Source: Paramacrobiotus metropolitanus (taxonomy: Eukaryota; Tardigrada; Eutardigrada; Parachela; Macrobiotidae). From it: a stretch of 64,000 bases of DNA. The notes below the pieces were generated by a model. That model made no database searches, was not told the DNA's origin, and saw only the letters and a program-made list of their open reading frames with translations. Shown one piece after another: positions 1 through 64,000 of this stretch. Each line of letters starts with the position of its first letter. Within the stretch, counting starts at the first letter, position 1. The stretch spans positions 186,001 through 250,000 of the forward strand of contig NW_026570297.1 in the NCBI RefSeq assembly GCF_019649055.1. The letters run 5' to 3'. The translations under genes and the position numbers were made by a program.

Positions 1-955
1 AGGTACAAGAACCGACATAACGCAATCATGTTATTCACAGATTCAACAAAAACGAACGCACTGCATTGATTATTCTAGTGCTGATTTACAGACGAGCCAA
101 AGCAAAAGATTATCCTAGTTCGTAGAATGCAAGATCATTCTGTATTGAGCAGATTATCATTGATTATTGCGATGTAACATTGATTGGTGATCACGTATAG
201 CTCGGTCCGGTTTTGCTTCTTGGGATAATTGCTCATACTACACGCACACAATACCAGCGCATATATGCATGCAAAGCATACGCGCCGTTTTCTCTGTTGC
301 ATCTTTCCAGGAGAAATTAATTTAAAAATAGCCTATCGATTACATATACATGCGGAATATACACTGGACGAACACATCTCGGCCTTCCCGTATATACTGT
401 ACATTTCATTACACACACTGTACATATACCACTTTATAGCGGCAAATAGTCTGAGGTGGGATCGTGTATATAGATATAACGTATGTGTGTATGTGTACCG
501 GGTATCCTGGTTCCCGCCGTGGAGATCGACGCGCGATCTGTGGCCCCAACTGATCCGCTCTATAATTGGCTACTTGTGATGCTTATAAATAGATCCAGCG
601 CGAGAGCGCGCGCGCGCGAGCCACCGTTTTGTACGACGAGGAAATCTGCAGATGTCGCGTGTAGCTCGTATAAAACCAACATGCTGGTACATATGTATGT
701 ATACGCAATGATGTACTGCTGTAGCCGGCCTTTCAACCTCAATTTCAAGCGGGTTGGGGTGTAAATATGTTCTAAAAATAGCCCGCCTTTTCTTCTCTCG
801 ATACCCCCGTCGCTTTGGTGTGGCATCAAGCCGTAGCGCCGCGCACTGCTGCTGCTGCACACACACCACACAAGTGTATAGTCAGCAATTTCGACGCAGC
901 TACACGGGGCTCAGTTATGTGCGTATGTTACATCCAAACATCTACTCGCGCGCGC
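1..955. other. Upstream non-coding region, left edge
   Basis: No convincing coding exon. Short open frames on both strands overlap each other and show no domain. The stretch has a purine/pyrimidine-alternating CG run near 600-618 and a TATA-like site (ttataaatag) near 582. It most likely belongs to the upstream regulatory region of the histone deacetylase gene or is intergenic. Confidence 0.4.
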
Positions 956-963
956 TATAAATA
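956..963 (+). promoter_or_regulatory. Predicted TATA box of the HDAC gene
   Basis: TATAAATA follows a CG-rich run and sits about 230 bp before a consensus splice donor (cg|gtaagtta at 1193). Transcription would start about 30 bp downstream, giving a non-coding first exon of roughly 200 bp. This is inferred from motif spacing only; a second TATA-like site lies near 582. Confidence 0.35.
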
Positions 964-987
964 AAACTTTGTAAATTATCCATCCAA

Positions 988-1192
988 ACCGTACGTGTAA
1001 CGGCGTGTGATCAAGGTTTGGGAGGGATTTCTTCGTCCCGTTCCTGAGTGTCCAGCGGGTACTTCCGGTTGCGGACAAATGGCCGGCTGGAGGAGCGGGT
1101 CGTCAACGAGGATTATTTAGCCAGGCGAACACCATCATCGTTTTTCGAAGGGAAACATTAATAATTCTTTCAGTCACCTGAGACGCTTATCG
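988..1192 (+). other. Probable non-coding 5' UTR exon of the HDAC gene
   Basis: A relatively GC-rich stretch lies between the TATA-like site and a very good donor (gtaagtta from 1193). It has no long open frame. The next acceptor on this strand with a suitable downstream start is ttattgcag ending at 5159, thirteen bases before the ATG of the HDAC coding sequence. The intron would be about 4 kb. The start coordinate is approximate and the exon is an inference. Confidence 0.35.
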
Positions 1193-2910
1193 GTAAGTTA
1201 CCTGTACTGTGCCGTACATGGATTTGTACGCAGAGGTTCAAAATATTCGGCAACTTGTTTTCCGGAAGCCGAAGTCAAATACTTTCGACCGTCTCGCTGT
1301 TATGCCCCTTATTTTTCTCGTCTTTATATTGCTGTACATGTACACATAAGATAACCTGTCTCTTTTTGGTTTTTTTGCAATAATTAAATGATCTAAGCTA
1401 TATTATGCTGTCATGCACTATCGTTAGCGGAAATTGGTTTGGAGATGGTATTATATTTATGCGTACTTTGTCAGCTAGCCCTTTATACGGCATATATAAT
1501 TCTGTGCGGTTCTCGTGCAAACTCTGTACCAAGCTGTCGTTAAAAATAAATGAGATTACTTCTAAAAATAGCCGGCAAACTTTCATCTTGTTTGAAAGTA
1601 AGCTGACATCTGGTCGGAGTGATAGAGGCGTATGTGTATGTGCCGTTGTGTATCTCCCGAAATTTTGGCGCTTTGTGAAGTCAACATGTAAAGGGACAAA
1701 CAATCATGCACCCGGCAGAACTGCCAACCAGTTTAGTATAGAAGAATACTGGATATTATTAAACCTGCTATTAGTTAGTTAATGGCTTGACTTAAAATTT
1801 AATAGTTTTTGTGTTCGTATTTTTCCGGGTAAACGACAGTGCTGTTAGGTGTACTTAAATTTCTCTGATCTGTGTAGTAAACAGCGCCGACAAACTGGGA
1901 AAAGGAATGCGTCACAAGGATATCATGCAGTGTGATAAAATTTTTTTGCATACAATTCCTAATTTTTTTCTGCTTTTACCATTTCTTGTGTGGTAAGATT
2001 TCGGGTTACGTCATGAATAATTTGTTATCATTTTGCATAAGCAGTAGATAAGCAGTTTATCATCAATCCGCTAAAAATTAATGCCTGCTCGGAGCCGGTT
2101 CGATCTCGTTTTATGTGTCAAGACTTGGCGGAAGATTTCAATCATCCAATAAAATCCTCTTACGATTAGTTCATCCTGGGGAAAGCATATGCCAATGTAG
2201 TCGTTTAAAATGTGATTTTAAGACTCGTGGGGTGTTGAGTACTTCTAACGCCTTTGCTTTTCTTAGGAACTTGATAAACTATTTCGGAGTTTTGACAATC
2301 TAATCCATCCCAGGTTTTAGCTGTTCCTGTATTCTTCTAATGAAAAATCCCAGGAATCCGGCATTTTAGTACAATAATCGGCAATTTTTCATCCTTAATC
2401 TACATGACGCACAGCTGTCTATTTCCAGTGTATAATTTGGTGCTTTTGATTATTAGGGGGACTTACCGATTGCGCCGGTTGCAATTAACGTAAATCTCTC
2501 GTTTTGCACATCGAGTAATGATGTGCTTGTATTCTGCGCTGCGCCACTTTGACTAGTAGGACGCACGCAAGGGCTATTTTTAAAATACTAATAAATTTCA
2601 GGCTGGAAGTTCTATTTATACATGCGTACACATTCCTCACTGCAATTCATATCCGTAACGACGAGGGACACGAGTACATCATCAGCAGAGTAAAGACATT
2701 TATTTACAACCGGCCGGCTGTTTGATCATTCTTTTGGTTTCTCTTTGACTAAGCGATTTTCAAAAAATTTGTACAGCATTTCTACAGTTTTGTTAATTAG
2801 AAAATCATTTTCCGTAAAATATGTGTAAAATATATTTTAGGCATTGCTTTAATCGTTTTGCTTCTATTTTTACTAAGTAATCCAAAACGAATATAACCAC
2901 TGATCTTTTT

Positions 2911-3342
2911 TTAATGGACTACGCGTACGGTCTGCAGGTACCTTGCAGCATCACCTGATTTGAATACATTTTTTAAGTTATAATATGGCGCACAACATTG
3001 CGACGCATAAAAAGCTGGACAAAGAGTTCCATCATCTACAGCTACAGCTTTGGTATTATCATAAAGACAGGCATATAAAACTGATCGAGAACGAAGACAA
3101 AAGCGACCCGGCATTAGAATCACGTTGCCGGACGCCTTCAGTTGCCTGATTAGGATGAGCGCAGCGAGAGGTGACCTTTGGGGGATAAATCCCTGACGAT
3201 CCCCGCCTCGAACAAAAGCGCCGACTCTCTCCACAGACAACTGAAATAGCCGCCTTTTGTCCTCAATTAAGTCAGTACCAGGAATATTGGTGGCCTTGAG
3301 GACGTTGTTGAAGGATTGGATGTTTTCATGTGCTACTTCATT
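2911..3342 (-). other. Unrecognised antisense open frame in the first HDAC intron
   Basis: About 143 codons stay open on the minus strand inside the presumed first intron of the HDAC gene, with an internal ATG at 3240. The composition looks more protein-like than neighbouring random frames (mixed hydrophobic/charged, segments such as NNVLKATNIPGTDLIED and KNVFKSGDAARYLQTV). I recognise no family. No splice partners were found. It could be an exon of an unmodelled gene, a decayed insertion, or chance. Confidence 0.2.
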
Positions 3343-5172
3343 CTATATTTGAGTTTCATGTAAAACTGGCGTGATAACTGCAGGCAACAGCGCCATCTGC
3401 CGTAGTGCGTGCATCGCCGCGATCGAGGTAATTGTTGTTCTTTCCAAACACATGTGTACGGTGTAGACAAACACTTTTTATTATAGTAACATTTTCTTAG
3501 CCATAAGAGTATTCTTAAGACAAAAACAAAAAGCGTATTTTTTGAATACAGAGTTAGCAAACAGATTTTTAGTGTATCTGTACCATATCACGAGGTTGTG
3601 TACAGATGTCGACGCTATCAAAGTAAGCAAATCCTTAATTAATTTCAACAACCACAATTTTTTTCCGTGCATTTAATTTGCGAACTAAATTTAGCAGAAC
3701 CACAATTTTTCTAATTAAAATCAAATCAAAATCACAATAAAAGTTGCTCACATTAAATGTTTTTCTTTCCTTGCACAACATTCAAGTATACATTTTAAAC
3801 TTAAAAAGAATGCCACACTGTATTTCGTGAGTGTGCATCTACATATTTACAAAATGTTTTTTCGTTGACTTCGGTTTTCGTATTTTGGTTTTTTTGCTGG
3901 TTTCTGTCAAGTAATCGACTTGGTTGGATTTAGCTTACATACGGTATATATCTGTACAGAGTATAATTATGCTCCTCCAGTTATAGCTTACTTTTTTGTA
4001 TTTACGTAAATTGATAAAATATATAATTATCTGGATCTTTTCAAATACGTTGCCTCTTCCAAGAAGATAATATTTAGCGACGAAATGAATGAATGAATTC
4101 GGATATGGAACACAAACACATATGTAGCGGCAGGATCGTGTACTCTGTACATCTCTGCGTAATCAACATGTTTACGTAACGGTGACAACACAGGAGTAAG
4201 TCGCATTCTGTGTGCGCGCGTAACCAGTAAATAAAACATTTAAATACGGTATATTTTCGTGGAAAGCATATTGTTGATCAACAAGCCAACTTTCACGTGT
4301 GCGCACTACCGAGCCCTATAAAATGTAAAGTTCTGTATGAGCCATTTCCACCCAGCACAACAATAACGTTAAAACAGCGGCAATTGGAAGTAGTATTGGG
4401 TCACAAGTGGCATTGTCACCTGCCATGTGTAAAGTATCGCCTGGTTCGTTTTTTCTAATAGGCGTTAAACTTGAACCGACGCGCGCACACTGGATATGCG
4501 GGTGGAACACCTGATGATGTTATTTTGTTATCCAAAATATGTATGTGCACGCGATGAGCACGATTGGGTTTTATTGTACGGCACGGATAGTATAAGGCGG
4601 ATTAGATTGTTTAATGGAAGTAAACAAGCGCTCTAGCGGCACAGCGTTCCCACGACCAACAGGATGGTGTGAAACCGAGTTGGCTAATGTGAAAGTCTAA
4701 TGCAACCGCGTGTGTGTGTACGTTCTGTACGTACTGTACTATACAGCGCAGAAAAGGGTGTAACGTTTTGCTGATTGAAAAAGAGGCTGAAGTTGGCACG
4801 AGTTTTTTTACTCTTGTCATAATCCGCAAAGCGAGAAAACGATACACTTAAATATCCAATTTTAAACGAGTCAGCGTTCATGGGAATTTTTTTGGTTTTG
4901 CTTCGAAAAGGCTATCCATAGCTTCAGGATGTGGTCAGGACAATTCATACCCAAGTCAGTCACTGGATTTATTAATCTTGTTCGATTGATACCTCGTTAT
5001 GAACCTTTTCAACACTACTATAGCTACGTTGCAGTTTTGTGCCGTTTTTAAAAATTTAGTAATTTGTGTTCCGACGAGCTGTTTTTATCCACGAACGGTA
5101 TACTTCATGTGCATGGTATGTTGTATGGAATATACGTAATAACTGCATTTTTATTGCAGGATTTCGGTCACG

Positions 5173-8100
5173 ATGGAAGTTAACTCGCACTTTCGTCAGG
5201 CATCACCTAAAGGTTAGAATCCGTGGTTTTTTAAATTTCTGTTCTGTATTTTTTTGCAATTTAATAGTGTATTTTCTGTTATTTGCATATTCTAGAGTTT
5301 TCGTTTTTATTAGTTTGGAATTCTTAAAGTGAACGCAATTACATATCAAGATATTTTACGTTTACACAATCACAGCAATATAAAAATACTTTTTGTGAAT
5401 TATCATAACAAAAAAGTACAGTGCTGATATTTATTTTGTGTTTCACATTTATAAGTCGTTACTTTAATTACATTTTTTAATTTTTTTACTGCACTGGACA
5501 ATGGTATTAGAACAATGACATAATGACGTTTCCAGTCTTTCTTAACATATTACTAAAATTATACTTATTACTACTGCAGAGGGCGGCAAGCCGTCAGCCG
5601 GTGGTGAGTGTGAGACGGAGGATATGATTGTGCCGGTGAACGGGGAGCACGGAGCACAGGCAAACAATCCCGAATTCCATCAGCAGTTATATTTCCTTAA
5701 GCAACAACAGCAGATTCAGCAGCATCTCCTCTATCAGCAGTTCCAGCAGCAGCAACAGCAGCTGGTAGCACAGCACAATAAACAGCTGGAGGAGCACATG
5801 CGCGTCTACTTCCACCACCGTCAACGGCTGGATGAGCAGGAGCGCGCTGAACGGGAAAAGCAGGAAGCCGATCGACTGGAAGCGTTGCGCCATAAGGAAA
5901 AACACGAACAGAGTAAGTAGAACATGCACGTAAAATTATATTAGTATAATTATTACTATATATGATGTTATACTTTATTTTAAATTACCTCGTGTCTTCC
6001 AAATAGCGTTGCAAAGCAAAAATTTGCCGGGTAAATCCCATTCGGGTTGCATACTGCGTACTATATTTCGTTCTTATACTGGTACACATAAATTTCTTAT
6101 CCAGAATATTTGAGAGTAATATTTGCTTTTAAATTTGGAAAATCCGTTCCCTTTAAGTTGTTTTTCTTTTTTTGCGGTTTTGATATCACAGGCCTACAAA
6201 AAAAGAAAAGGAAAACAGTTTTTCTACAACTGTCCGGGTGTTAACTGATCAAGGTCACGGTGTGCCCAAACGGTCATGAAAAGAAAAAGTTGGCAGACTT
6301 CTCGGTTGGGTTGATGCACTTGTGCGGCGCATCATCAATAGACATGTCTGCCGCGCGCGCACGGCGGACACATAACACCGGTGCACATGCGTCATAACTC
6401 GCGCTATTGAAGCATGAGCGGTTGTTGAGGAATAGAAAAAAACACACATCCCAAGCCGCCACTCAGAACGCTCTAAACATGTACCATCCATTTTCCCAGG
6501 GTCGATAATTCTGGACACAATGTCGCGTGTTGACAGATGGAAATCAAGGAGAGCTTTCTGGCACGTTCGGACATTTATATTTTCAACAGTGTGGCAAAAG
6601 ATTTTTTTTCTAAAAATCAGGGAGCGCCTCGCGTCGCGTATGCACGACAAAAATGCCGGTCATCCGTTGGGCGCGTGGCCCGGCATTCTCTTGCCTTCGT
6701 AGAGATTAAAATAGTTATTAAACACCAGCACCACGCAGTCTGCGTGTAATTTTCATTAGCGCTGACCTTTCCCAAGATTTGACTTGACGTATGTGAAACG
6801 TTTTCGCATTGCATTTAGATTTATAGCAGCTTTATCTGATAATCATCCTCACAAAAATATTTTGTTTTATTTTTTGATATGTAAAAGCAGATAAGAAAAA
6901 AATCGCTGCTGCTAACGTGTAGATTCTGAAAGCTGGTAAGCTGTGTATTAGTGTGTAATCTTGTTTCCCAATTTTTCAAACGGCCACCGCAGCATTAATT
7001 TACATACGAAATCATATTCAATCACCTTATCCTCTTCTGCAAAAATCATCTTAGCAAGCGGGTATCAAAAATCTTTAATGCGATAAGTAGCTGAAAAGGT
7101 GGAGGAGAGCAGAGAAAATCTGCGTCCCACTAAGCGAGGTAGCATGTGCGCCGTGCCAACCCGGCAAATATACGATAGATATATCTATCGTAAATCAATA
7201 TAAACCGGCATTTGCCAAATTGAACACAACGGGCACCATGCAGCCGTGGGGGTGCACACACAGCGCGGTAGTGCAGTCGAGCGGAAGTGGTCGGAAGCCG
7301 GGGTTTGCGTTGATTAGATTGTCAGGGTCGCAGTTGCACAGGGAATGACGCAGGCAGCCACAGCAGCGCACCGGTTAGGACAATATGCCAATAAACATGC
7401 TCAAGTGTTGCTGCACGGCGATCAAGCGTCAACACTATGTGTGCGGTATGGCGCTGAGTGCGTCCACTGCGGTTTCTTCCTGTGGCCTCGTTACCGGCAC
7501 GTGATGCCGCACTAACACTGCCTCATCGGGCAATAACGATAATATTTTTATTAAGTCGATCAGAGAGGGCTCTTTCAATGTGACCCTGCCGACAAATAAA
7601 CAAACCTTTGTAAAAAATTCTTTGTATCAATTTAAAATGGACACCTTCATGGTTTCATAGCTCATATTAATTTTCAGATTTATGCCTAAATTTTTTTAAA
7701 TTGTAATAGCTATTAGTAAATAGTAACGACGTCAACCATTACACAATTTTTTGAAATGTTGCTTTGGTGTTTTTTTATGTGAATAATTGACGTTTGTGTT
7801 GTTTTGTCCTCAACAGGCGCTGTGGCATCCTCAGAAGTCAAGCAACGCCTCCACGAATTTGTCCTACAGAAGAAACAGCGCGAATCCATGACAAACGGCG
7901 GCTACCAGAATGCCACGTCCCCCATTAATAATACGGCCAGCCGCGACTGGTAAACACGCTGCGCGAAATTATTTTTAATACTATTGCCCACGCAGACAGG
8001 TTGTAATATACAGGCCAGTCTCCTGCAGGTCAACCCTGGACAATGCCGCCGCGGCCCAGCCGCAACCGCCGCCGCAGATGCCCCCGGCAATGGTGCATCG

Positions 8101-11100
8101 TGTGGTCCGGGAGGATTTCCCACTGCGAAAAACAGGTATTAATTAATAAATATTACTATTTTTAGAATAGTTAATTCAGTATAAACTTGATACTTTTAAC
8201 TAAGTGTTGAAATATTGGGATTTTTAGTTTCTCGCCCAATAAATAATTTTTAATTTATATTTTCGTGTTTTTTTCCCAAGAAAATTAGGTTTTCCGAACT
8301 TGTGCGGGGCCTTTTGAAATACGTATAATTATTATCCAAGCATGTTAACATCAAAATTTAATATGAATAATTGTTCCGCTAAAAATCGTTTACGCAAACC
8401 GTACTAAACTAGTGTCTTTACAATTTCTGCAATTTGCTTTAGGGTAATGACTTATTGTTATCGCACAAATCAAAATACGTATTTATAACGGGCAATTTAT
8501 GGCTGTCTTGCCGGATGATTACCCATTTTTCGATCCAAATGTAAACTCGCTTTACGTACTGACCCAATTTACGCCAGTAATCGGTAAACTCTGTCTAACC
8601 TAGGTGTAATTTTCATGGAAGAGCTACATACATAATTGAGCCTGTTTGTCCACGAGGCACGGTGATCAATATATATCACTCTAACCGCATGACGTGCACG
8701 GTGACCTTTGGACTAATGACGTCAGCGGCGTATGCTGATATAGCTGCATGATGTGGTATCTGTGGTGCTATGTGTGCTGTGTGATTGTTGCAGCCTCTGA
8801 ACCCAACCTGAAAATCCGCTCCGCCTTGAAGCAGCGGGTCTTAGAGCGCCGTGTTAGTCCGCTAATGAAGCCCATCGATAAACTCCTAACCTCCAGTGCT
8901 CATGCCGCGGCGGCAGCAGCGGCCGCGGCCTCCGCATCCCGTAGGAACTCCCATAATCCAAGTATGCGCAAACTAACCTTTTCCCTGTTATGTCTTCTAT
9001 AATTGTACCTTAGCATATACAGTGATTAATTACGAGGATGAGCATGACGATATAATTAAACAACCATATGCACGTGCATTTGTGGTGTATGATAAAACTC
9101 CTTCGCATGAAATTACATAATTACAAGTATGTAGTACTGTATCAAAATAAACACATTTAGTAAAAAATGATTGTCATGTTAAACATAAGCAATAAACCGG
9201 TTTTCGAAATAAAGTATGTACAATTCATCATAAACTGAGTTTTAGGTTACGTATTTCTTATAAATATTTCACTCATTTTTATTACGCTAATCTATCCCTT
9301 TTTCATTTTTGAATGCCGGTTGAACACTAAAAAATTTGATTTTCTTAAATTTAAGTATTGTTTATTTTCGAATTGAGAGCTATTTCAAAAAATAAATTTA
9401 CGAAAGATTAAAATATTCCTACTGTTAAGAAAGACTTTATTTATACCGCAACATCCGCCATGTGCGCTTATGATTGAGGAAGTCCAAAATTATCTTCATG
9501 TGCATAACCGTGTATCGTTTGGTTGCGTAAACTGTAGTCTTTGTTTATTTACAGTAATTTATGTAGTTGAGAAGAATTCGTAATTCTCTAATCTGTCCAA
9601 TCTGTGATGATGGCGCTGCAGCTTGCTCATCCGTTTTCCCTGCATATGTTTGGCGCGAACGCCAGCGCAAACGGTGGTAGCAGAGGATGACTGCGGTATT
9701 TATAGCCACACTGCAGTGTAATTTCTTGCAGATGGTTCATCGAGTAACTCGGATTCCGGGCCTGATTCACCGGGTGCTCCTGCCAGCTCCACTGGTGTCC
9801 CCTCGCATCATGGCAGTTTATCATCACTAACCGGCGGCGAGGTATACACACACTGCCCAGTTATTTTCTAATTAGATTTTTAAAATATTAGTAAATTATT
9901 CGCACAACATTAATAAAATTCTTATAATCTCGAGTTTACAAAAAAAACACTCATCATACTGTGTACTTGTACATGTAATCGTGGCATTAAAGGGTAAGTA
10001 TTATTTTTAATAAAAATATTTTGAATTTTAAAAGAAAACGAAAATTTTTTGAAGGTGTCCAATGGCAGTAACGCAGAACCATCGTTCATGCTTCTGCAAT
10101 AATCGGACCCAAAAAACAGAAGCATGCATAAAATTGAAGTCTTACTATTTACTTTGCACTAAGATATTTAAACAGGTTTTTGTCTGATAAGGCCGCTTTA
10201 GCTACCAATAAATACAAAAAAATCGTCAAAAAGAATTTTTGCGGGTGAACTAGTTGAACGATTCAAGCAAATGTTGTCAGAATTCTCTTCCGTCTGGCTT
10301 TCCTCTGATTCATGTTGTTCTGGATGTTTCCTCTTAATCACGATTTTGGCATGCGAAAGATCGCGAGAACAGTCTGCAGTCGGCGGAAGCGCATCTCTCT
10401 GACAGAAAAATAATCCCCGGGCATATGTGCTGTCGCCGCGCCCGAACGCGCGACCGGCCGGCCGTTGTGAAAAACGGTACATTTTGTTGACAAATTTATT
10501 ATAAGAACCTTAATGGAGCTAGCACGGATCAGTGCCAAGTTTTGTCTTCCCGGCCTGTTCTGTGCATGTACATTCTCGTGATGCGGGAAATGTATGCGGC
10601 CGATAGGCTCAACGTGAGTAATCAGGTTTCCTCTGCGTCACGTCTCCGCTGGCGGACTGCCATGGTCCAGTGTTGTGTAGCTCGCAAAATGACGGACAAA
10701 GTCAAGTGCATCCCTTTCCTGCGCTCTGCCGATTGTATAGCGACCGTTTAAGCGAGCCAACACAATATATGTTGATTGTAAATTTTGCCCTGATCATTGT
10801 TGCAAAAGTGCTTATTTAGTACGCCTCTGTACGACAGCATTTGCTTTCACGAATAATATCAGTTGGATAATAACAGTAAAGCCGAAAATAATTCGAAAAT
10901 TTCCCGTTAACATTATATTGCATTTTTGTAATTGCATTACAAGCAAAATTAAATTATCTGACTGTAGAGAAATTAAATTACCGTTCGCTGTAAGGAGACT
11001 CTATAGTAAACGCAAGTAACAATGTTTATTGGATTATTTCCTGCATGGATGAACATGCAGTGCAGCGCGCGCGCCTCAATTTTCAACAATACGTTCTGGT

Positions 11101-14100
11101 GTATTTTTAGCTGCCCGCCCAGCCAGTGGCGCCGTTCCGTTTCCCCCTGTCAAGCATTCAGGATCTCAGTTTTTTCCCGGGCAGTACGCCCTCATTAGCC
11201 AGTATTACACAAGGACGTCCCATGCTGAACGGCACCGCATCCGACCTACTGAACGGTGAAGTCCAGCTGCGGTTGGCGGCCGCTGCCGCGGCAGCCGCCC
11301 GGCTCTCCCTGCCCGGCTATGGCGTCTTCAATCTGCCCGGCATGCTGCCGCCCAGTAAGTAAAAAAGCACCGCGCGCGCAGAGCGCGCACGTCGTAATAG
11401 CCCCCCAGTGGGCAGCATGTTCGTATAGCGAATTATTTGTGGCATCTTTAGCTTCCTGTTGACATTTAACGCCTTAGTTGCATAGGCGTAGTCGCCTACA
11501 TTTTGTGGTCAATTAGGAGAATTGACAGTGCTGCCGGAATCAGTGTACTGTATATTGACTGATTTCTGGTTGCCGAACTTTTCACTCTCGGCTTTTTCCA
11601 GTTGCTGTCGGTTACTTAACTTGCTCTTTCTGTAACTGGACTACATTACGCATACGCTTACGCAGCTGTTCTACTTAACTCGAATTCTGTTTGAATTTTA
11701 TTCCTTGGGAGCCATAGTTTACAGTTTTTTAATGTGCGGCATTTCTTTTTCTGACGCTCTTATTATTTTTTAATATTATAATTTACCGTATATTAAATTT
11801 TTATTTTACGGTTTAATATTTCATAAAGCTCTTTATTTTATTTAATGCTGTACGTAATCCAAATGCATAATATGTTTCTTATCTTTAATTTTATATAGTG
11901 CAATTGATTTCAAATTTATTTGGTTGTAGTCTTGGACAACGAAGCCCTCCAGACGACGACATCGAACAGCAACAGTCCTTCGGATATCCACCACCAGATG
12001 AAGATCTTGGAACAGCAGGCCGCCCACGCATTCATTCCCGGCGTGTACGTTCCGCGTGGCCACGGTGCCCTGACCGACGCCCAGGTGGCCCAGGCCCGTC
12101 TCAACCGCACTACGCCCCGTCCCCTCAGCCGCACCCACTCCGCCCCGCTGCCCCTCGGCCACCCGCTGTTGCAGGCCCAGAGCCTTCTCCTCCAGCAGCC
12201 CGAATACAAACAGCTGCTGGAACAGCACCAACATCAGCTCCTCAAACAGCACATCCGACAGACGGTGCTCAGTCGGGCCAGCAGTAAGAACCAGGTGGCG
12301 GAGATGGCCGAAGAGCCGGACGAGAGTGCTGGGGAGGCCATGGATCAGGGTCTGCTCAATGGGGATACCAAAGGTCCAGGCTCGTCGACGATACAACCGG
12401 TACAACAACAGCAGCAGCAACAGGAGGTGGTGGATTTGTCGTGCAAGGATGAAGATCGGTTGGGCGATCTGAAGCGGGATTCCAAAGGGGAGCTGATTCG
12501 GGAGCATCACAGTCGGCGGCATAGTCCGCGGCCGCTGGGCAGGGCCTTCTCCAGTCCCTTGGTACTGAATGCCATTACGAGGCAGGCTACGCCTCCACGA
12601 CCAGGTTGCGCCACAGGTATGTTGAATGCTGCAGCAAATACGTTCTCAGAATGTAAAACCATGACATCCGTGACCTTTTATAATCTGATTTTTTGCAGTT
12701 TATACTATTTAACTGAGCAACCGTACCAAAAAAATGTTGATACGTAAATTGTTTCAACGTGTACTTATATAAATATCTGAAACACAAAAAATCATTGCCT
12801 TTGAAATAGTTGAGAACCACAATTAATATGAACTTATTTTTTGTAGGCGTTGTGTATGATTCGGTCATGCTGAAACATCAGTGTATCTGTGGCGATAATT
12901 CCTTGCATCCCGAGCACAGCGGCCGCCTGCAGAGTATCTTTGCCCGCCTCCAGGAAACCGGCCTCTTAAACCGCTGCGAGCGGTTACGCTCCCGCAAAGC
13001 CACGCTGGAGGAAATCCAGACCTGCCATTCAGAAGCCTACACTATGCTCTTCGGATCGAATCCCACGAATCGCTCACGACTGGACCCCAATAAACTCTGT
13101 ACGTGAACACCCCAGAAATCAGTGTTTGGCACTAGAAACGCAGAAAGGATGTACTCTGTTTTATATAGGTGAGTTGCCGCTCAAAAGCTTTGTCTTGCTG
13201 CCATGTGGCGGCGTCGGCGTGGATTCGGACACAACTTGGAATGAGCTGCACACAGCCAGTGCCGCTCGCATGGCCGTCGGGTGTGTCATTGAGCTGGTAT
13301 TTCGCATTGCCACCGGTGAAATTAAGGTAACTGCCGCAGAAAAGCCTTGCCTTTTTTCGCGATCGACATGTTTTTTCGGTGTAGTAAAATTAAATTTTCA
13401 TTGAAAAAGTTCCGAATTGATAAAGTTGTCAGCAAAAATGGATGAATATTATCATCGATATTAGTATTTATGTTAGTATTACTGTCAGTATTATGAATAA
13501 ATGAATTTTCTGCGATCCATCGGGTTTCTGCCGCAATCGACATGAAACAGCATTACTATAAGTATGTGTTCGCTTTTTATTGTTTACTCTAATATCGAAG
13601 CAGTGTAATTTTCCTTGTAAACTGCCATCACGAACAAAAAATTAGCGAAAATATCGACAAATAATTTGGATTAATAGCTACTATAGTGAAAAATAAAATG
13701 TTTTACTTGCAGAACGGATTTGCCATTGTCCGGCCTCCAGGTCACCATGCCGAGCATCAACTAGCCATGTAAGAAAATTCTTATCTATAAAAAATTACGC
13801 TAACTAATTCTCGTTATTTGTGCAGGGGTTTCTGCTTCTTCAACTCCATCGCCATCGCCACCAAACTTGCCCGCCACCGTCTGCACATTCAGCGGATCCT
13901 CATCGTGGACTTTGACGTGCACCACGGCAACGGCACCCAGCAGATGTTCTACAGCGATCCCAACGTCCTGTACATGTCCATCCACCGGCACGACAAGGGT
14001 AACTTCTTTCCCGGCACCGGCGGACCAGAGGAAGTCGGCACCGATGCCGGCACCGGCTTCAACGTCAACGTGGCCTTCTCGGGCGGTCTCGTGCCGGGTA

Positions 14101-15025
14101 TGACGGATGTCGAGTATCTGGCCGCCTTCCGCACCGTCATCATGCCCATTGCCGAGGAATTCTCGCCGGATCTGGTCATGGTCTCCGCCGGGTTTGATGC
14201 CGCTGCGGGACATCCCCCGCCCTTGGGCGGTTACCAAGTTTCCCCGGCCTGTAAGCGTATACCAAAATTATCTGCATTTTAGGGAAGAACTAGTTACTCG
14301 GCGGCATCTGTAACCGGCATTTTTGTTGTAGGTTTCGGCCAAATAACGCGGTTACTGGGAACGTTAGCGGGCGGCAAAGTGGCCATGGTGTTGGAAGGCG
14401 GTTATGATTTGGCGGCCATTTGTGATTCAGCCGAGGAATGTGTCAAGGCGTTGTTAGGGGATCCGGCACCACCCATCCGGGAGGAAGTCCTCGTTAGCAA
14501 GCCCAATGTCAATTGTGTGGAAAGCCTCGAGGAAGTCATACGAATCCAAAGTAAGTCAAACGATTAAATTACAATTAATTTTTTAACATATCTAATACTT
14601 TTAGTGCTTTATTTTACTATATACGAGTATTAGCAATTTTACCTAATACAGAATACTCGTATCAGTCGTAGGTGAGATTTTGCTTACCTTGTGTTTACTG
14701 GATTTTTAATCCTCAAAAAAGCAGAGCATATTTTTTCTGTCATGCATAATTTCTACCGTATCATGCATGGGATGATTAATAACCGATACGGATTAATATG
14801 AGTTTATTGCGAGTTGGAACTGTAAATTTTTTTGCAGTGCGATTTTGGCCCTGTCTGAAGCGGACTGCCGGCACAGTCGGTTGGTCTTTATTGGAAGCGC
14901 AGCAGCGTGAACGCGCCATGCAGTCTCAGCCGGAACCGCCCACGGGCGCCATGGCTTCACTATCTGTGGCCGCTATTGTGGGAAGTACCACTCGCGAGGA
15001 GGAACCCATGGATCAGGACAAGTGA
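5173..15025 (+). CDS. HDAC4: Class IIa histone deacetylase (HDAC4/5/7/9 type)
   Basis: Fourteen coding exons: 5173-5212, 5580-5912, 7817-7949, 8029-8135, 8794-8961, 9732-9841, 11111-11354, 11930-12616, 12847-13098, 13169-13326, 13713-13768, 13826-14250, 14332-14550, 14838-15025; 1039 aa, all phases agree. The N-terminus has a glutamine-rich coiled coil (exon 2) and the [14 protein letters not shown] region that in the family precedes MEF2 binding. All three classical 14-3-3 sites are visible: [19 protein letters not shown] and GRAFSSP. The C-terminal half is the deacetylase domain, with class-specific zinc ligands ([23 protein letters not shown]), catalytic [18 protein letters not shown] and [10 protein letters not shown], and a terminal MASLSV export-like motif. 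The family represses transcription as a signal-controlled nuclear/cytoplasmic shuttle. The residue that is His in vertebrate class IIa enzymes is Tyr here (LEGGYDL). The start is the first ATG after the acceptor at 5159; the second ATG, in exon 2, would drop about 27 residues. Confidence 0.95.
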
Positions 15026-15480
15026 CCGATCAATTTTCACCAAAACAGAGATATCTAATCAAATTTTCTAACCAGATGCGACTATACAAAGATTGAAATG
15101 GAATTTTTTTGATTTTTATTTCTTTTGAAAGAAAGCCCTGTTTTATTGAATTGTCTTTATATCCGCAAAACACGTCAAAGACAAGTCCATTACACTTTTT
15201 TACAGTGTTTTTACAGTATTATTTCACGTTCTCTTGTTTTTTCTCTCTTTATCTTCGAAAAGAGATTGTATGTTTTTTTTGCCAATTTTCTTAGCGTTTA
15301 TGATACTAGCCGTCATCGCATGCTGCTCTTTCTGGCTCCGCTTTCTTCTGATTTTTCTTGCTTATTCAACGAGAATTTGCAATTTAGCACAAAATGATTT
15401 TTTTGGTTTACTGCATGTTTTATTGTTTTGAGTTTCTTTCAAAACGTACTGTGTACGTACCTAGTCAAAAACTGCCTGTA

Positions 15481-15486
15481 AATAAA
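15481..15486 (+). terminator. Candidate poly(A) signal of the HDAC gene
   Basis: First AATAAA after the stop codon, about 455 bp downstream. The 3' UTR is AT-rich. Later AATAAA copies occur near 15590, so the exact cleavage site is uncertain. Confidence 0.4.
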
Positions 15487-18400
15487 TCAGCACTGAATTC
15501 ACTGTTTTTACGACAAACGTTGGGTGAGATACGGTGGCATTACAAAAATGAACCAAAATTTCTAGGTTCTTCGTGTATCGCACGAAAAATAAAACCAATC
15601 ATCTACTTAAACGCAAAAATATAAAAACTAAATTTTCGTATGGTAAAAACCAAATGAATGAGTAAGTGCATTATTCGTAAACAATGTATAAAATTTAAAA
15701 TGCAAAAGGTAAGAAAAAATAATGAATTAAAATATTTTTACAGATTTGACACTAATTTTTTACATATTGCGAGTATGAAATTATGAAACTATTAAGAATG
15801 TAACGGTGCAATATAATTACGTCGTCGATGACATCTGTGGCTGAAGCGCAAGCGCAAATATTTTGCGCTTTCCCAATTAAGACAATCGATTAGAACACCG
15901 CCGCAACCGCAGAGCGATTAATCAGTGTCGGTGTTCTGATTGCGCGCAAATTATCTGCGTCCGTTTCCCACGCCGGTTCCAGTTGACTGTTCTACTGCTG
16001 CTGGTTTTTTTCTGTGCTGCCGAGTATCCAACGCGAATCTTTCTTAATTGGCCTTCAGTGGGCGTGGCCCATGCCGTATATATGTACGGCAGTCACAGTA
16101 TGTTGTTGTGATTACGCACGGTGTATTTAAAAGATTTGACTGATTTGGACAAAGTACTGCAGCGTTACAGTAGGAGATTTGATCCACAATCAGCCGGATT
16201 GTAGCGGCATTACACAAAGGATGCCAGCTTAGAAATCCCGCCGTGCACCGGCAACCTTGTCGCGGTTGAATTGGTTGGAATTAAATTATACCGACAATAA
16301 CACAACGTAATATGGTCTGTGACAGTATCGCTGTACGCAGATTAGCCGGCGAATTTAAAGATTAAGCTTATGTGTCAATGATACAGAATAACCGGATTTA
16401 TGCATTAAAGCATAACGTACAATGTTGCCGACGACAAATTGCACGACGACACTCGAGCGAAAGAGAACAAACAAAAACTCTCGGTGGATTGCGTGTACAA
16501 TACATTTAAATGCGTAAAACGCATGAAAAAAGGTTCTACCGATTTTCGACAAACAGTATACGAGTACAGTTCGGACAGGGATTTGTGAAAACTAATTAGA
16601 AATGCCAGAATACCATGATATTAAAAGTAAGATTGGTAAATAATTATGGTTTTGTAAAACTTGTCTAGCTCATCGAATTACAATATGTATATTACAATTA
16701 TACCAAACAGTCAAATTATTTCCATATAATAATCGGGCATATATTTCATTTACAAGTAAGCTGCACGTTTTAAGAAACTCATGTTTATGAGTTTTAACTA
16801 ATTAATTAATTGCAGTTTTTTCTAAGAAGTGTACGAAAAACTAGCAGACCATCCTGCGGTTGCAAAAATTGTAAATAAGTAAAAATGGTAAACTGCAATG
16901 GTAAACCGAAACCGACATTATTAGCTAACAAAAAACTTCGCCGGTACGAAAAGCTATGGGACTACCTAAAAATTTGCCTTATCAAAATTTAATTTTATGC
17001 CAACAAAAAGTCTATAAATCTGGATTAGAGAGCGATAAAAGTTTTTTGAAGCATTTTAGCACTTCCTGACATACACTGCAGTAAGTGCACAGAAAGCAGC
17101 TGTTAGAAAAATACACGGTCACGAAAAGTTGTGGCACCTTGCAGCGCCGTAAAACTACGCAGTGCCGGAAGGCGAATTACACATTAGCGAAACACGTTAC
17201 ACCAGATTCATTTGCCGGCCATCACTCACGTATTGTTTGGCAACTTGGCGTAAAACATTCCTGGCCGGGCTATATGGTTAGAACTGATCGAAGTGATGTT
17301 CTGTCCAACATCTCAAACAGTTTGATTGGCTGCGATGGCAATCACGGCTTTAACTCCTTTTAGAGCTTTTTAAAGCCACACCACATTCCGATTGTTAGCA
17401 AATGGACGGTTATTTATGAAATGCCGGAACATTATCGGATGAAAAGGTTAAGATGCATGCATGATGAAACTGCCGGTTAGAAATCGGATTGGCCGCTTTT
17501 ACAAAATAAATTCGACTATTCATTGTTTTGCTATGTTATTAAAGTTCGAAGAACAAAATCAATTTACCAAACTGGTTCTAGTGATTATTATATGTAATTC
17601 AACCATTGTGCTTCCGCCTAAAAATATTTCGTGGTATTTACCAAGAATTATAATTTTTTATCAACAAATTTTTTATGGACTTGAATGATTATGTATTTTT
17701 TACGTTAAAAACCTTTTACTTATAATGTTATTAAATGATGTTATTAATTCACGTTATTTTAGGAGTGAACCGCATTTTAAACTAAGTATTTTCAAACTAA
17801 TACCAATTTTCGACAGTATTGCAAAATTTTTTGTCGAGATAATTGCAGCGTGCAACAAGATCTAATTAACAAATTATGGAGTGCACATGTTTCCGCATTT
17901 TGCCAAATGCTGACAAAAAAATGCGACCAGTTCCGATGGAATGTAGGCTAAATGAGCAAGGCGGTAAATTTTCACCGGCAATTACGAGTATTATCGATCG
18001 ATTCGTATGTACATTGTGCATCGTACAATATATGCCGCATCGCTGAAAGTGTCAGTTGGTAACGTTGGCCAATCACAGTGCATGGGGCTGACCATTCTAC
18101 GCAAGACACACTTTCCTACCTGACCAAATTCATATCCGGCAGGCAAAATAACGCTAGACCATGAGTTTTTCGTTTTGCTCGGTAGTGTCGCGCGCGCGAA
18201 GACATTAGAAGAGAAACTGAAGAAGCATTTTTACCGGATGCGCTTCACTGACACCATCTCATCCGTCTTCTAACCTGTAACAAAAGCATTATTTTGACCC
18301 GTTATCGCACACCGCCGACAGCAGATTCCATCCCTGTTGCTAAATTTTTACGGATTACACATTATGCGGCATTCCTATTTTATATGGAATTAATCTGGAG

Positions 18401-18591
18401 TGAATAATTTGGCCAATTTGTCGGACATTTTTTGCATGTTAATATTGGATGATGTTAATTAGGATTATTAATATTTTCCGGCATCGTCGACCGCTGCGGG
18501 CACAATGACAAAAATAATATAGGTTGTTTATTGAGTGGGGGCGTTGCCCCTGGGAATATCGCACCTCCCAACCCCGCACAAACTTTTAACC
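15487..18591. other. Intergenic region between HDAC and furrowed-like genes
   Basis: No exon with recognisable domain content on either strand. The region is AT-rich, with short low-complexity runs and a GC-richer patch around 15850-16300 that could be regulatory. It probably contains the promoter and 5' UTR of the furrowed-like gene, but I see no single convincing core-promoter motif. Confidence 0.4.
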
Positions 18592-21500
18592 ATGATTTTT
18601 TGGAAAGTTTTATCAACGTTCATCATATTAATATTCAGTCGGATACATGTTTGCCATAGTAAGTGCTCTTCCGGTACATTTCAAGTGGCCTGTATTGATT
18701 GTTTTACTGCAGTTTATTTGTTAATCCTCGCGCATGCTTACGTACATGTGTTTTTCAAAATTTGATAATTTATTTCCGTTTTAATTAAATGCTGGTGAAA
18801 TTATCATATTTCCTTAGACAACAATCATGGAAACCGTCTGCACCTTGGAGGATTTCTTTATATTGTAATATGCGAACGAGGTGTTACAGGATAATTATTT
18901 AAATATTTTTCAGCGGCATATTGTGGTTTCCCCGGGACAGCGGTGAACGGGCGGGTGGGATTCTCGTCTGATACACTCAGTTCCGGCACCTTTGCCGCAT
19001 ATTCCTGTGATGATGGATACACGCTGTTAGGCAGCAAATCGCGTTACTGCCTGGATGAGGGCAAATGGAGCGGATCTCTTCCTGTTTGTGGTAAATAGAC
19101 CCTACTACTTCTCATTATTGGTATCCTTCTTCTCGATGTTTTGACAAACTTTTGTAACAGTATTAAATTTTTCAAAGGAGGATAAAATTAATAATTATTT
19201 AATAATACTTAGAGTGAAAATTTAAAAAACTATCATAATATAAAAAATGTTGTAACAGATAATGATAATTCTTGGAAAAAATTACAATAAGAGAGGTATA
19301 ATTAAAAGGTGATGGGAAATGTGTTTCAATAACAATGAGCGATAAATGAAAATCAAATTTTTCCCGATCAAGTCTTAGACAAGTAAGTATGCGGTTAAGT
19401 AATCATTATTGAGGTCAGATCTATTTTTAGTGTTTATATTTTTATTTTCTAATCCGCATGACCGATCGTGTTTATCCCGGCCCGATTGGATCAACAATGC
19501 CGGCGATGAAAATTATGCTTAAACAGATATAATATCAGGCGACTGCGCATTGCATTCAGTCTGCGCTGGTTTATGTAACTGACGCTACTTCAGGGTCACT
19601 TATGTTTTTTAAGTCAGTTCCGGAACTGTTGCCTCAAGTAGTGCATTTTTGTCACATATATGCGCAACACTGTGCCGTATATGTTGGATACTTATTTCAT
19701 CACACACGGCGCACAGTACTTGTTTGCTCGTTAAAAAACGGTTATTTGACAAAGAATGGCCAGTTCTATTGCTAACACGAACGCTCAAGTGGACCAACAA
19801 ATATCTTATACGCGTTTGCATAAAAAGATCAAACCGCATTGGTGCGATAAAAGGCGTAAACGCGAAGATGCGAGTACATCTAAACCATAAAATAAAATTT
19901 TAAAAATTCGCTGCGATTATATTCGCATTCACCGTAGTTTTCGATCAAGAACAATTCAAAATTACGATTACATAAAACTGAAAAGAAATTTGGAATATCT
20001 CCGAAAATAATGAGAGCCTCACTGCGAATAATAAGGACCTCAATAACACACGTACATAATTAGAAAGCTTTTAGTTTACCAGCGAAGGAGCTTCCGACGT
20101 AATGTTATATGGGCCATTCTTGTGAAAATAAAAGCAGGATAAAATGGAAAATTATATTTTATATGTTTTTCTTTAGAACTTTAAGTTTCAAAGGTTGATA
20201 AAGACCATGGTGAAGTTTGTTCTGACTTAGGCTTTCATGTTATAAATTTTAATTAATGTTAATTTTATTTGTCGCATTTGTTGGTATAATACAGATAGGC
20301 TGCAGGCTCGTGGGCCAGGAGCGCAATCTTCTATCTTCTATTAAGCAGTATTTGTACGTTTATGGATTGATATTGTTCTGATTAATTTTGTTAAATAGCG
20401 CTTTCGATCTACATATTACTTTCAGTCTGCTGAATACGTTTTAGTCTGCTGATCGCCTACATAAATCCTTATCCAAATATTTGTCCGAAAATGAAAGAGT
20501 TTTGACAACAGTTTTTGTTGCATGAATAAAAGAGTAAATTTCTGCTCTGATGAAGGTCGTCAGTGATGAATTAATCGATTAATCGTAAACCAATAATATG
20601 CTCAGCTACAGTTGCCAACCACAATGGCGTTGTGTGTACCTGTATATACGTTTTTTATGTATAACGTGTCTGTATTGCAGTGGTGAATGTAGCGTTAAAT
20701 AAACCGGTTAACGCATCCAGTTCAGCGGATGGCGGTGCCGCGGAGCATGGCAATGACGGAAATGTGGATAATCGGCACAGAAAGCAGTTCTGCGTGGAGA
20801 CGCAGCGGGAGGATCATCCCTGGTGGCAGGTGGATCTGCTCGGCTTCTATGACATTTACGGACTGCACATTATTGGCAACGCCGATGCCGGTAAGCGCCT
20901 TATAATATTTCATTAAGAAAATGAAAAAATTAATAAAAACATACAAAAATAAAAAGAAAACAAAACTGATGTGAATTTTTGTAATTTTGTATATTATTTT
21001 TGCAATTTAAGCAATAAATAAAGAGCTTATAATTTTACGGTTTTTCTGCCAACGCGGTATAAAACATATTTTCAAACAAAATTTAAATTTCCATGAGAAA
21101 AATTTTATCATTAAGCTCAATCGCAACAAAATATTTTCTACCGAGTGCAAATTTTCCTTATTACACTAATTTTAGTAATTGATAGATACAGGTATAAAAA
21201 ATTAAGCAAAGAAATTGCATTGTTATGCCTTCTCTAATGAGTACAAAAGTAGTGTATGAATAAAAAATTAAATTTTTCACTGTCGTATGTAACTGCAGTA
21301 GGTACGGATTAGAAGATGTTTTCAGTTTGAATTGGACTATTATCGAGCATAAAATTCAGATATATTGTCCCCATTATTATGAAATTTTTCATCTCCGAGT
21401 AAACATGAATGCAACTGTGACTATTATGAAGCCAACGAGGATTCTGCTGGTGTTGTTTGGTTGTATAGTGCACCGCGGTAGCAGGTGATGCGTAACAGTT

Positions 21501-24500
21501 CTCAGCTCATTTTACCTGCGCGCGTGTATAGAGGTCAGTCGCACTGGGGGCTACTGAATATGACTGCAAAACGATCGATACCGGCCCCACATTATTACGC
21601 GAATATATACCGACTGTGAGTGGCGCTGATAATCGGTTCCATACACCTATACATATATGGTTTTAGGAGATTATATTTCCGTGCGGAACATAAACATTTT
21701 CCACAATCTATTGATCGGTGGCCCTGTATTAAGCCGGAGCTATTGTATTTGATTTTCCTTGTAACTGTGTTGCAGATGCCGGTCGAACGGTGGGGAATAT
21801 TCAGATTAGAGTGGGAAACAGTACATATGCTGCGGAGAATAAGCTCTGCGCCTGGATACCGGAAGCCCTAGGTAAAGTTAGGATATATGCATTAGCGTCA
21901 AGGATGCTTCACCCGAAAGCCAGTAATATCAACACTACTTTTGTTGACAATTCCATTGATAAAGCGATCGCGCTCCGCTTTCCTATGCTTAAAGTTGTAC
22001 AAGCTATAGTTTTTAATTTCTTATTTATGCTGGAACTTATTTTTCACTGTGCTTGCAGCAGTACATTAATTCACCATTTTATTCCGTACAGTGCTGATAT
22101 CGATAACTACTTTTGTCAGTTCAGTTAGAATAAAATCCCAAATGAAATTATTATGCAACAAGATAGAAAATTAATGAATAACAAAAGCATGATCACCAGT
22201 TATCCACAAAAATAAAATTTTTCTGTCACTTCAACAATGGTAAACGTGCATGTCAAAGCAGTTTTCTTTACATTATAAAGCAGCCACTTGAGTTTTCGAA
22301 CAGTCCGGATATTTGTCTTTGAAATTATGTAATCGCTTTATTAGCTGAACTATTTTGACTCTCTTGTGGTTTTACCTTCGACTTAACCTAACACGGTGTA
22401 ATTTAGCAACCAGTCCAGCTACTTAATTTAATTTTTATTGGAAAGTTGCTCATAATTTTCATGCATTTTAATTTTAAGACCCAAGCGGTAGCTATAAAAA
22501 TTTCAAACTATCAGTTCTTTAAATGCAGTGTGCGATGTGTTCCAAGTTCGCAGGGTCAGAGAATTTTCTCACGAACACAGCACAGACTGCATTGTGCTCT
22601 GTGTTCGAATGCAGCGTAATCGTTCCACATAAATCACCAAGTATTGTCAAATTATCACTTTTATTGCTGTAAATGCATATATGCCGAATTCCATAAAAAA
22701 TCTGCTCATATTTCTTATATCAGAAAAAGAAAACTCTTCCAGCTACCGGTACAGAATATTGAAAAGTTTCTTTTTACAGACCCGTCCGCACCGCGGGAAA
22801 TACAGTGTGCAGTGCCATTACGTGGACGTTTTGTCAGTATTCATTCCGGGGACGCGGATACCGTTCTCTCTTTCTGCGAAGCCCAGATATTTTCCTCGCA
22901 AGGTACAGATCTATCACGAGAGACTACAGTCAAAGGAGTAAATGCCAGTGTTAAGCAGTAATAGAATTAACTGTTTTCCATAAAAAAATTCCCACCGAAA
23001 GAGTTTATGTCATATAACTGATCATTACATCTGCTTTTCTTCTTTGTGTTTCTCTAGAATTGCCAAGTCTCAAGTGTCCAGTGCAGTCGGCACAGACCTA
23101 CGTCTTTCAGCAGCGTTGCTACGATGTCCATGTGGAAGCGCGAACCAATCAGGCTAAAGCCGGCAAGAACTGCCAGGATAACAGCGGGACTCTCGTCACA
23201 AAGGTCACCGCTGCATCGCAGCAGTTTTTAGCCGGAATACTCAAACGGTTAGAGAACAGCAAACTCCTTTCGACACCGGCCAATGTCTGGATGGGCTTAT
23301 CACGGAATCTGGGAGCGCAGCCGTGGTTCTGGCACTGGCCTAACAGTATGCTGCTTTTTTCAGTTGGCAGTGTATATAAAAATAAACTAATAATCAAGAG
23401 TACTAATTTAAGTCGCCAAAATAAATTGTAAAGACAGCATGCACTGTTCACTATTGATGTATACGACTTTGTGACACTGTACTACATTAAAATTACTGTG
23501 TTGCTCAGTAAGCGGCGAAGGTTTTATTATGTTGCTGTATCTGCAGATGCTTCGCTCAACGAAACATTCTGGGGAGACGGGCAACCTAATGAGTAAGACG
23601 CTATATACGGGATAATAAATCCAAATAAGACACGACCGCAATATTTTTCTTGCAACAGGTTTGATAGTCGCGCTCAAGTTTGTACAGCATTCAGTAGCGA
23701 AATGGACTATAAATGGAACGATCAGCTGTGCAATGTGGAAGCCAATTGGATATGTCAATATGGTAATGGACAATCAAACAGTTTATGACTAAAAATAATG
23801 ATTCTGCGTTCGTATCAGCGCACAGATTTTCTACGATCAGAATACAAAAAAACCAGGTTTTCAGTTTATCTGCGAAATGTTGAGATTTTTTTAAATGCTG
23901 ATTCCCGACTTGCTGATATAATTTTGGTATTCGCATTAACTGTGAAGATGTAAAAAAATTCATTAGCAAAATTAGATTATTAAAATTTTGTTGTTTAGCT
24001 TCTGCTTACTTTTTATAACAATTTTTGTTCGATATGGGTAATTTCACAATGTACACCATTTTCCAGATTTTGTGCTCGCACGTACGCGTGCTATACTTCC
24101 ATTTTCAAAATCTCAAATTATACATAGATCCCGTCAGCTGTGGAAGCCCAGAAATTCGGCCGAATTCCACGATAACCGGCAAAAAACCCGGCTCCAAAAT
24201 TGGCGAGACCATTGAATATCACTGCGAAGTGGGTAATCAGATGATTGGCAGTCCTAACCGGACCTGTCTCCGCGATGGCAATTGGGGACCCACGGAAGCG
24301 GCAGTCTGCCGATACGTGGATTGTGGCGAACTACCCAAGGTTAAGGATGCCGTGACCTTCTTACTACAAGGCCGCACCACGTACGGCGCAGGGGGAGAAT
24401 ACGCGTGCGCCGGAAATCTGTCGTTAATTGGCAGCTCCCGAGCGTACTGTACCGGGGATGGATGGTCCGGTGCGCCACCGGAATGCCGCTGTAAGACTAA

Positions 24501-27500
24501 TCCATTTATCTTTGCCTGTCATGCAATAATTATTTTATCACTTAATTTAATAATTTAACTGATTCGTTGTCAATTTACTGCAGCAAATATTGTAAGAGCT
24601 TAAACTATAAAAAACGAAGATGCTTATTTCTTTTCTTTCGAGATAAAAAAGTTGATTCCATCAACATATTGAACGGTTTCATTTTCAAAGCCATTTTCTC
24701 AATCAATTTAACATGAATGATATTAATAATTTAAATTTTCGAATATTAAATAGATGTGAATTGCGGATTCCTCCCGGCCATTGCCAACGGTGCCGCACTG
24801 TTACTGGACAGTGGTACTTACTATAAAGCTCGCGCAAGATATGAATGTACGGAAAACTACACGCTGATTGGAACAACCATGTTGACCTGCAACGAAAACA
24901 GCTCCTGGAACGACAGTATTCCCCTGTGCAAATTAAAGGAATGCCCGCCGGTGCCGCCGTTAATCAACGGCCAAATCAGCGGCTCCAATTACTCCCTGGG
25001 CAATCAGTTGACCTATGCCTGCAACGAAGGATATTACTTGTCGAGTGACGTGCCCAGTACGCGTCTGTGTCTGATGAATCAGCAGTGGAGCACGGAAGCA
25101 CCGACATGCATACGTAAGAAGAATTGAAAAATTAAGTATTTCATGTACTATAGTTTGAAAACTTTGCATGAAGCTCGAAAATCTTGAGAAAGCTTGCAAA
25201 TCTGGAATGCCACTTTAAGGAACAAATTGAATTGCTTTACGTACGCTGCTTTTTTCAGTTGCCAGTGCATATAAAAATAAACTGACAGTCAAGAAAGCTA
25301 AATTAAGTCGCCGAAATAAATTATAATGACAGTGTCACAACATTGCGCACTACTGTAGATTGTAGAACTGTACGATTTGTGACACTGTACTACAGATATA
25401 TATTGACTGTGTTGTGTAGTAAGCGGCAAAGATTTTATTGTGTTGCTGTATCTGCATTTTGTTTGACACAGAAATATTCATTCAACGATCTTATTAAATT
25501 TCATGGAGTTGCTCTTTTTTTAATCTAGCTGTTTTAGCCTAGCTAGTAGCTCCCTGTTTTGTTAAATTATTCAACTTTGCTACTCTTTGGTACTCGTTTG
25601 CTGCACTTTTGCTGAACTGCCTTTCGACTAAAATTTGGTTCACGTTAATTTTATGTGACCGCGATAATCGCAGCTGGGTATCGGATGTGAATATTAGAAC
25701 ACGTGCAAATGCATGCACGCCCGGATTCGGCAACATTTGTGTCGTGTCCTGGATTTGACCAAAAGGTCATTCACAGTTCATTCCCCTTTTTGCAGCGATC
25801 GATTGCGGCATGCCGGAGCAGTTAGCGAACGGGACGTTCTCATTGTTAAACGACGGGACAACGTACAATAAAACGGTTATTTACGGATGCGAGAGCAATT
25901 TCGCCCTGCATGGTGATCAGCAAAGGATCTGCACGCTGGCGTCCGTATGGAGTGGTACCGCACCCAAATGCATCGGTACAATTGCATTAGCAAGAACTCA
26001 CTTAACTGGAGCGTAATGGTTTTATTGCAATAAATAGTAGACGCATGCATAGACTGCGTACAGCCATTTTGAAATTGTTTTATGAATGCGATAGTAAAAT
26101 TAATTCGATAGCTCTTATAGTTTTTTTCTGGATATACTGTCCGAGATTAAATTATTATAGTTGGTGATTTCTGCAAATATTTTGTAGTGTCCAGCTGTAA
26201 AGCACCCGATCTGGATGATAATCAGAGCTTCATCACGGCGAATTTTAGCGTGGGGAATATTGTGCAGTTTGGCTGTAAAGCTGGCTACCGGGTGCAAGGT
26301 GTCCAGAACTATACGTGCCATCCGGATGGCTACTGGATCGGCAACAAGCCTATTTGCCATTTCCTGGACTGTGGACCACCGCCGGTCGTGAAACACGGAT
26401 CCTACCGCTCCTCCGGCCCCGACCACGGGCTGGGCACCATTGTGACGTACAGCTGTGACAGCAACACGACACTACTGGGTGACTCCGTAATTTATTGCAC
26501 GGAGACGGAGACTTGGAGCGGATATCCACCGACATGTGTTGGTAAGCAGTATTACCACTGAAACGAAACGGTTAATGTAGCAATCAGACCGATGTTAGTA
26601 CGAGTAGATTTTAAAGCTGGTAATTATCAACGGAGCATCATTGGGTTAGCTTTCGTATGATAGCGTTTTCGATCACAGAAGAATCAGAATGACGTATTTA
26701 ATTTTAAGTTATCCGAATTCCGTACATTCGTAACGCGAAAGCGCTTGACGTTTACACGAGAAAAGTGTAGAAAGTCGTAGAGAAAGGGCATCCTTATACC
26801 ACTCTCCGTTTGCAGTTGCTAATCTGCAAGCAAGAAAACTGTACAAAACATTTGACTGAGTTTGCAATAAAAAGCGTTTAAATGTAGACTGACTTTGAAA
26901 AATATTTTTACGTACATACTTAATTTTGTACTTTTTACAATTTAAACCGAGGGTTTACCTGATAAAATGAGCTGCAAAAAGCTCCGAACCTGGAGCGAGT
27001 ACTTTAAAGACTTTTTATATTTACCTATACCTGTTTGCACACAAATGTTTTGGGCAATGATTCCGCAAATTATTAATTTGCTGTTTATTATAAAGGTTGC
27101 GGTCCACCGGAGTTCGTCAACAAAGCCGTCATCCGCGGAGACGACTACAGCCTAAACGGAACGCTCGACTACGCTTGCGAACCGGGTTACAAGCTAATCG
27201 GGCTCACGAAACGAACGTGCCTTTTCCCCGGAAACTGGACCGGTCTGCCACCGGTCTGCACAGGTAAATGCACGGCCGACGTAACATTGTGTACTTGCGT
27301 AATGACCCTTTCAGGCGTAATGCGTAAACGGTCAGGCTCAGTATTTCGGTATGTTGCACAGAGATCACCTGTCCGCTTCCACCCGCCCCGGTCAACGGAA
27401 CGCTGAGCAGTCGGAAGCCGGTTAAGGTGGGATCAGCCGTTAAGTTCCTCTGCAATCCCGGAAATGTCGTCATCGGCCCATCCGAAGCCACTTGTGCGCT

Positions 27501-28462
27501 GGACGGATCATGGAATGTCGATGCTCCCACTTGTAAATGTATGTACACAGTCACGAATGTAGATACATATTTACGTAACAAAACAATGGTAGAGCTAAAT
27601 TTACTGTAGCAGATACCCGTATATCCGAAAAAGCTTAATTATTGTGACCTTTACCCAGATGTCATGTGCGGAAAGCCGATGGAAGTGAAACATGCTAAAG
27701 CGCATTACAACGGCACAGAATACGGAAGTTACGTCAAATACATTTGTAAAGAAACATACTTCCTCCATGGAAAATCGGAGATCTTCTGTGCCGAAAACGG
27801 GCACTGGGATCCATTACCGGAATGCAGCAGTAAGAACCCTTGAACTTCTTTTGATAGAAAATTTCACCTACTTGATAATTCTGTGATCGTAGCCCTTCCA
27901 CCTGCAGAAGAAAAAGTGCAAGCAGGTATGCAGCGAGCATGGACATAACTGGAAAGGAGTTACGTGTTCTAAATTTTGTTTTAATTTACAGGACGACTGC
28001 TTGATGATGAAGCTAACGTCAGCAGCCCGAAGAAGGCCGCTGAAGGCGGGGCCACGAGTCACGCCAGCCAATTGGGGATGGGCATCGGCATTGCCGTCGC
28101 CTGTTTACTGGTGATATTGACCTTTGTCGGCAGCGTTATCTGGATAAGAGTGTAGGTACATATTATGTGTGCGTTCTTCAGTTTTCCAAAAATTTATATG
28201 GGAATATGAATTCGTTTTTGTTTCCCTGTGTTTTTGCCTTTTTCAAACCGTATAGAATAACTCTCAGTCATTTTATTTCTAGTACCTACAAACTAAAACA
28301 TCGAACCTAACATTTTGCAGACGCGGTCGAAAGAGTCATCTGGTGGATCTGCCCATCGGACGGACCACCTATGTGGATCCTAATTTCTCCTTCAAACCCA
28401 AAGCTCACGTCCAGGTCACCAAAGCCTATGTTAATGATGGATTCGATAGTACAGCTCTATGA
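18592..28462 (+). CDS. fw: Furrowed-like selectin: CCP/F-type lectin/C-type lectin transmembrane protein
   Basis: Eighteen exons, 1072 aa: 18592-18658, 18914-19090, 20681-20890, 21776-21871, 22780-22902, 23058-23345, 23547-23592, 23659-23762, 24128-24490, 24754-25113, 25796-25975, 26188-26541, 27096-27263, 27362-27538, 27659-27829, 27893-27925, 27992-28151, 28321-28462. Order: signal peptide (MIFWKVLSTFIILIFSRI...); one CCP/sushi domain; an F-type (fucolectin/tachylectin-4) domain (NVALNKPVNAS, PWWQVDLLGFYDIYGL, then LSFCEAQIF); a C-type lectin domain ending WNDQLCNVEANWICQY; ten more CCP domains, each with paired Cys and a late Trp; one membrane segment (IGIAVACLLVILTFVGSVIW); and a 50-residue cytoplasmic tail. 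This order matches the insect furrowed family, cell-adhesion receptors implicated in planar polarity and eye/bristle development in Drosophila. CCP exons mostly end in the same phase, as expected for exon-shuffled modules. The gene name rests on architecture; the domain calls are firm. Confidence 0.88.
23346..23546 (+). repeat. Intron of the lectin-domain exons, duplicated at 25241
   Basis: This intron (donor gtatgctgc, acceptor tatctgcag) is the source or sister of a copy in a later intron of the same gene. Shared segments include gtgacactgtactaca and ttgctgtatctgca in the same order. Confidence 0.8.
25241..25457 (+). repeat. Copy of the 23346-23546 intron inside a later intron
   Basis: The copy begins at gtacgctgcttttttcagtt and ends at tatctgcat, so it matches the other intron from its donor to its last base; the acceptor CAG is now CAT. 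It lies in the 25114-25795 intron. The two copies differ by scattered substitutions and small indels, so the duplication is not brand new. Confidence 0.8.
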
Positions 28463-28594
28463 TGACAGCACTGTCTTCTGTGTGGTGTCTGTGGCGTTCT
28501 TTTGTACAGTTTTTGTATTCACTTGGCTTTGTTGCTCTCGTACGAAATCAGGATGCGCCTAATACTGCCTGATGCAAATTATTTTAAAATACTC

Positions 28595-28600
28595 AATAAA
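28595..28600 (+). terminator. Poly(A) signal of the furrowed-like gene
   Basis: AATAAA lies 133 bp after the stop codon, within AT-rich sequence, and no other exon follows before the next promoter. Confidence 0.6.
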
Positions 28601-29027
28601 TGCCAGAAACAAACTTACACATCTGCCGGTAAATTCCTTCTACTTTGCTTATAATACAAAGTCCAGTCGAAGTTTATTCTGATACCTGAGGAACAACCGA
28701 TGCTATCGCGTAATACAATTATTTATCAACCCGTCGTACAGGCGGCAGACGATGATTGTGATCACATGTCAACATGGCGCGTGAGCCACAGAACGTGCAT
28801 ATCGCGATTAAACATAACATCCAGCGTATAAATAGAAACTTGCTGGGTAAGCTAAATCTGCCTGTGGCAGTACTTCCAGTCTACATCGCACGTTGTAAAC
28901 AGCTGGGCGCTTCAGGTCGTCCTACACACACAAGATAGTATTTTAACCGGCTGGAATCTCCACGATTAATTTCCTACTCGTAGTACGGTGTTCTCGAAGC
29001 AGGAGTCTGATCCATTCATCGTCAAAA
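28601..29027 (+). other. Short intergenic region and 5' UTR of the FAS1 gene
   Basis: About 430 bp separate the furrowed-like poly(A) signal from the FAS1 start codon. It contains a TATA box at 28827 and a probable unspliced 5' UTR of about 170 bp. Confidence 0.5.
28827..28834 (+). promoter_or_regulatory. Predicted TATA box of the FAS1 gene
   Basis: TATAAATA in the context gcgtataaatag, 201 bp before the ATG at 29028. Initiation would fall near 28858. Motif and position only. Confidence 0.5.
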
Positions 29028-31176
29028 ATGTACACCTTTATCCCAATCATAGCAGTATTATGCGGACTGTCAGCAGCCAATTTGCAGTTGGACTGCCGTT
29101 ATGATCCGCGTACAGGACGGCCGCGGTATGCTGATAGTAAGCACAATGTACTGGAAATGGCGACCTGTATGGGGCATACCAGTTATCTGGAGGCGTTGGA
29201 GGAAACCGGCAGCCTGCATATCCTGCTCAATAAAGGTATCACTGCTGCGTTCCGGAATTACGCGTTCCTGTTTAGTTGTAGCGGGGGCAGATTACAGAGG
29301 GGCGTTCAGCTTAGGGAGCAATGTTGTTTTCAGGTATTACTGCATGGATTCCTACCAATGATGCGTTTGCGAAAATCAGTACGGCCACACGCGATTTCTG
29401 GCATCATCACAAATCGTACTACAAGAACTTGATGAAGTAAGCTGCTCATCGGATGCAGGCTCATTTGCATCCATTGAACTTGATCGAACAGATAGAAAGC
29501 AATCTACAATTATTTTTTAACATCCTGTGCAAAGGATTTCGAGATACAGAATGTTTAAAATGTGCCGGTGCTTGAGATTTCACAAAGTTTTTCTGTTCCC
29601 ATCTGTTTGTAAGGTAAAGCGGAAATACACTCGAAGTATGTCTATGGATTTTGGCGCCGGCGGCGAAGTGTTAATTTTTGAAAACAAAACTTTTGTGCGC
29701 TTAGCCTTTCCGTGGAATAATACTACATGTAGAATTTGTAATTCCGTTTTAATTTTCGATTAAGAAATTCTTAATTAAAACAATATACGTCATTTTATAA
29801 AACTGAATAGGCAGGAAGTGCCAAGACAATATGCATGGTGCATAATTGTATTTATTATAGATATCACGTCATTAAGGGTCGCTATAACGTGCAAGATTTA
29901 GTCAACGATGTGGAGAGCTACGACACCTACGCTGAACCATGCGGCACTCGCGCTCGTTACGTTAATTTCGATGGTTTTAGCAAAAACGTAAGAATATGTC
30001 ACAAGGTGCTACTTTCAAGGTGCTACTTTCACTGCAGGATGCTTTTTCCAAAGTCATTTGATGCAGGCTTGGTAATTCGTGCTGAAACTCATTGCTTCGT
30101 ATCTATTGTGCCATTAGATCAGCGTGTATATGGGCGCGGTGATCAATTCCACCAATCATCAAGGATCAAACGGAGTGATCCACATTTTGGACGACGTGGT
30201 CAAACTGATGATGAATGAAACCATACTCAAAGTCATTCAAAAACACAGCCAATTCTCTAAAGTTCTGGAAGCGGTCAAAAGTGTCGATTTGAATGATCGC
30301 TTATCAGGTAAACGCATCGCTACGGATTATACATGCGCACTGCATGAACTCGTCGACTCGTAATCTGTTGTGAAACAAGAGTTCAAACTTTCCGATTATG
30401 GCGCACTAAGAAAAAGCAAAACAGTAACCACTAGATTGTAATTATCTCATTATCAGACCATGATCAAAAGGCGAGCTGCCATTTCGAAAAGCTGAAAAAT
30501 AATTTACCACAATATTAGTTGTAGTTTTTTTTTAAATTTTCACCCAAGATGTGCGTAACTGTAAAGAGCATCAGTGCTTAAAATTAAGCCGCTTATCTAA
30601 ACAATCAGCTGCATGAACATGACCTTTGAATCTGTTAAATGCGGCAAACATTTAGCGGACGATCCTCCCCGGACATTTTTGGCACCCTCTGATGATGCAA
30701 TTAGCAAATTACCGGACGGAGCATGGGAAAAATTAGTTAGCAATCCTGCTGCCCTTACCGGTAAATGCATGGTTTTTTTATTTACTCTCACGGTTACGGT
30801 GTGGATCGGTTGTTTTTGCTTTCTTTCATACGCAGAAGTCCTGTTGTATCACATTTCACCTCTGGGTTCCTGGTATTCCGCCGGTTTGGCTGTGGACGGG
30901 ATGTCGGTGCCGACGCTGAGCAAGAAAGGCAACTGGACCATTCGGGTCACCGACGGTTAGTTACCACATCAGCCGGCGCATGTGTTGTTCCAAAACCATT
31001 TCTGATTGTTGTTGTCATTGCACTTCATTCAAAATTTATCGTATTTGCTTACAGATGGCATCCAGGTGGACAAAGGGAATTTAGTTATCACTGATCTGCC
31101 GGCAACGAACGGCGTCGTGCATTCCATTGACACGGTCCTGATGCCGAAGTCTGTACGGAAGTGGCTGTATTATTAG
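29028..31176 (+). CDS. Secreted fasciclin-domain (FAS1) protein
   Basis: Seven exons, 357 aa: 29028-29235, 29334-29436, 29861-29987, 30118-30359, 30609-30760, 30836-30955, 31055-31176. An N-terminal signal peptide (MYTFIPIIAVLCGLSAA) is followed by FAS1 repeats. The first has GITAWIPTNDAFAKI and later GVIHILDDVV; the second has RTFLAPSDDAISKLPDGAW, LLYHISPLGSWYSAG and a terminal NGVVHSIDTVLMP. FAS1 proteins are extracellular adhesion or matrix molecules. No membrane segment or GPI-like tail is visible, so the protein is probably soluble or matrix-bound. A Cys-containing stretch of about 25 residues is inserted between the opening helix of the second domain (HSQFSKVLEAV) and its core. That stretch depends on a splice donor at 30360; an earlier donor at 30308 breaks the frame, so I chose the later one. 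Confidence 0.85.
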
Positions 31177-31589
31177 CTGTACTAGTTGTGTACGTTTCAA
31201 TTAAGCATTTTCGTAACATCGCACGTTGCACTTGTCCCGAAACGATATAATTTTTATGTTGGTTTTTTACTATAACCCGACAGGATTCTTTCTAACAGAA
31301 TGTGGCAGAATTGTTTGATTATAAACAAATATATTTGCAGTTTCTTGTTTTATCCTAATTTTCATTTAAGCCGAGTCGACAAACTATTGCGCAAAGTATC
31401 CCCAAAACATCTCGCAAAAGGATGCAACAGTAAAGCGTTGGTGAAATGTGCTTCCACATGCCTTCGGTTGTCGTCAAGGATTGCCTTAATATTCCAAAGA
31501 AAACCCAACAGAACAACAAAACTTATTTTCAGTCATACGAACTTAAGGTGACCTATTCCAGGGGGCGAGGTGGTCTGGTATTTCGTTCT

Positions 31590-34500
31590 TCAGTCGTCCG
31601 ACGCAAGCAGCCAAAAAGTTGGAACTAATCCATAACTCTAAAGACGTTCGAGTCGAAAACGAAAACGATTACAAGCGATCGTAAAATTAACAGGCAACGA
31701 TAATAAACGAAACAAGCGAGCTTTTAGCACAGATTTGTGTTCTCAGGTCACAGTTATATTACCTTGAGATTAACAAGCCCCCGAAATATTAGCGAAAATG
31801 GTGGCTGATGACCGTGTAGCACTGCTTCCACTCTTGTGCTAATTTGGACGCTACCAGCTGATCATAACGAGAAAATTGGTACCTCTATGCATTGCGTATT
31901 ACGAGTACTGTATAACTGTACTCTTCTTACGGTACTCTTCGTTTACTGCACCTGGTGACGAACTAGCGAGGCGGGATGCCAGATTCACTGTGTCTCCAAA
32001 ACTGTAATAACATGCATTGTACAACAAAAGTTTCATAGCTCTCGTTATCAGTGATTGTTACTTCGACGGATTCGCTTAAATTCTTATCGATATCTTTTAA
32101 TGTGCCTGACTGGCATCAATCACTTTACTCACAGACAGTAATGTTTGGTCTTCGTGCCCACAATGCCGGCTACGACGGTGCCTATATGAAAGATAATTAT
32201 ACGGTTCATACCTTATGGACCGTCCACAACACAGGACTCTTAATTTTCAATTGTACTTTGTACAACAGATTAATATTAACGTAAGTAATTAACTAACCGG
32301 TGTGTATTCCTGTACATAATGCAATACGTTGCCCACCGAACATGTTACTGGCAACCGTCACTTGCGCTTGCAGCGCAAATAGCGCCACCTCCACAGCATG
32401 GGCATTTCCGTTGTTTTGCGCCGGAATTCCACCGACAACCTGCAATTATTAGTGCAACAATCGTGTATCCGATGACCGGTGCAAATTCAGTGGTTCTGCA
32501 AAGCGTTTCTACGTATGGAGCATTTGTGTAATCTATTGTTCTTGCTGTCTTTTAATTTTCAATGTTCTCAAGCCTCATTACTACAGTATTACCATACCAT
32601 ATAATCGTCCATAACAGATTCCACTTTAGAAATATTGTACTGCGCCAGACAATGATCCAGTTCCAAGTACAGATCATTGAGGACGTTGAAGATAGTTTTT
32701 GGATCACTGCTACTAGTTAACGCGTTGATATTATGGATTTTGTTAAAGGACACGGTGACACATTCGAATAGCTCCGGTGCTATAAACTCTTGTCTGAGCA
32801 ATCGTTGAGCAACCGTTCTAAGAAAATGCCAATTTTATTAATTTGTTTCTTCTAAAAAAGTTAGTCCGCGCTTGTCATGCATGGTTGCTGTGGCTGTTGA
32901 CCTTTGCTATACTTTTAGTGTTTACGTTAATACGGTAGACAAAAGCTTGTACGTTAATACGGTAGACAAAAGTGAGCAACCTGGGTAGAATTTCCTGGAT
33001 TATGAATGCCGATCGTTCCATTTCTTCGAGAAGCAAGCTGTTCTGTTCATAAAATCGTTTTTCTAGTTCGCTGGAGTACGAATCGAGTTTTTTCACCAAT
33101 ACGTCAAAATACGATTTATGACCATGTCGTCCAGATATGTTCTGAAGTATGTGCTGTACGGTGGCTAAACTGGGTCGTAACGCCGCGTCAGGGCGGTTGC
33201 ACTGTTGGATACAATCGAAAAACGCTTTCGACGGTGTATTTCCCGTTCCTAATAAAAAGTATAATATGCCCACATGGTGATATCCTGTAAGCAATCGTCA
33301 GCATACCAGTAGCGCCAATGCAAGCGAGCCTCTCATGCTGATGGTCATGATACGCCCGCTGCATCACTTCACACGTTAAACGTCCAAATGCCGCCACGTC
33401 TTCCGACTGCAGTCTGTTAGTCGCACTATGAAGTTCCGTTTCGTGGAAATTTATCCCGAAATCGGTGAGGCGAATGGCGTAGTGTGATGCCACCATGCAG
33501 TTGGTGGTGGTCAATGCACCATGGTGACCGATAATCGAAGCGTGTATAGCTATGAGGCCCTAAGAATATTTTACCTTTGGTACAACAAGCGGCATTGTTC
33601 TAATAATATTGAAGTAGAAAATTATTTTTAATGATCAAGTTCTTATGAGATCAAGTTCTTATGAGATCTCAGCGGCTGCTGGCTTTCTGAAAATTACGTG
33701 AACATCAAAATGTGTTTTACCTCAACGATGTCGAGTAACATTGAGAGGTGCAGCATGCTGTCGATCCACTTGATGTCGCACGTTAGCACATCTCGTAGAG
33801 AACCCTTTGGAAAGTATTCGCTGATTATCCACAAGGCGTCTGGTAGAAAGGTCACTCCGTACAGTAGGGCGACATGTTCGGTTTTCATGTTTATCCGCTA
33901 TGAAAGACCATATTTGTGCGACGACTAGTACAGTCAGGAGTATTATACGGTAGTAGTGACTAGTGATACCATCAGGAAATTCGCGTATCTAGTTGCACCA
34001 AGCGGGCTTCTCACCTACTCTAAACTACGGTAAAAACGTATACACTCACCGCAGTTAAAATAGTCAACTGTTTTTGTGACAGCAAACTGCTACGCTCGGG
34101 CCACGAAGCATTCCGACACCAAACTGTTTTTCCGCGATACGTGGCTTTCTCTAAAAATATTTATCTAAGTTTTTAAAACTTGCTTCCGGCTATATCCTAT
34201 GATACATTTTGCACTGCATGGCTTCATAGTTATCATAATTTTACGCAATTTATCGGTAAAAATTGATTACTTACGGCCACGACTGCTTCGTGGGACAATC
34301 TGCAGTAAAACAGGAAAACTGCATATATTATGGCACTATATGGTTTTATTAACATTGTGGAGAAGATCAATACAATGCCCAGCCTCACATCGGGAAGTTG
34401 AGATAAAGGGCGGGAAAATTCCAGCTCGTTAAACGGTATGATCCAGGATTGTCTTCCTCTGTGCTTCCTGGAATTTAAAAATATAATTATGCGCAAAATA

Positions 34501-36911
34501 AGTTGTAATAAATAAATGCCTCCAAGCACCAACCTATGCCAGTATATAGCGCCGATCGTAATTAAAATTATCAAAACGATTAGTAGCACTCCGGTTGACA
34601 GGATTTTCGGTCGGTAGTTATCTGCAACGTTTCGGATCGATAATTTATAAAACAAGTTGTCCTTGTAGCAAAAAGGGCAACAGCCAGATGATTTGTCTAG
34701 TTGTCACCTTGACATTCTTCAGCGTTTCCGGTGTATCCACAAGGGGGCCGGTTTAATGGAGCAGATGCATTTCCTGGCCAGTAAATACGGTCGACTAATT
34801 GTTCCATCTGGCTGGTGGTTTTATTCCATCTCAGAATTTCCTGTTAGAAGAAGAGTGTTTCCTGCACGGAGTGTCAGTTACCGGAATGTTGAGGTTTCTC
34901 TGTTGTATTAAAGGGAATTCCGTTTACTTGGAAATGACTAGAGCTATTATCCGGGAGTTTTTTGATCCCGTACTCATTATCCTTATCACCCTGATCGTTT
35001 AGTTTAACACAGCCAATCAGCGAGCAGAATGTCCGGTTCCATGCTCTGCGTGCTAAATCTCTTGAAGCCCGACGAGTATCTTCTGCGATCAGCTGCGAAA
35101 TACAATAACCTGAATATCATTTGAATTTCGTTTGTGAAAATTGGCTTCGTTGTGCACAATTTGCCAGAACCGCTATATAAATTGTAGTAACTGTGACTAA
35201 CCTCCGCAGCAACCATAATGCCTTCATAGAAGCCGGTAACTAAAGCAGTAACCTGCGAGAAGTTCATCTTGTTAATTAGAAATTCATCTTTATTAACTAG
35301 ATTAAATTACTGTACTTCATCATTCTTTGGATATCGTAAGCCATAATCTGACCAAGAACGGTTCTTGATTTCTGACAAGACCGGTGCTTTTACCGCACTC
35401 CATTCTTGATGCCGGGTGACTAGCAAGAGATACTGGTATGCGTCTCGTACATCCTGCAAATAGATTCATAATCTTGTAGGAGATAGGGAAAAACGCTCGC
35501 ATCAAATCTAAAAAAATTCTCTCAAAGGTTGTCTGTGTACATCATCATCGGGGTAGCCCAGATCCGGGTAAATTCCAAAGGCGGCTGTGGATCGAAAGGG
35601 CTCGTACCCAATAAAAACCTGTGCGGAGAGTACTGCTGGTTGACAACATCTTGAGTTCAAAAGGTAAATCAGGAGAGCTGCCGATAACAACTTGGATATC
35701 TAAACGTTGTGATACGTACATAGTCACCTTTAGCCATCCCCAGTTTCTGCGCGGCTTTCTATGAGAAAATTAGTTTGGAATCGAATTAATTTAGCTTACA
35801 GTTAGAAGCGTCAGAAATAATTTTACCATCACGGAACGAAGACGAGAACCATGCGTCAGGAATATAAAAACTGCAAAAGTGCGGTAGTAATTTAAAGACG
35901 ACAAATTCAGTGCGGAGTCATACTTGATCTTAAAAAAACCTTGGCAGGAACTTACTTCTACTAGACTTGGCAGCCTGAAGCAAAAACTGTCCATGTTGTG
36001 GATTTGTGATAAAATTGTAATGCAAATGTGTATAGCTAATCTGCGGAGTTTTTTCCAGAAGACGGAGCAGAGAACGGCATTGCAGTTGCAGAAAATTAAT
36101 CTCCACTGCCGCTTCATCACAGATGAGAGTGATGCTCGTCCAGTTGAAATAGCGCAGCACATCGAGCATCAAAGCCGACACTTCCAGCTGGCGATATGGG
36201 ATGAATCGAAGGAGCGAGGGAAAGCGAATGCGTGAATCTAACACGGGATCCGTGCCACCGCTATATTTAAGGAGGTCATGCAGTATTTGCTCAAGAGAAT
36301 CGTTACGACAATAACAAGCGATTACGTACGAAGTGACAGTGAGGATGTTCCATTCTACAAATGCAAATAAAGCGCTGGTAAATTGCCAGTTTATTTCCGG
36401 TTATTTACGGTAAATATCTGACCTCGGGATAAATCACTCAAGGCAACAGCGGCTTCGCTGCAAGCTAGAAATAAATCAGTTTTCTGATTTTGGTACTTCC
36501 CATAATTCAAGACAAGAAACGTGATGTATCAGTAACATCAGTTGGATTTATCAGTCATAAGTCTCACTTACCAGAAGCAAGAAGGACAATTCTATCGGTA
36601 GGATACATCACGGTGTAGTTGTAATAGAATTGCGCAAATAAATGCGCAGCGCGTGTTTCCATGGCCGGACAATTTGTCACATTGTGGCTTCTCAAGGTGA
36701 TCAATGAGGAGTTTATCTGAGAATAACGAGAACTGACTTCTTCCAGCGCCATATCAATAGCGGCACCGATATAGTCCAGGCTGTACGGCAAGTGCGATTC
36801 AGCATGAATGGATACGAATACCACATTTACGGTGTTGTTAAGGTCATGGGTTAGTGTCGTGGTCATCAGCAGCGATACAAAGCAACAAACGACCAATCCG
36901 TACAAAAACAT
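31590..36911 (-). CDS. Receptor guanylyl cyclase with altered metal site (paralogue 1)
   Basis: Twenty-two exons, 998 aa, all phases agree: 36911-36572, 36464-36423, 36354-35956, 35870-35827, 35758-35720, 35618-35541, 35453-35316, 35252-35202, 35092-34928, 34840-34708, 34621-34534, 34467-34389, 34148-34050, 33897-33721, 33559-33307, 33248-32981, 32817-32598, 32439-32298, 32181-32133, 32001-31952, 31857-31763, 31637-31590. Order: signal peptide; ANF-receptor ligand domain (LRYFNWTSITLICDE, LGMAKGDYVFIGYEP, NRTFCSLIGCVKLND); membrane segment in exon 11; kinase-homology domain (SEYFPKGSLRDVL, LTDFGI); dimerisation helix; cyclase domain. GIHTG, YCLFGDTVN and ASRL are kept, as are the guanine-recognising Glu (KVES) and Cys. 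The usual FSDIVGF motif reads FNKIHNI, so the first metal Asp is Lys; the second Asp (MDDYM) remains. Natriuretic-peptide-type receptors make cGMP at the plasma membrane, but this one may be catalytically weak or a partner subunit. Confidence 0.9.
32923..32972. repeat. Direct repeat of 23 bp, two copies
   Basis: tacgttaatacggtagacaa... occurs at 32923 and again at 32950, 27 bp apart, inside the cyclase intron just after exon 16. Probably slippage or local duplication; it does not touch coding sequence. Confidence 0.85.
33633..33664. repeat. Tandem 16-bp duplication
   Basis: gatcaagttcttatga occurs twice head to tail in an intron of the receptor cyclase. No function is suggested. Confidence 0.85.
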
Positions 36912-37607
36912 GGTTCTGAATCATTAACTGGAATGGCTGGAATGGCCAACAAAATCATGGGGAGATTGTTAATTCCAACTTGCAGTTAAATTCCCTCGAC
37001 GTTTTACGCACGCTGTATTTTGTACCGTACATCGGACTTCTGTGTTTAACCGTCAACAGTGTCTCTGGAAGAGGGGTTCGTTGTTTCAAGCTTTCCTCTT
37101 GCGGACGGAATGACAACAATGCACAGGAAATGCACTGATGACATGACAGCGTAATACCTAATTCTGCTTGCTCTCAACCTGTCTTGCGTCTGGGTGACAG
37201 CGTAAGGACGACTGCCTGGATGACGCAAAGGGGCCATAAATATAGCCGGTTCGACGGCACTGTATAATAGCGGATATTGTATATATATGTTATTCCTACC
37301 ACACAGAAATATCGCTTCCGTTTTACCTGCTTCTTAAGTAATAATGCATATACAGTACATGATACCGTTCATAGTAACGCAGTATTAAGTGCATGGCTTT
37401 TATCATTACTTTACTGCACGTCAAAGCATACAGCCCACTGTGTAATCATTAATCAAGCAGAGAAATTGCTAAAATCATCAAAGAAGTTCATTTATTCAAT
37501 TTTATAAAGCATGAGATAATTCTGCTGAAATTCAGCGTTGCTCCTACTGGTGCACGTGCTTGAACCGTACAGGGCGCTATAACTCTGTAGTCTGTATACA
37601 ACGTTGT

Positions 37608-37658
37608 ATGCATAAGCGTTGTTTATCTGGTTCAACCAGATAAACAACGGTTATGCAT
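37608..37658. repeat. Hairpin A: 25-bp inverted repeat, 1-nt loop
   Basis: Arms atgcataagcgttgtttatc... (37608-37632) and its complement (37634-37658) pair with one mismatch around a single central base. It lies 7 bp from hairpin B. It is not bounded by a recognisable transposon end or a coding exon. Confidence 0.9.
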
Positions 37659-37665
37659 CTAAATG

Positions 37666-37719
37666 AGACTGTTTTAGCGGTAACCAACCAGACTTGGTTG
37701 GTTACCGCTAAAACAGTCT
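37666..37719. repeat. Hairpin B: perfect 25-bp inverted repeat, 4-nt loop
   Basis: Arms 37666-37690 (agactgttttagcggtaacc...) and 37695-37719 are exact reverse complements around gact. Sequence differs from hairpin A, so the two are not copies of each other. Confidence 0.93.
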
Positions 37720-39200
37720 GTCATGGTGTAATTATCTCGCACCCACGCATTTCGAAAACGCTTACTTCGTGGGCAACGACTGCATAAGCGCCAAAGCAGA
37801 AACTACCACTGATAAATAACACACTGCATGACACTGCTCATCAAAGAGGATCTAGGTAATGTCTTCTTTAACGCCATTCATCATCCAAGTCCTGGGGTGG
37901 TTTTTGTCCCATCTTCAAAGCACGTATAATGCATGCCGGTTATGAGACAGTAAATTAAAGAAATTGGCTGGCCTTTACGTAGGAGACCGGACCGGTCTTA
38001 CAGTGGCGACTCGAAGGCAGCCTGAAATATTTTGCCGCTGCTTCCGTAAAATTGTACTGCCACTGAGGAATTACAATAAAAAAGGATTCCTGCAGCACCT
38101 ACGATTCCAATGTCCCGGACCTGTGACTCGATTAGAACCATGATCAACCATCGATATCATTTTGTATCAACAACACTTTCCTGATGGAGACAGTCTGCTA
38201 TCGAAACAGCAATGAGAACAGCTTCTTAATCCAGTATGCTGACGAATAGGGGCGTATTTTTTTGAAAAGCAACCCACTGACAGCCATGTACAAACACCAA
38301 GAAAGGTTTAAGCAAAAGTGTAGGGTTGCTGGAGATGACCAGTCAGACGAGTTTCCCGTCTGGAGCCTCATCACGCTCACTACTAAGCGCAAGCGCTCCT
38401 TATAGTTGATGGAAACATAAAAAAATTTTGGCGTTTTTGGTGACAGGGTTGATAATGTAAGTTACGTCAAGGTCTTGTGGATTCTCTGACTTTAAAAGCA
38501 GCCTGCTGTAAGTTTGGCAGAATGATGAGCTGCCGTAACAAACTAGACAACAAGGGTCCGTGGAAACATTTGGACGCCCTGAAACCTAAAACGCTATCCA
38601 ACACAATAAAAAAGATAGGGCGCATGTGCCTGAAATCAGTTTTACCGTTTTTGCAAGTGCCGCTTTTGCCGTGCCACGTCAAAGCCAAAGGTAAACGTCA
38701 AAGTCTAAGGTAGCAGAATGGAAATAATTGTTAAGAAACGATACTATGGCCAGTGCAGTTATCGTTTCTGACTGCTTGGTAAAAATAAACAGCAAAACCG
38801 GCGCCACTCATTGCGACTGTAGACATTATGCTTAGTTCCGACTTCCGAGTAACATTCGACTCTATTGACTAATGTTAATGTTCAGCTCAATGCATCTCTC
38901 AACTTGTGAATTTGAAAACCGTGTGCACTGGATTCTTTGTTTTCTATTTGACTGCCCTTTTTGTGGCGCAGTTTAATGGATGTTGCAAATTCAGATGCAT
39001 CCTTACATGGATTCTTTTAGATTCGTTGCATATAGTTAGTCAATAGATTACAGAAGAAGTAATGGGCCGTAAATTTGTGTAATTGTTGTCACCGAATCAA
39101 GTGGCACCATACAGTGATCGTCGTCGGCTCCACAGACGTGTCTATGATACGGCGTAACGCCTTCGAAAACACCGACATTAAAATAAGTTTTAAACTTTAA

Positions 39201-39300
39201 AAAAAGCCGATCTCTGGTCTCGACATAAGCCGATCTCTAAGTAGTCTCTGCCGATCTCTCTCTAGTCTACTCGTGATAAGCCGATCTCTACCCTAGTCTC
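39201..39300. repeat. Imperfect tandem repeat with gccgatctct units
   Basis: Four copies of a gccgatctct core spaced about 24-35 bp apart, with tagtctct-like spacers between them. Intergenic; likely a decayed minisatellite. Confidence 0.75.
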
Positions 39301-39540
39301 TACATGTTCGTGCATACAAAAAACTTCGCACCTTGTCTTTTGTATGCGTTTTGCATGTGCCACATTTTATGGCGGATAGTTTATTGTCGTTGATTCGAAT
39401 TAAAATCAGCTTTAAAAATGCAGTACGAAAACCCATGCCGGTCATTCTACAGTATCTTGATGCAAATCTTCCATTCTACTCAAATCAACAACATATAAAA
39501 ATTGCGGTCAACGCCAAACCGCGTTATGCGTATGCAGAAA

Positions 39541-39630
39541 ATTACGAGAGTTAAATATGCGCAGCAAGTCGTGCACCACTGTTTTAAAACATTGGTGCAT
39601 CTACCTCTGCGTATATCTAACTCTCGTAGT
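39541..39630. repeat. Imperfect 90-bp palindrome
   Basis: Two 45-bp arms meet at the centre gttttaaaac. About three quarters of the positions pair, with most mismatches in one block in the middle of the arm. It could be a small foldback element or a structured RNA; no flanking duplication was recognised. Confidence 0.75.
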
Positions 39631-39899
39631 TTCCTGTACTTCAAAATTCCATAATGCCCTTTCTATAGCGGAGAATTTACATAATGAATAACGACTTTCT
39701 AAGTTTTAATAATTTAAATGTAGACTCTTATAGTAAATACGCGAAACCTTCTGTGTGGCGACATGCATTATTACATCAATCAAAACCATTACTGTAGATG
39801 CCGCATGGATTGCTGTAATGATAAAAACCGCATCTTAAAACAGTACAGATTTTGATACACATTAAAGTCGTTAAAACCAAACTCCATAAGCAAACCGCG

Positions 39900-41160
39900 T
39901 TAACGGCTTCGAAGGCGATGTAATCCAAATTTCGAAGATGCAGGTAATTCACCACTACTGGGTTGGACTGAGCGAAATGTGGTACGGCAGAAAATGCGTC
40001 GTATCCCATTCTTAGTATTGCTGACAATGTCCCGATTCATAAGCAGCAAGAATACCTGTGCAATAAGAGCAACATATGAATTCATCAATGCTTAACGAAA
40101 GCTTCTTGGTTCAGATAATATACGGCATTTTATGTGGGCGAGCACCTTATATATTTAATTTGGAGAACGTTATGTAAGCTTTGTGTCTGTTTGTTTTGTT
40201 TGACTTGCTACATAGCGGCGTTCCCATTAGGTTCAGTAACAAAAACTTTTATAGGCATGAGCTCATGATGTTAAAGATGCACTTAAGCCGGTTAACATAT
40301 TTCCTTACCGGACTTCCGACATATCCGATTTGTTGCAGGACGATAAACCATCCAGCTCTGATTTTATCCGAATACCAGTAGTAAGGAAACCCATACGCCA
40401 CAACCAGAACCGGCAAATACCACAACAAATACCACAAATACGATGCGAAAAGTAAACGAAACAAATGCATCCGCTTCCGCTGCAAACTGTTGCCTTGCCT
40501 TCGTCCCTCAATTTGATAACCGACGATTACTGCCAGGTATATGATGCCTTGCAATGCCAGCGGTAAATAACCACCCAGGGTGGCGACAGCGTTACTAATT
40601 TCCTGCGACGTAATGCTAATGCGTCCGCAATCGTACCGTCCCCCGAAATCCCGTTTGCCAAATACACCGCCGATACCCCACAATCCGGGGAGGTTCACGG
40701 CCAAACCGATGCCCCACGCACTAACTAAAAAGACCATGGTCGCCAGATTGGAGGTGACACGACCGTACTGATGGGGAAAGATCAACGCAACGAAACGGTT
40801 AAAGGCAAGAAAGAGGGATGCCCAGGATTCCGCGCAGATGAACCACTGTCCGAAGAAGTACATGGTGGTGCAGTTGAAGGTTGTAATGGGCACGCCCAGC
40901 CACACTGCCCAGCCGGTGATAATGTACAAGGGATTGCTGACCCCGATTTCCAGGGCGTGGAGTAGTTGTTGATGGGCCAGAAGGACGCCGGAACGCGTGC
41001 GCAGATGCGAACGAAGGATCAATGTAAAGAATAAGGTCAAGGAGAGCACCACGCCGGTTACGGAAATCAGGCTGAATGTGGAGATTAAGGTGATCAGTTC
41101 ATTGCGGCGCCGGTCGAAGGTCTGAGATAAATTACCCTGGACGGTTGTTACGTTGATCAT
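39900..41160 (-). CDS. Rhodopsin-like GPCR, orphan
   Basis: Exon 1 (41160 to about 40313) encodes an extracellular N-terminus with two N-glycosylation sequons (NVT, NLS) and six clear membrane helices. TM3 ends in FNRFVALIFP in place of the classical DRY. A second exon, about 40070-39900, supplies TM7 (LMNSYVALIAQVFLLLMNRD) and a basic tail. The strong donor (ccg|gtaagg) and the only nearby acceptor (ttaag|ca) do not agree in phase; a weaker donor at agt would fit. So either an unusual splice site is used or the last helix is out of frame. Small orphan receptors of this kind often detect peptides or chemicals; the ligand cannot be told from sequence. It is divergent from the pair at 54-61 kb. 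Confidence 0.75.
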
Positions 41161-42136
41161 TTTTTGGCAGCCTTGGTAAAATGAATTACTATTTTTATCC
41201 GCTTAAGAATGGAAAATGTGTTTCGCTTCTGCAAAACGCTACGTATACAGCAGATACATACATACATTACATTACATAACGCTTTTGTTAAAGAAAGATT
41301 AGACATAAGAATTCACACTGAGAAAATGTAGTGTTGCCGATTGCTTTCCTCGATTTTATAATTATTCACGTTCAAAAGAAGTATTAACGTCAGCCCGGAG
41401 CCACATGATGGGTGTACGTGCTTTTGAAGAGACAGTAGTGCAACATCGCAGCGGTTACCATGAAAAGGTCACCCGGGTGGCAAGCCACAGGGAATTCTTA
41501 CGATGCCTAATCATTCGTCTTGATTAGAAGACCCGTAAGCAATGATCCATAAATCCGAAGAAAAGCAGGTGGAGTATTATCTTGTGGGTGGAAAATTCAT
41601 AAGCTGCATCACCACGCTTAAGCCTTAATGCAGACCCTTCAAAACATTTAGTCATGAGATGATTATTAATACAGACAGAAATGGTGCATTTCTCCGTTTG
41701 AAGGCTTATTCAAATGAAAATGCGCAGTTAAAAGGCACTACTACATGCGCACTTGATGAAATGATAACTGAGCCCTACCTGCTGTTTAAATCAATTAGTA
41801 CGGCATGTAGAACAAGTAAAGCCAAGCGGAAATATAACAGAAATCATGATCGCCGTCTTACATTTTGCAACAAAATAAAAAAAATCAAAATTTGATCTTT
41901 TTTTTATATTTTGAAATACATGTGAAGATAAAGATATTTTATTATAAAAATCAATTTTGTACTGGAAAAAAACAATTAATAGCGTCCATTACTATAAACA
42001 ATTACGAAGCAAGCGACAATTGTTGCCCTCCGCTTTAGCATATACAGTAATATTACTTTCCCTGCTACAACATCTTTACCGTGTGTACAGATACAAGTAC
42101 TAATTTTCGGACTCACTTAGACAAATTATGCTTTTG
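41161..42136. other. Intergenic region
   Basis: Upstream sequence of the GPCR and the region beyond the 3' end of the DUF4139 gene. AT-rich; I see no exon with domain content and no RNA gene. The frame at 41659-41895 (+) is lysine-rich in its last third because of A-runs and is probably chance. Confidence 0.4.
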
Positions 42137-42170
42137 CTTTCAGAGTTTTTTATTAAAAAAACTCTGAAAG
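42137..42170 (-). terminator. Hairpin carrying the poly(A) signal of the DUF4139 gene
   Basis: Arms ctttcagagtttttt (42137-42151) and its exact complement (42156-42170) flank a 4-nt loop. On the minus strand AATAAA spans 42154-42149, 44 bp after the stop codon, at the tip of the hairpin. It is the likely 3' end signal of the transcript. Confidence 0.6.
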
Positions 42171-42197
42171 TATTAAAAAAATCGGAAACATTTCGTT

Positions 42198-45100
42198 TTA
42201 ATCTGAACTGCTGTTTTTAACTTCGGTTTCGTAAATATTCTTGTCTGACGGATATTCCAGCCGATGTTTAACCGTCCAAGTGTAGGATGAATGTTCTTTA
42301 ATGCTCAGCGTGTGCTCGATATTGCTTTCGTTATTCAGTACCAGTCCTTTTGCTTCAGGGCGCTCACGCGTTAGCGGTGGATCGATCAACGTGACCTAAA
42401 GCAATAAAGGCGATAACTTACTACTTATTTACGCGTGGGTTGATGTTTATTGGTACCTTAAGTTTTTCTTCCGTACTGCGGGGGACTTGTTCCATAATTA
42501 CAACATGTATCGGATCAGGGCGGGTATTTGTCACCTGAATTTCTTGCACAAAAGTCACTACTTTGGTTTTATTGAGCATTCCACTTTGCTCGTTGAAACG
42601 ACGCACAGGTCGGTACTTGACCTTAACGGCTGGATCCACACCCAAGGAGCAGGAGAATGTTTCCTGCGGACTGATTGCTTTTATATCCGTCTAGAAAAAA
42701 CATGTACTGGATCAGGACAACAACATGCCAATATCATTACTTTCATAAAATTAAATTTTACGCAATATCTATGTAGTTTTGCATTAAGTACAAGATTAAT
42801 AATTACCGTTGCAACAAAATTGGCTCCGAAAAAGATGCTTGCTGGACCCGGTAAAATCGGATAGGAACTGGTGTTGACAGCCTTGGCCTCCAGGAACGCC
42901 AGTTCTGCCTTCTTTGGTACGATCTTGTACTGAATTTGCGGTTGCATCTCCAGCGCTCCCACGGTCACTTTATGCTGCGACCCATCACTGGGAACCGTTG
43001 TCGCTTTAGATATTTCGAATGAGGTTGTAATAGCGGAACCTTGCACCTGCACATTAACCCGATGAACGGTAGGTTAGTCATGTCTCACATGACGGTACTA
43101 ACACAGTATTAACAGCGTACCACCGTATGCTTTCGTGCTTTCTGCTCTCAGGCGTCTCAGCCATGATTTAGGCGGGAAAAAGTCGTAATTTTAAATTGCA
43201 CTACTGCTCGTACTTGCCGATCTTGCAGTCTACAGAAACGGACGTTAAATTATCCGCGAATTCTGATCCGGCATTCCGATGTGTGAGGCAACGCGACGTG
43301 CGGTTTGTGGAGTTAAAAGTCACCGGCATGGCCGGAGGTGCACAATTGCAGCTGAGAGTCTTACCTGTCGGTACAGACTGCTCACTGCCGGCACCCTCCG
43401 CCTGTGCCCGATTTCTTCGCCCCCAAACAAACCTTCTTGTAAAAATTCGGTCCGGTCAAAGTGGTAGGTCGGATATAGCGCTCCACGCAGTCACTCTTCC
43501 ACCTTCCGGCGCGCTGGATCTGCTCCTTCGGTAGGGATTGCGCCGCGGCCTCGGTTGCCGCTCCGATGCGGAAGCTGTGTGTGCTGATCCGGGCGCAGTC
43601 TGGGTGATCGTGCAATAGCGCCTTTAGAATTCGGTCAACCGTCGCGCGCGTTAGGTACTTTCCGCTCTGATAACAGAAGAAAGGGGTGGTGGTGCCGCCT
43701 TGCTTGATTCTAACGCGGTGGTAGTCGGTGATGGCGAGCACTGGGCAGATAGACCGGTTGGTGGCGGTCAGCGTTATCTTTGCGCCCGCAGCGCTCTGAT
43801 CGGTTTTGGTACGTTTAAGGGAGATCGAAACCGTATTTCCTGCAATCACCACGTCTTGGAGAAGGAGAGTAGAGGCGTCGTCAAACTTGCAGCTGGACTT
43901 GGACGCTAACTCGCTGATGCGCAGGAAACCAAAGAACGCTACACAAAAGGCGCACCACACCATGACTGCTTCTTCGGCGTTGCCGTGCACTGAGATGCGC
44001 GATTTCAGCGTGCGCATGATGTCCAGCGTGATGGGCAGCCGCTTGTCCGGTCTCGGTCCGCGCAGCCTCTTGAAACCGCTCACCGCACGCACGACCAGGT
44101 CGTCGGCAGTAGGGTTAAGCAGGCCGGCTTCCCGGTGACTGTTGTGTACCGCTGCGAGGTAGACTTTCATGGTCCGGTAGGCTGCGTTCTCTTCTTATAA
44201 GGAGGCGACGTACGCAGCAACGGTAGAGGGAGTGGCTGGCAGAGACATGTGACCCTTTGCGGCGCAGAACCGTACAAAATGTGTCATCGATGCCCTGTAC
44301 GTAGCTCTGGAGGAGTCAGAGATGTGGGCGTTGAGGAGCCGCCGCAGGGTGGCGCTCCGTGGTACGTAATCTGCAGGCTGGGGAAAAGGTCCGGGTGAGG
44401 TGTGGGCGTACTGAGCGCTGCCGGTGCGAGCGATCGGAACCGTGACATCTGAAACCGAGACAATGCGTCAGCAATGCCGTTGTCCACGCCCGGTATGTGT
44501 TTGAGCGTTAGCGTGAAATTATTAGTGGCCGCCGCCCACGTCATTCTTCGCATCAGATCGAGTACACCCGGGCTGCTGGAGCGCAGGTGTGCCCATGCCT
44601 CCACAGCGCCGGCGTTATCGGTGTGGAAGATCACTCTCTTCAGCCGCAGCTTATGCCCCCAAACAATTATGGCGAGCAGGATGGGCACCATCTCCATGTA
44701 CTCTATCGAGAGTCTGGCCCGCAGCACCCACTCCGGCCACCTGGACTGGAACCACTCATTGTTAAAGAATGCTCCCAATCCCAGCGTGGCGGACGCGTCG
44801 GTGTAGAGATGCAGTATGTCAGAAGTGGTCCAGTCTGGCTGCAGGAAGGAGGCTGTCCCGTTCCACTGTGGCAGGAAGTCCCTCCACCAGTCGAGATCGG
44901 AGCGGAAGTCCAGGCTGATAGGGATTTCACGTTGGCCGTGGAAGTCTGCCAAGAGCCGTATCGTTCTGCGGGTAAACAGACGACTCGAGGGGATGCATTT
45001 GGAGGCAAACGTCAACGTGCCGATCAAACTCTGCAGCTCGGTGACTGTACAGGTGGTTTTTTCCTGCCAGTTGTTGAGGTTATCCATGATCTCCGCTAGT

Positions 45101-48100
45101 TTGCCGTCCGGCAGACTCAAGGTCTGTGCGCACGAGTCCAGCTCGATGCCGAGAAAAGTCAGACGGGTCGCGGGTCCTTCGGTCTTGTCAACCGCCAAGG
45201 GAACCCCGAGCTCGTTGCACACTTCCCGCATCGAAGTCATCAGAACTTGGCACTGCCTGCTTCTGGGGTTGCCAATGAACAGGAAGTCATCCACGTAGTG
45301 GAGGAGAGACTTGATGCCGGCGCGCCTTTGTACGCACCAATGAACCGCCGTTGAGAAAAACTCAAAGATGTATGGGGCGGAGCGGCAGCCAAACAGTAAC
45401 ACTACGTCGAAGTAGTACTTACCGTTAAATTGGTAACCCAGGAGATTCCAATCAGCCTTTCTTACGGGTATCAGCCGGAATGCGGACTTGATGTCCATTT
45501 TCCCCATCATTGCTCCCTTCCCAGCGACTGTGAGCAGCTTCACTGCGTCGTCGACGGAGCAGTACTGGAGTGGCATTTCGCGACCGTCTATGTAGTCGTT
45601 CACGCTGATTCCGGATGGCTGTGACAGGTCCAGAATCGTGCGATAGCCGCCGTCCTTCTTCGGTCGGCATCCGAGCGCGTTTACCACAAAGCACGGCAGC
45701 GGAGAAGTCAGAAACGGTCCCACAGAGTGTCCCGCGGCAACTTCCTTTTGTATGTTCCGCTGCAAAGCGTCGTGGTTGATCCGCGCAGAAAGCGAATTCT
45801 TGGTGTGGCGTGTGAACTGGGGTCCTCTGTACCGGATGTCAGCTCCAGTGCGAATTGTCGTGGAGATGAATCGGCGGAGGCTATCGTCTGGGTGTTCGGC
45901 GAGCATGCTCTCAAACGCATCAGCACGCAGTGGCGTCTGAGCATTTGCAGGCACTACCGTGAACTCAGTGTGAGTCCGACTTGCACTGCAGCGCCCGGTG
46001 GTCTTTGTCGCGGCACTTTGCGCAGACGTGCAGGCGTCCTTGACTGCATGGATCGCTACACCGGAACTGGTTATAGTTGCGGCAGACTTCGCCCTTCGCA
46101 GCTGGGGCTGGTCGAAAGGGCTGATGGCGTCCCGTCTGTCCCTTGTGCGGAAGCGGGCATTGTGCGATGAAGTGCCCAAGCTCCCCACAGTTGCGACATC
46201 TGTCCGTTGGAGCAGCACCTTTCTTCGGACGCGGTTCAGCTGGAGCGTCGCTGTGGCCTTCCTCCGGGACGGCGTTCTGTATGTAGTCCGCATACGTGTC
46301 GTCGTGCCGGCGAGCCCACATATCGTATTCGTGCGGGTGACTGGTCATGAGGGACCGGAACTGCCGGTCGTATTCGAGCCAATGGGCGGTCGGGACCCCC
46401 CGCTCGACATAAGCCGCAATAAGGTCTTGGTACTTTGCCAACGCTGTTGCCAGTTGTGGAGTTACCGTGACGCGGTAGGCCAAAAAGACGGAGAACGCTC
46501 GGATCCATGATGGAAAAGAATCAACGACGGATCTGGTTTCGTTAGGCTTAAGCACCACATTCCCCTTCGAGATCACCATTTTAGAGCCTCCATGTTTAGG
46601 CCTTTCAACTCGGTTCTTGGGCAGCAGGCAGTCGAAGTCGACGTAGCGCGACGGATCGAGCAGTCGCCTACGAATCCGGCTCGGAACTGCAGGTAAGTGC
46701 TCTGCTTGAGCGCTGTGCCGTTCTCCTGCAGACGTCGACGCAGTTTGGCCATCCCCAAATTGTCGCTGACGGGGGTGTGGACCCAGGCGATCGAAAACAT
46801 CGCGGCGGACCAGTGAGCGGCTGCGGGATGACGATGAGCGGCTGCTGCTGCTGTGCTTACCTCTACGATGGTCTCCGTGATGAGCTATCCTCTCGGTAAC
46901 GCATATTTCTATTGCCGTCTGCCAGAGACTCAATTTCGAGGCCGGCGTCCCCGGTCGCGGGCGAAGTAACGCGAGGTTCCCCGGTCCCCTTGGCTGCTAT
47001 CGGCGTTACGATGTCGATAAACTGCTGTATTTTCTCGTTCTGGCGATCCATCAGCATCTTCCAGTCGGGCTGCGCTTGGTCCACAACGACCACTTCGGAC
47101 CGAACAGTGGGACCAGGCGATCGGGATCGGCGGCGCTTTCGACCCGGTCTCGATTTTGGCTGTTGCTGCGTGTTGCTGCTGGCGACATCCCGGGCAGAAC
47201 GTGTTCTCCGCGGGCTTGCCACGCGGGTGCTTGGCGCGGTTCTCTTTTTTCCAGCCATAATCTTAGCGGTAAAAGAAAAACTCAACGATTTTGTGACTTA
47301 GGGAGTCGAGAATTTTCGGAGAGCTTTTCGGAATTATTGAAAATTCTGCAGTTAGCAACAGGTGAAAACCGTTATGGCAAAACGATAGCGATGTGCGATG
47401 CGCACAGGCAAGATGCACACGGCCCGAACAGCGCCGGCAGGTACAGGGATGTAAGTACAGGGAAAAGACAGAATTACGCGGTAATTTAATTTCCGCTAAT
47501 TCTTAACTGACATTTAAACTGCACAGTGAAGGGTAATGCGCTATTGCGCCTTGAGATTCTTAATTAATTCAAGAATAGGTCAGTAGCTTCAAAAATTTCA
47601 CTCTGTTGCACTTGCAACAGAGTGAAATTTTTATTATATTACAAAGTTTTTATTTACTTTTTATTTACAAAGTTTTTATATTACAAAGTTTTTATATTAC
47701 AGCGTTTTTATTTTACAAATATTACAAAATTTTTATTATATAATATTATATTTGTATGAAAAGACCCTTCTCGGGAAATGAAACGGCGTCTTAAAAGGAC
47801 AGTTTGAGAAGCGGTATGCCGTACGTAGTCAATCAGCGGCTTTTAACCCGTTGACGGGCATTGGCGTCAGGACGCAACATGGTCTTCTGAATTTTTTTCC
47901 CAATGATTGGGAACAGTTAATGAATACCACTTAGCATAATTAGCAATAAGAGACTTTAAAGCAGCAGTAAAAACATAATTCAGACTTATATCTCAAGTTA
48001 TTTACAAATGACCGTTGCCCCAAAATGGTTAATTTCGGACTTTTCAAGCTCTCGCAGATCTTACTAATTAACTAATTAGTGCATGAATAGTTAAACCAGA

Positions 48101-51100
48101 GATAAATCAACAAAGTACAGCTAACATCGTTCTATCCAAAATCGATTAACACGGGTCTCGTAAGTTGAACTGTAGAAGACCACAGTCCGTCAAAAATTTG
48201 TGTTGCGTGCCAACACCATTGCCCATGAACGGTCTCGAATACACGGGCGGGTGCAATTTCGACTGTTTCTCTTTATCACAATGTCATAATCAGATCAAGT
48301 TACTGTCGGTTCGTACGCAAAACATGCGTCACGCGGTTCTGTTGGTCGGAAGCTGGCAGAAAACGCTTTTGCGTATCAACACCCCGGGCGGTCGGCGAAA
48401 AGACAAAATCGTCTGTAAATTTTTCGGCTTCCGGAAAACAGAACGCTTACAGGAACCGAACATGATAGTCCTAATTGTAATTCTACCGTCGGTGCAGTAA
48501 CACTGTGAATGGCGGCACAACACCACGCGCTTTGCCCCGTTTCTACATATTGACACATCGCTTGGGCAAGCTAAGCGAGAGCTGCACAGCCTTTCAGAAA
48601 CATGAGTTTTGTTCGATCAGTCTCGGGCGGTTGAAAACTAGAGTAACTGCACAGTGCACACTGTACGCGTGCACATTGGGGATCTTGACCTTTGCGGCAG
48701 CCTAGCTACAGTAGTTTCTTCCGGTCGCTAACGCGTTCCAGAAGGTGCTAGTTACCGGTGTCTAATATCCCATTTTGCGCCAATGACCACTGTAGCTGGA
48801 CTATCCGCGCCGCCTTTTTGGACAGTGGCACTTGCGGCCATACCAAGGAAAAATGCAAACGTGTACAATGCGGGCAGTATAAAGGCGGCTAGGCGTGCCA
48901 GATATTCAAGAAATGCATTGTTAAACTTCAGAAATATTGCTCCGTGCAGTCTCGTATGAGAGCATGATGAAAGTTATGGGAGAGGAGTATCGTTAGCATA
49001 GTTTATTTTCTGTATTCCGTCTGCAAATAGTGGTCAAATACATGGCAACGGGATATGGTAGTTTTTAATTTTTTGCTGACCAGTGGTCAACTTGTTGACC
49101 ACTGCTATGCTCTTGTTTGGAAGTACTTTTTTGTACTATTTAATGGAATTATTGCTTTTATGTAATTCCCGTTCGTCTAATTATCACAAAATTAAACGTT
49201 TTTATGCTGTAGACCGTCCATGGGCATTGGCGTTGGCAAACACCCTAGTCACCACGGCTGACCTATGGTCAGCACAAGCTTACAAAAAATTCCCGTTCTT
49301 AATTGATTTTTTTCATCGGGAAATCCCGATTTTCAAAAAGAAAACTCGCATTCCTTCGGGTACCGCCCGCTGGAGGGTTAATTCATTTTTAGCGTTTCGG
49401 GGCAATAAGACCGAGCAAGCAAGCATAAATCCCGATTAATTAAGATAGAAGTATACAAATACACTACAGTGTAGGCTCTGAATTAGTGATCTATTGTATG
49501 TAGCTACCGTATATACCGGTATAATAATGTACTCGCACGCACCACTTTAGCCACGGCTGTATGCATAGGTCGAGCCCAAGAAACGCCGTCAGCATGCTCT
49601 GCAATTTCCTCTCCCACATCAAAGTACTCACTGGCTTCTCTCTTGTGCAGAAAGTTGACGGCTCCCCTAAGGTAAACGTGAAATGGAAATAAAACGGCTA
49701 TTCTTGCAAAAATCTGGTTATTCGCAAAAGGACCTGCACAAAACAACAAAGTTTCTACAGTACCTTAACATCGATCTGCTACTCCCTGGTGGTGGGATAC
49801 TGTTAGTGTATGGTGACGCAAACGAGAGCTAAAAGAATACGGGCGTCGTGGTAACTTCAACTGCAGATCCGACCAAATTTAGAAGCAAACAGAAGCGCTT
49901 CAGTGGAATTCCCATATTCCATGAAGTCACTCGTTTTATTTAATGAAAAGACTTCGTTACCTGCTTGGTTCCCAACTCCGGAACATTAGCACCAACTGCC
50001 GGCAAAGCCGTTGACAAGCAGATTTGGACGTCGGACCAGTCTTCATTTGTGCGTTGCGAAATGAGCCCATAATATGTGACCTTTACAACGTAACAGGTAG
50101 TGTAGGCTGACAGTATGTTAAGCAGACGGTATATTTGTTAATACTCACGCACCGACAATTTCTTTGTGTCTGAAGCCACTCTGACATCATACTTTGGACT
50201 CCAGCTGGCATTGTGCACAATGTATTTAACATTAAGCTCCAGTTCGCCTTTTGCCTCGGCTATTAGCGTTATTAAAATATTCCTAAAAACAATTGTTAGG
50301 TAATAGAATGCACAAATGAAAAAACGATATAAAATCCTACATAGTCGATACACAACGGACGCCACTCGGAAAGAAGACTGTGCGGACTGAGTTATCATTT
50401 AAGAGATTAAGCCTTACTGAAGGTTTTATGTCATTGATGTACGCTTTCTTACCATGTATTCTGGCTGCTTGTGCTGGTATATTCGTTAAGATTTTTCTTG
50501 GCTGTCTCAATACTTTCGTTCAGCGTGTTCAAAACGCGGCGCTGTTGAAGTAGTTTTTCGTCCAGTTTACGTGTCTCATTTGTTTGCAATCCCAAGAACT
50601 CGATCATGCTGTTTCCCGTGTCGGATATGGCTGGCGACATTGTCTTTTTCTTTGCCGCAAAAGCGTTCTATAAACAATGGACGCGGAATAGAAAATACTA
50701 GGAAAGTGCACCGCTTTAGGCTAGCACTATAAGACCGAAGCGAAGCTACTGCTAGAAACAGTAAAGGGAAACATAACCTAACGGGCTTCCTATTATTTCG
50801 TCCACCATTCATTTTGTCCATCATTCATTTTATCCACCATTCATTTTGTCCACCAATTACTTTGTCCACTAATTATTTACTCCTTTAAACTACAGAGAAC
50901 CGTTTAAAGTTCAAACCGATGAATACCGTTAAAGCCGAAAAGAATTACTACCTAAGAAAACCTAGGGTAGAATTACCTAATGAATCTAAGAAATCCTAAG
51001 ATAACCTAAAGCACAGTAATCGTTCTCACTTCTCAGCATAGTGTTGAGGGTTGCGAGGTGTTGTATATCGTTTAACCTAAACCACTGTAATCGTTTCAGC

Positions 51101-53527
51101 ACAGAGTTAGCGTTTGCGTAGGTGCAGTAAAGTATAAATCGAACTCGGTAGTGTGCATCGAACTGTATGGTGGACATAATGTACAGTGGACAAAATGAAT
51201 GGTGGACGAAATGAGTGGTGGACAAAATGAGTGGTGGACCAAATGAAGGGACACGACCCAACGAGGTCATACGTTCATATCTGCTTGCCAAGACTTTCGT
51301 ACTAAGACTCACCATTCTGTATAATGTAAGTAATACAACAAAGTCCTTGAGTACGATATTGATTACAAGACTGTATGTGTTTCCATAACATTCGTATACT
51401 ACAGATTAACGTTCATTACTCACCATTAGTACAAGATGCACGGAATATTAATGCCGCTTACTGCTAAAAGTACGAGTAAGTGACGCTTTTCTTTTTAAGT
51501 GGAAACGTGCTTACCGAACTCTTTATACGTACTGCAAGTGATACGAGCAAGTTTTGGGCGCCAAATAAGAAAAAAGTTGCCCGCGATAGGGGCGTGGTCC
51601 CTCATTACAACCTTGCGGCAGAATGCCCTGTTACGCGTTTTCACGAGTTGCCGCTCAAGATTTGTCTGCTAACTGATTGACTAACAATGCAAACGTAGGT
51701 CAATAGATATCACAATGGACAGAGGTCATAAATACAACAAAGGTTACGGTTGCTACGACATCTCGTTTACCGTTCTGCAGTTTCTTAATGTCTGCGCCCC
51801 TGCCAATCCACTGTTTCTTAGCAGATAGAATTGAATCAAGCTGAATCTAGGAATTTGCTGGACTACATTCCCATTTTACTGTTCCGACTCCCTAGCTTAG
51901 CTTCGGTCTTATATGCTAGCATAGAACGGTGCTACTTCTATGTCAGTAATAAATGATACAGGAAAAAAGGATAGGGGTTGCTTTTTTGAATATAGAGGGT
52001 CTACTATCACTTCAGCTGCTAAATCAGTCAGCTGTGCGCTGTTTCTTGGTAGTTAGTCTAAGGACATTCTGTTAGTACCGTGTTTAGTAAAATTTGCTCT
52101 TAGGACTGACAAAACACGTTAGTAAGCACATTAGTGTTTTGGTTTAATGCGCGGTTACAGGTTCCCCTACGTTGTAGTGCCTAAATGTTATTGAGCGCCT
52201 AGCAGTCTCATCTAAGTGCCCCTAAGTGTCGGTCACGCCCTAACTACTTAGGGCGTGACCGACAACTTAGTGCGTGACCGACGTGCGTGACCGACGCACA
52301 AAAATTCCCGTTTTCTTGAACATAGAGGACCTTCGCTTCGCTTCGGTCGATTATTAATTTTACAGTGCGTCAGGGAATTTTTAGCGTCTTTAGGACATAT
52401 ATAGAATGCATAATACTCAGCTCCCCCAGTTAGTAACTGGCCTTGTTTACCGAAGCAAGTGACTCCATGCATTCTTTCCAAAATTCTAAATGCTTTTTCA
52501 GTCTAGCCTCTTCTGACTCCTCGATACACTTCTGCTCATTTAGCCGCTGCAATTCGTCACGCAGTCTTTTTTCTTTTTGATTAGTGTCTGAGGTTTGCGA
52601 TTTTTCAATGTAGTTATTGGATAAATTCACATCGGTAATTACAGCTGGTCCGTGACCTTCCACTCTAAAAACAAAATTCGGATGACACTAGCACTAAAGC
52701 AATTCTAACGAAATCGAAATTGTAGTTCATTAAGTGAACGGTTCCAAAACTTTGATCTACTAGACCTTGTTTATCACAAACTTACGAAGTTTTAAAGGAA
52801 GATATTAATATGCAATGGTTTTTTAGTTCAGCTATGTAATGCTGTGGTACTGCAATCATGCGGTTTACCCTTCATACCTTAACGAAGCTAGATCAACGGG
52901 ACTACGGATTTGTTGTATAACCACTTCGTATTCTCCCGGTTCGGCTTTGAAGCGCAAGATGCGGGAAATCTCGGCACGATCAAGGTATACGGTCACTGCG
53001 CTAATTGGAGCATCGCTCGCTACAAAGCTGTGGGTTGGTATATTTTTCCAATACGAATACTTGCAGGTACTATTAGTTACCCCGCAAACGCATTTCATGG
53101 TTACCCCACAAACGCTCAATTATTCTTTTGGGCAAATACGAAATTTTATTCAACAGCCGGACATTCTTATTTACCGGCTGATAAATGCGAATGTTCTCCC
53201 TGTATTTGGTTCTTAGATATAGCTTGCTTATTCTCAAAGAACACGAAGTATGACGACGTATTTGTGCTCTTCCAAGTTGCACTTACCGTTGAAGAATGAT
53301 CGCATCTTGGGAAGGGTTTCTAACTGCAGATTCCTTGCGGTGGTTACGGTAATCGGAGGGATCATAAAATCCGGGTCGGATTCTACTGACTGGATGGTTT
53401 GCTCACTTTGCGGTTCCCTTTCCACGCCAACTGTTGACGAAGCCGGCTGGTTATTGTGCGATCTTTGACTAGCTGTTGATTTATTTCGCTTTATACGGAA
53501 ACAGCCTTTCTTCTTCCCCATTAACAA
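42198..53527 (-). CDS. DUF4140/DUF4139 domain protein (C. elegans F37C4.5 type)
   Basis: Nine exons, 577 aa, phases agree: 53527-53287, 53019-52878, 52664-52451, 50667-50453, 50282-50153, 50080-49961, 43046-42807, 42690-42457, 42395-42198. After a basic, low-complexity N-terminus comes the DUF4140 domain (APISAVTVYLDRAEISR, GEYEVVIQQI, VEGHGPAVITDV). A charged coiled coil follows (exons 3-4), then DUF4139 (YIVHNASWSPKYDVRV, TYYGLISQRTNEDWSDV, YPILPGPASIFFG, FSCSLGVDPAVKVKYRP). The family is widespread in bacteria and animals and its biochemical role is not known. No signal peptide or membrane segment is visible, so it is probably cytosolic. Introns 3 (1.8 kb) and 6 (6.9 kb) are far larger than the rest and each carries a mobile element. 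A short variable-linker exon hidden in intron 6 cannot be excluded. A second possible start lies at 53521. Confidence 0.88.
43382..44170 (-). mobile_element. Tyrosine recombinase part of the DIRS-like element
   Basis: The C-terminal half shows the recombinase signature: an HSFRIGAA box (the HxxR pair), a GRWKSD segment and a downstream Tyr (ERYIRP). This enzyme replaces the DDE integrase of LTR elements and explains why such elements do not make ordinary target-site duplications. Confidence 0.88.
44284..46293 (-). mobile_element. Reverse transcriptase-RNase H part of the DIRS-like element
   Basis: Reverse transcriptase motifs include GRPKKDGGYR-like and MDIKSAFRLIPV segments, and the active-site YVDD box (LHYVDDFLFIG). 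RNase H follows, with LYTDASATLGLGA, IEYMEMVPILLAI, FHTDNAGAVEAW and a terminal ADALSRF segment. Order and motifs fit the DIRS/Ngaro clade. Confidence 0.88.
45965..47285 (-). mobile_element. Gag-like part of the DIRS-like element
   Basis: The region starts with a basic, Arg/Ser-rich nuclear-localisation-like segment and ends with a CCHC zinc knuckle (CRNCGELGHFIAQC). It lies immediately upstream of and overlaps the reverse transcriptase region, as in related elements. Confidence 0.7.
47591..47632. repeat. Perfect 20-bp hairpin, 2-nt loop
   Basis: Arms aaaaatttcactctgttgca (47591-47610) and its complement (47613-47632) are exact. It lies about 300 bp beyond the gag start of the retroelement, still inside intron 6 of the DUF4139 gene, and is followed at once by an AT-rich tandem repeat. 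Confidence 0.92.
47633..47745. repeat. AT-rich tandem repeat (ttacaaagttttta units)
   Basis: About five degenerate copies of attacaaagtttttat of variable spacing. Simple-sequence expansion within the intron. Confidence 0.8.
47746..49960. other. Rest of intron 6 of the DUF4139 gene
   Basis: No recognisable exon on the host strand. It contains an 11-bp hairpin at 49081-49104 and several unconvincing short open frames on both strands. A variable-linker exon could be hidden here. Confidence 0.4.
49081..49104. repeat. 11-bp perfect hairpin
   Basis: cagtggtcaac, tt, gttgaccactg. Related ggtca-containing words recur nearby (gtggtcaaa near 49031, gctgacctatggtcagc near 49258), suggesting a small local repeat family. 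Confidence 0.8.
50791..51248. mobile_element. Small non-autonomous DNA element with repeat-rich inverted ends
   Basis: The left end (50791-50870) and right end (about 51167-51248) are inverted copies built from 3-5 units of the type caccattcattttgtc. The 300-bp interior has no open frame but carries two similar acctaaa..actgtaatcgtt words. Structure fits a MITE or foldback element with subterminal tandem repeats. It sits in intron 3 of the DUF4139 gene. I could not define a target-site duplication. Confidence 0.7.
51249..52226. other. Remainder of intron 3 of the DUF4139 gene
   Basis: No exon recognised. The sequence is not low-complexity but holds no domain in any frame; it may be decayed mobile DNA, since intron 3 is much longer than most other introns of the gene. 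Confidence 0.35.
52227..52294. repeat. Perfect 17-bp hairpin followed by gcgtgaccgac repeats
   Basis: tgtcggtcacgccctaa and its complement flank ctac (52227-52264). The right-hand word gcgtgaccgac is then repeated twice more within 30 bp. This looks like the end of a foldback or terminal-inverted-repeat element, or a replication-slippage product. Confidence 0.85.
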
Positions 53528-54211
53528 GCAGTAGCATCAATGCGCAAGATTCTCTCCACGGTACTTGCGATCAAAACCACCAGAAGCAGGCCATTAATTA
53601 ATAAGCGCAAACTTACTTTATTACGCAACAAAATGTTTCAAGTTATGCAGCAAATATATGCAAGTTTGGAGAACTATTGCAAGTTTAATTGCAGACTGTG
53701 ATACGGTGAGTCGTCTGCAACAGCGAAATCGGTGATAACCATATACGGTACTCGTATACTACAACAAATATTTACCGTTTCCACTGTTAAGTAAGCGCAT
53801 TGTGTTCGTATCGCGCTTAGTTCCGCACAAATACGGCAGCAAGATATTCGGACTGCTTACATAACCTACAGTATTGTCGTTGCGATAATAGCGACGTTTG
53901 CTTATATAAGTTAAAATGGACGACTCAATTCACATATTTTTCTATAAAATACGTATCAGATTATTAACAACCACACCAATGCAGTGAGTTATAACATTTG
54001 CCGAAGAATCGGAAAGGACAAAATTAATCAATAGTACTGATAAAAGTTAAGTTTTGATAATATTTTACGGTTCAGAAGTAATGCCGAAGGTTTTCGTGGA
54101 CTTCAACGTGCACAGCGCTTTTCTGTCTGGTGTCAGAATTTTTGGGCTTACAGTTGGTTCGAGTACATATGTTTGCAGATAGACAAAAGTAATGAATGCG
54201 AAATTTGTGAG

Positions 54212-55528
54212 CTACGATGATTCCGGTAAAGGTATCCTGACAACTCTCCGTAAGCTGAAAATAAACACTAATGGATCGAAAAGGGACTGTGCTGCGTACA
54301 AAAAGGTACAAGTTTCAATAACAATATTTGCCGGTCGAACACTGAAATGCCAAGTTAGGAAACATATCTGTAACGGTAGCCAGCATATTACGACACTGAT
54401 ACACGTTAGTGTCAGCACAAGGAACGGCTTCACTCTGTCCTTGATTGGATAACTTCTATGTGTACTGGCATCTGTCCGATAACGGGCACATGCGTGGGCG
54501 TTTGCTGGGTCAGGCAGGGTAGAAATTCCAGGCATTCCGACTTTCTTTTTGTACCATCGCTTTTTTGCCAGAATGACGTACACCACAACGATGATTAATA
54601 AGGGTATGTGACGATCAATGATGTTTTTCGCCCGGTTCCAGTCCGGCATGACACCTGTATATACGAGTACTTACAACTATGCTACAGTGCGTAATATTGC
54701 TTTTGCCCTTGAATTTCGCTTTACTGTAAAATATACAAATCCTGTCCGCTTAATTGCTATCCATAAAAGCAGTTTTTAATTGAAAATAGTCTAATTACAA
54801 TAACTAATTATGAGACGCCATAACAGCAAATATCACCAATGCTTCTGACAATACGGTAAGCTACAGTACAACCTCTTGATCGCTGCTGAAATCGTTTTCG
54901 ATAGGTGCTCATTTATAAACCTGCTGATTTAATAATGGCTGGCATTGTATAACACATTTTACATACCGTAAAACAGTCTGCACTCAGGATTCACTTCCGG
55001 TCGGTAATAATACAGCACTTCCACAATAAACCCCGCCATTGCAAAGGTGTGCGCCCAAAAGAAAGCGACAAAACATAGGCACGCCGCCACGACCTTGTTG
55101 TGTCGGCTGCGATATGATATCGGATGTTGGATGGCCCACCAGCGGTTAACCGCAATCAGAACGTGCAGCGGAACGGGCACCACGCAGAACACTTTAGTGG
55201 CATACAGATTGAAAATGCACACCGGACTTCTCATTATCCACTTTCCATTCCATTCGCGCAGAAGCGAGAGGGGCCAAGTGGTGAACAAAAATACCAGATT
55301 AGCAATATACAGCGCTACTAAGTAGGTAGTGAAGGGTGTAATTTGTTTAGGACGGATAATGTGGTAGATGATGACACCGGCGTTCAGCCCGATGGACACA
55401 ACAGTCATGATTAACTTGATCCAGTTGGCTGTGAGTGACTCGATGTTGTGGACTGTATTGTTGTATTGTGGGCTGCGGAAAGGAATTGAGAAATTGGAAA
55501 AACTGGTATTTAAATTTTGAAGATCCAT
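54212..55528 (-). CDS. Rhodopsin-like GPCR, tandem paralogue A
   Basis: Two exons, 55528-54967 and 54654-54212, give 334 aa. Exon 1 has a glycosylated N-terminus (NTSFSNFS) and the first membrane helices; TM3 ends AVNRWWAIQHP, a variant of the DRY region. Exon 2 completes TM5-7, with the class A hallmark CWLP in TM6 and SLFDPLVFIF in place of NPxxY in TM7. The closest relative in the window is the gene at 59.6-61.0 kb, with the same exon boundary after LFYG/MFYG. It is a class A receptor of unknown ligand; the absence of a canonical DRY/NPxxY pair is common in invertebrate chemosensory and peptide receptor expansions. Confidence 0.85.
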
Positions 55529-55794
55529 GCTTCGGGTAACCTTTACAGATAAACGGTCACGAGGTTGTACATTGTCGATGAGAAATTTAATTAGTGAGAG
55601 GAAGAAGGCATCATACAGTCGCTGTCTTGAAAATTTAAAGCAAAACCATCAGTCGATATAGAGAAATCACTGAAGTACGTAAATTGCAAGTGAGATGTCA
55701 AAATCTCCAAAAGAATTGTATGCGACAGCGGGCGTCTGCCTCAAAAATTCCGCTTAGGAGTGAGTACTCGTGCCGGCAGATTTGCGCAAGCACT

Positions 55795-55802
55795 CTTATA
55801 TA
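55795..55802 (-). promoter_or_regulatory. Possible TATA box of GPCR paralogue A
   Basis: TATATAAG on the minus strand about 270 bp before the start codon. Motif and orientation only. Confidence 0.3.
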
Positions 55803-57087
55803 TTGAAAAAGTGAAATCGAAAGCGAGCATTTCACGGTTCATGCTTGGCGAGCAAAATTAAAAAGGCGAGAAGTATTGGCGTCTGGAGGTTGAACCTTTC
55901 TGGAAGAAATTAAAATTCCTAAGAAAGTCTACCTACAGCTTCCTGTTGCTGCTCTTTTTTAAGGCTCATAATGTTTAATCAATCGATGTAACCATCTACC
56001 GGAAACAATTATAAACGACCTTTAATTTATACGTATTACCGTTATTAACTCCATAAGTATAGCAGGATGTAGCACACCTTTGTCAAGGCAGCTTTGTGAT
56101 TTTTTTCCGGGACGTTTGCTGATTATTGTTCGGTCCGGCGAACAGTTGATCAGACAAAGCTACCGCAGCTCATGACAGTTTTGCCTTACAGATAGAATTA
56201 ACTGTAAATACTATGCAGTGAGCAACCACCCTTGTTCTAAGTACATTCTATGGGATTCCCGATGCGTGATTTTTAAGGTGTGTTTGACGGCTTTGCTAGA
56301 AGTGCTTGTCAATCGAAATTCGCCTTGAACTATCTGTCATTATTAAGGAGCAAAATACGCTGCACATACTTCAACGGCAACATCTACGCTGCCGATGTAG
56401 ATGAATTTAAGGAATCACCCAAAAACCATTTATGCAACTACGAACTACTGGGGCAATCGTCAACGTGTACAATACACAGATTTTTAATAAATTAATAAGT
56501 CACCAAATGATTTCAGAACATTCAAACATTTTCAATATTTTCGCAAATCAGTCTATGTTACAGCTGCACAATTTGTACAAGTTCTCGTTCGGATGTTTCC
56601 GGTTCAACTAGCATCGACGAGACGCACTTCGCTACGGATATCATTATTTTAATTTGTACGGCTACAATACCATACCCGCTGTCATCAGCAGAATCCAATC
56701 TTTGACAGCGCGGTAGCTGCATTTGTTGGAAACGCAACACTGTAATACGCGTAAAACGTGAAACAAGTGCAGCACCGTTATCTATATATTGCTTTCAAAT
56801 ACTTATATTATGGGGGTCGTAATCTGTTTGGAGACACTTTGCTAACTAAGCAGTTTTAGTGTATGAAATAACTCTGCATTCTTTTATTTGCAAAGAAGAG
56901 TGTTTGCACTGTATCACCATTCGACTGAATACTTGTATTTACAAAATAATTATTAACTGCAGTTACACATACACTATTAGCCATTAGTAAGGAGTATTTG
57001 ATGAGATACAGAGTACGAGTCTTTAGACTTGTGCTAAGCTTGACCCGTGAATAACCTTTCCATCAAAATTCAATTCTTCTGTTAACG
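55803..57087. other. Intergenic region between GPCR A and the Gr-like gene
   Basis: Both genes are transcribed away from this interval, so it probably holds two promoters. No exon, RNA gene or clear repeat recognised. Confidence 0.4.
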
Positions 57088-58964
57088 TTGTTAGCCAATT
57101 GCTTCCTGCATGATGTTTTTTCGCTAACAGGAATTCTTTTTCGAATAGAGTTATCGCCTGTTCTTTTGATAATGGGATCCATGTTTAGACGTTTTACGCT
57201 GTTTTTCATTTTACTGTCTGCTGTTGGACTTTTTCCACATTTAGTGCGACAGATCATACTCGACAGGAAACCTAAAAATCAATTCGGGACATTATCCTAC
57301 TATTGTTTACAACTATGTTCTTTGCTCCTGTACATATGGTCAGCTGCATTCCTCTTGTTTTTGTTTCTCAGTGGCTTCATTCAGCTTTATATATTTTGCC
57401 GGTCGTTCGAAAAAGATGACAAAATGAGCGAGATCTTGTTAAAAGCGTTTCTTTCGCAGTGGATAATTATTGCGCTACTCATAAGTCTCTTTTTTTTCGT
57501 CAAGAGTATCAGGTTAACAAAGGTCATGGATCAGCTGGATATTAATTTGAACGATATCCGGCGGATGTCGTCATTAGATTTCCCTACGGTTATCAGCCGT
57601 AGTGGCACAATTTTTAACATTATTGTTGGTGTGGGAACAGTTTTCTCGGCTGGTTTATCGTTAATCTGGATGATCGCCATTGTATCACCCCTCAGCTCCA
57701 AGGCGAAGTCGGCAGGAGTTCTACTCGTTCTCCGAACAATAAGCGGCAATATGTCTCTTACCAGCACTGCTATGATGTCTGATTATGGGGCGTATGGGGG
57801 GTCGATAAATAATCAAACAACGGACTTGCCGGACACTGTGCCAACCTTAGTTAATTTTTTAATTTTTGGAGCACTTGTAGGCAGCCTGAGCAGTTTACTG
57901 TGCGCCATGGCTTTATTTGGTGTGCAGATCCTTTTCATGCTAATAACGCTCCCGTTACATAGCGGTTTAGTTTCTTTAAACCGGCAGTTGAAAAGTCTTT
58001 TTCAAAATTCTGCTGGTTCTTACGATAAGAGCTTTTTTACCAGGCTTAGTGACCTTTCCACGCAACATCTGGAATTAACAGTGCGGATTAGCGAATTGGA
58101 TAATGTCTTTGGTCCGATGTTATTGTGGCTATTTGTGTCGGATCTGTACGTTATTGTAACGGGATTAGGCATCATCAAAGGCTCAGTGGTCGATTCCGGA
58201 GGCTTGTTTTCGCAGGAATACACTCCGGATAAATTCGTTGGAAGTATTTGTTTGGGACTGATACTGCTTGTTCTCCGAATATTTTGCGCTGTTCGTGTTG
58301 AGGAACAGGTAAACGGTTTAACTGATGATAAACATGTGACTATCTCATTTTGGATGCAGTGGTTTGAATTGTGACAGATCGTACATGTATTGGAAGCTGA
58401 CCCGTGCTCATATTACTTTTTTAGCATGTCTTCGAAATTGTTTTGTTGGAAAAGACTTGCAATATTTTGCTCGGGTCAGAGTTCTGAAAATTTATGCAAT
58501 CGATTACTAATCACATTAAAATTTATTACGTAGAGCGGAGCCTTTAGCACCACATTTGCCATCCTCATGGAACGTCATAGAATTGCCGATCGCTGTGGTG
58601 GCAATTACGCAGGCTATGTTCAAACAGTCAACACTCGGTTAGAAAGGGTAACGGGAACGTTTACCCTTTACGAGCTGTGCCACTTGGACAAAAGCTTTGT
58701 TGCAACAGTAAGCAAACTCTCCTGACTAGGCCGATTTTTCATTTGAAAAACGTAACGCATACAGATATGTACAGTGTAGCATATAACCTTTATTCGTTTT
58801 ATTTAATTATTTTATGCAGTTAATGCGCTTTTGTTATTGCACATGCGATGGGCGCGTCATGGGATTTTATTCTAAGTACTGTAGTTTCTCTCCACTTTCC
58901 TGTTTAGGTCATCGGCGTTATGTTGACATACATAACACTTCTTTGGGAAATGGATAAAAAGTAA
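57088..58964 (+). CDS. Gustatory-receptor-like seven-helix protein
   Basis: Three exons, 57088-58308, 58534-58707 and 58908-58964, all phase 0, give 483 aa. The large first exon encodes an intracellular-type N-terminus and at least six hydrophobic helices. Exon 2 continues with a polar helix and VTGTFTLYELCHLDKSF, corresponding to the loop and start of the last helix in arthropod gustatory receptors. Exon 3 ends VIGVMLTYITLLWEMDKK, resembling the family's terminal TY....QF motif with WE in place of QF. Gr proteins are ligand-gated cation channels with inverted topology. A conceptual protein stopping at the first in-frame TGA (58374) would lack the last helix; reading through the splice donor gaacag|gtaaac restores it. 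Start could instead be the Met at 57169 or 57181. Family assignment rests on overall layout and C-terminal motif. Confidence 0.7.
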
Positions 58965-59634
58965 CTGTCACCGTAACATACAGTATAGTATGCGCGTTGC
59001 TGTAAGCTGTGAAACGAGACTATTGGATCCAGCGCGAGTGAAATGAGACCATTGGAAACCGTCAGATCATTGGCCATAAATTCAGACTGCACTCTCTGTA
59101 ATTATTCTGTACCAGATATGAGTTCTATAAAATTATTGCTGTTCTGTATTCTGTTGTTCTGTACTGTTTAGTTTCTGTATTAACGTCCTAATTTCTTACA
59201 GCACATAAAATGGCAGCCCAACATTGCTAATTGACTAGTTCGAAAAACTGAAATTGACCGGGAACGACGTAGCGCTGCTGTTAACTCAAAATTCATTGAG
59301 CAACATCTTTTTGTCCGTGACTGTAACAACTAACTGTTTGACGGAATTCCTAACTGTGAAAACTGAAATGCTCTGGCAGGTCACCAATTCGCTTCAAGTT
59401 ATGATCGTTGCAAAGTTATTTACAGATCACAGGGCTAAGTTTTTTAAACGTTACACAACTTTATATGATGCTGAAGAAAGTTAAATTCCATAATTAGCTT
59501 CTTAATCTAATCTGCGTCGCCACAGTGCATTCTTTGCAAACTAGTTAGAATTAGCCAGAACATTTTAAAACCATTAAAACTAATAATTTCGTTCCCACTA
59601 TAAAATGAACATGCGTAATCCTTTTCATTGCTGA
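58965..59634. other. Intergenic region between Gr-like gene and GPCR B
   Basis: The two genes converge here, so this should be 3' UTR sequence from both sides. A 76-codon frame at 59254-59484 (+) has no recognisable content. Confidence 0.4.
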
Positions 59635-61047
59635 TTATGACGATTCCGGTGGTGATGATTTTCTGTTTCGGCGCAAACAGAAAATGTATACTAACGGATC
59701 GAAGAGCGACTGAACTGCGTACAAGTACGCACACGTTTCAAAAACAATTGTCGACGGTCGTGCATTGAAAAACCACATGAGAAAACATATCTCTAAAGGA
59801 AGCCAACACACGACGATACTGACGCTGGTCAGCGTCAACACAAGAAAAGGCTTCACTCGGTCCTTGGATGCCTGGCTTCTACCCGGGGTAGACCGATAAA
59901 GAGCATTAGCGGGAGAGTTTGCGGTGACTTGATTTGCAATCACTGCGCCTCCATTAGGCTTTCCGACTTTTTTGCTATACCATCGCTTTCGTGCCAGGAT
60001 TGCGTATATGACAGTGATGAGCAATATGGGGATGTGACGATCGACGATGTTTTCCGCGCGGCTCCAGCCTAGCATGACGCCTGTGTGCAGAACAGTAACA
60101 CAGCCTATATAAATCTTCACTTTTAAATTAATTTAAGTCAATCAAGATTCACGACTACGGAAATATCACCTCCTTCATGTACTCTCATCATATTTTGATA
60201 CGTATTTTAATTCTTTTTTCAAATTTTGAGAGTTAATGTTTTAAACCACCTTAACTCTAAAGGTCACTCGTAGGGCATGGACGTACGATATTGCTGAAAC
60301 CGGCACTATGAAGCAGCGTAAACGCGCATTCGGCTGGGCCCGGCCAGTGATTACTATTACGCAACACAATTTTTAAGTACTAAAAACGATTTCCAACCAC
60401 ATGTCATTTGCAACAGCGGCATGCAGAGCGCTACGGCTTTATTTTTTAACTTTTTTAGAAAAGCAACAGTTTGACGACTAACTATACGTACCATAAAACA
60501 TCCGGCAGTCAGGATTCGATTCCGGTCGATAATAATACAGCACTTCGACGACTAATCCCGCCATCGGGAATAAATGAGACCAACCTACTGCTGCGACACA
60601 CATGCAGGTAGCGGTGACCTTATTGTGGCGATTGCGGTACGATATTGGATGTTGAATGGCCCACCAGCGGTTAATCGCAATCAAGGTGTGCAATGGAACC
60701 GGCACCACGGTAATCACTTTACCGAGGTACAGATTGAAAATACACGTCGATCTCCCCATTGTCCATTTTCCAATCCACTCCCGAATAAGGGTGAGGGGCC
60801 AGGCGGTGAAGAAAAACACTATGTTGGCAATATATAGCGCTAGTAAGTAGATAGTAAAGGGCGTAATTTGCTTAGGACGAATAATGTGGTAGACGACGAC
60901 ACCGGCATTCAGCCCGATGGCCACAACAGTCATGATCAACTTGATCCAGTTGGCTGTGGTTGACTGGAGACTGTACGCAGATTGCGGGTTATGAAAGAGC
61001 GAGGATATATTAGAAGAATTAGCACTTGTATTAAACTGCAACTCCAT
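59635..61047 (-). CDS. Rhodopsin-like GPCR, tandem paralogue B
   Basis: Two exons, 61047-60492 and 60080-59635, give 333 aa. It is clearly a paralogue of the 54-55 kb receptor: both share TANWIKLIMTVV, GLNAGV, IIRPKQITPFT, NRWWAIQHPISYR, DRVKPFLVLTLT, CWLPL and SLFDPLV in order, and the intron falls at the same place. TM7 reads DPLVYIF, closer to NPxxY. Exon 2 carries a longer, Ser/Pro-rich third intracellular loop (region of ANQVTANSPANAL). The two copies flank the Gr-like gene in direct orientation, so a segmental or tandem duplication is likely. Ligand unknown. Confidence 0.87.
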
Positions 61048-61966
61048 TGGTCATTCGTATTTTCTACTTTCAAACACAAATGCACCACATCTTACATTAT
61101 GGACAAGAGAGATTTGTATGAACGCGAAATATTTGGTGGAGTTTACAGTTGCCATGGATCGTACACCCCAAATCATCCCCCTAAATATCCAAAATCTAAG
61201 TGCATGTCCTCGCTTTTGAAATTGCTGCTATGTCACCGAAAAATTTTGCAGATATGAGGTAAGCTTTCTACTGTTAAGCACTTTAAAATGACAATCTTGG
61301 CGTTTCGGTTAGGTAACCATATGTCCATGACAGTTTTGCTGGCACCGGAAGCAATGCGTCCTTTTGCTCCGCTTAGTTTCCTGGGAAAGTGGAGCATTTA
61401 GCAGTACGGTTTATTTCTTAGAATTGATAGTAGTCGGAACCACTAAGTAAACTCGGATAGATTTGTTCGCTCGTGATTAATCAACAATTTAAGGCACGTG
61501 GCTTAATTATATCCGTTCACAGTACGCTTGTAAAGTTGGTTACAGTAAACTGTTCGATTAATTAAACGAAGTGGCAGCTATTCTAGCTTCTGTTTTGCTT
61601 GTTGTCACCTTTGTCGTCGATCCTTTACCGTTAATTGGAATGGATTTTTCATTTAGAAGATGTCACTGGAAGACGTTGCCTTTTGTTAAACGTATTGAAT
61701 AAAGTCAGTTTCTCATTCACAATGTTTTATTTTTAGCCACGGTTTCAGTTTCTACTGCCCTTTCAGATCCATTGTGATTCATATTTTATTTGTACTGTGA
61801 TTACTTCCATTACGCATGCATCGTACGTAATACTGTAATGTACTGTATTCGCCAGCTTAAGATAAGGGAAACGTGTTTGCAGTTTCTGCTGTCTGTAGGA
61901 CTCGTGTTCTCGATTTCTTTCACAAAGCCATAACACCAGAATAGATCCCTTTTCCATCCATCTTCT
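61048..61966. other. Intergenic region between GPCR B and receptor cyclase 2
   Basis: Contains the GPCR B promoter and the 3' flank of the second cyclase. No exon or RNA gene recognised. Confidence 0.4.
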
Positions 61967-63589
61967 TCATGAGCTTGCAGACAGTAGCTTTGCGGGTTCT
62001 GTTATGAATACCCAGTAGGTCTTCATTAATCCTCTTCCCTGAAATAATTGATAACTCATTTGTTCATCGCCCTAATCTAATTACTGCCATACAATGGCTT
62101 ACAATATTACAGTATTCCATTTTAGAATGAATTACGTTAGCTGTACAGATTTGTTTACTAAGTCGCTTTAATACATCGTAAATCTATACTGTACTTTGAG
62201 CGAGATCGTTCCTCGACACTGGAAGCGAAAGATTGGCAAGGTATCCACAAGGAGCTTTGTATCTGGACTGGCCTGAACCTTTTGACCTTTAAAAGAACGA
62301 ACATATCACTTGTCTATAAGTGAATTATCCACAAATAATTCGACTTTTTGGTACCTTCACACGTTGTCGAAAGACGTGAGGTAACATTCACAGTATCGCC
62401 GAATCTGCAGTAATACCGCTGATTGAGAATAGAGTTAATAAATGACTGCAAATTCGCAGAGCTTACAAGCAGTATCTCTGCATGCGAATACCAACGATCC
62501 CGGCAACCAGAGGTCCTGCAACGCAACCACAGTGCGATTTCATTCTTACATAGATGTCAAAAAGCGTTGATCGGGATTAAAGGCAAACCATAGGCGTACC
62601 GCTATGGATGCCGACACAAACTCGGATTTCTTGTCCACCGAATAGCGTGCTGGACATTGACTGCACAACGGCGCATCCGAACTGCAGCGCTTGACCGGCA
62701 TGCTGGCTGCCCGCACAGCGCACGGGAACGCCGCTGACAACCTAATCAATACGTACAAGTACACAAACTATAAACCACGAAGTAATTTATCTGATCGCTG
62801 GTTTACTTAATTCAGTGCGCTGATTTCTTATGCTTGTAATACCGGTAATTACATATCTGTGCACGGAATTGCTGATCACTTAATTTAGTTGTCTAGTTTC
62901 GCACCATGTAATTTTCTGAAATCGTTTCCACTTTGTATACGTCAAAGCGCGACAAAATCCGATCCATGACAATATAAATTTCGTTCAAGATGTTGAACAG
63001 CGTCTCGGGATGACCTTCGGTGGTGATGAAACCAATGTCGCAAATCTTGGTAAATATCACTGTCGCGCTTTCGAACGACTCGGGAGGTATAGATTTTCCG
63101 AATCTTAACGCTTCCGCTATGGTTCTAAAATCATAAATATCGCTATCACAAAAATATACTATAGTATTACCAACCCAGTTGTTAAAAGTTTCGAATTACA
63201 TACGGAGGAAATATTTCCTTCAGTAAAGCTGCGGACTTTGCCATCTCCTCGACAAGGAATCCATTCTGCTCGTGGAAACGAATCTCCAGTTTGTTGGCAT
63301 AGCTGTTAATGTTGTCTAGGAGCAGGTCGAAATACGACTTATTGCCGCTGCGATGGGATACTTTCTCCAGAATTCTGCGGATGACGGTAATCGACGGCCG
63401 TCTGGCCGCGTCTTGCTCGCAGCATCGTGCCGCTAATGACATTGTACAACACGTCGACGAGCGTGGGCGAGGCGTTGTATGGGGATGGCCTCTAATTTCC
63501 TTGTTGACATATGCTGCAATAACGCACGTGCTGGGATTAAACGACACAAATTTGACAAAGTCAAGCGCCACAATACTTTCTATTTTCTA
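61967..63589 (-). CDS. Receptor guanylyl cyclase, paralogue 2 (5' part outside window)
   Basis: Visible exons: about 63589-63204 (its start is uncertain; the alignable part begins near 63465), 63124-62905, 62741-62600, 62515-62467, 62404-62355, 62286-62195, 62038-61967. They encode the end of the kinase-homology domain, the dimerisation helix (NKSYFDLLLDNINSYANKLE) and a full cyclase domain ending KTYWVFITEP. Kept motifs are GIHSG, RYCL, FGDTVN, TSRL and the guanine-reading Glu in KVET. FSDIVGF reads FTKICDI (first metal Asp to Lys) and IGDAY reads ISENY (second Asp to Glu), so two-metal catalysis looks unlikely for a homodimer. Four internal exons have exactly the same lengths as in paralogue 1 (220, 142, 49, 50 bp). 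The ligand-binding and membrane parts are not found up to the right edge; they may lie beyond it. Confidence 0.85.
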
Positions 63590-64000
63590 AAGACAAGACT
63601 GGGGAAAAAAACAGTAATACCTCGTAAGAACTAACAAGTGACCAAAGATGGCTATACAAGAACGTGCAACTTTGAATCTCTCTCTTAATTTATCCTGTTA
63701 CACAAAAACAGCATTACTCTCATTAAGGACACAGAAATGTAAAAGTACGGTACAGTTAATGCAATGCTGTATGCTGAAGAGCAGCAGGACGTCATTTTGT
63801 GGACGATAGGTAAGGCTGTGCAATCATTCTATAATTTGTGGAACGTAAACCTAGTTCTTGCAAAATCCTAGCAGTTTCAATGTTGTACGTGAGTTGGTAT
63901 TAGGCAGCATACATATTACCTGGATCATAAAAATAATAATACTTATTATGATTTTGTGACAAATCGAGTGTGTACTAGTTATTTTAGTGACAGTACCCGA
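63590..64000. other. Right edge: probable intron of receptor cyclase 2
   Basis: No kinase-homology or other coding segment recognised on either strand. If the second cyclase is complete, this is part of an intron. Confidence 0.35.

Follow-up and report, generated by a model that had tools for sequence, protein, structure and literature searches.

A tardigrade receptor guanylyl cyclase that has lost the metal-binding half of its active site: a probable beta-like subunit of a heterodimer

What can a receptor guanylyl cyclase (rGC) do when Lys has replaced the first of its two metal-binding Asp residues? This question is raised by a gene, hereafter W, in a window of 64,000 nucleotides from the tardigrade Paramacrobiotus metropolitanus (assembly GCF_019649055.1, contig NW_026570297.1, positions 186,001 to 250,000). 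A preliminary description of this DNA offered three explanations: the protein may be a pseudocyclase, serve as a ligand-binding decoy, or make up half of a heterodimer. The active sites of class III cyclases each sit between two subunits. The C1 (alpha) side supplies the two metal-binding Asp and an Arg, whereas GTP is read and held by the Glu, Cys, Asn, Arg, and Lys of the C2 (beta) side. The full set is present in a single chain in mammalian rGCs, but not in all C. elegans rGCs. Our preferred reading, to which we assign a probability of roughly 60%, is that the product of W is a beta-like (C2-like) subunit in a heterodimeric rGC.

The coordinates given for W in the preliminary description match exactly (Table 1), with the ATG at 36911 and the stop codon at 31592–31590. 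Our hand-built model has 23 exons and 22 introns, all GT-AG, and predicts a protein of 1007 aa with zero internal stops. The open frame and clean splice sites described earlier are retained, whereas the earlier length of 998 aa is revised. The last catalytic exons are located at 32439–32298, 32181–32133, 32001–31952, 31857–31763, and 31637–31590. A first model ended at 31899, suggesting a truncated cyclase domain, and was dropped; the exons of a neighboring rGC gene (hereafter N) pointed to the last two exons. Pfam matches in W include ANF_receptor (4.5e-23, residues 50–418), the kinase-type PK_Tyr_Ser-Thr (1.6e-12, residues 577–670 only), and Guanylate_cyc (6e-40, domain positions 4–182 of 183). 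The extracellular ligand-binding region, transmembrane segment, kinase-homology domain, linker, and cyclase domain of an rGC are all present (the transmembrane segment and linker by eye), and this domain order rules out a soluble GC or an adenylyl cyclase. No RNA families or tRNAs were found at threshold within the window.

Table 1. Positions of W, its parts, and the tandem neighbor N within the window.
Feature	Position	Strand	Basis
rGC gene W	31590..36911	-	Hand-built spliced model and Pfam domains
W exons 1–10: hydrophobic start (signal-peptide-like, by eye) and extracellular ligand-binding region	34708..36911	-	Model, ANF_receptor
W transmembrane exon (ILSTGVLLIVLIILITIGAIYW)	34534..34621	-	By eye
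W kinase-homology region, exons 12–16	33307..34467	-	Pfam match, residues 577–670 only
W exon 17: end of kinase homology and dimerization linker	32981..33248	-	Linker read by eye, compared with N
W catalytic exon with FNKIHNI, SKVES, MDDYM	32598..32817	-	Model and catalytic-domain alignment
W codon AAA (Lys) at the first metal Asp position	32739..32741	-	Sequence
W codon GAC, second metal Asp, retained	32607..32609	-	Sequence
W remaining catalytic exons, with LCTGIHTG, HYCLFGDTVNLASR, RGLVNLK	31590..32439	-	Model, alignment
Tandem neighbor rGC (N), catalytic exons; 5' part past the window end	61967..63124	-	Spliced alignment to W with L061; stop by eye

The Lys reported earlier at the first metal Asp is present in the motif FNKIHNI, and the Gly and Phe of the canonical FSDIVGF are both altered as well. 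Also as reported, W retains the second Asp (SVMDDYMV) together with the two guanine-reading residues, Glu (SKVES) and Cys (HYCLFG). Beyond that list, W keeps Asn and Arg in VNLASR and Lys in RGLVNLK. The metal half has a third residue, the Arg of LRIGIHTG, and this one is gone as well (LCTGIHTG, Arg to Cys). The active site reads KDC on the eroded C1 side, with the first Asp and the Arg missing, and ECNRK on the complete C2 side. Among the other invariant cyclase columns, 17 of 19 are retained. The class III catalytic residues are not all found in this one chain; by its predicted architecture W is a receptor GC, but judging from its residues it is not one by homodimer competence. The best-scoring solved structures for W by sequence are NPR1 (GC-A) and GC-C, and the catalytic domain aligns with NPR1 over query residues 2–198 of 201. 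Unlike W, both retain FSDIVGF and IGDAYM in the alignments, and mammalian rGCs are described as homodimers (PMC5225109). W could be an active homodimer with unusual chemistry, in which Lys takes one of the metal roles and the second Asp is retained. We give this next to no credence, since metal coordination in the class III site is described as requiring both Asp (PMC3591389), the C1 Arg is lost as well, and N lacks both Asp. Having lost its metal half and kept its GTP-reading half, W probably functions only together with another receptor that brings the half it lacks.

In N, the first Asp is likewise replaced by Lys (FTKICDI, codon AAG) and the second by Glu (ETISENYM), while the GTP-reading side is retained. 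All three C1-side residues are lost (KEC on the C1 side, ECNRK on the C2 side). The spliced-aligner model of N has 26 introns, compared with 22 in W. The two proteins are 40% identical (42% in the extracellular part and 40% in the cyclase domain), and the linker, with 32 of 66 residues identical, is the highest among the five parts compared. The Lys is common to both genes, although the codons differ (AAA in W). The preliminary description asked whether Lys is fixed in a clade. Within this genome, Lys is common to W and N, and the first Asp is retained in none of the 11 rows of a supported clade that contains both (starred; 99/93), in a tree built without the eight active-site columns.

Selection in this clade is purifying, with omega of about 0.097 over 7 of the 11 rows, although synonymous sites are saturated. 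The preliminary description also asked whether dN/dS is well below 1, and for the clade it is; between W and N, pS is 0.86, such that the dN/dS of W alone is not measurable and the clade figure is not its own. This saturation, the long branch of W in the tree (1.69), and the partial match of its kinase region are compatible with a recent pseudogene, or a gene under relaxed constraint, in which stops have yet to accumulate. However, 1007 codons are open across 23 exons, the Lys is common to W and a neighbor of only 40% identity, 17 of 19 other invariant columns are kept, and the clade omega is low, which make such an origin very unlikely. For a decaying gene, neither a broken frame nor, over the seven rows of the clade, a dN/dS near 1 was found. 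The earlier argument against simple decay is upheld on the open frame, the common Lys, and the clade omega.

For comparison, 66 rGC-type catalytic domains were read in this one genome of 169.8 Mb, a partial census. The starting set of 75 chains was reduced by a duplicate (L072b), L028 (adenylyl-cyclase-like by residues), and L025 (soluble GC alpha, kept as a reference), as well as six domains that were incomplete or misjoined (L004, L020, L021, L080, L090, and L098, the last reading DSS with Glu, Cys, and Asn before it misjoins). L067 and L069 were completed. No cyclase domain was found in the fetched sequence of L105, and no cyclase chain was obtained for L066, fetched as a relative. Because the spliced aligner accepts neither stops nor frameshifts and may place an intron around such a lesion, it does not alone prove that each paralog is intact. 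Excluding W and N, the rGC linker helix was found in 34 of 34 rows with at least 350 bases upstream, using a profile iterated once on the same loci, against which the soluble GC alpha L025 scored 5.9 bits. An earlier profile from a mis-registered seed had found the helix in 22 of 36 rows, W and N counted. The other 30 rows, for which the upstream sequence was short or lay outside what was read, were assigned to rGCs from the tree.

Among the 66 domains, 32 are intact, 24 lost a metal Asp, nine have the reverse loss, and one (L023; SDR on the C1 side, ECNKA on the C2 side) is the lone rGC with residues lost on both sides. In the score-ordered part of the sample, the metal half is gone and the GTP half retained in 12 of 53 domains, and the opposite is seen in eight. 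The 24 beta-like genes (22 from the main alignment, plus L067 and L069) all keep Glu, Cys, Asn, and Arg, and 23 keep Lys; in L064, this GTP-side Lys is lost together with the first Asp. The nine alpha-like genes, defined by loss of Asn or Arg, all keep both Asp and the C1 Arg, and have Asn in 0/9, Arg in 1/9, and Lys in 2/8. In seven of the nine, Arg is replaced by Lys, as in the soluble GC alpha L025 (NNVTIANKF).

The 22 metal-Asp-loss genes of the main alignment have their losses on one side only: residues of the C1 trio remain in 26 of 66 cells, compared with 402 of 414 at the 19 other invariant columns. Across 63 genes, with relatedness ignored, loss of Asp goes with loss of the C1 Arg (2 × 2 table 16, 7; 1, 39; p = 9.8e-9), and loss of Asn or Arg goes with loss of Lys (7, 2; 1, 53; p = 5e-7); the C1 Arg and the Lys played no part in the class definition. 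Mutual exclusion of the two losses at the gene level is not significant with L023 included (p = 0.14; p = 0.042 without it), nor are two other cross-side tables (p = 0.70 and 0.098). Phylogenetic control leaves one to three independent pairs, too few independent origins for a test with power.

These patterns also bear on whether W is a catalytically dead pseudocyclase, a receptor that still binds its ligand but serves as a scaffold, a decoy, or a dominant-negative partner and does not help to build an active site. The metal half is gone in both W and N, their extracellular parts are about as conserved as their cyclase domains, and the two-sided loss in L023 suggests that such receptors may exist. 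Moreover, the five C2 residues are kept as well as, but not better than, the other invariant columns (109/110 vs. 402/414, p = 0.32), so constraint at the level of the fold could also keep them. However, a pure decoy needs no catalytic residues, yet four of these five are kept in every beta-like gene and the fifth in all but one, and we consider this explanation unlikely. Of the three options offered earlier, the heterodimer is favored by the loss of the metal side, the retention of the GTP side, and the presence of a mirror-image class. Points against the beta-like reading are the two-sided loss in L023, the loss in L064, the weak mutual exclusion, the retention of the C2 residues at no more than the level of other invariant columns, the low power under phylogenetic control, and the long branch and part-matched kinase region of W.

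As a beta-like subunit, W would use its linker to dimerize with a receptor cyclase whose metal half is retained. Such a partner may be an intact or an alpha-like rGC, and the same genome has 32 and nine candidates of these kinds, respectively, with the C1 side intact. The pair would have one catalytic site and one dead site. In the latter, the Lys would face the retained Asp (Glu in N) and could form a salt bridge that replaces the metal and closes the site. Alternatively, the main effect of pairing may be to halve or tune the output of intact rGCs, through one site instead of two or an allosteric dead site, rather than to complement alpha-like receptors. Nearly half of the domains read are intact (32/66), and in the chytrid pair RGC1/NeoR, light-triggered activity is described as rising about ninefold once the metal site in the non-catalytic half is disabled (PMC12264004). 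Nevertheless, tuning alone does not predict the mirror-image alpha-like rGCs (9/66), and we regard it as quite unlikely to be the main role of W.

The beta-like reading of W can be compared with several known systems. One difference from soluble GC alpha1/beta1 is the membrane-receptor architecture of W, with its ligand-binding and kinase-type domains; another is that beta1 has Gly at the first-Asp position, where W has Lys. Their likeness is the same split of active-site residues, with alpha described as giving D486, D530, and R574 and beta as giving E473, C541, N548, R552, and K593 (PMC3591389); W is like beta, and the C2-lost rGCs are like alpha. A proposed precedent among rGCs, compared here by description, is ODR-1/DAF-11 of C. 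elegans, put forward as the first rGC to be an obligate heterodimer, with each monomer giving catalytic residues to a single site (PMC5225109). Several C. elegans rGCs are reported to be without Mg- or GTP-binding residues (PMC8045692). The difference here is that 24 beta-like and nine alpha-like domains were read in one genome. The chytrid proteins RGC1, RGC2, and NeoR are described as membrane-sensor cyclases whose heterodimers each have a single catalytic site, and RGC2-cat and NeoR-cat as each inactive alone and active together (PMC12264004), although these are fungal proteins with a rhodopsin sensor domain.

More tentatively, and with considerable doubt, the rGC family of this tardigrade may be a combinatorial receptor system, in which several lineages would have become obligate GTP-reading halves and other lineages obligate metal-giving ones, cGMP being produced only when two different receptors meet, and in which a Lys-Asp or Lys-Glu salt bridge in the lineage of W would replace the metal and shut the dead site. 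Since cGMP would then come only from two different receptors, two different cues may be needed. If the halves pair up, this genome would be a natural set of predicted half-enzymes, making heterodimeric rGCs, coincidence detection, and the repeated evolution of an asymmetry like that of soluble GC directly testable.

On its predicted domain make-up, the window gene W is a receptor guanylyl cyclase (rGC). The hand-built model comprises 1007 codons with no internal stops, and the top-scoring solved structures by sequence are NPR1 and GC-C. The preliminary description reported a lysine at the first metal aspartate, and this substitution is borne out: FNKIHNI in W aligns to FSDIVGF of NPR1, and the lysine codon is AAA. 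In an eight-letter code (first Asp, second Asp, C1 Arg | Glu, Cys, Asn, Arg, Lys), the W active site is KDC|ECNRK. According to PMC3591389, the first three positions come from the alpha (C1) subunit in soluble guanylyl cyclase and the last five from the beta (C2) subunit. In W, two of the three metal-half residues are gone, together with the Gly and Phe of that loop, and all five GTP-reading residues are present. The kinase-type region of W (window 33307-33559, minus strand) lacks the WTAPE stretch of the related locus L062, and is either shortened or partly missed by the exon model.

Features of the window
Feature	Position	Strand	Remarks
Histone deacetylase domain	13791-14279	+	
Sushi repeats	24019-24555	+	
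Fasciclin domain	30601-30957	+	Adjoins W
W, rGC gene	36911 down to 31590	-	23 exons, 22 GT-AG introns; hand-built
W ligand-binding region	residues 50-418		ANF_receptor, 4.5e-23 (Pfam)
W transmembrane segment			Read by eye
W kinase-type region	matched residues 577-670		Pfam
W dimerisation linker	between kinase-type region and cyclase domain		
W cyclase domain	Pfam model positions 4-182 of 183		6e-40
W Lys codon	32741-32739	-	
7TM ORFs	40252-41202, 54962-55648, 60481-61050	-	Rhodopsin family; weak Srx matches
Reverse transcriptase and tyrosine-recombinase-like ORFs	43385-46344	-	PF00078, PF00589; GC-rich
N, second rGC (cyclase exons)	63124-61967	-	Start beyond window end

The tandem neighbour N lies on the same strand, and its active site is KEC|ECNRK, with the first Asp replaced by Lys (codon AAG) and the second by Glu. 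A spliced alignment to W spanned 985 of its 1007 positions, 394 of them identical (40%), distributed as 42% in the extracellular part, 36% in the kinase-type region, 49% in the linker, and 40% in the cyclase domain. The aligner forbids stops but may set introns round them, so the upstream part of N is likely, short of proof, to be intact. The three 7TM ORFs between W and N, with their weak matches to chemoreceptor Srx, are possibly a sensory receptor cluster. The reverse transcriptase and tyrosine-recombinase-like ORFs, in their GC-rich stretch, resemble a DIRS-type retroelement.

At least 200 exon-level matches to Guanylate_cyc occur in the genome (169.8 Mb, 533 contigs), where 150 of 849 candidates were scored; the family is therefore larger than the set read. 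Cyclase domains at 105 partly overlapping loci were modelled by a purpose-built splice-aware profile alignment, with L067 (EDR|ECNRK) and L069 (ADK|ECNRK), both C1-lost, completed in a separate later step. Among the 66 domains retained, 32 are intact, 24 are C1-lost (metal Asp lost), nine are C2-lost (Asn or Arg lost), and one (L023) has lost both. The rGC linker helix was looked for in the 34 loci, of the 64 rows besides W and N, that have enough upstream sequence, and it is present in all 34. Sampling roughly by Pfam score provided 53 domains (32 intact, 12 C1-lost, eight C2-lost, one both). The other 13 are W, N, and matches of a W protein search (12 C1-lost, one C2-lost), which inflates the overall C1-lost share. 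Two pairs of intact rGC-type domains on one contig (L005/L006 and L008/L009, G000:C71) are recent copies (pS 0.23 and 0.04), indicating that the family is still duplicating.

Losses are concentrated on one side of the active site. Of 22 C1-lost genes, five retain the usual first Asp, 15 the second Asp, and six the C1 Arg; Glu, Cys, Asn, and Arg are each kept in all 22 and Lys in 21. The nine C2-lost genes all keep both Asp, the C1 Arg, Glu, and Cys, with Asn kept in 0/9, Arg in 1/9, and Lys in 2/8. Because the classes are defined by Asp and Asn/Arg, only the C1 Arg and Lys serve as independent evidence. Among 63 genes, with kinship ignored, Asp loss is associated with C1 Arg loss ([[16,7],[1,39]], p 9.8e-9) and Asn/Arg loss with Lys loss ([[7,2],[1,53]], p 5e-7); the three cross-side tables gave no significance (p 0.14, 0.70, and 0.098). 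A relatedness-corrected test has only one to three independent pairs and no statistical power. In C1-lost genes, the C1 trio is kept in 26 of 66 cells, the C2 five in 109 of 110, and 19 other invariant columns in 402 of 414; the C2 five are thus kept equally well as, not better than, the latter (p 0.32, kinship ignored). Taken gene by gene, losses on the two sides show weak mutual exclusion (p 0.042 leaving out L023, 0.14 with it included). L023 (G000:C22:517964-521347; SDR|ECNKA), with residues gone from both sides, is the single exception to the half-site pattern; it is an rGC, with kinase-type region and linker seen by eye. In the set read, it is the strongest candidate for a genuine pseudocyclase.

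In a tree built without the eight active-site columns, W (on a long branch, 1.69) pairs with N in a starred clade (99/93), itself nested in a starred 11-row clade (98/92), all C1-lost, in which the first-Asp position reads A, A, A, L, C, G, G, K, K, G, and E. Seven state changes, three forced by starred branches, are required to explain the 24 C1-lost rows; the 10 C2-lost rows, soluble guanylyl cyclase alpha (L025) included, require four, one forced. Half-site states probably had several separate origins, with only the forced counts being firm. Synonymous divergence between W and N has reached saturation (pS 0.86, pN 0.40). A one-ratio codon model fitted to W, N, L062, L063, L064, L065, and L068, which make up seven rows of the 11-row clade, gave an omega of 0.097; the values for W, N, and L064 (0.043-0.075) are imprecise because of this saturation. 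Where dS was measurable, dN/dS was 0.217 for the C1-lost pair L062/L063 and 0.138 for L053/L071; the remaining C1-lost pairs tried were saturated.

The kept GTP-reading half of W would be of use only facing a metal-giving half. The simplest reading, to which we assign a probability of roughly 0.6, has W forming a dimer with a second rGC; this confidence was lowered slightly by the equal conservation of the other invariant columns. One working site would combine Glu, Cys, Asn, Arg, and Lys of W with the two Asp and Arg of the partner, and the other site would be dead. Our own idea is that Lys facing Asp (W) or Glu (N) could form a metal-like salt bridge closing the dead site.

Heterodimeric rGCs are already known, as are lineage-specific rGC expansions (PMC1435932). 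No account of a single genome carrying so many complementary half-site rGCs turned up in our literature search, which took in only a minority of subscription papers. The rGCs of C. elegans offer a precedent for a W-type heterodimer. According to a review (PMC8045692), a number of them lack key residues, and the intracellular parts of ODR-1 and DAF-11, as pH-responsive fusions, worked only when co-expressed; the same review describes formal proof of this heterodimer in native cells as still awaited and mentions hints of homodimers too. For chytrids, PMC12264004 describes RGC2-cat and NeoR-cat as each inactive alone and active together, and the light-triggered activity of RGC1/NeoR as rising about ninefold once the non-catalytic half had its metal site disabled. 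In P. metropolitanus, five alpha-like rGC-type domains (L081 and L087 on G000:C98; L013, L072, and L082 on G000:C6) that group in one starred clade have Asn replaced by Q, A, or V and Arg by Lys, with the metal side kept. These five are candidate partners.
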